A stretch of DNA of 64,000 nucleotides from Ceratorhiza oryzae-sativae (taxonomy: Eukaryota; Basidiomycota; Agaricomycetes; Cantharellales; Ceratobasidiaceae), in assembly GCA_030998015.1 (NCBI GenBank), contig JARWMV010000073.1, positions 1-64,000 of the forward strand, written 5' to 3'. Of this stretch, positions 1-64,000 are shown in pieces. The notes under the pieces were generated by a model that was given only the letters and a program-made list of their open reading frames with translations, was not told where the DNA came from and searched no databases. The position numbers were made by a program, and so were the translations under genes. Every line of letters begins with the position of its first letter. The stretch's first letter is position 1.

Positions 1-6
1 GGCTCA

Positions 7-1280
7 GTGCTATCCTCCGTTTTCACGTATCTCTCTTTCAAGCCTCGTGCACACTTTGGCCCAGGTAATTTTATGTATGATCAAACACAATATGGGGTTA
101 GACTGCTGTCTTTTGGTAAGTGGATTTTTAGGTCCTGTTCAAATCCGACTGAGCGTCTAAAACTAGATGGTGGTGGTATCCGAGGATTGTCCTCGTTGCT
201 CATTCTGAAAGAAATCATGACAAGGATACAACATAGTGAAGGACTGTCTGAAATGCCTTTGCCTTGGATGTACTTTGATATGATTGCGGGAACTAGCACC
301 GGAGGGTATGTTTCCTGATATTGGGGTGAATTCACTCATATCTCAAGGGTTCTATTGAAAAAGGTTGATTGCAATCATGTTGGGGAGATTGCGCATGTCG
401 GTTGACAGAGCCATCGCGTGCTATGCTATGCTTTCCGAGCGAATCTTCTCAGAAACAAAGTATCTGTGGCAGGAGGGGCGCTTCAAGACATCGAATTTGG
501 AAAGGGCGATCAAGAAGATTGTGCAGGATAACACAGATGACCAAAATGAAGACACGAGGATGCTGGACTTACGTGCAGATGGCACATCTTGCAGGGTGTG
601 AGTTCCACATCTCCTCTCAGGTGTTGACGTACCAACTCACATAACATGCAAGATTTGTATGTGCTATGTCTGCAGACAATATGAATGCAAGGATACCTGC
701 TCGTTTCCGCACGTACAATGGCTATCAGAACCAGATGCCGAATTGCAGAATATGGGAAGCCGCTCGCGCCACGTCTGCCGCACCTACTTTTTTCAAGCAG
801 GTCACCATCGAAGATATGGGGACGCAAACAAGATTTGTGGACGGAGGGATGGGCTGCAACAACCCAACCGCCCAAGTACTTCATGAAGCTCGGTATATAT
901 TCCCTGGTCGCTATGTATCCTGCATGATCAGCATCGGAACGGGCCATGGGCGAACTATTGCAATTCCAAAGCCGGGTCTTTTTCAAAACGTCATACCCAA
1001 AGACGTTATCAAAACGCTACAAAGGATATCGACGGACTGTGAAGCAACTGCGGAGGACATTGCAAGTCGATTTGCGGAACACCCCGGTGTTTACTTCCGT
1101 TTCAATGTTGATCAAGGCATGCAAGGCATTGGGCTCGGTGATTGGGAGAGACTCGGACAAGTTTCGGCTCATACTCGATCATATCTGAGCCTGCATGACA
1201 ACAATAAACGGGTAAATGAAGCGGTTGCCGCCATTAGAGCAAGGCGAACTGCGACGGCGCTCATTTCAGTGTCAAGATGA
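7..1280 (+). CDS. Patatin-like phospholipase (5' end uncertain)
   Basis: Predicted serine acyl hydrolase of the patatin family, acting on phospholipid or galactolipid acyl chains. The glycine-rich oxyanion motif DGGGIRG is at 166-186, the nucleophile elbow GTSTGG with its Ser codon at 295-297, and the catalytic-dyad Asp in VDGGMG at 840-842; these are the family's defining elements in the right order. Intron 1 is clear at 306-363 and rejoins the frame exactly. A second intron starts near 596 and ends between about 640 and 685, but I could not fix its acceptor. Exon 3 runs to a TGA at 1278-1280. The segment before base 160 contains no convincing start; the first exon may begin left of the window or after a further intron. 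Family call is firm, exact gene model is not. A regulatory partner domain, common in fungal patatins (NACHT, TPR), is not present downstream. Confidence 0.85.
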
Positions 1281-1626
1281 GGCACTATCTTGAGCACTTG
1301 ATCTATGCAAAAATACCATCTGGCTGATCATTTAGTGAATGTACCAGTAGGTGAAGCAATTTGAGCACGTTCTATTCCTATCGTGTGTGTTTTGAAAAGT
1401 ATAAATGGAATTTGCAAAGCCAAAGCCTAGTAGCACGACAAATAGGAACCATTCGACAAGGATAGCCCTATCAGCATTATAGTGGATACATCCATATCTG
1501 CGGAAGGACGCATTTAATAACGCAAAAGCCAAGGTCGATTAAAATGGAAAAGATATGGTTCCGGCCTGTTGGGTCTATACTCTATACAAACCCATCTCGG
1601 AGGCGACTGTAAAGCTCCGCGTGGTA

Positions 1627-2337
1627 CTAGGGGTGACCCATTTCCGGCCGCGATTTCGTTTTGTGAGACCTGTAATCATCGGCGCAGGGCTTTGAGACTC
1701 AAAAAGTGAATGTAAAGAAACGCCGGCATCTCATGCATCTTCACTTCCAGCAGAAAATATTTTGGAGAAGAACTACGTGAGGAACAGCTCGAGTAAGTCA
1801 AGAGGTTGAGGGCCCATTTGTAGCCAGCTCAGGAAACTGTTATCCATATCGGATAGCACCGGCTGTGCAGCACTCAGCCAGTGACCGCTCGTTGTAGATT
1901 CTTAGTCTAGCCATCTTTAGCATAGTATGGCGCTGTCCCGACGGAGTCAACTGGTCGCTCCGCCCCTTGGCACTACAGAAAATTGCACAGCTCTTTGCGC
2001 GTTGAGGTAACTGACCTCGGATAGCGTCACAATGATAGTAGCTTGCCTACTTACATCACCGGGTAAAAGACAGCATACGTTTTGCGAACACTCATGTCTC
2101 CCGTTTTGCCCTCGGAGTTTAACAGATGCACTTTGACTCCCGAAATGGTGTCTTGTATGTGCTCCAGGTCAGCTGCAGCCGGGCTGTTTAGTCCGCAAAT
2201 TTGCACATAGTTGGATCAGCCATCTAGTATGCTTCACGATTTTTCACGGATTTTCAAGCCTGCCATGTACTGAGAGAACGAGCGAATGGCCAGAAATGGG
2301 CCCGATTTTGGGGTGGCCGGAAACGGGTCACCCCTAG
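1627..2337. mobile_element. Non-autonomous TIR DNA element (711 bp, TA duplication)
   Basis: The two ends are inverted copies of each other: the left end begins CTAGGGGTGACCC and the right end finishes GGGTCACCCCTAG, with the match extending about 25 bp inward through TTTCCGGCC. Each end abuts a TA dinucleotide (1625-1626 and 2338-2339), the target duplication typical of Tc1/mariner-like elements. The interior has no transposase ORF, so this is a MITE-like or deletion derivative. An alternative boundary including the flanking GTA...TAC would not change the interpretation. The rest of the interval 1281-3714 shows nothing I can support as a gene. Confidence 0.6.
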
Positions 2338-2339
2338 TA

Positions 2340-3714
2340 CGAGAGACATTGTGTTTAAGAGAACGAGTTGTGTCAGCTAATTCAAGACGAGGTCTTTCGG
2401 CTCCGCTTCCGGCACCGGGCTTGTATGTCCGTCATCGGAGCTTAACACAATATCCTATCATCAAAGCTTATCCTGTAGTTACGTGAGTGAAATTTGGCCG
2501 TTCTATCCAATTTTCATCACAACCTGCTCGCCCTTTTCTGTAAAGCCATGGGACTTGACTCGCTGTCGAGACAGAGATCCACCGAAGTAAGCTGTCTCTA
2601 TTTGAAAGCGATAGCGGGATGGTGAATATGTACGACTGGGCGATTATACGTGACCTTGAATGAAAATACACGGCTGAAGCGTTATCGTCTAATAAGTTAG
2701 TAGCCTGGAGTATTCTGGAGTCTGCGCGCCTTCTTGAATGCGTTGCTGAAATTGAAGGATAAATGCGGCGACCGAATTATTTTAGACATGCATTTGGCCA
2801 ATTGAGTGCTGAATGGAATTACAAAAGATTGCCCCTCATTATGCACGTCTTTGCGGTCTCGCCTGAACTGCAGGCGCCAGTCCTGCATTTGGAAACGTTG
2901 GATCTGTAATTGGCAGCGCGAGGCAACTTAAGAGTAATATCCATCTGCGCAATACCCCTATCAATAAACAGTATCGATTAGGATAGGCGGTCACTGCAAG
3001 GTCGGGAAACCGTCTGCGAGATGGAGGCTTAGAGAGGAAGAATTGACGCCCACTTCTCGTGTATTGCCCATAGCCGATACAATCGGATCAAGTGAAATGT
3101 CCACGCGCTGGAACTATACCTGTATGAGTGGGACCGGTCAGAGATGCGATCTACCCCGTCAAAGCGATTGTGACATTCGAGCCACCCATTCAGCTCAGGC
3201 GGTTGAGCAATTGTAGAAAGACCCATCCGGAACGTTTGGCAAATGGACCAGGGAGGAATAACCGCCGCTCGGTTTAAACTATGCCTGTATATACGCAGAA
3301 TAGTATACCCAGGCACCCGGTGAGCGGCCACTTACTATGTAATCCCCGTCCCTAGTACGTATGTCCATCTAACAGTGGGGTCTGGATTATGTCCGGATAC
3401 CTCTAATAAACCAGGGGGGATACATATCACACGAGCTGGACTACTGATGGTGGGACAGGGCCAGCGCAGCGGACGCTTCAATCGGTTTAACATTTCACCA
3501 GCTCTGTCCGAGTCGTCGTCATATATATACCCCCTAAGAAATGCTGAGCAAGAGACGAGTTTATGTCAAATGGGTACAACAATGGAGGCATCGTCTGGCA
3601 TTTTACAACCGGCCTCTATTCTTAAAGAGCCACGAGTCGTAGTCTTTCATATAAAACGAGCTTTTACTCCCGCCCGTTTTTTTACGCACGCTAAACCACC
3701 TTTACCAAATAAAT
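2340..3714. other. Intergenic, no gene seen
   Basis: This stretch has only short unrelated open frames with no family resemblance and no plausible splice chain. The AT-rich tract with TATATATA-like sequence around 3520-3535 and the ATAAA-rich run near 3650-3710 lie just upstream of the oxidoreductase start and probably belong to its promoter. The word CCCTAGTAC recurs near 3351-3359 and resembles the tip of the TIR element at 1627-2337, possibly a fragment of a related copy. Confidence 0.4.
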
Positions 3715-5711
3715 ATGTTATTTGATCTACTTCAATTCTTCGCCTCTATGCTGAGCCTGACCATCGCTCCAACCGAGGACTCCCCTACTGTAAGTGGCGC
3801 AAGTATCAGCTTGAACTACAGTACCACGTGCAACACTATCGCGAAATCCATTTCTCGGGCATCAGGAGTATATTACTTTGGTTAGCTCTTCAAGTGCGCA
3901 CATTTATTGCACTTATCTCATATTGTTTCCTTCGTCTCTGGAGGTAATTCACTGTATACAAAAGGGAATGACCATTGGGCGTCCTCAAGTAACCAAAACT
4001 CAGCATGCGTAGTCGAACCAGCAAACCCTCAGGACGTTTCAACAATTGTGAGCAGTATAATATGTTTTCAAGAGAAACGGATATTTATTCATCGAAAAAT
4101 CAAGCTGAGGATCGTATCCAATACATCTACTCCTTTTGGTATCCGCTCTGGTGGTCACGCCACTAATCCAGGGTTCTCGTCAACCGCCGGAGTTCAGATT
4201 GCGCTCTTCAAGCTGAGCGAGGTAACCTACCATCCAGCTCCACTAGCAGCGGACGGATCTGTAGGGACTGTCGACATCGGCTCTGGTCTTGTAAGCCTGG
4301 ACATTTGGATCTCATGATGGATTCGACTTACACTTAATAGGTGTGGGATGACGTTCATGCTGCTCTCCAGCCGCATGGCGTGACCGTAGTTGGGGGTCGA
4401 GTGACCGGCGTTGGAGTGGGAGGATTTATACTCGGAGGCGGATACAGTTGGTTGAGCAACCAGCACGGGCTAGTGTGCCTCCATATTCTTACTGTGGATT
4501 TTATTGATAAGTACATGTTAGATTAAGCATCGACACCGTAACTGCTTTTGAAGTTGTGCTCCCTAATGGAACCGTCACCTCTGCGACGGAAACGACGAAT
4601 CCAGATTTATTCTTTGGGCTAAAGGCACGTACAGGTTGCGACCAAAATTTGACGCCGCTTATCATTCCCTAGGGCGGATTCAACAACTTCGGAGTTGTCA
4701 CTAAGTTTACCCTGCTGGCATTCCCCCAAGGACAGGTCTGGGGTGGCCTGAAGACATTTACCGCCAACCGGCTCGATCGTGTCAACAGAGCGACTGTGGC
4801 GTTCATAAATGAAGTTACCGACCCCAAGGCTGGTATCATTGTGGCCTACAACTTTTTGCTCGGCCAGGTATGTTACCTCCATATCGTGTGATATACATTG
4901 ATTTTGAATTACTCTTACATTATTGCACGGTAGCCTGGGGTTTCTCTCTTGATGTTCTACGATGGGCCAACTCCTCCAGCGGGGATATTCGAGCGGTTTG
5001 ACGCTATTCCGTGCTTCACCTGCGACGTTTCAACTCGAAACATGACCAGTTTGCTGCAGTCAAGTCCCGCTAATTCTACATATGGCACCCGGTTTGTCTC
5101 TAGAAGCTCCAGTCGTAAATTATTCCTAACGTATGCAAATATTCAGGGGTGCATTCCACACCATTTCGTTGAAAACCTACTCTCCTGCATTGATCGAGCA
5201 GGTGTTGAATCAGACCAAGGTGAGTACTCCCACTAATCCATTATTCGCCGTTGGGTTGATGCGCCAACCAGTACTGGGGCGAGCAACTACACTCGAAATC
5301 AGGCGTTTTTATATCTTACGATGTCGAGCCTTTCCTTCCATCAATGAACAGCAGAAGCAAGGGTGGAGCTTATCCGCACGACAATTATTTGGTTCCCCTC
5401 AACCTGTACTATGCTTGGTTATCGCCGGCACAGGACAAGGAGTTCGTTTCATCCATGCAAAAAAGCGCGGAGGTGATATTCAACCAGGCAGTAGCTGAAG
5501 GGCAAGATATTGCAGGAGCCAAGCAAATCAAGTACGCTAACTATGCTGCTGCAAACGAGAACCTACAGTCGTGAGTCTTTTATACTCTAGGGGCTATATT
5601 ATTGCTGATTCACCTAGACTATATGGTGAGAACCTGCCACGACTCAAGGAAATTAAAGCACGGTATGATCCGGACAATATCATGCGCTTGGCTGGAGGGT
5701 ATCGATTCTGA
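3715..5711 (+). CDS. FAD-linked oxidoreductase, PCMH/berberine-bridge type, secreted
   Basis: Predicted flavoenzyme of the FAD-binding type-4 (VAO/PCMH) and BBE family, oxidising carbohydrates or small alcohols with oxygen as acceptor. About 490 residues after splicing, the usual family length. The hydrophobic N-terminus from ATG 3715 resembles a signal peptide. The FAD domain shows IRSGGHATNPG (the His is the usual 8-alpha flavin attachment site), VVGGRVTGVGVGG and LGGGYSW. The C-terminal BBE segment ends YDPDNIMRLAGGYRF and TGA at 5709-5711. Introns that restore the frame include 4048-4104, 4291-4340, 4625-4672 and others near 3885, 4474, 4867, 5092, 5221 and 5573. The intron at 4625-4672 starts GC rather than GT. 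No frameshift or internal stop is needed. Substrate cannot be read from sequence. Confidence 0.88.
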
Positions 5712-8700
5712 GTGTCTGAGGGCTTTCAGGTTCCTGTATGCGTTTCTTGTGGTTGATTTAGTCAAGTCGCATGTATTTAAAATCTTGAATGGTTTATGCT
5801 TAGGTTGAAGGTTTGAATGGGGCGAAGATGTCCGCTTGATGACCCATTAGACACAAGCCCCTGAGCTGCAGAACATCTGAAATTTTTCAAAGTGGCGAGT
5901 GCTTTGTCAAAGGAGATCTATAAGTAGAGCTCAAAACAGGATTCTCGAGAATATAGCTATTACGCCAAAATCGGATGTCCTTCCAGCCTCAGCCGGTCTG
6001 TCTTGATTGGTTCGTCTTGCCAGAGAAATCTTTTTAATAAAACTGAATGCTAAGCAGGATAATTAATAATAGAGGAGCATGTTATTGTGGTACAGAGGCG
6101 CGTCGTCATGAAATATAGACAACGCAGTATGTGGGCGGTTGGTGACTTCGAGGTAGCTTTGGCCGAGAATCCCCAAACCCGTTCACCACGTCGGTCGCCT
6201 TTTACACCCACTCTCCGGCCAAGCGGCATTACATCCCCGCTAACCCCATACAATCTCTGACCAATTGAGCGCCGCTCTCGCAAGCACATGCGCCGTCTTA
6301 GGCTAAAGAGCAGAAGCGAGCTACATTTTATCGCCTCTCTCAAGGTTTAGTCGATTCTGTACAACCTCTTCCAGTAGTAGCTGAGTTGGGCTAGTAACCA
6401 TATGCCCGGTTAGCGCAAAACGCAGAATGGGGAGTGTTGCCATCAACCCGAACCTTTTGAGCGGTTTTTTGGAGGAGGAATCCAAAATGAGTAATGGGGA
6501 GCGTACTGCCAATTGCGGAAGTTGTTGAATGAATGCGCAGTTAACTATATAGATTGAGCGGAGGAATATGCTGGTACAGTATAAGCGTATGTACATAGGC
6601 GTATATATACTATGTAGCGTGCGTAAAGCTATACTACTGTAGATACGATACGAGGCAATACATCAAGTACGAACCGCTAAGCGGTACATGATCGGGGCGG
6701 CGCGTAAGCGCCATCATCACAGCCACGCCGTGGCTAGGTATCAATCAGCGAGTCTTGTCGTGCGTATACTCAACAGAAGTATATCTTCTTTTTTTCTTTT
6801 TTCTTTTTTCCCTGGGTGGAGACGGCAAGGGGCCGTGACGAAGCTGACGGCGTGCACATGTCCATATGCAGCTATATAGTAGAAGGCGATGTAGGGCATC
6901 CAAACATCAGAACGTCGTATTGAGTGGAGATAGTGAAGAAGTGCTGTAGGTTTTTACCTGTTGACGTATTGAGCTTTTGGTGGCTGCAAGCACGATACAG
7001 GGCGACTGCCGCTCCTGTTGATGTGCCAAGTTTTGGGGCCAAGTTGGGCACCGACTAGTGGACTAGCCCCAGGGATACATATGGTCGTATTGGGCTATGG
7101 TGTATGAGGCCGTTTTGTGAGGCCATGTCGTATATATACACCATCGTGGTTACGACATAGTGGCCCAACCCGGCGCGGAAATATGGGGAATGGTGGGATG
7201 TAGTACGAAGCAAGGCTGTCAAACTTGTGTTTGCATAAAAAATTGAGTGAGACGATATTGTTCCCTCAGTGACACACGGAGACATTCACAGATTTCTCGC
7301 GACCCGACAGTGGAGATGAGACCTGAATCACGATCGAATATCACAGGGCCCGGCGCTGGTCTGTCTTGATATCATCCCACCGGCCGCGCCCGCCCGTTCT
7401 GCATGTCGAATTTTGAATAAACGGCGATAGAGAAACTACTATCTTACCCTAAAGCGGTTCAGATAGACCTTATTGTGCAAAGACTATTACATGGCCCTCA
7501 TCCCGATCCCTGCGATACATTGTGCGTCGACATGCTCCTCTCGTTCTATCGTTGAAGTCGACCGCTCAAGCACTTAGAGTATGATAATTATTGGGCAATG
7601 GAAATTGGATTAAGTGATATGTCGATACCTCATTTTAAGGCTGAGACATGTGTGCGAGAGAGAAAATGAGGTGAAAGGCGGCCGCACGAAGTAGCTGTGT
7701 GTCATGCGAGCCCAGCATCAGCTCAAGCCCAGAAGGTCCTGACTTATCCTTGTCCGACTGGTTCCCTTGACCCTCGGTGTCCCGAGAGTTTTGGTCGGTA
7801 TAATCAATAGCCGGGTGGCACAAGGGGCGTGAGCTGGATCGCTCCAAGAGGGCTACTGTCACCCACAGACACTTGGAAGCACTAGGACATGGCGCCGAGC
7901 ACAAGCTTTGTCTTTTGTCCCAAGATGAGCATTCATAGAAGTGAGCCGAACGTTTCCCTGTCGTAGAGTACAGTAACCGGTGTACTTCTAGTGTACTTTC
8001 AAATAGAGTTCAGTCTGGAACATCGTCAATGGCCATACAGAAAAGCTTGGTGGAGGTCGAGTTCTTGTGGGGTTGATGGGAGCCGCGTTACGCTACAACC
8101 CGTGGTTAAGAACGCCACCCCAACACCACCGCTCCAACCGCGCGACGGAAGCTGGCGTGGTTGACATCACCGACCCGCATTCGTGCACTTGGCTTGAGTA
8201 GATAGTAGAATGTATGCTGGTTACTTCTCTCTATCTGGCAACACCAGACTATGCCTCTGCCAACATAGGTTTTGCTTTTGTATTCCCGTCTGTGCGGTTC
8301 AACAGCCATCCCCCATTGGTTGACGGCTTGGGGTGAGGAGTGGTGCGTCCATTTGTGTGGGGTGGATTGAAAGGTACTCATGCCTGTGAGTGACCTTGCA
8401 GGATGTCTCTAAAATGCTAGACCGCTCCCAAGAAGTCAGGGACAGGTTTTTGCGGGGGTAAACCCACAGTCGACTGGGAATCCAGATGCATTCAATTCAA
8501 GATAATTCCAAGTGCCTCGATCGACGTGAACTCTTCTCGCCGTTGGAGCGAAAAAGCCACGTTCTTTGATCTTGGATTTCAGGCGGTACGGTTGCCGTTT
8601 TTGCGACAAGGCCACATAAGGTCGCGGTCGATGTTATAGGAGTAAACACACGAGTATGAGACAAACATAGTGCCGGGGGGTAGAGCAAACGAGAAATGCT

Positions 8701-9087
8701 GCGCCTCCGTCGCCCTATGCGGCCGTTATGACCCACTCCACTGACTTGTCCCATTTCGGATGCGCCTCCTCTCCCACTGTATTCATCTCCCCTTTCGTGA
8801 CAAAATTTCTCCTTCATCGACTGATCTCTGCCCTCCAATGGCGTCAGCTCCGGACAGGATATCCTGGCCAGTCGCAGTGCGCTCCCTCGTCCTAATCAAG
8901 ACTCCCGGGTCCAGGGAAGCGCCAAGTGCCCGCGCGACGAGTAGCTCGTGCAGCCCATATTATTTCTTGTATTTAATTCGATCAGTCTAATTTACAGCCA
9001 TACGGGGGCCCAGGCTTCACATGCTGTATCAATCCAACAAGCAGGAAAGAAAGAAAAGGAATCACCACACATTTGCCGCCTCAAGAA
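5712..9087. other. Long intergenic region, no gene recognised
   Basis: About 3.4 kb between two convincing genes. The open frames here (for example 6050-6343, 7635-7904, 8497-8838) lack codon continuity, homology and splice structure, and overlap one another on both strands. A polypyrimidine tract at 6787-6813 and AT-rich TATATA words around 6540-6620 and 7125-7140 are visible. I see no RNA gene and no TIR or LTR pair. It may hold promoters or decayed repeats. Confidence 0.4.
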
Positions 9088-10817
9088 TTAAAATAGTCTC
9101 CCTAGGCCGTTACACGCCGAACACGTCTTAGTCTCGAGCCCCATTGTCTTATACTGCCACCCGTCGCCACTACATTTCCAGCAGACTCTCCCTCCGATCC
9201 TCGGGTCTCCAGGTCGAACCACGAGTGAACCAGGCGGGGGGCGCCTCGAATACGAGATCGTCGCGGATGGCCGCAGGGACGAGGACGACCAGTTGGGCGG
9301 AGGCAAGCCTCCTCCAACGCCGAACCCGTATGAAGCCTGAGGCGACGGATGGGACATTGGCCGAGCAGAAACGCTAGGCTCAGGACGGACCTGAGGTCTA
9401 GAGGCCGGAAGAGGTCGTTGGAGGTTTTGCTCATCGGAAGTGACCGATTCTGGTTGATCCCACGGTGCGAATTCTAGTACCCCTTCGTACGGTTGAGCGA
9501 ACATGGCCCAGCACTGGGAGCAAGGATTCGACGGGTCGTATGCAACATAGCCCGTCAAGTGGCCTAGTCAGATGTTCACAAATAAGGCTCATACTTGAAG
9601 AATAAACCGTAAAATGACGTACATCGATCACATTCATATCTGGCGGGATATGCCAAGACCTGACCCCGGTTTAACAGCGCTCGCCCAGGTGTCGGCGAAA
9701 CAGTCGGTGGGCCGGCGTTAGAGCGAGAGACAGTCGTGCTCGACCTGCTGAGAGACAGAGATGATTCCGATTGCGATGGATGTCTCGGAGGAGGCCTGAG
9801 CACATTTCCGCCGGGCGCTCCAGCGCCTTGACCGGGGTACGCACTCCAGGAACTTCCACCTGCACCCGGCCTGCTGGAGCTGGGTCGGGTAGAACTTGTC
9901 CTAATGGGACTCGCGCTGGAACCCGGTTGATTCGGCCGCCCATGATCCTGCCTCGTCCAGCGAGGCTCCAATGAATCCCACTGTGTTTCCCCCCTCTGGG
10001 CTCCTGGACTAAGCACAGCTTCGTTCCTCCACGTCCGCCCGTCTGGGTGCCAATCGGGCGCGTACGCCCTTCGAGGTCCCGTCTCGAGCGGAACTTCGCC
10101 ATGACGGACATCGGCTGCTGGTGTGTATGGCGGAGGAGGTTCGACCATCAACGTCGGAGTCGGAGACGGGGCCCGAGGTTCACGTGGTGCTGAACTGCGG
10201 CTCTCGGGAGGCGGGCCAGGTGGGGGCGCGTAGGATTGCGGCTGTGGCGATGACTGAGGCGGAGGGCCGGGAGGGGGTGCGAATATGGATTGAGGAACGG
10301 CGCTGCTGCTTGCCTCGGGAGAGGACAAGACAGGATTGGGCGATGTAGACTTCTGGACTGGAGGAGGGCCGGAGGGTGGCGAGTACGAGGTTTGGGGCCC
10401 GGATATGGATAACGCGGAAAGTTGATCGGCGGCGTCCGACACGCCCGTGTCATGGGAATTCAAAACTCCAGATCCAGTAGCTTGAGGTGTGAGTGCCCCG
10501 TCGGACCAAGAGGAGCTAAACGTCCTCATGGGCTGGGCTCCGGGAGTATGCTTTGGCAACTCTTCGGGGGAAAGCTCTCGTGAATCTCCGGTAGGCTGAG
10601 CGGACAGCCCTCCGGCGGGATGAGGAGACAGTCCGTCCACACCAGTCCGCTGCGGCGTAAAATATTGGCTCATCCCCGTTGTCTGCGGACTAACCCGCTC
10701 GCTGGGCGCTAGAAATGGGTTGAGGGATGAGCCTGTTGGCTGAGGTGTCACGATTGGCGTTCGGTTTGGATCTCGGAACGGATTGGACGGAGATGGGTGA
10801 AGGGACGGTGTCGCCAT
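9088..10817 (-). CDS. Proline-rich protein with HUA1-like J-type zinc-finger C-terminus
   Basis: Two exons: 9623-10817 (ATG at 10815-10817) and 9088-9563, with a 59-base intron that splits a Cys codon and restores CDRC...TGY. The N-terminal two thirds is low-complexity, rich in Pro, Ser and Thr, with repeated PQPTG, PQTTG and PQRTG units and APPPGPPP tracts of the kind bound by SH3 or EVH1 domains. The C-terminus carries CxxC pairs: CDRC, CSQCW, then PGDPRIGGRVCWKCSGDG and CSACNGLGRLF. That arrangement is that of yeast HUA1, a cytoplasmic protein with a DnaJ-type zinc finger linked to cortical actin patches. Function is inferred from this resemblance. A cortical actin role would be of interest because coronin lies 36 kb away, but I see no operon-like link. 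Confidence 0.75.
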
Positions 10818-12151
10818 TGTGAAGTTTAACAGATATTGGTATTCGAGTGTTGTAGCTGGGCTTGAGGACAAGAGGCGCACGAAAACCAGTGCCCAGAGTG
10901 GTGACGCAAGATAGTACGTACGTCAGAAAAGTAAGCACCTAGCTGAAGCCACAAGGTATCAACGCTGTCTCTGGTAAAACGCTATAATTAGGTTAAAGCA
11001 ATAGATTGGGCGGAACTAGTGGTACAGGACGCTTGACAACGCTCGGTGGTTGTTGGGTACGGGAGATTGATCAATGGACCCAGGAACGAATGACGTGAAG
11101 GGCGTTTAAGACTGATCGTGTGGCTGTGTAAGGCGATGCCTAACTCGGGTGGCGGGCCGAGGCTTGCGTGGCTATCCGCATCAGGAGATTTTGTACAGGC
11201 TCAAGAGGCTATTGGAGCCAACAGAGCTCGAGAGCTTGTTGCCCGTCTAGGATGCCTCAGAGAGCTCAGGTGGCCAGGGTACAAACAAACAAAATATACT
11301 TATGATCTACCAAAATATATGTTTTTTCTATCCAGCTGTTGTATCAAGTTTTCCACAGCAGAAAGTCTACTAAATGCCACAAATCAACCTATCAGTAGCA
11401 ACAAGCCAGATAGCAAATCATGAGGAGGCTGAAATCTGCAAAGGGGTAATTTGCTCCTGAGTCAGGTGGCTCCATGTGACAAGCCATAATTGAGCACTTG
11501 TATGTGCAAATTTCTAATTTCCAAAAATATGTTAGCTAATGCAACAGGCTTCCAGGAGCTCAAAAACACAATTTAAAGCTCATTTGTGTCAAAAATGAAT
11601 GAGAAACCCATGAAATACTGTCCCAAACATGACACTTTCACAGAAGTTTCTGCTTTGCAGATATATTTGAAATCACTATTTTTACCCTGGGCTTCTAGCC
11701 TCTCTAAGGCTCTCTAGGGCTCTCTGAGGCTCCCTGGACAGGCAAAAAAACTCTCAAGCTCTGTTGGCTCCACTATCCTCTGAAGCCTGTATGAAATTGT
11801 TAAATATACATGTTTGTGTTGGTTTTGTAGGAATGTAATTAATAGCTAAGACTACTGTAGTTGGTGGCTGTGAATAACAACTATACATAATAAATAGCCA
11901 TTGTGACCCTAATTAAAGGTACAACAAGTGTGAGTTCTGTTCCTGGTTCTACATTGCAGTTGCCAATTGTTTCCTTATACAAGACCTCTACTGGCATACA
12001 TCTGTTGTATAGTCCTATGAGCTGTACTGTGCAGGAGTATCTCTGAAGCACTTGCCTCCATTATGTACTGGTCTTGCAGATCTTGCATGCTATGGCTGGG
12101 CTACCTGCTCAGCAAAAAATGGTTGTATTACATGTTATTACATGTAACAAG
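10818..12151. other. Boundary of the repeat block; AT-rich, CG-poor noncoding DNA
   Basis: Up to about 11280 the composition resembles host DNA. From there rightward it becomes AT-rich, with few CG dinucleotides and many TG/CA, the appearance of old methylated repeats. A short simple repeat of CTCTCTAAGG-like units lies at about 11695-11735. I see no coding frame, LTR pair or RNA gene here. The open frame 11118-11423 crosses the boundary and is judged spurious. Confidence 0.4.
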
Positions 12152-12302
12152 GGTGTTGTCACACCAGGGGGTGTGTAATGGTGTTATCGTAGTTGTTAAC
12201 ATGTCATTACACCATTACATGTAACAAAGCTGATGTAATATATTGTTATAACAAAGTTTTACACCATTTACACCATTGCACACCCCCTGGTGTGACAACA
12301 CC
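12152..12302. mobile_element. 151-bp foldback element (MITE-like)
   Basis: The first 32 bases (12152-12183, starting GGTGTTGTCACACCAGG) are the reverse complement of the last 32 (12271-12302) with a single mismatch. The 87-base interior is AT-rich and includes further partial palindromes around TTACATGTAACA. No ORF. The target duplication is not obvious, so the superfamily is uncertain. The near-perfect arms suggest recent arrival or selection on the hairpin compared with the decayed DNA around it. Confidence 0.65.
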
Positions 12303-12808
12303 AACCATTTGAGTGAATATATGCATAGCTAGAAAAATAAGGAAAAATATAGGAATATTACTACAATGTTGTGCAATGATGCTTGACTACTAAGGTCAGT
12401 ATTTTCCTACATATTCTCCACATATATCACAGAAATCCCCTGATGCAGCAGCATGGACTTCTAATTCCTCCTTCCAGTTAAGACTGCAGCATTACCCCTT
12501 TGTTTGAGCTTGTAAAATAATGTTTCCTTCCTTCAAATCCCCCATTTTCAAGCCTGTCCTGCAAATATGACACTCATCCTGGGCTTTAGGGTGCCTCCCA
12601 TCATGTCCCTGCCTCCCAGTGAGCTCCCACAAGCAGATTTTTCCAAGGCTCTTAACTCCTGATCAAATGTAAATTGAGCCTTTATTTCACTGTAAACTGA
12701 GCAAAGGTGGCATGAAGTATTACTGATGTGCTTTTAGTTGCAATTGGAGAACATGTCCAAAATCTACCCTCCAAAATTGAAACATCACATGTTTTATTTG
12801 AAAGATAT

Positions 12809-13271
12809 TGTCAGAGCCAACCTGCACAGTAAGACCTAATGCTGGTGAGGCAAAGGTAGGCCTAAAGGCTATGATGGCCAAAGGTTGAAACTGCAACACC
12901 TAAGGGTGGACATGCAGTGAGGGTCAGGGATGTGACAATGCACAGAGGGCTTAGATGTGCACTTGTCCTGAAGAGGAGTGGGCAGAAGCTGCTTGGCTCA
13001 GTGATCATGCAGGTAGAAGGTTGCATGTTTCAACAGGAGGTCAAGTTCTGAGGCTTAAGGTTCCCAGACTCTCCCTTTATATACCCAAAGACAAGGCAGT
13101 ACATGTGAAATGAGAAGCTGTTACAGGTCAGGGTACACTTGAATATCTAGAGCTTAAGAAAATGTAGATATGTTAGTATACACTAATTGTACTCAATACT
13201 TCTTAGACTAGAGTAAGAAGGCTCAAAGTAGTTGCAATGCAATCAAGTAACACTCAAGGTAGTCTTAATCT
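12809..13271 (+). repeat. Degenerate LTR fragment, family B
   Basis: Starts TGTCAGAGCC at 12809 and contains the block AGGTCAAGTTCTGAGGCTTA near 13040, followed by CCCAGACTCTCCCTTTATAT. The same ordered blocks recur at 32010-32399, 33085-33360 and, inverted, at 36438-37065, so this is one copy of a dispersed LTR-like family. The 3' part is diverged and is cut by the outer Gypsy insertion at 13272. CG-poor. Confidence 0.5.
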
Positions 13272-13276
13272 TTCAC

Positions 13277-13946
13277 TGTTATGACCTGTCAAATGGACAT
13301 AACAGAGTAACCAAATATTTTTACAGATTTATGGCAATTTTTCCTAAGCAGAATGAGCCATAAACAAGGTCACGTGACCTCAGAGCTTAATCAGAGCTTA
13401 CAGTGGTTACCCTGAACTTGCTCCAGCATTTCTCTCCCTTGTTACTTGGAGTGAGGAGTGAGTTGTCATGTGATCTTGGTGCTTACAGCAGGATCATGTG
13501 ACCTCAGCACTTACAGTGGTTACCCTGAACTCACTCCAGCATTTCTCTCCATTGTTACTTGGAGCAAGGAGCAAGTTGTCACATGATCTTGGTGCTTACA
13601 GCAGGATCACATGACCTTAGCACTTACCCCTTGGACCTTGTGTGGCTCTATAAGATTCAGAGCTGCACAAACTTAAGATAAACAATTACCTAACCCATGG
13701 TACTATATATAACCTGTACCTACTGCAGATTGTGCTTAAATAACACATCTGCAGCCACTGCAGCCACAGGTGTATATAAGGAGGATGAAGCAAGACTGGA
13801 CACCTCAGCTTGCTTTATCTTGTCAACCACCATAGACCATAACAAACACTGTAACTAGAACACTCAATACATACTGCCTAACACCAAACTGTCAATGTAG
13901 CCACTACTTAAGTGCTTTGCAAGGAAGCATCCAGAGGGTCACAACA
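13277..13946 (+). repeat. 5' LTR of outer Gypsy (670 bp)
   Basis: TG...CA termini, with a likely TATA element near 13702-13710 (TACTATATATAA) and tandem promoter-proximal units beginning GTGGTTACCCTGAAC at about 13402 and 13517. Between units lie GATCATGTGA or GGTCACGTGACC palindromes, E-box-like. The matching 3' LTR has one more unit, which accounts for its greater length. Confidence 0.93.
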
Positions 13947-14066
13947 TTATAAAGCAAGCTCTTAACTTAACTAGTGGTGAACATAAGTATACTACACAGA
14001 TACTAAGGGCTGAGTACACAAGAAACCAGCTAACTCCTGTGATACATAAGAGAACACAAAGAAACT

Positions 14067-15902
14067 ATGTCACAGAGACCACAAACTCAATCTCAAAGCA
14101 GAGTGGCAAATAGTAGACCACAATCACTCAAGCCTGTTACTCCCCCAGAGGCCAAAGGTAACCCAGATGAAACCCTCCAAGGAATGCCAGGGGGGTTGCC
14201 ACAAAATCCACAACCAGTGGCTCAACCTAACCCCACTTGGGCCCCCACCCTGGGAGGGCAAATAGGGGGAATACCACTCTGCAGCCCTCAACTGCCAACT
14301 CTCCTGATAAATCCAGACCCAGAAGATATCTCAAATCCAGAGAGGGATGAGGTAGAAGATATGACCTGAACCATATACGAACAAGGCACAGCCTTGGCAG
14401 AAGAGGCAAGGACACAACCCCAGCCAGGTCCCAGAGCCATAACCACTGCCAACCCTATTCACACCATTGCCACCACCATCAGGGCAGGGCTCAAGGAACT
14501 TAGAGACAATAACCATAGGGAACTAGAAAAGGCAATCACAAGTATAAATCAGTGCCAAATATCACTAACATGGCAAGAAGGAAATGTGGACTGGATGGTA
14601 AGATCAATGGAAACATCCAACAGAAATGTCCTCTATGTGGCAAAGAACCAGGACAACCTAAAAGTGGAAATGGGGAACCTGATAAAAGAATTAAAAGACA
14701 TCTCCATGGAAATAAACCAGGTATTGGGAATGCAAGAGTGAAAGCTTGAAAGCTTAGAGAAGAAAACTGAAAACACAGGGGAGATCCTGACTGCACTAGA
14801 ACAATGGGTAACTGATCTAGGAAATGAGCTCCAGAAAACAACTGAAGCAGGAAGGCCAAGGGAAAGGACAGAAGAGACCAGGGGAAGAACTAGGGTGGTC
14901 ATAGGAAGCCCCTCACAATCCCCCTCAGCCTCCCCAGTATGAACACCCTTTCTGGGAAGAACCTTCCAGGCTGAGTCCACAATAAGACCCTGAACAGAAC
15001 CTCCATCCCAAGCAAACCAACCTACCCTTGCTGCAAACCACACTCCTAAGGAGGCACAACTAGGAAGACCCAGCAAATTTAACAGGAAAAAAGGGAAGGA
15101 AGCAGAGAACTTCATAATTGGCATGGAACTTTTGTTTGCTGACTACAACAAATCAGCCTTTGATGACCAAAAAAAGATATCTGCTGTGTTAATGAATATG
15201 GAGGACAGGGAAGCAGCAAACTGGGCACAACCTTACCACTGGAAACTACTAGCAGGTGAATGCACAGGGATCCTCACATCCTGGAAGGATTTCAGGAAGG
15301 GATTCCTGGATGCCTTTAATGATCCAGTCATAAAGGAAAAGACCATCCAGAAGCTAAGGAAGTTAATGCAAACCAAGAGTGCATTGGATTATGCTACCCA
15401 ATTCTGGATCCTGATCCAAGAGGTAGACTGGAACCAGGAGGCCCTGAAGGACCAATTCAGGGAAGGGTTAAAACCCAAAGTACAACAAGAGATCTTGAGG
15501 ATTGAAGTACTGGCAAATGAGGCTGAAGGACCATCATATACCCTAGATCAACTAATCGACTTTGCCTGCAAAATGGATGACATGCAGTTTGCAAACCAGA
15601 AAATGAATGCAAAGACAAGCAACTCATCAAATTCAACCTGGGCACCAGCAAGGTACAAACAAGGGGGAAAAAAGCCTTCAGGGACCAGCAGCAAACAGGG
15701 GAATACCCAAACTAACAACATGGTAAGAATACCAAACAGTGAAAAAGACAGACAAAGGAAAGAAGGACTCTGTATCAAATGTGGTAAATCAGGGCATGTC
15801 CTGAAGGACTGCTGGGGCCAGTGGACCTGTGACAAAGGTAATATACAAGGGAAGGCCAGCAGGCAAGTTGAAGAAGAAAGCAGCTCCAAGTCAGAAAACT
15901 AA
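14067..15902 (+). pseudogene. gag: gag of outer Gypsy, broken by four TGA codons
   Basis: One frame from ATG 14067 to TAA 15900-15902 with TGA at 14367-14369, 14739-14741, 14940-14942 and 14991-14993. The last part (15123-15902) is intact: a retrotransposon capsid-like helical region (LLFADYNKSAFDDQKKI..., about 15123-15600) and a CCHC zinc knuckle CIKCGKSGHVLKDC near 15772-15813 for nucleic-acid binding. All four stops are TGA, which fits CGA arginine codons mutated by C-to-T change at CpG, the general decay seen in this element. The N-terminal part is Pro/Gln-rich with a coiled-coil-like stretch around 14480-14860. Confidence 0.85.
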
Positions 15903-15919
15903 TTGGTCCTACCACTTCC

Positions 15920-17109
15920 ATGTTGGAGGACCACAATATAACCCCTACTGCAGATGTATGTTACCTCAAGAAATCTAGTAATCAATCAATAATATACACT
16001 ACAGTAGAGGGAATCATGGTACCAGCAAAGATGCTGATTGACTCAGGATCTTCAACCAACTTCATTGATAAGGCCTATTCAAGGGAAAAGAGGATCCAAA
16101 CCACTCCCCTCAAACACAAGAAATCAATTGTGGCCATTGACGGAAATGAAATCAAGGATGCCATTGAAGAAAGGGCAGAACTAAATATTGAAGTGGAAGG
16201 GAAGACACTGAAATGCTCCCTTTATGTGATGACCCTAGGCAACACAGACATAGTCCTAGGGAAAGAATGGCTTGAAGAAGCAGAACCTATCATAGATTGG
16301 AAAGACCTTACCATCTCATACCCAGACAAAATCAAGGCAAGGGCAGCAAGTGAAAGCCTACAAATCCCAGAAGAATTTAGGGATTTTGAAGACCTGTTTG
16401 GGGAAGAAGGTTTCTGAGAACTTCCACCCCACCAAGGTAACCTGGACTTCAAAATGGACCTGATTGAAGGAGCAGAGCTGCCAAAGCCTGCAAAAAGGTA
16501 CAGTATGTCACCAGCAGAAACAAAGGCGCTCAGGGAGTACTTAGAGGAGGAACTAAGAAATGGAAAAATAAGGCCCAGCCAGTCAGTTGTAGCTGCACCC
16601 TGTTTCTATGTGAACAAAGCAGATGGATGGCTTAGGTTGGTAGTCGACTACCATAAGATGAATGACATCACCAGGCCAGACAGGTTTCCACTTCCAATTC
16701 AAATAGAATTGATTGAGAGACTGAAGGATGCAACCATCTATTCAAAAATGGATGTTCAATGGGGGTTCAACAATATCAGGGTAAAAGAGGGAGACAAATG
16801 GAAAACAGCTTTCAGGACAGGAGAAGGCCAGTTTGAATGCTTGGTCATGCCATTCAGAGTAAAAGAAGGACCAAGAACCTTTACAAGGTTCATGATGGAA
16901 AAGTTCTGTGACATAATAGATCATTATGTGGTAATCTACATGGATGATGTACTAGTGTTTTCCAGAAACAGGGAAGAACATGTACAACATGTCAGGGAAG
17001 TGTTAAGAAGAATGAGGGAAAACCACCTCTTCCTCAAACCACACAAGTGTCAGTTCTTTGTGAAGGAGGTAAGCTTCATTGGAATTGTCATATCCCCAGA
17101 AGGGATATC
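15920..17109 (+). pseudogene. pol: pol of outer Gypsy, N-terminal part: protease and reverse transcriptase
   Basis: Frame 2 from about 15920. The aspartic protease shows LIDSGSSTNFID near 16030-16070 and the ILGK-type strand IVLGKEW. An in-frame TGA interrupts the frame at 16415-16417. The reverse transcriptase follows, with RLVVDYHKMN and the catalytic YMDDVLVF near 16938-16961. At 17109 the frame is cut by the inner Gypsy. It resumes after the ATATC duplication at 24031, in the same frame because element plus duplication is 6921 bases, a multiple of three. Confidence 0.9.
17105..17109. repeat. Target-site duplication of inner Gypsy (left)
   Basis: ATATC directly before the TGTCATGAAC start of the inner 5' LTR; the identical pentamer follows the 3' LTR at 24026-24030. 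Confidence 0.93.
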
Positions 17110-17486
17110 TGTCATGAACTGACACGCATACATCCACTCTACAATATTTTCTTGATTTTCTACATTTTATGAGACCATCTTCAAAACATACTTGCCTTTT
17201 ATGGTATATCTGTATCATGTGACTCAGGGAATGTTCTGGACCGGTAACCGAGATGTATTTCAACTCTGATGTGAAATTCCGCAGTTCCGCAGTCGCTTCC
17301 ACTGCTTCTATCTCTTATCTGTCGTGACTCACTGTACAGACTTGTTTGTTATGATGTGGCTCGTACTATGTATATAAACCGGGTCAAGTTTGCAGAGGAC
17401 TCCTCAAGAACTTGACCTCTCGTCGAATACAAGTTCTTTTACTTTTCTTACTATTTTCCTCGTCGCCTGACTTGTTGTCGTCGACA
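17110..17486 (+). repeat. 5' LTR of inner Gypsy
   Basis: Starts TGTCATGAACTGACACGC, ends CGTCGTCGACA. TATA-like GTATATAAACC is near 17370-17380, followed by the likely transcription start zone. Confidence 0.93.
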
Positions 17487-17807
17487 TCAGGTCAAGTTCT
17501 TGACAATCGTAAGTCTCAGTGTCGTCTGGGATACGTTTGGAACGCCGTCGGCGTCGTCTCAAGATAACTCCTCGTTGTCTTCCCCAATCCCACTCCACCT
17601 ATCCACAGTCACAAGATATCGTTGCCCTATACGCGCCTCTGTGAAACCTTGCATAGCCAGGTCCCTCACACGTCGTAACAAGCTTCGGTTCTCTAATCTC
17701 TTTCGTCAACAAGAGGTGGGGTCGCTCATTGCCCTTAAGTAGCTGAGCAACGGAGGTCACCTTCCTGTTCCCATAGACTCGGGAAAGGGTCTATTTTTCC
17801 TTTTATC

Positions 17808-18561
17808 TTGCTCTTGCTCGAGTACGCCTCTGACAGAACGAACGGCCCTCAAGTGGCACAACCTTTTACAGAAGATCAGCGCTGCCGTCTGTGTGGGTGG
17901 TTTGGACACCTATCGATCCACTGCTTCACCCTCAACTCGGTCGAAAGTATCCTTGAAGAAGCGGGGCACATCGATTTCAACCGAGTAGTAATTATCAAAG
18001 TCCGCCCCCAGAGAGTCGGACGTGCCCAACAAGCCTTCGTCACCGAGCCAGGTGCCCCTGAGTGCAAGATCTGCCGTCGGCCAAACGCAGCCACCTTCCC
18101 CGCACGCTGCCCCTATTGTCCTAAGAAGGACAAATTCCTCTATTACTACACCATCCCTCGCAACCAGCTCTAAGCTGGAGAACCTTGGTCAACAGCTTCT
18201 TCGTCACCTGCTAAACACTATCGAAAACTTCCAAGACAGGTACCGTTACTACCAGAATAAGTACGAAGAAACCCGTGAAAAACTTCACGAAGCCAAGGCC
18301 CGCTGCGCATACTTAACCGAGCGTTTGCGCGAACACCAGGAGGACTACCTATCCCTCCTCCAAGACCATCTCAGACTAGAAGCAATAGTCAGAGAAACAA
18401 TTGAACCCCACGAGTACGCCTTCCCCGTCTTCTCAACGCTGTCAGACCTTCCTCACCCCACCTTTCTAAGTGGCACGGGCTCGCCAATTCAGGAAGAAGC
18501 ACCCCTTCCGGCAGCCCAAATCAACCCTTCCCAAGGAAGCCCTCCTTCGGGACCAAACTAA
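17808..18561 (+). CDS. Leader ORFs of inner Gypsy: CCHC knuckle and coiled-coil in overlapping frames
   Basis: Two overlapping open frames lie between the 5' LTR and gag. The first (17808-18173) contains CRLCGWFGHLSIHC, an exact C-x2-C-x4-H-x4-C zinc knuckle, and further CxxC pairs (CKICRR, CPYC). The second (18022-18561) encodes a charged stretch predicted to form a coiled coil (LGQQLLRHLLNTIENFQDRYR, about 18180-18400) and a Pro-rich tail. They may be a single product needing a frame change, or remnants of an additional protein. No start codon is strongly indicated. I do not recognise a family beyond the knuckle. Confidence 0.4.
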
Positions 18562-18772
18562 ACTAAAGAAGGTGGAGTGCCCATATCGTTGCCAGGACAC
18601 CAAAAGCTGGGACTTGGACGATACTTGGTTGAGGTTCGCGGGAATCGGGAACTTCGAAATTTATAGACTTGTGAGGGGGAAAGAAATCCTATATTACCAA
18701 AACAATCCCCAATTCCCTGTACTTCTGTACCGTCTCCGTCGCCTTTGAAAATTTCATCAAATCTTCTCTGAA

Positions 18773-20164
18773 ATGGCGTCACAACCCCCCGCCCCTGCTT
18801 GGGCCAATATGTCTGATGAGGACAAGGTCATCTATATGCTTCGGTCAATGGACGAACTGCGAGAGCGAACCAATAACCTCCAAAACGATATTGGGGACGT
18901 CGAACACAATAATAAGACCTATACAGACTCACTCGAAGCAAAACTTACCACAAATCAGACAAAGATAGACGCAGATGTGGCTGGATTAGCCACCAACGTC
19001 AATAACCTAGTAGGAATGTTAGCCATTCTCCAAACCACTATCACGCGCATTGAAGCGCAAATCAACACCTCCATGAGTGGCTCAGGTGCGGCTCAAGTAT
19101 TAGCTTCCTCCAGTACAACCCAACCACAACCAACAGCCCCTGCTCCCTCTGGAGGATCAACTGCAAAGGTTAAGATGGCCGCCCCTCAAAAATTCGATGG
19201 CACAAAACGGGAGGATGCCATCTCATTCAGAATTGCATGTGCCCGATATATCAATACAAACATGAGTGGACACTCGGCTGACCAAGTGGTCGCCTTCATC
19301 ACCTCTTATCTCGAAGGATCAGCAGCTGAATGGGTTAACTCGTATGAAGAATTCGAAATTCTCAACCCTGGGACTGCGATCCCCTGGCTTCACGATGCCA
19401 ATTTGTTCTGGCAAGAATTTACTACCCGATATGGGGATCTGAACCGCACCGAAAATAACCGTGACAAGTGGCGGAAGTTGAAACAATCCAAGACGGTTCA
19501 GGATTACCTCACCCTGTTCAACTTATATTCCACAGGCCTCAACTACAACGATGCCGCCATGCGTGACCAGTTCTATGATGGCCTGTCGTCAGACGTAACA
19601 GATAGCATGGTGGCCCAAAACTATGATCCCCGCACAAAGACATTCGCCCAGCTCACACAGCGGGCCCTGGAAATTGATCGCCACCTCATCTCTTTTGGTA
19701 ACAAGAGGACATCGCATGGGGGTAATAAGTCCAGCAGCAACAATGCTTCGACTAGCAGGCCCACAAATAACCCCCAAAGTGCTCCCCAAAAGGAGAAATT
19801 CAAGAATGGGGAACGCATATACAAGATCAAAGATGGCAGGGCTGTAAAAGGTCAAATCGTAGCCATCGGTCCCAATGCGAAGGGCTTCACAGTCCCAACC
19901 GTCCGTTACGATGGCAGTAATGCCAACATACAAGAATCCTTCAAGGACATAAAGAAGGATAACCATCCACCGGCGGCCCCAAAGGCAAAGGATCCAGACG
20001 CAATGGATCTGGATAGCGCAGGGAAAGGAAAGGGAACGAACACCTGCTATAACTGTGGAGGGCGGGGCCATATCGCCGCCAAATGTCCCTCAGCCAAGAT
20101 GTCAGGATATGAGGCAGTGGTTGAGGATATAGAAACAACCGACGATGAGTCGGTAAAAGAATGA
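18773..20164 (+). CDS. gag: gag of inner Gypsy
   Basis: Intact 463-residue ORF from ATG 18773. The N-terminus has coiled-coil heptads (about residues 20-105), then a Ser/Thr/Pro linker, then a retrotransposon gag/capsid domain (about residues 135-310; FDGTKREDAISF, YLEGSAAEWV, FWQEFTTRYGD). It ends with a CCHC knuckle CYNCGGRGHIAAKC near 20045-20086. The stop TGA overlaps the following ATG as ATGA at 20161-20164, a stop-start arrangement that could allow reinitiation into the protease frame. Confidence 0.9.
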   Translation: MASQPPAPAWANMSDEDKVIYMLRSMDELRERTNNLQNDIGDVEHNNKTYTDSLEAKLTTNQTKIDADVAGLATNVNNLVGMLAILQTTITRIEAQINTSMSGSGAAQVLASSSTTQPQPTAPAPSGGSTAKVKMAAPQKFDGTKREDAISFRIACARYINTNMSGHSADQVVAFITSYLEGSAAEWVNSYEEFEILNPGTAIPWLHDANLFWQEFTTRYGDLNRTENNRDKWRKLKQSKTVQDYLTLFNLYSTGLNYNDAAMRDQFYDGLSSDVTDSMVAQNYDPRTKTFAQLTQRALEIDRHLISFGNKRTSHGGNKSSSNNASTSRPTNNPQSAPQKEKFKNGERIYKIKDGRAVKGQIVAIGPNAKGFTVPTVRYDGSNANIQESFKDIKKDNHPPAAPKAKDPDAMDLDSAGKGKGTNTCYNCGGRGHIAAKCPSAKMSGYEAVVEDIETTDDESVKE

Positions 20165-20814
20165 GCTCAAACCGTGCCAGGGGGACGGTCTTGGGCGCTA
20201 TGTTACAAAATGCGCATAATGAAAATAAGAATATGGAAGTGGAATGTATGTCGTTAGGAAACCAATCACAACTACAGTTTTTCTTTCATGCATTCCCTCT
20301 GTGCATAACCCCCAAACACAAGTCTGCATATAACATGAAAAAATTCAACGGATGGGCCATGATCGACTCAGGGGCCACGTCAGTATTTATACATGAAGAT
20401 TTAGTTAAACAATACCGTATCCCTACCATTGCCCTAAAAGCACCCAAGAAACTGAGGGTAATCGATGGAAGGGAGATAGACTCTGGGTCTGTGACCCACT
20501 ACTGCACCTTTGAGCTGTGCATTCAAGAGCACCGAGAAATCCTCAGTGCCTACGTTGTGAACGTCGGCAAAAATGATTTAGTCCTGGGCATGTCATGGCT
20601 CAAATTCCATAACCCCAACATCGATTGGGATGGAAAAGACATGAAGTTTGACTCGCCAATATGCCTGAAGCATTGCATCACAAAACCCTTGCACGTGCGT
20701 GCAAATGAACCTAAGGAGCTTCAGCTGGACTCCCTAGACTCCCTCCCAACAAAATACAAAGAATTCCAGAAAATATTCGCTGAAGAAGACGATCCAACCA
20801 CTACCACCCCATAG
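20161..20814 (+). CDS. pol: Protease segment of inner Gypsy pol
   Basis: Starts at the ATG overlapping the gag stop. The retropepsin active site MIDSGATSVFI is near 20359-20391 and LVLGMSWLKFHNP near 20578-20616 is the second conserved strand. The ORF stops at 20814 just before the RT segment, which continues in another frame (LPPHRKWDMEID is readable only there). The break is therefore a +1-type frameshift at about 20795-20815 by mutation, assembly error or recoding. Confidence 0.8.
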   Translation: MSSNRARGTVLGAMLQNAHNENKNMEVECMSLGNQSQLQFFFHAFPLCITPKHKSAYNMKKFNGWAMIDSGATSVFIHEDLVKQYRIPTIALKAPKKLRVIDGREIDSGSVTHYCTFELCIQEHREILSAYVVNVGKNDLVLGMSWLKFHNPNIDWDGKDMKFDSPICLKHCITKPLHVRANEPKELQLDSLDSLPTKYKEFQKIFAEEDDPTTTTP

Positions 20815-20824
20815 GAAGTGGGAT

Positions 20825-21949
20825 ATGGAAATAGATTTAAAACCAGATGCCAGGCCAAGGCATGGTCCCATATATAGTGTGGGTGTCAAGGAAGATGCAG
20901 AATTGCGCAAAACCTTGGATCGCCAACTGAAAGCAGGGCATATCAGACCCTCAAGGTCACCAATGGCATCTCCAGTCATATTTGTCAAAAAGAAGAATGG
21001 AAAGCTGCGCATGTGCATCGACTACCGGCGGCTAAACGAAATGACTGTCTCCAATGTGTACCCGCTCCCACGCATCAATGATATTGTGGAAACCTTGCGG
21101 GGGGCAAAGATATTCACCAAGTTTGACCTAAAGTGGGGTTTCAACCTCATACGAATTCGAGAAGGAGATGAATGGAAGGCCGCTTTCAAGACCAAATACG
21201 GGCTGTATGAGCCCCTAGTCATGCAATTTGGCCAAAAGAATGCACCAGGAACCTTCATGGCCATGATCCGTGAAGAATTCCAGGACATTGAAGGCATTTA
21301 CGTTGTAATTTACATGGACGACATATTAGTATTTTCAAAGAACCAGGAAGAACACAATGAACATGTCAGAGAAGTCCTGCACCGGCTTCAAAAGGCCGGC
21401 CTATACTGCGCCCTGGAGAAATGCGTTTTTGACGTCACTGAAGTGGACTACCTGGGAATAGTAGTAACTCCCCAAGGGATTAAAGTAGACCCGGCCAAGG
21501 TTGAAAAGGCTGTTGAATGGCCAACCCCTACAAACCCAACCGAAGTCCTGGAAGGGTTGGGGTTTGCAAACTGGTTAAGGCACTTCATAAAAGACTTCTC
21601 AAAAATCACAAATGCTCTACGAACTTGTCAAAAAGGACACAAGTGGGAATGGACAGAAGAAAGGGATCGGGCGTGGAACTTGCTAAAGCAGAAATTGAAA
21701 GAAGCACCCCTCCTAATTCAGCCAGAACCCAGCAAACCATTTATCTTAGAAACAGACGCCTCAGGCTATGCCACAGGTGCTGTTTTATTGCAATATGGAG
21801 AAGACGGAATGCTCCACCCAATCTCCTACTATTCCAAAGCAATGGTCCCAGCAGAAAGAAACTACGATATCTACAACAAAGAAATGCTGGCAATTATAAA
21901 AGCCCTCAAACACTGGCGTCACCTACTAGAAGGGGCTGAACACCCGTAA
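20825..21949 (+). pseudogene. pol: Reverse transcriptase-RNase H segment of inner Gypsy pol
   Basis: RT shows LRMCIDYRRLNEMT, FDLKWGFNLIRI and the catalytic YMDDILVFSK at about 21312-21341. The RNase H domain follows with ETDASGYATGAVL near 21748-21786 and NKEMLAIIKALKHWR. The frame ends at 21949 (EGAEHP stop) where other elements continue with DHKNLEY-like sequence, so it is truncated by a frameshift. Confidence 0.88.
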
Positions 21950-23430
21950 ACATTGTTTGTGACCACAAGAACTGGAATATTGGAAGACAAACCGGCCACT
22001 GAATGGCCGAGTCACACGATGGCATGAGTTCCTGTCCAGGTTTGAATTCAAGATTCTATACATCGAGGGGCAAAGAATGGCCGGGCAGACATACTCTCTA
22101 GGCTGTCAAGGCACATCCCTAAAGAGGGGGGTGAGAGCCAAGCTCTGCTTGCACAAAACCAATTTTTGGAATTAAAATCTCTGTGGCTACAAGCAATCAC
22201 ACCAGACCATGACCTGGAACAACTCATTAGGGACGCTATCCCAGGGGACGAGCACCTGTCAAAAGTGCTAAAAGCCCTAGATGACAATGAAAAGGTCAAA
22301 GATTGGGAATGGGACGAAGGACTCTTACGACACAAGGGCAGAATCTACGTCCCAAATAACAAAGAACTTCGCAAACTGGTCATTGAAAGCCGTCACGATA
22401 GCCCAGCAGCAGGACACCCAGGACAGTTCAGAACATATGAGTTGTTAAATCGCAAATACACATGGTTATCGATGAAAAAATCAGTCAACGAATATGTCAC
22501 ACACTGCGAGTCATGCATCAGGAACAAGCACAGCAACCAAGTCCCCCAGGGCTCCTAAACCCAATACCAGCACCAGAAAAACCTTGGGAAAATTACTATG
22601 ATCTGATCACCGGGCTACCCCTGTCAGAGGGTTTGACGCCATATTTACAGTTGTCGACCGCCTGACAAAAATGGTCCACTTTATTCCATGTCAATCGAAG
22701 CCAGTGCTATGGATTGCGCCAACTTGTTCCTAACATACGTATGGAAACTTCATGGACTACCACGAAAACAATCTCAGACCGCGGCCCCAACTTTGCATCC
22801 AAATTCCTAAGGCACCTGTATAAACGGCTAGACATAAAACCCTCCTACTCTACAGCATATCACCCACAAACGGATGGCCAGTCAGAAAGGGCCAACCAAG
22901 TAGTAGAAGGGTACCTGAGACACTACGTATCAGACGGCAGGATGACTGGGTCTCACTCCTACCCTGGCCGAATTTGCCTACAACAATGGTGTCAATGCCT
23001 CAACTGGCAAATCACCATTTTTGCAAACTATGGTTTCCACCCAAGGCTGGCAGTCGGGGACAAGGAGGACAGAATTCCCCTGCCAACAATCATGCAGAAT
23101 GGCTCCAAAAGGGCCATGACGAACTTAAGGCAGCCCTGGAAATAGCAAACCAGAGGATCAAGGAATACTATGACCGAAGCATCGGGCTCCTGAAATTATC
23201 AAGGTTGGAGACAAAGTCTGGCTTGATACCAAAAACATACGGACACAGCAGGCCTCCAGGAAACTGGCCCACAAAAGAGTTGGACCATTCAGGGTGGTAG
23301 CACAACATGGCACACATGCCTACAAATTGGACCTACCGATAACCATGAAAATACACCCAGTATTCATGTCTCACTCCTGACCAAATATAAAGACGACCCC
23401 TATGGCCGTCAGGTTCCCCCACCACCACCT
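21950..23430 (+). pseudogene. Integrase region of inner Gypsy, several frameshifts
   Basis: The HHCC zinc-binding module is in 22166-22558 (HDSPAAGHPGQFRTYELLNRK, then CESCIRNK). The catalytic core appears in shifted frames: VDRLTKMVHFIP near 22655-22690, ISDRGPNFASKFL near 22769-22809 and AYHPQTDGQSERANQ near 22855-22900. At least four frame changes are needed to read it through. Domain order is normal for a chromovirus. Confidence 0.8.
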
Positions 23431-23664
23431 GTGGTAACTCCTGAAGGGGAAGAGTTCGAAGTGGAACAGATCATAAAGTCACGATACAACAAAAGATCTA
23501 ATGTCTTCGAATACTATGTCAAGTGGCTCGGCTATGACGAGCGACAATGGTTAACCTATGACGACCTGGTGAATGCACCAGAACTCATCGCTGACTATGT
23601 CAAGTCGCACCCAAAGGCACCCCAGGACCCCCGTGCCTTGAAGGGGGGAAGTGTCATGAACTGA
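23431..23664 (+). CDS. Chromodomain tail of inner Gypsy integrase
   Basis: Short open frame with EFEVEQIIKSRYNKRSNVFE, YYVKWLGYDERQWLTYDDLV, a chromodomain (three strands and a helix with conserved aromatic residues). In chromoviruses this domain directs integration to methylated-histone heterochromatin. The ORF runs to the very start of the 3' LTR. Confidence 0.8.
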   Translation: MVTPEGEEFEVEQIIKSRYNKRSNVFEYYVKWLGYDERQWLTYDDLVNAPELIADYVKSHPKAPQDPRALKGGSVMN

Positions 23665-24025
23665 CACGCATACATCCACTCTACAATATTTTCGATTTCT
23701 ACATTTTATGAGATCATCTTCAAAACATACTTGCCTTTTATGGTATATCTGTATCATGTGACTCAGGGAATGTTCTGGACTGGTAACCGAGATGTATTTC
23801 AACTCTGATGTGAAATTCCGCAGTTCCGCAGTCGCTTCCACTGCTTCTATCTCTTATCTGTCGTGACTCACTGTACAGACTTGTTTGTTATGATGTGGCT
23901 CGTACTATGTATATAAACCGGGTCAAGTTTGCAGAGGACTCCTCAAGAACTTGACCTCTTGTCGAATACAAGTTCTTTTACTTTTCTTACTATTTTCCTC
24001 GTCGCCTGACTTGTCGTCGTCGACA
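23652..24025 (+). repeat. 3' LTR of inner Gypsy
   Basis: Near-identical to 17110-17486. Preceded by the polypurine tract AAGGGGGGAAG and followed by the duplication ATATC at 24026-24030. Confidence 0.93.
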
Positions 24026-24030
24026 ATATC

Positions 24031-26254
24031 AATGGAAAAGGAAAAGGTAAAGGCAGTACTAGAATGGCCAGAACCTAACACAGTAAAAGAAGTCCAAGCA
24101 TTCCTAGGCTTTGTGGGGTTCTATAGAAGGTGGATAGAGAAGTTTAGCACCTTAGCCAAACCCCTCACAGATCTCACTCAAAAAGATGTCAAATTCCTGT
24201 GGGAAAGAAAACAACAAGAAGCATTTGAAGCTATTAAAGAAGCAGTAGCAAGAGAACCAGTCTTAATTCACCCAAACCCAAACAAGCCATACATACTGGA
24301 AACAGATGCCTCAGGAGTGGCCATGGGGGCAGTACTAAGCCAAAAGGGTGATGACAACTGATTGCATCCAATTGCCTTCCTATCAAAGAGCTTCACCCCA
24401 CCAGAGAAAAATTATGACACCTACAACAAGGAGTTGCTTGCAATTGTTAGGTCCTTAGAGCACTGGAGGTTATACCTAGAAGGGACAGAAGAACCTATTG
24501 TGATATACACTGACCATAGGAACCTCCAGTACTGGCAAAATGCCCAGATGTGGAATAGAAGGCATGCCAGATGGTATCTCACTCTGGCACCCTTCAATTT
24601 TCAGATTGTGTATAGACCAGGGAAACTCTCACAGAAGCCAGATGCCCTTTCCAGAAGGAGCGACCATGGGGACACCCCTATGGAACCATAGATCATGATT
24701 CCAGAAGAAAGGTTCATAGGTTTCAAGGCAGAGGTACAGGGGAATTTCTGGGAGGAGCTTAAAGAAGCTCAGGAAGAAGACAAATCTATCAGATCCTTAA
24801 GGCTGAGCATGGCAAATAAAGAACAACTACCACCCTCAGTACAGAAGGAATTTAGATGGTACAAAATGAAGGAGGGCCTATTAAGGTATGATGATAGGCT
24901 CTACATCCCAGATGACTAGGACTTGAGGTTGAGTCTCCTTGAGGAGTGCCATGATGCCCCTGTGGCAGGTCATCAGGGACAAGCCTGAACACTAGAATTA
25001 CTATCAAGGGATTACTACTGGCCAGGAATGAAGGCCCAAGTAAACCGATATGTGGAATCTTGTGAAATGTGTCAAAGAAGCAAAGGACACAAACAAGGCG
25101 CTCCCCTGAAGCCCTTACCAATCCCATGGAAACCATGGGCAGATGTTGCATATGATTTCATTGTCAAATTACCTGTCTCAAAGGGGTATGACAGCATCTT
25201 GACAGTTGTAGATTGCTTCTCCCAGCAGGCCCACTTTGTACCATGTCTGGAGAGCACCAATGCAGAAGAACTGGCAGAAATATTCATAAGGGAGGTATGG
25301 AGGACATCACAGGACCCCAGAAACCACTGTCTCAGACTGAGGGCCAACCTTTAACAGCCAATTCCTAAAAGCCCTATACAAGGGAATTGGGACAAAGCCC
25401 AGATTCTCCACTGCCTTCCATCCAGAAACAGATGGACTGTCAGAAAGAACAAATCAATGGGTAGAGGGGTCCTTAAGAACCTTCTGCAATTATAGACAAG
25501 ATGATTGGGTAAAATGGTTACCCATTGCCGAATTCTGCCATAACAACCATGTAAATGCTACAACAGGACAAACCCCATTTGAAACAGTATATGGGAAAAC
25601 CCAAGATGGGTTGTCCAAGAGGGAGAAGAACTGTCTGAGGCACCTGCTGCAGACAACATGCATAATCAAATGGAAAAAGTATGGGATGAGGCAAGAGCCT
25701 CAATGGAATTACACCAACAAATGGAAAAGAAAGGGAGGGAATTCAAGGTAGGAGACAAGGTTTGGCTGCTCCTAACAAACCTCTTGTCCAAGAGACCCTC
25801 CAAGAAATTGGACAACCAAAAAGGGGGCCCTTTTGAAATCACAGAAAAGATCTCATCCCATGTGTATTGCCTGGACCTACCTAAAACCATATGTGTACAC
25901 AATGTATTCCATGTAAATCTCCTCTTGCCATTCACAGAAGATAAAGACTTCCAAAGAAGGCAGGCCAAACCACCACCAATCATAACAGAAGAAGGAGAGG
26001 AGGAGTATGAGGTGGACCACATTGCAAATTATGAATGGCAGAATGGCAAGCTGTTTTACCAAATCAGATGGAAGGGCTATGACCCAATAGAAGACACAAT
26101 GGAATGTGCCAGCAAGTTTGCTGACATGAAAGAGGTTCTAAATGACTTGCAAAGGTGCTTACCAGATGCACCAATGCCAGTCAAGACAAGTCAGCACTCA
26201 GGTGACTTGAAAGGCAGGCCAAAGAGAACCAAACAAGGACCTGGAAAGCTTTAA
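24031..26254 (+). pseudogene. pol: pol of outer Gypsy, C-terminal part: RT end, RNase H, integrase, chromodomain
   Basis: Continues the RT reading frame after the nested insertion (MEKEKVKAVLEWPEPNTVKE). RNase H: ETDASGVAMGAVLSQ, NKELLAIVRSLEHWR, YTDHRNLQYW. Integrase: zinc-binding H/C pairs near 24945-25080, VDCFSQQAHFVPC, DRGPTFNSQF and FHPETDGLSERTNQW. Chromodomain at about 26005-26090 (YEWQNGKLFYQIRWKGYDP). In-frame stops: TGA 24359-24361, TAG 24689-24691, TAG 24917-24919, TGA 24986-24988; frameshifts near 25290-25340 and 25650. Ends TAA 26252-26254. Confidence 0.9.
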
Positions 26255-26307
26255 AAAGAGCCATCCAGGATACCCAAGAAAGGCCAGAGCCTGCTCTACC
26301 ACCCCAC

Positions 26308-27162
26308 TTGCACCACAATACACCTGCAAAACCCCAAAACATGCCTTTCATCACTCACCCAGTCGCACACCCCAACCATTACATGCCACTTGCTGAAAAT
26401 CAGGTGGCCCCACTTTGGCAGCCACCCACCACTAGGTGGCCAGCACCCTACCCTGGCAGGGAAAATTGTCCTAAACTAGGGATGTACTGCTCCAGTGTGG
26501 AAGATGCCCAGAGGTATGCTGAGCAACTGTTGCCAGGGGCTAACCTAGTGTACATCCCAAAGAAGTTGAGGGATGAAAGGAGCTGGATTGACAATGACAA
26601 GTACCTGGATCCCAGGTTAGGGGTCCTGACATGGCATGGAAGCCAGAAGCCAACAACAAGAAACGCCTTGCTAAGAACACCAATGTATGTCATTGACAAT
26701 ATTGTGGGACCAACAGTTGACATGGTGGCCAAGGCAGTGAGACAACAGAGGAGGGCTGCAGGCCAAATGGCAGACAGGGGGGACTGGGAGGTGGAGCACT
26801 GGGCCAAGGCATTGTTGGAAGAGTGGAAGTTGACACCAGCCACACTGTATGTGGGACTGCTTGAAGCAACTACCACTGATGAGATGTTTACTGCTATCAG
26901 GACAAAGCAGGCAAACATGAGCAACTTCCAAAATTGGGTGAAGGTGCACCCAAACAAAAACACCAATTACAACACTGATATGACAAGCCTTACATCAAGC
27001 CTAGAATCACTGGTTGTGGCTGAGGCAGAAGCAAAGCCAGTGATAAAGGAACCCACCCCAGACCCAGCTGCAGAGGAAGCCAAACAGGACTGGGACTGGT
27101 GGGAAAATGAGCTTGTCAAAGCTCTGGAAGAGGTGCCACTGTTGGAACCAGCCCCCATATGA
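26308..27162 (+). CDS. Orphan ORF of outer Gypsy cargo module (284 codons)
   Basis: Uninterrupted frame after the chromodomain, in a different frame from pol. The first in-frame ATG is at 26344-26346; translation could also begin upstream by frameshift from pol, since that frame is open back through RAIQDTQERPEPALPP. The protein has a Pro/His-rich N-terminus, a central part with GRENCPKLGMYCSSVEDAQR and IPKKLRDERSWIDNDKYLDP, and an acidic Trp-rich C-terminus (QDWDWWENELVKALEEVP). No signal peptide, membrane segment or catalytic motif is visible. I do not recognise the family. It stayed open while gag and pol decayed, which suggests it is or was useful to the element. Confidence 0.6.
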   Translation: MHHNTPAKPQNMPFITHPVAHPNHYMPLAENQVAPLWQPPTTRWPAPYPGRENCPKLGMYCSSVEDAQRYAEQLLPGANLVYIPKKLRDERSWIDNDKYLDPRLGVLTWHGSQKPTTRNALLRTPMYVIDNIVGPTVDMVAKAVRQQRRAAGQMADRGDWEVEHWAKALLEEWKLTPATLYVGLLEATTTDEMFTAIRTKQANMSNFQNWVKVHPNKNTNYNTDMTSLTSSLESLVVAEAEAKPVIKEPTPDPAAEEAKQDWDWWENELVKALEEVPLLEPAPI

Positions 27163-27233
27163 CCACTTTGCCCCTCACAGATTTTTTCTCAAATGTATAA
27201 GAGTTTTATATCAAACCTAATACATTTTACTCT

Positions 27234-27766
27234 CTATTTACATTTGCCCTTGAGGGGCCAGGTATAGGGCTTCTTGCCCTTCTTATCCTTCTTATCAGAC
27301 CAAACAACTGACTGGGTGGTGGGCTGCAACCAAGGGGCCTCCCCCCCTGGGAAGTCAGCCATGTAGTTCTGGAAACACCCAGAACTGGATGCTGAAAAGG
27401 GTGAAGCCTCATCAAACAAGGGAGCAGAGCCCTCCTCAAAGAATTCAGCAAGAGCAGCCTGGTGAGCCTGTTCCTCAAAGGACTTGTTGTTCTGATCAAT
27501 GAGCACCCAGACATGCTCAAGGGTGGCTTCATGGGCCTGACCATTGAGGAGTATGCGCTCTTCTACAGAGCAAGTAAGTAACAAGAGACCAATGAAGAAG
27601 AAGCATATGTACCTGGCACCCCAAGGAAGAACCAGTCCCTGACACCTTCATAGAAGTCCTCAAGGGAGGTGTTGCACACAGCATTGCAATAGGCACAGTA
27701 CTCCACCTCAGGCAGAGACCAGCAGGTGCAGTCAAGGGGATTGTAGTTAAGGGTAATAACATGCAT
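27234..27766 (-). CDS. Spliced antisense gene of outer Gypsy cargo module (160 residues)
   Basis: Opposite strand to the element. Exon 1 is 27613-27766 (ATG at 27764-27766) and exon 2 is 27234-27562, ending TAG. The 50-base intron 27563-27612 (GTACAT...CTGTAG) restores one open frame across a split Glu codon. The N-terminal part is Cys-rich (CTCWSLPEVEYCAYCNAVC), the middle is acidic and helical (FEEQAHQAALAEFFEEG), and the tail is Lys-rich (SDKKDKKGKKPYTWPLKGK). Family unknown. An intron on this strand would survive an RNA intermediate copied from the sense strand. It is divergent from the Rep-like ORF across a 388-base gap. Not obviously a capsid protein, since no basic N-terminus is seen. 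Confidence 0.55.
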
Positions 27767-28154
27767 AGTAAAGACAGGATGAGGAAGGGGAACAACAAAA
27801 CCACAAACATTAAAAAATCACAGTGCAACCCAATAACTTGCACAAACATCAAAACAAAGTCTGGTCAGGTGACACAAACAGACATGTGACCATCTGCCAG
27901 AAAACAAACAACAAAGCATGGGAATCACATGACCTAGCCTAGTCACATGAATATATGCTATCCCCTAACTACCAGAGGGGTTGGAGAGGGGGCACTGACC
28001 AAAGATGGAGGAGCAGAGGCCCCAAGCATAGTGAGGAATAAGGCTGATGTGGGGGAATGCAGGAAGGGCACCCCTTGGAGATGCATCATAACCAGCACAA
28101 GCCTACATCAGGAAACCACATGACCACAACAACCAGAGAAGGTATATCTAGGGG
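27767..28154. other. Divergent intergenic region between antisense gene and Rep-like ORF
   Basis: Separates two head-to-head ORFs, so it probably holds both promoters. AATATATGC at 27949-27957 could be a weak TATA element for the Rep-like ORF. A small hairpin, CCCCT (27962-27966) and AGGGG (27976-27980), encloses a loop of exactly nine bases, AACTACCAG. The stem is only 5 bp, so its significance is doubtful. Confidence 0.35.
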
Positions 28155-29516
28155 ATGCCCTTGGGGGTAAAAGGGGCTATCATCTCATGCCCTCCCCTCA
28201 AGATGCATCTACCTCTAAAAAAACCAACAATGCTAAGCGAAGATGGCTCAAATGTGGGAACACCCCAGCCAAATGAATCAAGTGCAGGGTGGAGGTTGGC
28301 ATTGCCATCACTGGTGCACTCAGGATCAAGCCAAGCCCCCTCACCCACTTCCATGCAGCCTATGCTGACAGATTGCAGGTCCAAAGAGCTGACCAAAACC
28401 ATGCTGGCCCCCCAATTCTGCATCCAGACCAGGGTGGTGCTGCTGACCTGGTTGAAGCTACACGATCAGCCCTCAAGTGGGCTCATCACCCAATACAAGG
28501 TGTTCTGCTGCCATCAGCCCAATCACTGGGCAACTTTAGCCATGGTCAAACAGCACAACCTGGAGGAGCCAAACTACAACCTGACCCAGCCCCTGCATGT
28601 CCACACCCTCTCCATCAGTCGGGAATGGAAGGGCAGGTGGAACACCCAGAACATGGGGTTCTGGGACTTTGAGGGGCAACACCCCAACATTCTGCCCAAG
28701 GACCTCAAGGACAGGCCAGGAGGCAACCCAGCAAGGGATGCCTTCAACTATCTCTGGAAGGATGTTGGAGCTAACAGCAAGGAGATAGAGGATTTGATGG
28801 CAGGGGATCTGACCTTGGAAAGGTTAGAGGAGATCTTGGTGAAGGGAAAGGGCAGAAAACAGTCTAGGATGGAGGCAGACTTGGAGGACAGGACAGAGAT
28901 TGTCACCTTGGCAACAAAACAGGAGTACTACCAGGTGTTCAAACACCTCCACCCCCTCCAGATGGTGACAATGTGGAACTTGGTACAAGCATATGCCAAA
29001 TACACATACAAGGAAGACCAGGGTTGCATGCCTGCAATCCCTGTGGAGTTAGAAGTCCTGGAAGACCAGGAGCACATTGACCAAGCAGACAGATGGTTTG
29101 CTGAGGAAGTCAAGAAGAGGGGAAGAGGGGTGCACCATTGCATCCTGGTGATAGAAGGAGAGACTGGAACAGGGAAAACAGCATATTCACAATCCAAGGG
29201 CTGCCACAGCCAGATGTGCAATGTGTGGAATGTGGGGAACTTGTTGGAAGATGCCAACATTTGGATCCTGAATGACATGGTCCAGTCAAATGGGAAGTAC
29301 TTGCTCAAGGCCCTGAGCCAGTACAAGGTGGACTTCACAGGCAGGTATGCACATGTAAAATCGATGAAGGTACAGCTGACAGTTATTCTGGGTAATAGCC
29401 AGTCAGCAATCATGAAGTGTTGGTTGGACATAGAGGGGGAAGAGGGGGACTTATGGGTATCAAAAAATGTAGAATGGGTGTACTCAGGAGGAAAACCATT
29501 CTTTGTATTCCCTTAG
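28155..29516 (+). CDS. Rep-like rolling-circle initiator (HUH endonuclease + SF3 helicase), CRESS-DNA virus type, inside an LTR retrotransposon
   Basis: Intact 453-codon ORF from ATG 28155. Motifs in order: motif I VLLTW (residue about 98); motif II LHVHTL (147-152), the metal-binding HUH; FWDFEGQHPNI (about 168-178), placed as the geminivirus-type inter-motif segment; motif III YLWK with candidate nucleophile Tyr199 and Lys202; Walker A GETGTGKT (335-342); Walker B IWILND (369-374); motif C VILGN with Asn414. Spacing of about 50 residues between endonuclease motifs and about 30 and 40 between helicase motifs fits CRESS Rep proteins, which nick a plus-strand origin and unwind DNA. Walker B has Asn-Asp where two acidic residues are common. 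N-terminal 90 residues are unassigned. It is neither Helitron Rep (no Pif1-type helicase) nor a Gypsy protein. Activity is not shown. Confidence 0.8.
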   Translation: MPLGVKGAIISCPPLKMHLPLKKPTMLSEDGSNVGTPQPNESSAGWRLALPSLVHSGSSQAPSPTSMQPMLTDCRSKELTKTMLAPQFCIQTRVVLLTWLKLHDQPSSGLITQYKVFCCHQPNHWATLAMVKQHNLEEPNYNLTQPLHVHTLSISREWKGRWNTQNMGFWDFEGQHPNILPKDLKDRPGGNPARDAFNYLWKDVGANSKEIEDLMAGDLTLERLEEILVKGKGRKQSRMEADLEDRTEIVTLATKQEYYQVFKHLHPLQMVTMWNLVQAYAKYTYKEDQGCMPAIPVELEVLEDQEHIDQADRWFAEEVKKRGRGVHHCILVIEGETGTGKTAYSQSKGCHSQMCNVWNVGNLLEDANIWILNDMVQSNGKYLLKALSQYKVDFTGRYAHVKSMKVQLTVILGNSQSAIMKCWLDIEGEEGDLWVSKNVEWVYSGGKPFFVFP

Positions 29517-29633
29517 AATAATTTACTCTATTGTACATCTTCTGCTATGCCCATCCAAACAGTTGGGGCATCCTGAGAAGAAGCAGACAACTCTTCACCC
29601 TGGAATAACCTCCACAACAAAGAAAAGAAAAAC

Positions 29634-29760
29634 AATCTCATGTAACATAGAGGTTAAGGGGTCTAGCCTGACTCAGCCTCACCTCATTGAATGATACTGA
29701 ATCAGCCAAAAGGTTGTTGGTTTGAGTCCAGTGCCCTTAACCTCCTTGGTGCATGAGATT
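29634..29760. other. Long imperfect hairpin with tRNA-like 3' arm
   Basis: Three nested inverted pairs share one centre near 29697: AATCTCATG (29634-29642) with CATGAGATT (29752-29760), GAGGTTAAGGG (29650-29660) with CCCTTAACCTC (29734-29744), and GACTCA (29670-29675) with TGAGTC (29723-29728). The 3' side GTTGG-TTTGAGT-CCAGT looks like a tRNA T-arm with a B-box-like GGTTTGAGTCC. No clean cloverleaf can be drawn. It may be a tRNA-derived remnant, an RNA signal of the element, or a DNA hairpin used by the Rep-like protein. Confidence 0.5.
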
Positions 29761-29826
29761 CCTTTTGCATAAAGGATCAAAATCATGTCTTGAGGTCCCC
29801 CAAGACATGTCCAAAGGGGGGGATAA

Positions 29827-30592
29827 TGTTATGACCTGTCAAACAGACATAACAGAGTAACCAAATATTTTTACAGATTTATGGCAATTTTTCCTAAGCA
29901 GAACGAGCCATAAACAAGGTCACATGACCTTGCCGCTTAATCAGTGCTTACAGTGGTTACCCTGAACTTGCTCCAGCATTTCTTTCCCTTGTTACTTGGA
30001 GCAAGGAGCAAGTTGTCATGTGATCTCAGCACTTACAGCAGGATCATGTGACCTCAGCACTTACAGTGGTTACCCTGAACTCACTCCAGCATTTCTCTCC
30101 ATTGTTACTTGGAGCAAGGAGCAAGTTGTCACATGATCTTGGCACTTAACCAGCACTTATGGTGGTTACCCTGAACTTGCTCCAGCATTTCTCTCCATTG
30201 TTACTTGGAGCAAGGAGCAAGTTGTCACATGATCTTGGTGCTTATGGCAGGATCATGTGACCTTAGCACTTACCCCTTGGACCTCACATGGCTCTATAAG
30301 ATGTGGAGCTGCACAAACTTAAGATAAACAATTACCTAACCCATGGTACTATATATAACCTGTACCTACTGCAGATTGTGCTTAAATAACACATCTGCAG
30401 CCACTGCAGCCACAGGTGTATATAAGGAGGATGAAGCAAGACTGGACACCTCAGCTTGCTTTATCTTGTCAACCACCATAGACCATAACAAACACTGTAA
30501 CTAGAACACTCAATACATACTGCCTAACACCAAACCATCAATGTAGCCACTACTTAAGTGCTTTGCAAGGAAGGATCCAGAGGGTCACAACA
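29827..30592 (+). repeat. 3' LTR of outer Gypsy (766 bp)
   Basis: Preceded by the polypurine run AAAGGGGGGGAT. Same start and end as the 5' LTR but 96 bp longer, because three rather than two GTGGTTACCCTGAAC units are present (about 29952, 30067, 30162). Followed by TTCAC at 30593-30597. Confidence 0.93.
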
Positions 30593-30597
30593 TTCAC

Positions 30598-32009
30598 AGT
30601 GTAAACTGACTAATTTATAGGTATAAAGAGCAAGACTACTATGGTCAGGTTCCCTTAGATACCTTAAATGTAGTTCAGCCCTAGTCACCTGGACTAACTG
30701 ATACTAATCTTAATACTAGACTTAAGTGATAGCTTATAGGATAGATGGTGGGCTGCCTAATGCATGTACTTCCTCAGCTACAGGTACTTAGATTTCCTCT
30801 AATAGCTGGTACTTAATGTCATGCTCAATCAGGCAATATTGTATCCTTATATATCTCTGTATATAAGATACAATGACTCAGACAGTATATAACTAATATG
30901 GTACTTTATTCCTCAGTACTAGTTATATAAGAAATCACACACAGACAAGAGAAAAATAGAAAGAGAAAAGAAACCAATAACTGGTCTGGGTTGAGTAGAG
31001 GAGGGAAGGTGGTCTGGAAGGGCCTCAGAGGAGGTCCTTTTATACCCTGAGGAGGGCATTCCAGAGCCAAATAGATGCATGCATGCCAGCACAATCATCA
31101 AAAGAGGGTACTGCTATACTTGGGGTACACCCTAGCCCAGTATAGGATAAGAGAGTAAAGACAGGGTGTGGATCAAAGGCATTGATGCATCTGAGACCTG
31201 CTATTGGCTTGTAGATCATATTATCATAGTATATACATGTAATGAATGGAGGCTACATCTCAGTGAGTCATAAAGTGAGTCTGAGAAGCTTCTGGATCAA
31301 TTTGGAAGGCTCTCCTGACTCACTAGAGTCATTAGATCTTGATTGATGGTCCAGTAAGATTCTAATGATCTTCGGGCCATTCCGGCGTGAGGATCCGGTG
31401 GATCGCGACGATCTTCGGGCAGCAGATGCTGCCGAAGATTAGCTATCGATAGAGCATAAGATCGCTCTGATAGAGTAAGCGGTTGCCGAGATATGAGCGG
31501 TGCAATGTTGCAATCAATATCTCCTGATAAGAGGAAATATCGCAACCTCTATATCTCTCTGAGTTCTTAAGATAAAATCACAATAAAATATGCGTTGGAA
31601 AGAGGAGATTTTGTACTATTTAATGGAACACAAATAATACAATTTCAGACACATACAAATTCATTTAATTTCAAGAAAAATTACAGAGGCATTGCTTGAG
31701 GCTGGCAGAGCAGACTAAAATAATAGAAAAATGTTAGTGATCCATAACAGAAGCTAGGTGAAATTTCAAAATACAAGAAGTAGTGCCACATCAACAGAAT
31801 ATTCCAGAATACATCAACATTGGTCAACAGCAACAAGGTCATGTGACTCAGTCAATAATTCTATGCATATATCTGAATAAACAGGACCTGTCCAAAAAAT
31901 AGAAAATAGAGGTAAAGTAAAATATTATAAAAACATACCAAATTCATGCTCAGGGTCTAGGCCATGACAGATATGACATATAACTGGGTGCTTTCTATTA
32001 CAAATATTC
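30598..32009. repeat. Degenerate repeats with a CG-rich island
   Basis: AT-rich, CG-poor sequence with TATATA-rich promoter-like stretches at about 30840-30930, suggesting old LTR pieces. An island at about 31360-31560 keeps many CG dinucleotides (TCTTCGGGCCATTCCGGCG near 31370); it has an 82-codon minus-strand frame, too short to call a gene. The stretch to 31969 ends GGTCTAGGCCATGACA, the 3' terminus of LTR family B. Within it, 31857-31887 (AATTCTATGCATATATC) is the unoccupied version of the site where the mariner-like element sits in the related copy near 33490. Confidence 0.45.
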
Positions 32010-32399
32010 TGTCAGAGCTGACAGCCTGAATGACTTAGGGCTAACACTGGTGAGGTGAAGGCAGACCTATGGACTATGATGGCCTAAGGTCGAACTGCAA
32101 TGCCTAAAAGGGGGCATGCAGGAGGGTATGAGAGGTGCACTTGTCCCAGGAGGACTGGGCAAGAACTGCTAGGCTTGGTGACTGCACAGGTAGAAGGGAT
32201 GATCAACAGGAGGTTGAGTTCTGGAGCTTAAAGTTCCCAGACTCTCCCTTTCTATATTCATGCAGAGCATTACATATCAAATATCAGGACAAATAGGAGG
32301 TGGGCAGGAATTTTACAATATGTAAAGTGGTGCCATGTCAACAGAACATTCTTGGAATACATCAATACTGGTCAACAACTGTCATAGCTATGACCTGAG
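32010..32399 (+). repeat. LTR family B fragment
   Basis: Begins TGTCAGAGCT, shares ordered blocks with 12809-13271 (for example GGTTGAGTTCTGGAGCTTAA and CCCAGACTCTCCCTTTCTAT), and is interrupted at its right end by the solo LTR at 32400. Confidence 0.55.
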
Positions 32400-33079
32400 T
32401 GTCATGACCCTCTGGAGGCTCCCTTGTGGAGCACTTAAGTAGTGGCTGCGTTGACGGTTTGGTGCTATGCAGTATGTATTGAGCGTTCTAGTTACAGTGT
32501 TTGCTATGGTCTATGGTGGTTGACAAGATAAAGCAAGCTGAGGCGTTCAGTCTTGCTTTACTCCCCTTATATATATGTGACTGCGGTTGCTGCGGTGGCC
32601 CCTCTTTCCTAAGCGCCGTCTATAGCAGTTATAGGTTCTATATAGTACCAGGTCTTAGGTAATTGTTTATCCTAAGTTTGTGCAGCTCCGAATCTTATAG
32701 AGCCGCGCGAGGTCCGAGGGTCATGTGACCTTTTGGACTTAAGCACCCGGCGCTTAATCGCTGGATAAGCGCCGAGGTCACGTGACAACTCGCTCCTTGC
32801 TCCAGGTAACATGGGAGAGAAACGCTGGAGCGAGTTCAGGGTAACCACCAGCACTTAGTCGTTGGGTAAGCGCCGAGATCACGTGACAACTCGCTCCTCG
32901 CTCCAGGTAACATGGGAGAGAAACGCTGGAGCGAGTTCAGGGTAACCACTGGTGCTTAATCGTTGGGTAAGCGCCGAGATCACGTGATCCTGTTTATGGT
33001 TTGTTCTGCTTTGGGAAAAATGCCATAAATCTGTACAATATTCAGTTGTTAGGTTATGTCTGCTAGGCGGGTCATAACA
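32400..33079 (-). repeat. Solo LTR of the outer-Gypsy family, target duplication CTGAG
   Basis: Reverse complement of the outer Gypsy LTR family (starts TGTCATGACCCTCTGG, ends GGGTCATAACA), 680 bp, flanked by CTGAG at 32395-32399 and 33080-33084. No internal region, so it arose by LTR-LTR recombination. It retains many CG dinucleotides, including CACGTGAC repeats at about 32777, 32880 and 32982 where the outer element reads CACATGAT or CATGTGAT, showing what the family looked like before CpG decay. Confidence 0.9.
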
Positions 33080-33084
33080 CTGAG

Positions 33085-33490
33085 GAGATAACCCAAACAT
33101 CTAAGCAGATGATGGTAGACCTATAGGCAACAATGCCAGAGGTCTAACTCACAACATCAAGGGGTAAACATGTGACAAGGGTGTAGGTTGTGATAAGACA
33201 TGTGGAGGAAGACTTATAGTAAGGGCACTATGCTCTAAAGAGAGCTGGGCAAGGGCTGCTTGACTATGTGTCTCACAGGTAGTAGAGGGATATGACAGGA
33301 GGTCAAGTTCTGAGGCTTAAGGCTCTCAGACTCTCCCTTATATATTCATACAAGTAGCTAATATCAAATAGACTATGGTGTGAGACAACAATTGTACAAT
33401 ATCAGAATGGTGCCATGTAACAGAATATTCTGGAAGATACAAACAGAGTGTAAACAATAACAATGTCATGTGATCTCATGTAAGTAATTC
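33085..33490 (+). repeat. LTR family B copy, part left of mariner insertion
   Basis: Carries the family B blocks GACCTATAGGCAACAATG, GGGCAAGGGCTGCTTG and AGGTCAAGTTCTGAGGCTTA (33301-33320). It continues after the DNA transposon at 36214 to the terminus GGTCTAGGTCATGACA ending at 36320. Confidence 0.55.
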
Positions 33491-33492
33491 TA

Positions 33493-33640
33493 AGGTAGGG
33501 GCCAGGCAGATGCCGCAGGGCTTATCTAAGCGCCATCAAAACTGCGTGACATGCATCACGTTTTCCTATGTAAAGCAATCGTAGAGAGCGTATAAAAACG
33601 AGGTTAAACCTATTTTTTGTCGAAGCGCATATATAATGAA
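33493..33640. repeat. Left terminal inverted repeat of the mariner-like element
   Basis: Pairs with 36066-36213. Includes GACATGCATCACGTTTTC and AGCGCATATATAAT, the latter possibly a TATA element reading inward at the right copy. Confidence 0.9.
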
Positions 33641-34039
33641 TATACATTGTGTCTATGTGCCGGAAAATGAAGTGGGCGAAGACAAGTATCAACAGCAAGG
33701 TGATGATGTCGTGGGAAGCTGTGACTCACGTGATTATTTTCGGTGCCAAACATGTAATTACCTGGATTAAGTTAAATCAAGCTCGAAGACTTTGAAGTGA
33801 GTAAACTCAATATAATTGAATCTAAACTAACAACCCTTTCGCTTTCATATCCGCCTCTACCTCCTCCATTATATTCTGCGGATATGCACGATGTCCATGG
33901 TATAACCTTAAGGCCCAAATCGACAATCGGCCATCCAATCCCTTTGCATAGCCATCAACAACTCGCCTCGATCGAGTGCAGTATCTACTCGCATACTCTC
34001 TGGTGAGTATTATGCATCCTTTCAGCTTATCCTTGTCGC

Positions 34040-35986
34040 TTACTTTCTAATATCATCCAATGATACGCTGTCCAGCGCCGCCTTCACAAACTTCTCGAGT
34101 TGTTTCGATCCCGTCGATTGAGGTAGGTTACGAAACTCTCGTTTCGCTGCGCCCCAACATTGTTCAATTGGATTGAGCTCGGGCGAGAATTTTGGCAGCA
34201 AAAGGAAACCGAATCGGTATGAAGTGACTAGGCGCTCGAGCATCGACACCGGGTTGACGAAATCCGGCTCGTTATAGAGTATACGCTGTAGACAACAGTC
34301 AGTACATGCGCTGCTGTGTTTCGCGCATTCTGCTCTAATGCTATATGCGCTCTCCCAGCCACGCTCCTTCAGAATCTTGGCCATACCTTTGAACCGCCCT
34401 GCTCACTCGTCTCCCTCTGGCCAATAAAACGACTGCGGCTCTCCGTTGTGAAAGTACCCCCCCGTCATAGGGACAGAAACCCTGTTTCCTTCCTCGTCAG
34501 TCACCTCAACGAGGAAGTTCTTCGACCCTGCCTTTGGTGTGAACTTCGGCATATTCGTCGCTGATGGCGCATCTGGCCTGCGGGCAAGATGAATTGGTGA
34601 GTTGTCGAACACAAACAAGTGATCCTCGCCTGAATAATGTTCGGCTAGAATGTTACATGCGTGGGTAATCTGCTTGTACATATGGGCTGCGTTAAAATAG
34701 CCCTCGCGATTCTTCCCAGCATGGAATAACACTCGCACCCGATCTGATCTGAAACAGTGTGTTATTTTGGGTATATGCAGATTTTACGTCAGATAATTAC
34801 CCATCTGGCAAGGCCATCCATCCGTATTCTGCAGATATTATATCGGACACCATAAGTGTATGCCCTTTGCCCTTTTGTATTGGGTCTTGGCTCGCCAATG
34901 TCAGTGCCCAAACAAATATTCGCCGGTCGTTGGCGCAGAATGTTGATTCGTCCTGGAACCAGACAACAATTCGGCGAATGATTGGATCCATGTGGAGCTT
35001 AGATGGTTCGTCCCTCTCGCATGCAAACGACTCCATTCGACCCTCCAGTTGCTTCCAGGTTTTGACATAAGTGCCCTGCCGGTATTCAACAACATCTGGG
35101 CGCTTGTGACCATCAAAGTAGGTTCGCTTCAAGACCCGGCCCCACTCATACCTCAGAGCATGCATCCAGCGTTTCGCTGTGGTCTTAGACACGGGTTTGG
35201 TAAGCCCCCAGTCCTCTTGTATGTCTGACCGAGCAGTAAATTGGATTACATGCGTAGTAGTCACATATTTGCCAATGCTACGTAGATGTTCCAAGAGTAA
35301 CTTTCGGAACTCTTCGTGCTCTATCAATGCATTTTGGCTGTGACTGTAGGTATCATGGGGAGTAAAATCCGGGTCAATAATTACTGCGCGAGCCCATGAG
35401 CATAAGGTTCGGGCATGTGGCTCACCCTGATCTTTGGCCAGAGCGATGTTGACCGATGCTTCTGTCCAGGATATATTGGGTTTTTTGACATAGGTACGGA
35501 AGAGCTTGAGGATGCTTTTCAGGTCCTCAAGAGCGTGAGGTGCGAGCTGAAGCATGGTCTGAGTTCCCCCCGATTTCTTTTTGGGGTTGATGCGTTCTTC
35601 CAGCAACGGTATGGTTTGTTCAATGATTGCCCGAAGCGGAGGCTGGTATAGACTAAAGTGTGGTACAGGAAGAGTAAAATTGGGGTTGAAAAATGGAGTG
35701 GACGTTCCCGAGTCAGAGCCTGAGGAAGCTGGGGTTGCAGATTGGTGGCGGTGCGCTGCTTGTGCATTTTCGACCTAAATTACCTTAGATATATGCGCTT
35801 GGAATACACCAGAGTTGTACTTACTGAGTGGCAAGGCTGGGCATAAATTCCAAGATTATAAACACGCCAGTGATTCTTGAGACGAGGCATCTCCTGCAGG
35901 TTGTCAAAACAGTACAAAGAAAGCAGCAGGTCATAAATCACGGGGTTGACAATCGCATGACCAATGCACGTGATCTTATCAGTCAT
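34040..35986 (-). pseudogene. DDE transposase (Tc1/mariner, DDE_3 type) with one in-frame stop
   Basis: Three exons: 35825-35986 (ATG at 35984-35986, MTDKITCIGHAIVNPVIYDL), 34802-35774 approximately, and 34040-34748; introns 35775-35824 and 34749-34800 restore the frame. The catalytic triad is visible: Asp in WFQDESTF, Asp in FVFDNSPIHLARR, Glu in SPELNPIEQCWGAAKREF. The N-terminal half would hold DNA-binding helix-turn-helix modules. A TGA at 34400-34402 lies between WPEGDE and AGRFKGMAKIL, in the same frame and upstream of the catalytic Glu. The copy is therefore inactivated by a single nonsense change, consistent with CGA to TGA. Otherwise the reading frame is complete, so loss was recent. 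Confidence 0.88.
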
Positions 35987-36065
35987 CCAAGTGACAAGAT
36001 CCTACATGTTATCGTCGATTCTCGTCCTCGACCACTTAGTTTTCTGGCACATGTACACCACATAT

Positions 36066-36213
36066 ATGCATTATATATGCGCTTCGACAAAAAATAGGTT
36101 TAACCTCGTTTTTATACGCTCTCTACGATTGCTTTACATAGGAAAACGTGATGCATGTCACGCAGTTTTGATGGCGCTTAGATAAGCCCTGCGGCATCTG
36201 CCTGGCCCCTACC
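36066..36213. repeat. Right terminal inverted repeat of the mariner-like element
   Basis: Reverse complement of 33493-33640, with TA at 36214-36215 followed by TGCATATATCTGATTAAACA, the continuation of the interrupted LTR. Confidence 0.9.
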
Positions 36214-36437
36214 TTATGCATATATCTGATTAAACAGGACTTGTTGGAAATTATAAAAAGAGAGAGATATAAAATAATAAAAATCATAATAATTTCCACA
36301 TCATGGTCTAGGTCATGACAACAACAACAAGGTCACATGACTCATTTGTCACAACCTCTAAAGCAGTTGTCAGACTCTGCTTTACAAGTGGCTAATACCC
36401 TTAAGGGGTCTGGACTATGTCCTGACTACTGCTGATG

Positions 36438-37065
36438 TGTCATGGCCTAGACCATGACACAGATTTATTTAAATTTTTATAAATTTATTTCATATTTTTC
36501 TCCATTTTATTTTATAGACTTTTTGACCAACTCACAGATATTAGGATATATGCATAGATTTACTTACATAAGGAAGTCATGTGACCTTGTTGTTGTTTGA
36601 CCCTTGTTTGTATCTTCCAGAATGTCCTTCTCTGATGATGTGTCATTAGCACCCTGGTTACCATCATACCATAGTTACTGTTATCATTGTACCATAGTTA
36701 CCACTTGCCATTGCACCATTGTTACCAATTGTACCATTGTTGCTACTTCTTATTTGTCCTTGGATTTGATATGTACAGCCTTGGACATGAATATGTAAGG
36801 GAGAGTCTGAGAGCCTTAAGCCTCAGAACTCAACCTCCTGTCAACATCCTACCTTCTACCTGTGCAGTCACCAAGCCAAGCAGCTTCTGCCCAGTGCTCT
36901 TAAACACAAGTGCATATCTGAACCTGTCTGCATGTCATTTCAACCACCTTCCTCACTGCATGTCCTCCTTAGATGTTGTGGTCTTGATCCTCAGTGTTAC
37001 AGCCCTTGGATCTGCCTTTGCCTCACAAGCATTAGGTGTCACTATTCAGGTTGTTGGCTCTGACA
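36438..37065 (-). repeat. LTR family B copy, inverted
   Basis: Starts TGTCATGGCCTAGACCATGA and ends GGCTCTGACA, the reverse complement of the family's TGTCAGAGCC...GGCCATGACA. Contains AAGCCTCAGAACTCAACCTC (36819-36838), the inverted marker block. About 628 bp, probably the family's full LTR length; CG-poor. A run of imperfect ACCATTGTTACC-like units occupies about 36655-36745. Confidence 0.6.
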
Positions 37066-37531
37066 TGATGTGTGGCTCTTGTAGTTTGGATGCCTTTGTG
37101 TGTGTCTACCATCTGATGGCTTGACACTGTATGCACTTATGTGCATGTGGCTCATGGACACCCATTGCTGAGTAAGCAACTGTGGACAGTGACTAAGTCA
37201 GATGCTTAGTGCTGGGGCTTGCAATGTGGCCTTGACTCAAGGCCCTTCTAGCTGTTACTTAAGCTAATAAGTCAGCTAGGGACTGATCTTCACACAGGGT
37301 GCTTTAGAGGGGAATTGACAAGGTAGAGCAAGCTGGGGTGGACCAACTTGCTCTCCTTGCTTTTATACTATTCTAACCAAGGGAGTGACTAAGTGTGCAT
37401 CCAGGATGAGTAAGATTGAATGGCAGTGATCAGTCAACCTATTACTAATAATAGTACATCCATCAGTTGGCAGGACAATAGGATGAGTAAGAGTGAGTGG
37501 CAGTGGTCAGTAATTGAGTGACTAAGAGTAG
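37066..37531. other. Repeat remnants, no gene
   Basis: CG-poor. A block GACAAGGTAGAGCAAGCTGG (about 37318-37337) echoes the corresponding part of the outer LTR family. An imperfect direct duplication of GGATGAGTAAGA...TGGCAGTG occurs at about 37405-37428 and 37482-37505. Confidence 0.4.
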
Positions 37532-37975
37532 TGTCAAGACCCCTCTGTCTCCTTGTCTCTGTCAATTCCTTAAGTAGTGGCTATGTTGTCAGTGGTGGTT
37601 GACAAGATAAAGCAAGCTGGGGTCCACAGGCTTGCTTTCAATGAGTTATATACCTTCAAAGGTATGAGTCAGACTGTTCCACAGTCTGCAGTATGTTATG
37701 GGTCATGTGGGGTGTAAACAAGTATTAAGTAAGTTGCTCTTAGGGTTGTTGCAGCTCCAAATCTTATAGAGCCATGCCAGGTCATGTGAAAACTCACTCC
37801 TCGCTCCAAGTTATAATGGAGAGAATTGCAGGGCCAAGTTAGATAACCACCATAAGCACTGAGGTCATGTGACATTGTTTATAGCCTGTTCAACTTAGGA
37901 GAAAGTGCTATAAACTATAGATTAATTCCCTTGTTACATTATGACTGCCTGTGCAGGTCATAACAAATAGTCTAT
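37532..37975 (-). repeat. Diverged solo LTR related to the outer-Gypsy family
   Basis: Starts TGTCAAGACCCCTCTG and ends GCAGGTCATAACA, with the shared internal blocks GGTTGACAAGATAAAGCAAG and CTCACTCCTCGCTCCAAG. Flanks AGTAG (37527-37531) and AATAG (37976-37980) look like a target duplication with one mutation. Confidence 0.7.
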
Positions 37976-37980
37976 GGTTC

Positions 37981-40380
37981 AGTATGCAAGTGGAGGTGCT
38001 TACTCATGAAGGGAAGTGGTCAAGTCACAAGACAATAAGGGTAGGCAAAGGGGAAAAAATGATGGTTAGCCACAAGATCTTTGATTGTGGCCCATGACAA
38101 AAGAACTGGCATAGGGGTATCTGCTCTCCAACTCTACTACACATCTGGCCAGTACCTGGTCAACAAGATGCCCTGGAAGAAGAAAAATGCTGAAGAAGTG
38201 ACCCACAACACAAAGTCAACAGGCAAGTGGAGATTTTGGAGGCTTTGCAAAAAGAGCTCCAGGGTGTAAGTTTGGTTTACTGATTCAGGAGATTGGCTCT
38301 GATAGCAGTGACTAATAGCACTAAAATTCTGCTTTGCCAGGTTAGGGATGCATTCCCTTGCAGACAATATCTGTTTCCAGCCATGTCAAACAAATTTCAA
38401 ATTGAATCATGAATATATTTGTTAGCCATCAGATTCTTCTGCTTGTCAACACCATTATGTGATATCTCTGCTGTATAGTTGAGCATTCATTAAGGTCTGT
38501 GGGTGTCATGCCTGAACCAGTACCCATCTTGTCTTGAATATTATTTTGTTGCACACTCACACCTGTTCACACCTTCTCACATATATTCAACAGATCATAA
38601 AATCATGTGACCATATATATATATATATATTAAATACATATTTAACAAGCTGCATGAACACAAGGTCAAACCACTCAAAGAAACACACAGTAACAGAGGG
38701 CAGGAAGGGAGACTGAAGCAGAGGAAAAGGCAGGGAAGAGACAGTCAAGATGGACTCAAGATCAAAAGGTTAAACATGAGCTGCAAATGTAGAAGCCAGA
38801 CAGGGAGCATTAGCCTGCATTAGAGAAGGCATTGGAGTGAGAAAGAAAATGGACAGTAGCAGTAAGACCCTTCTTCATACCAAAAAAGCAAGGAAAGGAG
38901 AAGTAAGAAGAGACATGGCAAAGAATGTCCTGGACCCCTTTGTAAAGACAACACTATGCGAGAATGTGCCTGATTCATATGACCATATAAAATAGTGCAT
39001 GCATCATGAACCAGTTTGACAAGAATATTGTGCCCAGTCAAGTCTTTGTGTTTGCATACTTTGGGTGCAGAAATAGCATTTTGCTGCATGTATTATTGAA
39101 ATCAATTTTATATTTATCTAGTATCAAAAATAGTTACATGAAGGAGTGTGAGTGAGAGTAAAACAAAGAAATACAACAAGGCTTGTAGAGCCTAAATTTT
39201 TACCCTACAAATACAAGTGAGTTATATTATAATGCTGCACATATACTCTGCATGTACATTTGACTTGACTATTAAATTGCTCACTGACTTGTTCACATTC
39301 CAGATCATTCTAGTACATATGTGAATCATCTACACATATGTTTGCCTTGCACAGGTTCTTGTGTGTCATGTCCCAGTGACTCTCTTTTTAGAATAAGGCC
39401 TAGTTACAGCAAAATGTCTCTGGGTTTAGGATGCTATATTGTATCCAATCACAGGATGCTCACCACAACAAGGTGAGTCTGGTGGTGTATTTAGGGGTTT
39501 GATAGATTTCTCCATTGGTCTAAAATTGCTGGAGGGGTGTTTGGCAGTTTTTCAGAAAAAAATCTGATTGGCTAACTATTGTATTAATTCTACTTGGATA
39601 ATTGAACTGATCAAAGTTGTAGCAGCTAGTAAGCATGCTGAGTCCAATTTGGGATGTTTTCCATATCATTGGCACTTGCTGAAACACCAGACATGATAAT
39701 GCAGAAAATGAATGGCTGCAAATGCCTTGACATAAGGTTTCATTAGATAACAAAGCACCTCATTTTTAGCAAGACATTGACTTATTTATCAAAGGAACCA
39801 GCAATCATTCAAACCTGAGTGGTTATCAAATGTATTCTTCAGCTTGGTGAGGCCAAAAATGACAACTTTGGGCACAGTCCCAAACTGTAGCAAATGTTGC
39901 AATGCCAAAATTTTGTATCCCCAATTGAACTTTGATGTTATACAAATTCTATGGTCATATGTATGTGTGTTGGACATTGCCAATAAGTATAAATAACTTC
40001 ATTCTCAGCTAGTGCCACCCTGCATGCAGCTTACAAACTGGTATTGAAGCAATCCTGTTGCATTGGTCTGGAAAAGAAACAGCATCAACAGTTTTGTAGG
40101 TTAAATTAGATAATATGGTTTGAGGGGATGTTAAGGTATGGAAATAACATGTCTCAATGCATTCTGTCATTTGGAGGCATGGCATGGTGGGGTGAATCAT
40201 CTGAGGTTGTTTCAACTGGATGCTCAAGGCAAAAACAGGGTCAGCTTGTTACTTTTATATGTGAACTGGCTATGAGATTTTGTGCCTATTGAAAATAGTT
40301 CTGTTATCTTGGTTTAGTTGCCACTTGATGAAAAGTGATAAACCAATCACATGATAGTGATTTTTTGACATTTAGTATTG
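37981..40380. other. CG-poor repeat-derived DNA, nothing assignable
   Basis: About 2.4 kb with no supported gene, LTR pair or TIR. An (AT)n run lies at about 38616-38632. Purine-rich stretches (38690-38760, 38860-38910) are simple-sequence. Short frames such as 38081-38269 have no family support. Confidence 0.4.
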
Positions 40381-40722
40381 GTGTGCTATGTCACCACAAG
40401 GTTCAACTGCATGAGTCACACAACCAGCAAAGAGGGAACAGTCTGCCTGAATGGGTGGGGGCACATACAAGCAAAACAGAACTGGCATGAAGTACAAAGC
40501 CATGTGTGGACAACAACCATGACTACTCCAGACAAAACCTCTGGCATCCAAAGAAGTCAAAGTTCCCAGCTCAAAGACTTGAACTTAGGCCCCAATGATA
40601 TTAACTCTGACTCTCATCTTACTTGTGCTTGTTCCTTGTCAGTTTCATCCAACAATCCAAATATTTCTGTGATTCGGGACCATCTCCACTGGTCAAGCTC
40701 ACAAATATGAAGCCCTGCTACT

Positions 40723-42638
40723 GTGACTGGCACCACCTTAGGAAATGCCCCTGTGGAATTGCTAACCAGAAACAAAGACTCTCTTGGACTGACTAGCCCA
40801 CATATGCACCCTTCCTCCACTTCACCACACAACCATACACCATCACAAATTCCCATCACACTTCCCTCTAGCATCTTGCCCTCACCTGTGGCTCCTTGCA
40901 GCCCTGGATGGGGCAATGAAGTCCCTACTACATACACTCTAGGCACAGACTTCCAAGCCATTGTGAACAACTGCTTCAAAGTTGACTGGAAAGCTATAAA
41001 CAACAGCAATGCAGGCCATCTAGTGGCTGGCTATTTCATTAACCAAATGTTCAAAAGTCTTTCTGACACAGTCTCACCATACCTTGATGATGGCAAACCA
41101 CCCATCAACCCCAATCTTGAAATACTCATATCTGCAATGGAGGGGTTCCTGGCCAAGGTCAAGGATTGGCAATGAGCACAATCAAACCATGAATATCCCC
41201 ATGATGCACTAATGACCAAAAGTATGCCTGGCCTCCAGGACTCCATCCATAACCCAGGAAACACCAACTCCTCCATTGGCCATGTAAATAGTGTATTCAC
41301 TGGTGGCACAAATTTTGAAAAGTTTGTAGTTGATTCACTCAAAGATATGAACAATCACATGTTCAGGATTGAGAACTCCCCTTGTTCCAACAAAGGCAAA
41401 GGCAATGCAACATGCCCAGTAACAGAACTGCACCCTCTTGCACTGTAACACTACACCCAATCATGTTGGACACCCATGGAAATTCCATCTGCCCCAACCG
41501 ACCAGCTGGAAACTTGGGCTCATGCAACGCATTTGTCTAATCCTGTACCTATTGTCCCAACTAGGAAAAACCCGGGGCAGAAACCTTGTCCTAATTCCAA
41601 AACAAACAAGGTCCACCTAGTCATAAACTTCAATGGCACCACACCAGTAGTATCCAAGCATTGTCCCCCAGCATCAATCAAACAGACTATAGATTGCATC
41701 TTGCTCAAGCATGCAAAGATGAACAAGAATATACTACTATATGTGCAATGGAATTCACACAACAACCTTATCCTGGTGTTTAGCCCCCTCACAGATATGG
41801 TTGCCATCTTTGATATCAAAGAAGACATCTGCAACTCACTTCACATCACCCAAGAATGCACTTTCTTGAGAGATGTTGCTTGGTCAAAGATTATGTACAT
41901 AGCTGTCCCCACAGGTCTATCGCCCTCTGGCTCTGGTGATGTCCACTCTGAATACATGCTAAAAGTTGAATTCATCGCCAACAATCCACACATTGCAGAA
42001 CTCCGTATCACACAGAATCCTCACTGGGTCATGCAGCTGGCCAAACTTCAAGAGTCTGGGAGGTCTACATCATCCGTTAGCTTTGTCTTGAGGACCCAGA
42101 TGGGTCGATTGTTCAGGCTCTCATTCAGATGCACATGTATACCTTTGCCTCAGTAATATACAGAAAAATCCGGGTTGACAAACCAGTACTCTGGGAATGC
42201 ACAAAATGCCTTGCACTCACACACACAGTGGATCGCTGCAGGAAAAACCCCCATTGTGACATTTGCGGCCAAGCTCACCCCACCAATGACCATCAAAAGT
42301 ACTGTGGTCCTTGCAAAAAATTGGGTAATATGGACCTCTGCATGCACCCACCTATATGCGTCAATTGCAAGGGCCCTCACTGAGCGTCGACAACAACATG
42401 CCCAGCCCGTGCCAACTTTCATGTACTGGCTACCACCATTCTTGCCAACCAAGCTGGTCCGGCCTTGTCTAGACAACCAACTACCCCTGTATTTACACCA
42501 ACTACACCTAATACGACCACCACACCCTCTCTCCCCACTGATGATACTGAGATGAACCCCGATCCCCAGACTACTGCCATAACCTCCATTGGCTCCCAGG
42601 CCACTATCACATCCCAGAGCCCCATGACAAATGTCTAA
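40723..42638 (+). pseudogene. LINE ORF1 (gag-like) with CCHC zinc knuckles, broken
   Basis: Frame 1 from about 40723 to 42150 with stops at 41173-41175 (TGA) and 41446-41448 (TAA), then a frameshift at about 42130-42155 into frame 3. The nucleic-acid-binding part lies there: CTKCLALTHTVDRC, CDICGQAHPTNDHQKYC and CVNCKGPH. A further TGA at 42381-42383 interrupts the last knuckle. The frame ends TAA at 42636-42638, overlapping the ORF2 start by eight bases (ATGTCTAA), a layout suited to termination-reinitiation. ORF1 proteins coat the LINE RNA. Confidence 0.8.
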
Positions 42639-45600
42639 ACAACCCATCGCAATCCTACAACTGAATGTTGCGCAGTCTAACGCACGTATGCATGCAATTT
42701 TAAACACTACCGACAAACATATTTGTGTTTTCCAGGACCCATGGTGGGGGCAAGTGGGCATTGAACGCTCAGTTGTCTCAACACATTCAACTATTTATGG
42801 TACAGTGAAGTCCCAGCAATGGGTCTGCCTAACACCTGCTACTAGCCCCCCCTCTCGCGCCCCAGGTGTGGTTATATATTATAGAAAAGGGCTTAAATGG
42901 CTTAACGGGATAATTAACTGTGACTTTTTCAACTCTTCTGATATCATCACTGTCGACTTCTATGCCTACAGGTTTCGTTTTCAGATTGCCAATATCTATC
43001 TTCACGGAATCACCAAACAGACTACTGTTCGGCCTCTTATTGAGGTCCCTGTGGACCTGTCTATTCCTACCATATATGCAGGAGACTTTAATCTCCACCA
43101 CGAAAAGTGGTCGTTGCCCGAATCCTCTAAGTTATCTCAGTCTGGTGCCGCATCGGATCTGTCCGAATGGATAGACTCTAACGATATTGCTATTCTCAAC
43201 AGCCCTGGTGTAGCCACACGCATTGGACGTACTGGCCAGCGTGACTCTGTTCTTGACCTCACACTAGCTAACTCTACTGCACTTGACCTTGACATCATAT
43301 CGGGCTGGCTATGTTCGGACGAAGAGAGCTTAAAATCAGATCATCTTGCTCTCACATGGACCATTACTACTCCTCCCGACCATGATCCCATCACTTCCGA
43401 ACCCATATTTAGATACACCATTGATGCATCCTTCCGCAAGGAATGGGTTGCTGCATTTATGTCTGCTTTGGAAGACAACCCTCCTCCTGTCTCGTACACA
43501 AAAGAAACTGATTGTGAAGAAGGCGCACTAAGGATAATGGACGCCATGTCAAACGCAACACAGTCTGCCATGCCCAAAACAGAAATCGGCACAAAACTTC
43601 GTCGTGCAAACTGGTGGAACGATGACTGCGATCTAGCCAAAAGAAACGCCCAAGAAAGTTCAAGGGAGGATGGGGTAGAGGCTATCAATATCCTTAAACG
43701 AGTCATGCGAAAGGCTAAGAGGGATTATGCTCCAAAAATCTGTGCCGAAATTACTGTACCTGAGGTCTTCAAACTCACCAAATGGGCCTCAGGAAGTCGA
43801 GCCACTAAAACTCCCCCAATTCGCTTTTGAAATGGGTTTGCCACTAGCCCGGAAGAACTGGCGCAGGCTTTCCAACCCGCCTTCTTCCCCTCTGAACCAC
43901 CAGCAGCAGATTCTACAAACTCGTTGGGTATATCAGCGCATACAACCCAACCCCACCACCCTATCACTTCAGAAGAAGTTAAAGCGGCACTTACTTCGTC
44001 CTCCAACAAATCGGCCCCAGGGGCTTTTGGATCCAACTATAGAGTCCTCAAATGGGTCTTTGATATCAAAGCTTACATTCTTACAGACCTTTACAACGGG
44101 TGCTTCAATATTGGCTTCCATCCAATGTGCCTACGAGGTGCAATTGTTGCAGTCCTGCCCAAACCTCGGAAGCCAGACATGTCGGGTCCTCGAGCGTACC
44201 GGCCTATTTCGCTCCTCGAATGCCTCTCTAAGTGCCTTGAAAAGTTTATATCCACACGTCTTCTCTTTGATATAGGGCACTACAATTTGGTCCCGTACAC
44301 TCAATTTGGGGGTCGGGATAACACTTCATGCGTCGACGCAGGCACTGTCCTTGTTCACGATGTCCAATCTGCTTGGGCGAACAACTCCTCAGCTTCACTG
44401 CTCACCCTTGACGTAAAGGGTTACTTTGACTGCGTCAACCACAAGCGTTTAGCACTCTGCGCCGCTTAGGTTTTTCTCATTCTCTTTGTGGTTGGGTTTC
44501 TTCTTTTCTTTCTGGCCGCTATGCTTCGTTCCGTATTGACTCTGTGATCGGGCCTCGTTTTGCCTTATCCCCTGTGGGTATACCCCAGGGGTCGTCTCTT
44601 TCTCCTGTGCTCTCGTCCATTTATTCTCTCCCTCTGCTTCTTGCGTTTGCTGGTGTTGATGGGGTCTCGGTCCGCGCTTATGTCGACGACTTCACCGTGT
44701 TGGCTGTCTCTCCATCTTTTCGCATCAACGTTGCCACGCTCGAAGACGCTGCCGAAACCGCAGGGAACTGCCTTCAAAAACTTGGTCTCTCTTACGAGTT
44801 TAGCAAGTGTGAACTCATCCACTTTGCAGCTCGGAAGAATGGCCTTGCCTCGAACCCTCCGATCAATCTCACACGAGCAGATGGCGGAAACCATGTTCTT
44901 CATGCAGCCAGTTCTATTCGTTGGCTTGGTTTCTATCTTGACCGTCGACTGGACTTCAAAGACCACGTCTCTAAAATGGCTATCAAGGCTCTGTCTATAA
45001 TCTCGGGTCTTCGGCTCTTGGCCAACTCTGTCCGCGGCCTTAGTGTTGCGCATGCCCGCCTCCTGTACCGCTCCTGCGTCATACCAGTCCTCACCTATGG
45101 CTCGCCTATATGGTATCGCGGAACCAAGTCCAAAAGCTTGCTCGGTCCACTCACTCGTGCACAAAACCTTGGATTACGCTGGATGCTTGGCGCTTTCCGC
45201 ACCTCTCCGGTCAATGCGATGGAACATGTGGCGGCGATTCTTCCTGTCCCGCTATTGCTCCAAAGGCTGTCTGAAAATGCCGCTACCCGTCTCCGTCGTT
45301 TACCCTCAGCTTCGGAGGTAGCCAAGCGCCTACCCCAATCTTGGGACACTCACCGTCGTGACGTTCCCCAGCCTGCTATCTCAGCCGTCGGACCCACTAT
45401 CATCCAACATCTAGCTTCGCTATCTCATCCCGAAGCCGAATACACAATTCCCTATATCGCAGCACCCTGGGAGTCTCCCCATCCTTGGGGAACTCGCCTG
45501 AACATCGTACATCCGGCGCCAGCCGCCTCACGCAAAGAGCGGGAGGCACATGTGAAAAGGACGCGTACTGTGATCACCTCGTCAAACAACAATGAAGGGG

Positions 45601-46490
45601 TACTTGCCTGCTTCACAGATGGGTCTAAACGGGTTGAACGGGGCTGCCGAAAGACAGGAACCGGGTTCGTTATCGACAGGCTTGGAAAAGAGGTGGCCTC
45701 GCGTGGAGTAGGCCTAGGCTCGAGGGCAGATGTCTTCGACGCGGAAATGCTAGGCCTTGCACTAGCGGCCGAGGACGCATGTGCCATGGCCCTCGAAGCT
45801 CCCATCAGCGTTATTCGCTTTTTCGTAGATAATATCGCAGCAGTGCAAATGATTGCGGATCTCTCCCCACACCCTGGACAATCGTCGTCTATCCTTTTTC
45901 GGAAAGCCATCGACCTCTACCTCCGTGCTGTACACGACGCGAAGGTGGAAATTTATTGGGTACCAGGCCATAAGGGCATATCGGGCAACGAACGTGCCGA
46001 TCGGCTTGCGAATGAAGGGGGGTCGATTGAACCCGAACCCCTTTTCAACCGTAGGATTACCTGGGCCAAGTTTATGTCCAGAGAACGAGCTGTTCGAAAT
46101 TGGCGTCGCGCTTGGCAATCAGGCCACCACTCCGCGCACGTAATGAGCTCACTCGTAGGTCCCCCGATACTTCGTTTACACCCGTTCCATACTTCATTCG
46201 ATGGCACGCGCCGCATACACCCCCGGGTAATCCAAATCATACTCGGACACGCGTTCTGCGGCGAGTGCTACGATCGTTTCGAAGTCCCAGAGGATCCCGG
46301 CTGCCCGTGCGAACAGGTGACGTTGCAAACTCTATGGCACGTCGTGCTGGAGTGCCCTCTGCACTCTGTGGCTCGGATGAAACTGAGGAGGGCGACCAAA
46401 TACTTCCAGCGCCATGAACTTTTGAGCACTGTTCCAGGCCTTACAGCCATGGCCAATTTTCTCTCTGCTTCTTCCGCTTTTTCTAAATAA
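42631..46490 (+). pseudogene. LINE ORF2: endonuclease, reverse transcriptase, RNase H; one stop and one frameshift
   Basis: Starts ATG 42631. Endonuclease (to about 43380): LNVAQSNARMHAI, VFQDPWWG, YAGDFNLHHEKW, SVLDLTLAN and the C-terminal SDHLALTW. A TGA at 43828-43830 interrupts the frame before the RT. RT: SAPGAFGSNYRVLKWVF, YRPISLLECLSKCLEKF, LTLDVKGYFDCVNHKRL, then a frameshift at about 44450-44465, PQGSSLSPVLSSIY and the catalytic AYVDDFTVL near 44677-44703. RNase H: CFTDGSKR, DAEMLGLALAAE, YWVPGHKGISGNERADRLA. C-terminal Cys/His: CGECYDRF...CPCEQ...LWHVVLECPLH. The frameshift lies just before the active site. Only two lesions in 3.9 kb, so decay is recent. Confidence 0.92.
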
Positions 46491-46925
46491 TTTACTGTTT
46501 CTACGCGCCTCACGCGCCGTCCGTACTTCCCATTTCGTAGCCTCACGTCCCGCTTTTTCCTAATCGTTACTTTTTCTTCTTCATTCCAGGCTCTGCCTTT
46601 CTATACGTGCTTTGACTTTGTTCATGTAACGTGTTTCTATTTTCCTTACAATAGAACGAATGTAACCAAAAAAATAAAAATACAAAGCCACGTGCAAGCG
46701 AACCAAACAAATGCCGCCGTACTGAGCCCCCTCGCTCGAACAAGCACCATTGGCCTCTTCAGCATCCCGCTTTGAGTGCAAAGTAACAACTATAAAATAT
46801 ACTTCTCAAAATGGCAATCCCCCGGCAGCTAGTTTAAAGCAATCTTCGTTTGCGTCATAAGTCCCTTATTCCATACAACATTTCCGTGACCGTTTCCCAC
46901 TTTCTATCTAGTCTAGTTTATGATA

Positions 46926-48770
46926 TCAAATTCCACCACCCTCCAGCAGTGCCCTAGCAGCCTTTTGTGCATTGGCCCTCATGGCCTCAATCTGGAGCTC
47001 CAGATTGCGAATCTGAGCACGCGCTTCGCGCAACTCGCTTGTCAAGCGCGCATTTTCTTCAACCAGAGTGCTCGATCCCTGCAATTCAGATGTTAGCATA
47101 GGTTAACCATCGAATTCGATGCGCGGCTGCAACCCACCTCATTTGATGTAGCAGCTATGGGCGCATCCTCGGCCCTAGGAGGCGAGCTCGGTATCACAGC
47201 AGCCGGAGCCGGAGCCGGGGTTTGTGGAATCGGGACCGAGGCCGGAGTCGGGACTTCAGCAGCTTTTGGTGCGGTGGGGGCTGCGGCAGGAGGGACGAAT
47301 GCCGGAGTTGGGGGAGGTGGTTGAGCGGCGCTAACAGCTCCAGTTGACAAATCGACGAGGTTTGGGGGGGCGGTCTTGCCGGAGAAGAATTCGGCGGCTG
47401 TAAGCGCGGGCTCGCTAGATGGGGCGGGCGGGAAGATGTCCGATTGGAATTGGTCAGACTGGGTGAATGGGCCAGTTAGAGTGGTGACATAACGAAGAGA
47501 GAATATGGACCGACCTTGCGAGGGACAACAAAAGCAATAGGCTCGATAGTCGAACCATATACTTTGTACGCGCGCATAATCTCACACTCGGCAACCTCGA
47601 GTGCACGACGGGGGAGGAAGCACATTCCTCGTTGAGGGTCGGTCGACTTGTGCTCCGAAAGTTCATGAAGTGTGTCGCTCTCGTACTCGTAGTATCGGAT
47701 ATTGCCATCGCTGTTTGAGTGCAACAATTAGAGTCGGGAAGCAGAGAAGCGACAAAATACTCGCCCTTTGCCAGCAAGGAACAGTAAATTATTATCGCTC
47801 CAGAATGGCATGATAACGCCGGAGGACTGATCGATCGACACCGTCTTGATATTGCCCAAAGAGCCGGCATCCCACACGCCCAGCTGACGCTCGCTCATAC
47901 GGCTAAAGCCGGTGGTCGCAATACGATCATGGTTACCCATCCAGACAACGCGTGCACCCTTGATGCCGCCATGCCCATCACCGACGCGCACTGCCTCGCT
48001 CCCAGCACGAGGATCAAACATGCGAATCTTGCGGTCTCGGCAGGTGGTGGCCAGCAACGTCCCGCTCGGGTTCCAGCTCAAGGATTGGATGGTATCGGTA
48101 TGGCCAGTGAGCGCGATCTTGGCGTCATTAGTATGAGCCAAATCCCAGAGCCGGACGGTTCCGTCTCCGACAGTCGAGGCAGCAAGAACGTTCTCGGCCG
48201 TAGGATGGAACAAGACTTGCCCAACTTTACGTCCTGAACCAGAAATAGTCGCGACAGGGTCAAAGTCGCGTGGTTGCCATTTCTCGGCTCCCCAGTCGTC
48301 GAATTGGGAAGCTTCGACTTTCCAGACAAGGACTTGGCCGTCTTCACCACCGCTGACGACGACAGAATCGTTGAACGGAGACCAGTCGGTGTCGAGCACG
48401 GGCGCCATGTGCCTGCGTGCGAGCGGGATGATGTCTGGGAGCTTGTAGGGAAGGTTATGGGGCAACGGGCGGAACGGATTCGCCAGCGGCAGGATAGCAA
48501 ACGCGCCGCCTCCCGACGCGTTCCAGTTGAGTGCGATATACGACTGTCGAGGCGGTGGTCAGCGCTGTCGAATCAGACGGGGCCGACACTTACGCCAGAC
48601 GCGCTGATCAGATTCGTGTCCCATGCGCTATTCGACACCTTGACATTCTCGATTCCCCATTCCTTCTTTGCAGACTGCCCGAATACGTGTCTGCATAGAG
48701 TTCAGACGCGTATAAATCTCTGTTATTTTGCCACAAACCTGTATTTCGACGGACGCACAAACCGCGACAT
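46926..48770 (-). CDS. crn1: Coronin (actin-binding WD40 protein)
   Basis: Coronins bind F-actin and regulate the Arp2/3 complex at cortical patches. First exon from ATG 48768-48770 reads MSRFVRPSKYR, the conserved basic actin-binding start; next come HVFGQSAKKEWGIENVKVS, WDTNLISASG and the propeller blades (VLDTDWSPFNDSVVVSGGED, GQVLVWKVE, VRLWDLAHTND, LSWNPSGTLLATTCRDRKIR, FDPRAG). The coronin-specific extension follows (PQRGMCFLPRRALEVAECE), then a Pro/Ala-rich linker (about 47100-47350). The last exon (46926-about 47080) encodes a coiled coil (TLVEENARLTSELREARAQI) for oligomerisation, ending TGA 46926-46928. About six exons with short introns. No internal lesion. Its start is head-to-head with the methyltransferase-like gene. 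Confidence 0.93.
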
Positions 48771-50172
48771 GGTGGTCAGAGCTGGATGAGAGTAACCCTA
48801 GGAACGATCACGTGCTAGTACCTCACGAGCCATCGACCCCTGGTGGTTCCATCTTGACTGAGCATTTGGTGGATTTGCGGGGCCGAGATATCACAGAGGT
48901 TGCAAATATGGGTAAGTTCAACGCTATGATTCTGATACATCTTTTCACACTGCGATACTAGCTCTACCTGCAGGTGCTGATCCTGAAGACAACTGGGACT
49001 CAGAGTCCGCAACTTCCTGTTCTGGCATCACCATTCAGTCTGATGAAATATCGCGTGAGTTTCTTTCTGAATGAACCTTAAATACAGTGTTTGTTCCAAC
49101 ATCAAATTACTTGTGCAAAAGAGTATTTTGTCGCACATCACGGGCGTCTATACCCCGCAGACCAGAGCCTCCCAAAGTTCTTCCCGACCGACGATGTTCG
49201 TCGATACCGGCTACGACACCTTGTAACTAACTCAGTTTTTTGTGGCAACTACACCGGGCCTGTCAGTGAATTACTTGCGCCTATCGAAGGAAGACAGAGG
49301 CACGTGCTCGAGCTAGGGACGAGGGCTGGATCATGGCAAGTTTCTCCATCACGCGTGGTCCTCTCGACTTGACCCCCTACTTTGAGTAGGGTAAGATCCA
49401 TGTCTACAGAATTTCCGCACGTTCAATTTCGAAGCTTGGATGTTGCACCATTAAGCGCTCATGTTCCACAACGAAATGTCGCATTCCAGGTGTACAACTT
49501 TCCCGACGGCTTGATGTTGGAGGATGCATCCCAGGATGCTGTGTTTGTGAATTTTGTGGTAGAGATAGTGAGAATCTGCCCTGCTTTCTTCAAGCCTCTA
49601 GCATTTATTCTTATTAATAATTCGCCACACAGGTCAATGACTTCCGTGCTATACTGCGCGAAGCGCACCGTGTGCTTCGCCCAGGCGGAATGCTACATAT
49701 CACCGATTTCTGTCCTAACCTGTGGGATTCTGAGGATCCTTCGAAATTAACTCACCACACAAACCCAATATCTTGCCGCCTTGCAAAACTCGTCCAAGAA
49801 CACGTCGTTCAGATGGGAGTCGAGATCGACAGTCTCGACAAGCTTCCGGCATGGCTAACCCCAGGTTCAGGCCTGTGGGGCGATTCTCCGAGTGACAGTG
49901 TCGGATTCGGGCAGACTCAGGTGGTTGTTCGAACATATCCCTGCTATCCGCACTATGGGTCCTCGTGCATGTCCCTGGTCAACAACGACATCGTACCGTT
50001 TATTAGGCACCTCACCGTGACCTCGATTCGAGACCTATGTGGGGTACTGAAAGACACGGGCCTTGGCAATGACGAGGCAGAGAAACTTATCGAAGAAACT
50101 TTGACAGAGTTGAGACGGCCTGATAGGTGTGCCCACGTGAAGCTGTACTGTTTATATGCACTCAAGAAATGA
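48728..50172 (+). CDS. SAM-dependent methyltransferase-like protein, copy 1
   Basis: Class I methyltransferase fold suggested by VLELGTRAGSW (motif I, glycine-rich SAM loop), FRSLDVAPL (motif II acidic), a central DAVFVNFVVEI strand, and REAHRVLRPGGMLHITDFCP (the post-motif RPGG loop). The acceptor is unknown. Exons are split by introns near 48911-48973, 49054-49122, 49335-49390 and 49568-49632; stop TGA 50170-50172. The intron at about 49335 begins GC (GCAAGT), while the same position in copy 2 begins GT. No good ATG was found: the frame is open leftward to 48728, which overlaps coronin exon 1 on the other strand, so the start is unresolved. Tandem with 50312-51563. Confidence 0.7.
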
Positions 50173-50311
50173 ATTAAATCAAGAGAAACTGAATTAGTAG
50201 TTCGATCATTCATCGTAGTAACAACCACGTGTTGGTAACCCAGTAAACCCCTGCCTTTACGGTTGCTCCTTGCTGCGATTCTCATCCCCATAATCAGTTT
50301 GTTTGCTCAAT

Positions 50312-51563
50312 ATGTGCGTTTTCGAGTATTACGATACTGATACGAACGCAACCGTCTACTATGTTATACCGAGTCTAGAGTCGAATGACAATGGTTCCGG
50401 AATTGAGTCTGAATCAGAGTCAAGGCTGTCGAGTACCACGCTCGAGTCTGATGGCATACCAGGTGGGTTACTTTCGCAGCGTGTTAAACCAAACAATGAG
50501 TATCTTTCAAAAGCTTATTACGTCAAGCACCACGGACGGCAGCTACCCGCAAGCGATAGTTTCGTCAAGTGGCTTCCTCCCGACAACATTCGACGGGACA
50601 TTGTACGATACGTCGTGAGTAGGGCGTTGTTTGGCGGCAACTACGGTGGGCCTGTCCCAGAGATCCTTGCTTCCACCGAAGAAGCGCCCCGACGCGCCCT
50701 TGAGATAGGAACTAGGGCTGGGACGTGGTAAGTTGGTGCATGGTACATTCCTCAACCAATTAAGTGGCGTGTTCATATAGGGTGCAATCCATGGCCTCAG
50801 AGTTTCCACACGTTCAGTTTCTAAGCTTGGACGCGGTCCCAGTCATACCCCATACTCCACATCCAAACATCTCTTTCGAAGTATACGACTTTACAAGTGG
50901 CTTGTTGCTCGAGGACGAGTCTCAGGATATTGTCTTTATGAATTTTGTTACAGAAATGGCGAGTGTACTCCCCAGCCACAGAAAAGGTCACACTTATGTT
51001 CATATACATACACACATAGGTCAAAAACTTTCCCAGTTTACTCGGCGAAGTGCATCGCGTTCTTCGTCCAGGCGGGATGCTGCATATCCACGATTTCTGT
51101 CCAGACCTCTGGGATTCTGAGGACCCTTCAAAGCCAGCCCGCCACACAATCCCGATCGCTTATCGCCTGATTGATCGACTGCAAGAAGAAGGGTGTAGGG
51201 CAGTGGGTGTTGAAATAAACACCTTTAGCAAGCTCCCTGGGTGGCTCTTGCCAGATTCAGGCTTGTGGGACCAGAGTAACAATAACCGTGGTGGATTCGA
51301 AACGGATACAGACCGAGGTTCGAGCTTTCCCTTGCTATCCACACGATGGATTCCCGTGCGTGGCTCAGCTCGGCACCCGCCTGGCACCTTATGTGAGGTA
51401 TCTGCACACGACTTCGTTTCAAGATCTGTTTGGGGTGCTGAGAGATGGAGGGGTTGGAAGTGATGAAGCGGAAAAACTCATTGAAGAAGCGCTGCAAGAG
51501 CTGAGGCAGCCGGAGAATTGTGTACTTACAAAACATTACCGTTTATATGCCTTCAGAAGATGA
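50312..51563 (+). pseudogene. SAM-dependent methyltransferase-like protein, copy 2, with a frameshift
   Basis: Paralogue of the preceding gene, 140 bases downstream of its stop. Starts ATG 50312 with an acidic Ser-rich N-terminus, then AYYVKHHGRQLPASDSFVKW, LEIGTRAGTW (SAM loop), FLSLDAVPVIP, LLLEDESQDIVFMNFV and GEVHRVLRPGGMLHIHDFCP. Introns near 50729-50779 and 50959-51019. Two consecutive frames are needed at the end: the first runs to about GGFET (51300), and the conserved remainder (EVRAFPCYPHDGFPCVAQLG to YRLYAFRR, TGA 51561-51563) is in another frame. No acceptable intron bridges this, so it is a one-base-type frameshift near 51297-51308, real or an assembly error. Confidence 0.65.
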
Positions 51564-52639
51564 GGCAACATGATCAATCAGGAGATTGGGGGCGACTATG
51601 AACCGATCTATTTCTCGCTGTTAACAAGCCTGGGCGTCAGGGTGTAGTTTTAGCTACGTGCAGTCGGGTGAACTCATAGGCATTACTCGAGGTGCATATT
51701 TTTGATACCGTACACACTACAAATTTGGCCTTCTTTGCATCAATTCGGGCTTTGCGGATCGGAAGACCGTGTCACCAGATTTGACATAGGACAGCCGCAA
51801 GGGCTTGGGTTGACGTCCCAGCGCATTGCGCTTATCGAGACAAGGCCAATTGCCGAGGGTGAATTGAAAATGCTCAACCACATTTGGTATGTATCCAATA
51901 GGATCTACAATTGATTCAAATGTAAATTCGCGCTCACCGAGGTGGCCGATCGGGCTTAGGATGGGTTAGTTGCTGGGCCGTCGCTGAGACGACCGGGTTA
52001 TCGTCTCCATTGGAGTGCACTCTCTAGGTCCACACGTATTTCTCACCTTTTACTCTCATATTTGATTGAAATATAAAGATAGGTATTATGGCAGATTTTC
52101 TATACCTGTGATCTCGATTGGGTGCCTCCTGAGGGGAGCATACAGGTCAAACAATGAACAAAAATTTATCCACAAGACGGCTGTGATTTGAAAATAGTCA
52201 ATATCCCACTTCTCTGATGGGTGGATCACTCCCTTGGAAGCTCTGCAACCCTGTGGCTCGCCAGAATCCACGTGCTGGAGCAAAATGTGATAGACAGCAG
52301 ATTCATAGCCCAATGCCAGCCGAGCATATAGTACGCCTATCCTACTGATCTAACTCGATTCAAGTGACAGGAGTTTACCGATTTATCTTGTCGGAGAGGG
52401 CTGGGGACACCTCAACCTAGTTTCATGATGATGTCTCGGCCGAGCGGTTGATGGAATGGGGACTTGGCGGATGACTACCCTGCTTCCGAGGCGATTTATC
52501 AAAATGACCACAACAGTGATCAATCTGAACCTGTTAAGGCAAACATACAATAGCATCCTGATTGCATCCCATAAAAGCTTGCGATTCGGTGGTGTTCCGT
52601 ACGTCTTCCTTTTCCGTCTCTCCACTCTCCGTCTTCACA
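51564..52639. other. Intergenic; promoter of GH55 gene
   Basis: About 1.1 kb without a supported ORF or repeat. CATAAAAGC at about 52570-52578 is a possible TATA-type element 65 bases before the glucanase ATG, and the pyrimidine-rich run TCTTCCTTTTCCGTCTCTCC (52605-52624) is a typical fungal transcription start tract. Confidence 0.45.
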
Positions 52640-55600
52640 ATGGTCGCTTACAAGCAGGCTCTGCCTGCACTCACTCTTTTACTCACCACATGGCTGCATC
52701 TAATCCCATCTGCTTTTGCTCAGCTTTGTACGGAGAAACTACTTTCGCAGGCCGACGGCCCGTATTGGCTCGAAACCATTGAGCATCGAGGATCTGCTCC
52801 GTATAGCTCCGATGTTGAGAGCTACAAGGTGATTCAAGCGTGCATGTCCCCTTCAACATCTAATTTTTTCGCCCCAGGTCTATCGCAATGTCAGAGACTA
52901 CGGCGCGAAAGGAGACGGTGTAACGGGTACGTGTTTTGTCCTCTCGCTTATTTGTAGCGATTCTATGACACAATTTTTCTCAGATGATACTGATGCCATT
53001 CAACGCGCCATCTCAGAAGGTTCACGCTGTGGTGCGGGGTGCCTGGCCTCGACAGTGACACCAGCGCTAGTCTACTTTCCCTCTGGAACAGTAAGTATGG
53101 GGGTCGTACGAGACCTAGTATTCGATACTGAAATGCGGTATTCGTCAGTACCTTGTATCTCGCTCTATTGCTGCATACTACTATACCTCGATCGTCGGTA
53201 ACCCCAAGTCTCCCCCAAAGCTTCTGGCATCCGCCAATTTCACCGGAACATCGGGAGGAGTCATTGGTATATACACTTGCTTCCGGATAATCATCTGACC
53301 GATTCTGGCTTTCTAGATGCCAGCCCACGTTATGCTAACAACTCTCAGTGGTACATTCAACAAAACAACTTCTTCCGCTCCGTTCGCAACTTCGTAATAG
53401 ACACTAGTCAAGTATCGCCAAATGCCACTATGAATGGGATCCACTGGCAAGGTAAATTCCTTGAACAAACACGCAGAGCGCTTTTGACAACACAATGTTT
53501 TGTTTCCTAGTTTCGCAAGCTACATCTTTGATCAATATCCGATTCGAGACGTCTCGCGTCCCGGGGAACAATCATCAGGCATGTACTAACTCTGTTGACC
53601 GCTAGGCAGCGAAGAACTTACATATACCTATTAGGGCGTCTATATTGAAAATGGCTCTGGAGGCTTCATGTCTGACTTGTACTTCACGGGGTACGTTTAT
53701 AGCTGGTTGTGACAGCCAATCTACTCACGCCGTCACCTATCAGGGGTCGCTATGGTCTAATGGTTGGCAATCAGCAATTCACCGCCGCAATGTTACAGTA
53801 TGTTCGTATGGCCTCAGACTGGATTCGCATATGAAACCATTTCTTGTAGCTCGAGAAAGTCCAGACTGCGATCTTCCAGCGCTGGAACTGGGCGTGGACT
53901 TACCAGGATATCAAGATCGTGTCAGTGATATTCCATTTGCAAGAGAAAACAACCTAAAATCGTTTGTCCTCGTTAGCGACTGTGAAATAGGCGTCAATGT
54001 TACATCAACTGTAAGTCGCTTCTGTATTTCTTGAGTCCGCTATCAAACGGGTTTGTAGCGCACTGGCTCTATCCTGATGGCCGACGTCAGCGTCTGGAAC
54101 ACGCCCACCTTCATGGTCATGACGGCCACCTCTCCGGCTATAGCTAACACCACGCTTGCATCGAACACTACAATTGTTCTTGAAAATGTCGATTTCAAGA
54201 ACGTTACGACCGGCCTCATTGACGGAAACAACACTGTTCTGCTCACTGGCGGAATGAGCAAGACAGTAAACGGCTGGATGCAGGGCAATGTCTACCAGGG
54301 CGCGAGCGCCGAATTCAATTATTCCAAGGGCACGACCGAACCTGCTCACCGCTCGCCCAAATTGGTTGATCCAAGCGGCAAGATATTCTCAAGGAGGCGC
54401 CCCGAGTACGAAAACTACTCGTCGGATCGTGAGTCGATGATTTGTACGGCTCTCCGTCCGGGATCTAAATGGTTTTTCTAGAGTTCGTATCGGTCAAGGC
54501 TCAAGGTGCCAAGGGTGACGGCGTGCATGACGACACTGAAGTCATCCAGAAAGTACTGGACCAGTATTGTGGTGACAAGATCATCTACTTTGACGCCGGC
54601 ACTTACTATGTCACGGACACTATCAAGATTCCACAAGGCATTATCGTCGTCGGTGAAGTCTGGTCTACAATCATCGGCGGGGGACCCAAGTTTGCCGACC
54701 AGCAGAACCCTCGAGCGGTCATTGAAGTTGGACAAGGTGCGTGATCAAGTCAAGAGCATTGAGCGAGTCGCTATATGCTGGATTTTTGGTTAGAGGGCGA
54801 CAGGAACCCCGTTCAATTAAGCAACCTGGTTCTTTCTGCTCGATCTGGTAGCGCGGGCGCAATTATTTTGCGCTGGAATATTGGCGAGCCTCTGCGTCAG
54901 TCGGAAATGTCCGGAATGTGGGATGTACACGTCCGACTCGGAGGATTCGCGGGTTCCGACATCCAGGTTAACAACTGTCTGGCGGCGAACACAGGACACT
55001 CTGTCAAGGATTGCACTGCGGCATTTATGGGAATACATTTGACGAAGAACGCGGCTGTGTATATGGAAGGAGGATGGGTCTGGACCGCGGATCATGATCT
55101 GTACGCCTCGTGAACCGCATATATCCGCCCATGCGCTAGCTCTGACATGTGTGCTGCAGTGATGACCCTGAGCAGCGTCAAATTGACGTGTACACTGGAC
55201 GAGGCGTCCTCATTGAATCTCAAAGAGGGCCAGTATGGATCGTTGGGGGGAGCTCCGAGCATTTCGTAAGTTTGGGCCCTTTCTTTTCGGCACATGAGGT
55301 AACGAATAGATGTTTTCAGACTATCTATCAGTACAACTTGGTAAATGCCAGGAATGTCTACCTTGGGCTCATCCAGGCTGAATCGGTACGTGTTTCAAAC
55401 ATCCTCTTAGATACATAATTGATACACCCCTCGTATCTTCAGCCCTACTGGCAACCCTCTCCCGCGCCTCCGGAGCCATTTAGTTTGTCCGAGGCTTACC
55501 ACGATCCCGCTCTGACAAACGGGCCCGCTGCCTGGGCCTTGGCGATCGCTGGATCCAGGGATATATATGTCTACGGTGCTGGATTGTATAACTTCTACAG

Positions 55601-55923
55601 GGTAAGTTAGGTTCGACCCAGCCACTCATTGCTCTTCACTTATATGTTAAAACAGAGCTACACCCAAACTTGTTTAGATCTCTTCACCTGCCAAGAGACT
55701 TTGATCAATATTGATCAAAACTCGGAATGTGAGTTTTAGAGCTTAACGTCAAATCCAACTGCTGATATCACTCTCGACAGATGTCCACATCTACTCTTTG
55801 GCTACAATTGGCGTCACCTATATGCTTAATGTCGACTCCAAGCCGGTCATTAGCCAAAACGACAACCGTAACGGCCGCCCGTCGAACATCGCTGCTTGGA
55901 CTTCAGAGAAAGGCTCTCTCTGA
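52640..55923 (+). CDS. GH55 exo-beta-1,3-glucanase, secreted
   Basis: Hydrolyses beta-1,3-glucan, either the fungus's own wall or that of prey or host. The N-terminal signal peptide (ALPALTLLLTTWLHLIPSAFAQ) follows ATG 52640-52642. Two pectate-lyase-like beta-helix modules are evident, each opening with the family signature: VRDYGAKGDGVT...DDTDAIQRAI (about 52880-53010) and VKAQGAKGDGVHDDTEVIQK (54493-54552). Other conserved parts: RNFVIDTSQV, GNQQFTAAML, VQTAIFQRWNW, EHFTIYQYNLVNARNVYLG and QTEQPYWQP-like QAES...PYWQPSPAPP. About 13 exons with introns of about 50 bases; one near 53805-53850 has a weak donor. Ends TGA 55921-55923. About 770 residues, as usual. Linked to a starch-degrading enzyme downstream, but separately transcribed. 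Confidence 0.9.
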
Positions 55924-57982
55924 GCTGAAGCTGTTTGAGCTGATTCCGTTTGCCTGTTCTTATGAGGCGATATTTGATCTCTGTCGTTTTTTTTTTTTTT
56001 GTATTTGCTACGACCCGTAAGAGGGATCGTACTTAAACCGACAGATATGATGAGGGGGATGCGAAGGTATTTCGACCTGCGGAGCAGGTGCGAAATCCTT
56101 GGCTATATGTATTCACACCGTAGCATACAATCGAATTGTAGTACATAAGCATAACCGTACATAAGAGGAAATGGTATCAATAAAGAAGAGAGGTGAAGCC
56201 TCAACACTGCCAAATGGGATCCTAGACCATATGGTCACTGGTATTCGTCCGGGGTAAGGCCGATAGTCATGGCTCACAACAGTATTGTTTTTCCTCATCA
56301 CTAAGTCATTCATTTGTGTCAGAGTGTTTTCGCCCTAACGAGAGCGTATCGGGCGCCCCAGCACCATCCGCTTATTTGGTTTTCCGACTGCTTGGATTTA
56401 AATTGGACAGCCCTCGCCCACCACCATGCGCCCTTGCAAGTGTTCATATCTTGCAGGTGGTGGCAAATTTTGAAACAGCTCGTGGCCGGCTGCTCTCGAC
56501 TCCATCTGAAGTGTATTCACGTACAGCATATGAAACTGCGTTTTTTATAAACTTGCGTCCGTTTCCAGGAGTTGGAACAGTAGAGCGCAATGATTTTGTT
56601 AATGTCGCCTCCACGAGACGACAATGATGGTCAAAGTCTAATTGGTATTCTGCCACAAGCTCGGACGGTTTGAATGCGCAGGAAAGTTATGATGGAAGAC
56701 TTGTCAAGGCTGCCCGGGGATAGCAAGGCCTCAGGATGGAGTATCAAGACCTAGTCGTATTACCTGAATTTTATGAGTGAGGAAAAATATTCTATAGGTC
56801 ACTCTGAAGTATTCAGAATCGAAGGTATCTAGACTCCCGATTGACTGGGGGATTGCCCCCTCCCCAAGGCTCTAGGTAACGACCAAGCATTCATGGGTAT
56901 CGTAAGATGTCACTACTGTGCATAGAGATTTTACAAAGGAATCAAACTAAATGGAGGTGACGCTATTAAAAACAGTTCATTACCAAGTGGAGGTTAGTAT
57001 TACATCACCCATTGAGTGGGTTGCGCCCACCACTTGGCTTAGCACTAACCTCAGCCCTGCTCCTCAGAAAATGAAACTTTGGCAGTATTTCAATTGTTTT
57101 CTGTGTGGAAAAACTCGGTTCGGTATCTCAACAAGTTTATACTCTATCAGACGAGTGGACCTGGTGACCCAACCACCATACCTGAACCGCAGTCTGGGAA
57201 TCTAAGGGTAGAAGGAAGCTCTACTTGAAGCGCTGCGCGGGCTGGCGGTTCAAGGTGGCTGGGCGGGAGAACCAGCCTCGTTTAGTATGTGCTTGGCTGT
57301 AGGGATTCGCTGCCCGCCAATTAGAGAATCAAAGCCCGTCATCCTGTTTACTTGGCTCGATGGTCTTTGTGGCAGACTGGCATCACCAAGAGATGGCCAG
57401 CAGGAAAGAATAGATGGTTGGTGCCAGGTCTATGGATCCCTCTTAGTGGTCTCGGTTAAAATTAACTTGTATTTGGAAGAATGGCCGATCGCACGCCAGC
57501 AGTTATAATTGCTAATCACCACGTGCGCCGACCCTGCCATGGCATCATTAGCCCCAAATAGGACACCTGCCGCCCCTCCCCGTGCACGACCATCCCGTGG
57601 ATAAACACCTATCTCATATAATTTCTCCGAGTGCAGAAACTCTTGTGCGTTCTGATACTCGAGTCTCACACCGGCGTCTGCAATCAGAGCCCATAAAGAA
57701 CCGATAGCAGGTATCATAGAACGTTTCGAAGTTCCAAACTCTCATATTCCCCCTTCGTCATAAACTTCCTCACCCCGTGTGACTTGCCGGTCCGTGTCAG
57801 TTGACCTGGCAGACTTTTCTGGATTATCACATGAGCGTTATGTTGCCTGCATGATCGATCCTACTTGTGGCACTGGGCGGGATCTAGAAGACCTGGAGCC
57901 CTCTCGCTTGTTTGATGGTTACAGGAGAAAGGAGGTATATAAGACTTTGGAGGAGGAGGCAAAGAGACCAGCATCAGACAAG
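55924..57982. other. Intergenic; amylase promoter at the right end
   Basis: About 2 kb without a supported gene; the frames at 56951-57205 and 57430-57717 show no family features. A T15 run at about 55988-56002 follows the glucanase gene. TATATAAG at about 57935-57942 lies 41-48 bases upstream of the amylase ATG and is the best TATA element in the window. Confidence 0.5.
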
Positions 57983-60900
57983 ATGTGGTCTTCTCGGCTG
58001 TTTTATCTTGTGCTTGCATGTGTCACTTGGGGGTTTGTAGTTGCCGGGTCGGTAAGTTTGATTTCCCTGACCATTTCCCGCCAACGTTTGATCGAGCGCG
58101 TTTTTAGGTTCATAGGCGTCAGACAACACTCCCAACGTCCAATGTCCAACTACAGAACTATACACTCAACGGAAGCGCATTCTCTGGCAACATATACGTA
58201 TGTATCATTGTTTGTATGAGTTCCCGTATCTAATCGAATTTTCAAACAGATCAAAAATTTGGCATACACAAAAGTCGTCACTGTTACATATTCGAACGCA
58301 GCCAACAACTGGGTCAGCGGTCAATCCATATCGGCATCGTATAGCTACTCGATCAGCGGTTCTTCATACGAGATCTGGTCATTTTCGGGCACGATTGGAT
58401 CTGGCGGAATCAAACAGTTCTACATTCGTTATGACGTCTCAGGATCGAGCTACTATGATAACAATGGAACCAAGGTAATATTCCTTAAGATTTTTGATGA
58501 AATGATACTGAGTAATGTTCGTAGAATTACGACGTCGGAACCGCTACAACAACTCCGGCGAGCACTACGTCCCCTACTCTGACGACGTCCATGGCATCTA
58601 CGACCACAACATCGTCTGTTGGAGCAAGCACTCAACCCATAACCACCACCGCCTCTAGCGCTGCTGCCTCAACGTCTACGTCCACTTCCTCGTAAGTCTC
58701 ATGTACCTTCCTTGTCCTTTCTGGACATTTACCTCTATCGAATCACAGCACCTCTATCAGTACATCATACGTCCCAACTCCCTCAAATATCCCTCCTGAG
58801 CTTACTCCATGCAACACTTGGAATGGCCAGGATAGCTGTGTTGGCCAGCAAACTGAGTACAACTCGACTTGGGACCTCCGTAAAGTCTGTCTCAGCCTCT
58901 CGTTGCTATAGCTATTCACTAAATGATACAAATTCAGTGGCAAACCCCAGCACGAGGCACCGTTGCTTGGTCCTCGGGCTTCCAAGACTATCGCGAACTC
59001 ACTGGCTATGTCGATATCGTGTACAACTCGGCTCGGACCTCGGCTACCGTGACTGTCAAGGCAAACTCGCGCACGGGAATCGCGCTGTCATATAGTTTCA
59101 ACGGGGGGGCGTACGGAACGAGTTCAAGCGCGACTGTCACGAGCTCGTTTACCGGTCCGTATGCGATTAGCGTCAAGGATGCGAACGGGGCTACCCTGGT
59201 ATTTGATTGTGAGTATTTGACTTGTTGTTGTCTTGGCGTGGGGTGATGACAGGTTGTGCTCTAGCTACATACTTTGTATGGGATGCTCCGGCTGTCAACA
59301 GAGCCGAGACGAATGGTGGACAGAAACTTGCGATTGTAGAGCTCTTCGGGTGGCCCTATGCTGATATCGAAAAGGAGTGTGTGTTCTTGGGCAAGGCTGG
59401 GTATGGTGGTGTAAGGATCTGGCCCCCATCCGGTGAGTGTGTGTTTTGTTTAGCTTTCTCAGGCCTCTGCTGAATTGGAACAAACTTTTTAGAGGCTGTT
59501 ACGTCTGATTGGTGGCCCCAATCTAATGAGCTGAAGTAAGCTACCACTATGTCTTGCGCTCGCAATGGTAAATTAACCAATAATTGGCAGCCCTTGGTGG
59601 TTTGTCTATCAACCCGTGTCATATCGTCTTATTAGCCGACATGGAACACTCGAGCAACTGCGCAGCATGATCACGACTTGCCGAAAGAATGGTGTGCGCG
59701 TGTATGCGGATGCTGTCGTCAACCACATGGTACGTATGCCTCGCGTGGATTCCTCGTTATGCTCTTCGTAACCAAGACCGCGTGTAGTCTGGCGGCGGAA
59801 ATGACATCCAGAACCATCGTGGGGGAGGATCCGCTCCTACGTGTGGCTGGTACGGCCCGAAGAACGGTACAGCCGGCAGCCCCTACTTTACACACACTTC
59901 CACCTACCAATACAACACCCAGACCGGCCTGCGCCCGGCAATGGAGTACCCGGCCGTTCCGTATAGCCCGACCGACTTTCATTGTGATCGCTCGCTCAAC
60001 TCGTTCACCGACGGATTCACGCTGAACTATGGGTGGCTCGTGGGGTTGGCCGACTTGAATACTGAAAAGGCGTATGTTCAGGAGCGAATCGCTACTTATT
60101 TTACTACACTTTTGAGCGTTGGTGAGTGATTTTTGCCTGGTTAAGAATGTCGATTGCAAGAGGACTAATTCTGGGTTCGATCTAGGATTCAGCGGATTCC
60201 GCATCGATGCCGCGAAGCACATGGGGCCTAAGAATATCGCCCAGATCCTGGCTCGCTTGAAGACCAAGATGGGTGGCAGCTTGCCTTCCGACTTTATCAC
60301 ATGGCTCGAAATCATTATTGGTGGCGAGAAGGACTTGCTAGCATGTCAATACAAGTATATCACCCGAGCTATTCCCACGACATCTGCAGCTGACTAAGAT
60401 GGCCATGTTTAGCGATTACAACTGGTATCAGTACTTCAACGAGCAAATGACTGCCGCCGGCCTGACGTCAACCGAGATCGGCTACGTCAAGATCTGGTCG
60501 TCGGATTATCCGAAAGAATACCCGATCTGCGGTTCCTGGATCTTGCCTGCGACGCGCTTCGTGATCCAGAACGACGATCATGATCAGCAGAATGACGGCT
60601 CAAGCTCGCGTGATATGGGTGATAAGGTACGTGCTTGCGATACATGCGCATATATCCACCCTGATTCGGTGTGCGGCGCATACTAGGGGTCGGTTTTGAT
60701 CAAGGACAAGAACGTGGCTACACACCGTCAGTTCGAAGTTCAGCTGTTCACTCAGACAGGATTTGCGGCGAGTGTTCGAAATGTGCTGTCGTCGTACTCG
60801 TTCAAAAGCAATGGCGCCAAAGTGCGATTACGATTTGCTTTACTTTCCAAGCTCATTGCTGACACTCCTGTTGGCTGACTTGCCAGGGATTTCCTGATGG

Positions 60901-61132
60901 CTACTCGGACTGTTCACGCTTCAAGGGCAATGGCACTTGTGTTTCCATGCCGTACTCGGCTGCCTATGACGCGAATGCTTGTGGCTATAGTGTAGTTCAA
61001 AGCGGTGCATGGACTGAGGGTGTGTATACCCGAGTTCACCGTGATATGTCGATTGTCAACGCCATGCGGGCGTGGATGGGCTTGGGGACTACGACTTCTT
61101 CGGCGGTTGGACTACCTTCAAGCTGCACTTGA
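57983..61132 (+). CDS. Secreted alpha-amylase, GH13 with N-terminal CBM21 starch-binding domain
   Basis: Cleaves alpha-1,4 bonds in starch or glycogen. The signal peptide MWSSRLFYLVLACVTWGFVV begins at ATG 57983. The CBM21 domain spans about 58110-58480 (NYTLNGSAFSGNIYV, NLAYTKVVTVTY, WSFSGTI, FYIRYDVSGSSYYDNNGTKNY). A Thr/Ser mucin-like linker follows (58525-58760), then a beta-rich module (58950-59210). The GH13 barrel starts AIVELFGWPYADIEKEC, with VYADAVVNHM (region I), FRIDAAKHM (region II; nucleophile Asp 60206-60208), WLEII (general acid Glu 60308-60310) and the third-acid region QNDDHDQQN (about 60567-60593). About 13 introns. Ends TGA 61130-61132. No lesion seen; the glucan-binding module being N-terminal matches CBM21 practice. 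Confidence 0.9.
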
Positions 61133-62467
61133 TGGATTCACCGTATGTACTATTCTGGCGTATGAATCGATGAGAACTTTTTTACTGTGAGCGACAACTC
61201 GCGAGAAGTACTTGGTACCTTAGTATGCTCGATAGGAACCCCGGCAAAAAGGAGTCCTGAAGGCTCCAACAGTAAGAGATGCTCCCCATTCTCGCCTGCA
61301 AAGACTGCCATTTTGCAGAAAAGGGGGGAGTCATATTTAGATGTCACCCAAAAGGGATTCAGCAGTTCCAAGACGTATTTCAGTCCAAAAAAACTTTTTA
61401 GGCTACCTGGTAGCGTTGAGCAACTAATTCTCGCAATCGGATCGATTTTTTTAATAGCAATGCCGATGCTTACCAGGAAGAATCATTCATGGTAATACAT
61501 AGCAGGAGGTGGACCAGGGCCCGAGAATGGGAATGGGATTGAAATAGACAGACCAAATAGCCTTGCCAAACCGGAGTCATCTTACGCCTATATCGGGCGA
61601 ATGGTTTAAATGAAGGTGACCTTATCGTAAAGCTGTGCCCCAAGCTATAGGAGTGCGATGAACGAGAAGAGTGTTGTCTTAAGTTACAGCCAACCGCCGG
61701 AAAGATAACTTAGCGAAGTGGATCACCGCCTAGGTTTCCGTTAGGAAGTCCGGACGAGTTTATAACCTGTTGTTAGCTTGTCGCGCTTGAAACTGGGTCT
61801 TGCTAACATGTTATTACACAAAATATGATTTATGTCATCACAACAACAAACACTCCTGTGTGTCGCTAGTATGCATCTAATTTGACACCACTCGCGTCCC
61901 CTCACGTCCCTTGGCCAAAAATGAGGTTTCCCGCCCTAATGCGTGAATATGCCGACAAAAGACTCGATTCCCGTGCCTTGATCCTCCGAGTTTACTAGCC
62001 CGTCTGCTTAGACACCTCCAAATCGGCGTTCGGAGCGCCACATTTGGTAGCACTATCTTTAAGTAGAATAAGGTTTGGATTCCAGCAGATAAAATAAATT
62101 CAAATTGATCAGCCTAGAGGTAGTAATGCAGGCAGCCAAGCAAGATTGCTAGGAGGGGTTTTTTTGAGTTTGGGACTGTTTGAAGATGGGGAATATTATA
62201 TTTGTTGTGGTGTGCTATGATTCGTTTTATGATCCACTTATCCCGCTTGAATTCCGACGTTCGCTTGATGCATCACAAAATGTTCCGCCGAGTAGTATTA
62301 TGGCACATGCGCATCCCCTAATTATGGCACTCCAAGCGTCGGCCCTGATGTGCCATTTCCCTTGACTATAAATGGCTTCTACATTCGTCAGGAATTGCGT
62401 TTAAAAGAGCACAGAGCGTATTTGCAGGACAAACTGAAAATCCCCATTATACAAGCCGAATGACCAC
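61133..62467. other. Intergenic, no gene seen
   Basis: About 1.3 kb between two genes ending toward each other. The frame 61187-61495 is open but shows no family features. AT-rich with polyadenylation-like AATAAA words near 62090-62098. Confidence 0.4.
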
Positions 62468-63484
62468 TCAATGGCCATTCTCACCTACAGCTTTCGGCCG
62501 GCGCCATGAAGCATGGTTTGCGCCTGATAGTTCACGAAGTCCGGGGGCTGGTTTCCGTGACTCAAACCCTATACAGCCCGGTACTGGTATTCTCCTCTTG
62601 GTCCATTCCGCGTTAGCTTTTCCGGCCTGCTGTCCCGTTTGAACCAATAATTCAGGGGTGGTGGCCACGTTGAGCTTTGGGGGGATCCAGTTTATATCGA
62701 AGCGGTGGGCTGGATCAGGGCGCGCCGTCACAAAGAACCACAGAGCAAACTTGCGGTTGCGAGTATTAGCATCATCTGATTCGTTGTAGTCGGGTCCAGT
62801 TGTCCTACGAGAGGTAGGAGGGGCGTCCTGTGACAGAATTGGGAGTGAAGGGCTCCAAAGGTTCCGTGCTACTGCTCGCAACAGAGTCCTGGATCGCGGG
62901 AATAGGAACAATGCGGGAATCAAGAAGCATAATTCGATGAGACAGATCGCAAGCCAGTTCCACATCCAGTCAAAAGAGCATTGACCTACAAATGGGGGAA
63001 ATATGTTGTGCATGGACCTCGGGTATCCCTCCATACTAAAACGTACCAGGTGGCTTAGCAGAAGGATGCGCCCATCCGTCGATATCTTTAGGGAACCAAA
63101 GGGTGCCCCAACGCTTGTGAACCTCTTGTTCGAAACCTAGACGCAAATTGTAAATGGCAGAGTTTATCAGCGTGCAGCCAGCTTATGGGGTGTGGTCAGG
63201 TACTTCGTTTCCAAGCACTCACCGAGAGATTGATGGGCCGTCGAAGGAGTGACTCGATCGCCGATTGCTTGAAGACAGCGTACCATGATCCTACCAATGT
63301 ATTTCAAGCTATTTAGAGTAGCGCAGCTGTTTGAGATATCTCCGGGGGTTAGAAGCTTTGCGGTGTCGTAGCACGGTGTCAGGTGGACGCACCGAAGCGA
63401 TGCGAAGTCGTCGATTCCTAAGATGAATATATGCACATAACATGAATATAGTGCTGCAGAGTATAAAATCAATTTTGAATTCAT
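62468..63484 (-). CDS. Unknown protein with one or two membrane segments
   Basis: Spliced minus-strand gene. The upstream part (63225-63425, perhaps from ATG 63484 or after a preceding intron) reads GIDDFASLRCVHLTPCYDTA...MVRCLQAIGDRVTPSTAHQS. An intron at about 63140-63225 leads to FEQEVHKRWGTLWFPKDIDG...HPSAKPPG (63050-63138). Another at about 63020-63050 leads to the last exon, with a hydrophobic segment (WNWLAICLIELCFLIPALFL, about 62900-62965) and a long polar tail ending at 62468. No known catalytic motif. The exon chain is supported by matching splice signals, but the start and family are unknown. Divergent from the gene at 63707. Confidence 0.5.
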
Positions 63485-63706
63485 GATAATATTAATTCGG
63501 TGAGAGGCCCTGACGGGTGGTTGAGAACTCGGGATTCGCCTCTATCCTCTGGGGACCGATCAAGGGCTCATTTGATGTCGGCGCTTGTGATTCACGTGAC
63601 CGTGTGTGGCACGCGTCTCCCAACTGTGGTCTTCATAACGCTAATTGTAAGCGTTTTAAACTGTGATGAATTGCTCTCATCTTGTTTATGGCTTATTCTG
63701 AAAATC

Positions 63707-63949
63707 ATGGACTACAACTTGGAGAGATCTGATGACGAGATGGACTTGCTTGGACCGTTGCACCGGCTGGATGATACTGCTGCTAGTGGTGACCCAGTAA
63801 CTCAAGGGGAAAGGTCACCTGAGGAAACAGAGGAGGAGATCCTAACATCAGACCCAGAAGAGCTAGCAGAGATTTTAGCCAACAAATCGCTGGAAAAGTA
63901 TCGCTCCGGCTTTGATGATACATCTTTGGAACGGGGAATTAATAGTAAG
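63707..63949 (+). CDS. First exon of an acidic protein, truncated by window edge
   Basis: ATG 63707 opens MDYNLERSDDEMDLLGPLHR, then an acidic stretch rich in Glu and Asp (SPEETEEEILTSDPEELAEI) and SLEKYRSGFDDTSLERG. AAG|GTGAGT at 63947-63955 is a good splice donor and the frame closes soon after, so the exon probably ends at 63949 with the remainder beyond the window. No family recognised. The upstream open frame from 63500 has no conserved character. Confidence 0.5.
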
Positions 63950-64000
63950 GTGAGTATACATATCCTTTGAGCAGGTCCTTCAACTAAGAATTGTAGCTAG

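Follow-up and report, generated by a model that had tools for sequence, protein, structure and literature searches.

Results

The Rep-bearing element

The window, that is, the whole stretch of 64,000 nucleotides of Ceratorhiza oryzae-sativae DNA that was analysed, contains a Ty3/Gypsy chromovirus in which a Pfam scan recovered the order gag, protease, reverse transcriptase, RNase H and integrase together with a chromodomain. LTRs with TG...CA termini, a 5-bp target-site duplication (TTCAC, at 13272-13276 and 30593-30597), a primer-binding site and a polypurine tract are all present in this element, which also carries a Rep-like gene (Table 1). The Chromo match (24.8 bits) is slightly below the cut-off of 25.1, and the integrase catalytic core, at 25341-25748 in a broken frame of the window copy, gave no Pfam family match. 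The reverse transcriptase gene is interrupted by the insertion of a second, younger Gypsy element. The two LTRs of the Rep-bearing element are 95.2% identical outside indels, and the LTR holds tandem repeats of 94-113 bases. The complement of the presumed primer-binding site, AGCTTGCTTTAT, lies within the 5' LTR at 13807-13818, and both 12-mers were found in all seven copies examined. By analogy with Tf1, which is a self-priming element, this Gypsy family is probably self-priming.

Table 1. Features of the Rep-bearing element, in positions of the window.
Feature	Position	Strand	Evidence or remark
5' LTR of the Rep-bearing Gypsy	13277..13946	+	starts TGTTATGACC, ends GGTCACAACA
Presumed primer-binding site, self-priming type	13949..13960	+	ATAAAGCAAGCT, exact complement of AGCTTGCTTTAT
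gag open frame	14994..15899	+	Retrotrans_gag PF03732, E 3e-10 on 15123-15902
Aspartic protease (RVP_2)	15872..16414	+	E 2.7e-11 on 15920-16417
Reverse transcriptase, broken by nested element	16418..17109	+	RVT_1, E 2.8e-29 on 16454-17122
Nested second Gypsy with its own LTRs, outside the Rep system	17110..24025	+	ATATC at 17105-17109 and 24026-24030
RNase H region, two frames	24026..24688	+	RT_RNaseH_2 1.5e-18, RT_RNaseH 8.7e-25
Integrase region, two broken frames	24989..25748	+	zinc-binding domain, Integrase_H2C2 2.6e-12
Integrase C-terminus, SH3_Tf2-1 and chromodomain	25583..26251	+	1.2e-16 and 2.1e-5 on 25658-26254
ORFX, unknown protein in env position, between chromodomain and Rep	26206..27159	+	
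Rep-like gene	28230..29516 (open frame from 28155)	+	start = probable Met26
Rep motif I, LLTW	28440..28451	+	residues 96-99
HUH motif II, LHVHTL	28593..28610	+	residues 147-152
GRS-like motif, FWDFEGQHPNI	28659..28691	+	residues 169-179
Motif III, Tyr199-x-x-Lys202	28749..28760	+	
Walker A, GETGTGKT	29157..29180	+	residues 335-342
Walker B, IWILND	29259..29276	+	residues 369-374; Asp373 to Asn in window copy
Motif C, VILGN	29382..29396	+	residues 410-414
Imperfect 123-nt hairpin, conserved, downstream of Rep and ahead of the polypurine tract	29636..29758	+	fold z-score -5.1
Polypurine tract, AAAGGGGGGGATAA	29813..29826	+	identical in 10 copies compared
3' LTR of the Rep-bearing Gypsy	29827..30592	+	LTR pair comparison, termini

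Transitions account for 27 of the 32 LTR differences in the window copy, and C>T together with G>A for 131 of the 280 private changes among copies, a RIP- or deamination-like pattern. The sense strand is A-rich across gag, reverse transcriptase, integrase, ORFX and Rep (AT skew 0.21-0.36), with values of 0.00 and -0.02 in the flanks and 0.14 in the nested Gypsy.

The Rep-like gene

The sequence-only reading had described an intact 453-codon ORF at 28155-29516 (+), lying between the chromodomain and the 3' LTR inside the LTRs and the TTCAC duplication of the element, and had named in it the motifs of a Rep. Our analysis bears this out, with every named motif at its place and in the claimed order. 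Conservation was counted in 41 aligned copies (30 in group 1, seven in group 2 and four in group 3, the last including L070, L072 and L074) after removal of the duplicate loci L040 and L042. Motifs I, II (HUH) and III (YxxK) follow one another with conserved residues, and His148, His150, Tyr199, Lys202, Gly335, Thr337, Gly338, Lys341 and Asn414 are present in 41/41 copies. Thr342 of Walker A is altered in 11 of the 41 (9, 1 and 1 in groups 1, 2 and 3), Thr339 in six and Gly340 in one of the group-1 copies. The family consensus of Walker B is DD and the window copy has ND (D373N); position 373 is Asp in 27/30 group-1 copies and in 11/11 copies of groups 2 and 3, while position 374 is Asn in 16/30 of group 1, and both are Asp in groups 2 and 3. 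Copies free of stops over codons 26-453 number 2/30, 4/7 and 3/4 in groups 1, 2 and 3 respectively (9/41 in total).

The Rep protein probably comprises 428 residues encoded by 28230-29516, starting at Met26, because codon 26 is Met in all 41 copies and aligns with the first Met of a protein of Ceratobasidium sp. 395 (P0007). Codon 1 is Met in only 8/30 group-1 copies (Thr in 21/30, Lys in 1/30), and it is Gln in the five copies outside group 1 that extend to it. Among the 98 rows listed in a genome search with the Rep of the C57 copy, 24 have a single TAA, which stands directly before Met26 in the copies read. The sequence FWDFEGQHPNI, absent from the sequence-only reading, has the counterpart RFFDIEGFHPKIE in phytoplasma Reps, and presumably corresponds to the motif named GRS.

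Homology to geminivirus-like Reps

The window protein (P0001) matched no Pfam family at E<=10 and no PDB chain. It has 44 homologous proteins at E<=1, and a profile search gave 77 at E<=10; the named organisms are all Ceratobasidium, among them AG-Ba, 395, 428 and UAMH 11750, and the rest are mostly metagenome proteins. Gemini_AL1_M matches 16 of 78 family members, with a best E of 0.001 over model positions 11-106 of 107. Weak matches to nSTAND3 (41/78) and AAA_22 (27/78) were also obtained, and in the same scan unrelated families reached similar E values, namely P53_TAD (7 members, best 0.0052) and PRMT5_TIM (12 members, best 0.06). The stop-free Reps C1 and C57 gave Gemini_AL1_M at 0.053 and no family, respectively. 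As a yardstick, the Rep of the phytoplasma plasmid pAYWB-I matched Gemini_AL1 at 3.7e-20, Gemini_AL1_M at just 0.032, and found replication-associated proteins in PDB.

Profile-profile comparison by hhalign of 24 element Reps with nine phytoplasma-plasmid Reps aligned 313 collinear columns (E 2.4e-5, probability 75%), at 19% identity. The N-terminal, catalytic domain alone gave E 6.7e-5 over 84 columns and the helicase domain alone E 9e-5. In each of the three tests (whole, N-terminal and helicase) 0/150 column shuffles reached the observed score, and crossed and reversed controls gave E 0.087 or worse. The result depends on the alignment used: alignment A1 gave E 0.0083 (probability 4.8%) and a 17-row subset E 0.0055. 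By these comparisons the N-terminal part appears homologous to the HUH catalytic domain of known Reps, and the C-terminal part to an SF3 helicase with Walker A, Walker B and motif C. The CRESS or geminivirus type that had been proposed for the protein is thus supported by a match of each domain on its own. The expected matches to HUH and SF3 family profiles were obtained in part: Gemini_AL1_M and hhalign gave them, whereas the catalytic-domain profiles PF00799 and PF02407 found no match in the genome, nor in their controls. We judge the profile signal to be real, if not overwhelming, and it is strengthened by the order of the motifs and by the conserved residues. AlphaFold models of Rep from 24- and 49-row alignments were of low confidence (pLDDT 32 and 42).

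A search of viral contigs with the Rep alignment confirmed 0 of 116 pattern stretches; the Rep motif pattern itself occurred at seven loci, on contigs of 8.4-67 kb. Among plasmids, P0001 gave no tblastn match at E<=1.

Recurrence of Rep in a large family

A chance insertion of the ORF into this one copy had been envisaged; the search of other copies instead found Rep to be recurrent, at no fewer than 113 distinct places in the genome (pooled lists), and no copy was demonstrated to lack the ORF among the matches listed. Among the best 30 loci, selected by Rep itself, an LTR lies about 310 bases past Rep in 29 (the exception is L004), and a non-coding stretch precedes Rep in 28 (not in L018 and L020). 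Of 13 copies read upstream, nine run in order from gag to Rep (C87, C68, C240, C1, C57, C8, C241, C249 and C243), with about 6 kb inserted in C8; C3, C55 and C13 contain interruptions, and C61 stops at the contig end. The 5-bp duplications are TTCAC in the window, CCAGT in C87 and CACAA in C57, so the copies were mobilised as LTR-bounded units that contain Rep.

An approach independent of the choice by Rep made use of the hairpin arm behind the gene, which has 142 exact occurrences in the genome against 0 for the reversed control. A Rep among the matches listed stands no more than 2.5 kb upstream of 70 of the first 100 such places, the usual distance being about 114 or 137 bases. Five of the other 30 were read, and all five contain Rep, matched in several pieces or at low identity, and therefore probably in broken frames. 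Among the matches listed, at least 63 of 90 chromodomain copies have Rep downstream within 4.5 kb and at least 68 within 12 kb (at least 52 and 58, respectively, with the first Rep list alone); the other 22 comprise 11 with a hairpin arm downstream and 11 with neither among the matches listed. The closest same-strand Rep spacings among the at least 113 places listed are 3.9, 12.2 and 16.6 kb, and no tandem arrays of Rep were seen among them.

Selection on Rep

Between the stop-free Reps of C1 and C57 there are 88 synonymous and 30 nonsynonymous differences (48 and 8 in the helicase part), giving dN 0.031, dS 0.373 and dN/dS 0.083 (bootstrap 0.049-0.128). The frame-shift control for the same pair, over residues 84-453, gave ratios of 1.74 and 2.48. 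Higher values were obtained for the window Rep, 0.188 (0.136-0.264) against C57 and 0.311 (0.221-0.451) against C1, which we infer to be due to decay of group-1 copies. In comparisons between groups 1-2 and 1-3 (11 copies) the ratio of Rep is 0.23 and 0.13, to be set beside gag 0.18, protease 0.16 and 0.13, reverse transcriptase 0.11, the integrase piece 0.07, the chromodomain 0.23 and 0.24, and ORFX 0.22 and 0.25. Constraint on Rep is thus within the range of gag and the chromodomain of the same copies and looser than that on the reverse transcriptase and the integrase piece. Within groups the ratio of Rep is 0.31-0.37.

Fixed differences between groups over residues 84-453 show nonsynonymous to synonymous counts of 5:16 (groups 1-2), 12:67 (1-3) and 11:68 (2-3), against private changes of 171:101, 182:111 and 93:62 (Fisher p 8e-4, 4e-14 and 7e-12); since the copies share ancestry and have recombined, these tests are non-independent, which leaves the frame-shift control unaffected. 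The N-terminal tail, residues 26-83, shows no sign of constraint (fixed counts 6:2, 6:2 and 0:0). The purifying selection on Rep argues against the suggestion that the gene hitchhikes and makes passive cargo unlikely. We therefore consider it highly probable that Rep belongs to the gene set of the element and is maintained by selection, being neither a fossil nor a passive passenger.

ORFX, hairpin and the mosaic 3' module

ORFX has at least 125 matches in the genome, and neither a Pfam family, a PDB match nor a protein homolog at E<=1 was found for it. A capsid identity considered for ORFX found no support, the protein having no homolog at E<=1 and not being basic (36 K+R, 41 D+E). In the hairpin that follows Rep, 1300 of the 1326 pair cells of 34 copies hold standard pairs, the structure having been derived from the same alignment; its arms are conserved and its loop is not. 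A tRNA, considered because of the T-arm-like GGTTCGAGTCC of the hairpin, was rejected: ARAGORN at default settings found none, at loose settings its answers differed from copy to copy, and Rfam gave no tRNA in four loci.

Groups 2 and 3 are nearly identical in the reverse transcriptase (dS 0.03) and differ at 0.34 in ORFX and 0.49 in Rep with one group-3 copy, or 0.54 in Rep with four. As far as about residue 180 the Rep of C57 resembles that of group 2, beyond which it is strongly diverged, and the C57 reverse transcriptase is nearly identical to that of group 2 (dS 0.03). The 3' module thus seems to have been exchanged between lineages.

Discussion

LTR retrotransposons copy through RNA, and Rep proteins copy circular DNA. 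Here an RNA-copying element and a Rep are joined in one unit, at 113 or more places of one fungal genome, and selection constrains Rep to about the same degree as gag and the chromodomain. The gene, lying in the env position, is to judge by its sequence a geminivirus-type Rep captured by a Gypsy family. The family constitutes a multi-copy record of a captured ssDNA-virus-type gene that is still under constraint, and it allows the use of a DNA-replication initiator by a retroelement to be tested directly.

As the most likely mechanism we propose, tentatively, that Rep nicks and unwinds DNA copies of the element. The element would pass through its usual cycle of copying via RNA and integration, and Rep, made from the 3' part of the element genome, would enter the nucleus. 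There Tyr199 would nick double-stranded DNA copies that are circular or not integrated, somewhere in the LTR or hairpin region, and the SF3 helicase of Rep would unwind them for copying, giving more templates for transcription or integration. We infer in this way the expression of Rep, its nuclease activity, its substrate and any amplification of circles. Several observations count against the proposal. The nonanucleotide NANTATTAC of a cognate origin is absent from both strands of 13001-31000, which together with the lack of tandem arrays among the Rep places listed argues against circle amplification by Rep. The hairpin loop, not being conserved, is unlike a nick site, and the site could lie elsewhere, for instance in the LTR with its tandem repeats. 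Insertions with 5-bp duplications of the integrase type are explained without Rep. Furthermore, the looser constraint on Rep than on the reverse transcriptase and the integrase piece, and the changes of Thr342, speak against the mechanism.

A possible but somewhat less probable explanation is that Rep acts in trans as a nuclear helper. Geminivirus Rep binds DNA as well as host proteins of replication or the cell cycle, and a protein of this kind could favour integration at replicating chromatin or a permissive state of the host cell. Selection on the protein, integration of copies with 5-bp duplications and the failure to find the canonical origin in 13001-31000 would all agree with such a role; however, the presence in 41/41 copies of the HUH His residues, Tyr199, Lys202 and the P-loop Gly335, Thr337, Gly338 and Lys341 suggests that catalysis matters. 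We hold as doubtful, and on balance unlikely, a dual-mode element in which the RNA route by the reverse transcriptase would be combined with circular-DNA amplification by its own Rep; the 3' block of ORFX, Rep and hairpin, of about 3.6 kb, would perhaps then be a captured genome of a circular DNA virus or plasmid that keeps its origin.

It is improbable that Rep takes no part in rolling-circle replication and only nicks linear or circular cDNA, so as to help it integrate, undergo strand transfer or recombine with other copies. The mosaic 3' module, as in the reverse transcriptase and Rep of C57, makes recombination between copies likely, but template switching during reverse transcription yields the same mosaics without Rep, and the SF3 helicase would be unneeded. 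Passive cargo or a decaying viral fossil, that is, a trapped Rep sequence carried along, is very improbable: the small share of aligned copies that are stop-free (9/41) and the Walker B substitution of the window copy agree with decay, and yet dN/dS is 0.08 with shifted frames above 1, the ratio of Rep falls in the range of gag and the chromodomain of the element, and the nonsynonymous share is far smaller among fixed changes between groups than among private changes. Least credible of all is that the protein is not a Rep but an unrelated P-loop protein whose HUH-like motifs arose by chance, for which the missing Pfam match of the window copy, the weak nSTAND3 and AAA_22 matches, the low-confidence models and the weaker result with other alignments could be adduced, since the N-terminal domain alone matches Rep catalytic domains (E 6.7e-5, 0/150 shuffles) and the best Gemini_AL1_M match covers 96/107 model positions at the right place.

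Comparison with known systems

Terminon-type elements have a Penelope-like reverse transcriptase and are not known to have LTRs or an integrase. The fungal element, with a Gypsy-type gag, RVT_1, an integrase zinc finger and LTRs, does not belong to this type. Terminons are described as Rep-bearing Penelope-like retroelements of the giant Athena kind, which are deficient in endonuclease, reach 40 kb and sit at the telomeres of bdelloid rotifers; circular intermediates were suggested for them (PMC6431247). Rep-bearing retroelements are thus already known from that source; compared with what it describes, the fungal element is an LTR/integrase chromovirus with measured selection on Rep, and what appears new is the presence of Rep in an LTR retrotransposon, of which no report was found in the open-access literature searched. 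We regard the element as an equivalent in fungi of the Rep-bearing retroelements known from rotifers.

Bdelloid rotifers also contain LTR retrotransposons with a captured ORF3, described as env-like, GDSL esterase or DEDDy exonuclease (PMC5408684). A foreign ORF3 within an LTR unit is common to these and the fungal element, but the rotifer ones seem to be without Rep, as the terms 'rep', 'rolling-circle', 'initiator' and 'ssdna' are absent from the main text of that paper (PMC5408684). Liu et al. 2011 described a geminivirus-like TIR transposon of Tuber melanosporum together with endogenous fungal Reps (PMC3198968). It resembles our element in being a mobile element of a fungus with a geminivirus-like Rep in multiple copies, and differs by its 37-bp TIRs, two transposase ORFs and an interrupted Rep ORF; 'LTR' and 'retrotransposon' do not occur in that account (PMC3198968).

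The phytoplasma-plasmid Reps (pAYWB-I and others) show the same motif order and collinear catalytic and helicase domains, although they reside on circular bacterial plasmids and are only 19% identical over the 313 columns. Helitrons likewise join HUH and helicase in a eukaryotic transposon; they are not known to have a target-site duplication or LTRs, and encode a RepHel protein. The unit described here is bounded by LTRs and 5-bp duplications and is thus not a Helitron. RepHel is given as longer than 1,500 aa (PMC6431247), in contrast to the geminivirus-type protein of about 428 aa that the fungal element carries within its LTRs and 5-bp duplication.

Modules between the chromodomain and the 3′ LTR

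The open reading frame ORFX is under constraint, with a dN/dS of 0.22-0.25 in the comparison between groups of element copies, and a search of 5.8 billion proteins returned no relatives of it at E≤1; Rep, unlike ORFX, does have relatives in Ceratobasidium AG-Ba. Comparison of two stop-free Rep copies, C57 (L038) and C1 (L037), shows that they are near-identical to about residue 180 and carry many synonymous differences beyond it, the RT of the same two elements being nearly identical. This mosaic pattern suggests that the 3′ modules have recombined. Stop codons at residues 60, 87, 113, 278 and 310 are shared by 11-14 of the 41 Rep copies aligned from the searched genome (G000), reflecting either subfamily inheritance or mutation hot spots. 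In the hairpin next to the polypurine tract conservation is found in the arms and not in the loop, and several copies of groups 2 and 3 contain within it a tRNA T-arm-like stretch, GGTTCGAGTCC. Judged by eye, the last chromodomain-like ORF of the nested Gypsy extends into its own 3′ LTR, thus leaving no space for ORFX or Rep.

Features located in the window
Feature	Position	Strand	Remarks
Hairpin	29636-29758		123 nt, imperfect, conserved; adjoins polypurine tract
ORFX	26206-27159	+	at env position of Rep-bearing Gypsy
Second Gypsy	17110-24025		nested; LTRs 98-99% identical; ATATC duplication
LTR-like copy	32405-33083	−	same family, about 78-80% identical; perhaps a solo LTR
LTR tandem repeats	13391-13616; 29942-30244		Rep-bearing element
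Complementary 12-mers	13807-13818; 13949-13960		in LTR; just past LTR

LTRs and priming

The LTRs of the Rep-bearing element contain tandem repeats with a unit of 94-113 bases, two in the 5′ LTR versus three in the 3′ LTR, within which palindromic CACATG/CATGTG motifs occur; these are possibly promoter repeats or Rep-binding iterons. The two 12-base segments are perfectly complementary in all seven copies compared (7/7), an arrangement that looks like self-priming by analogy with Tf1.
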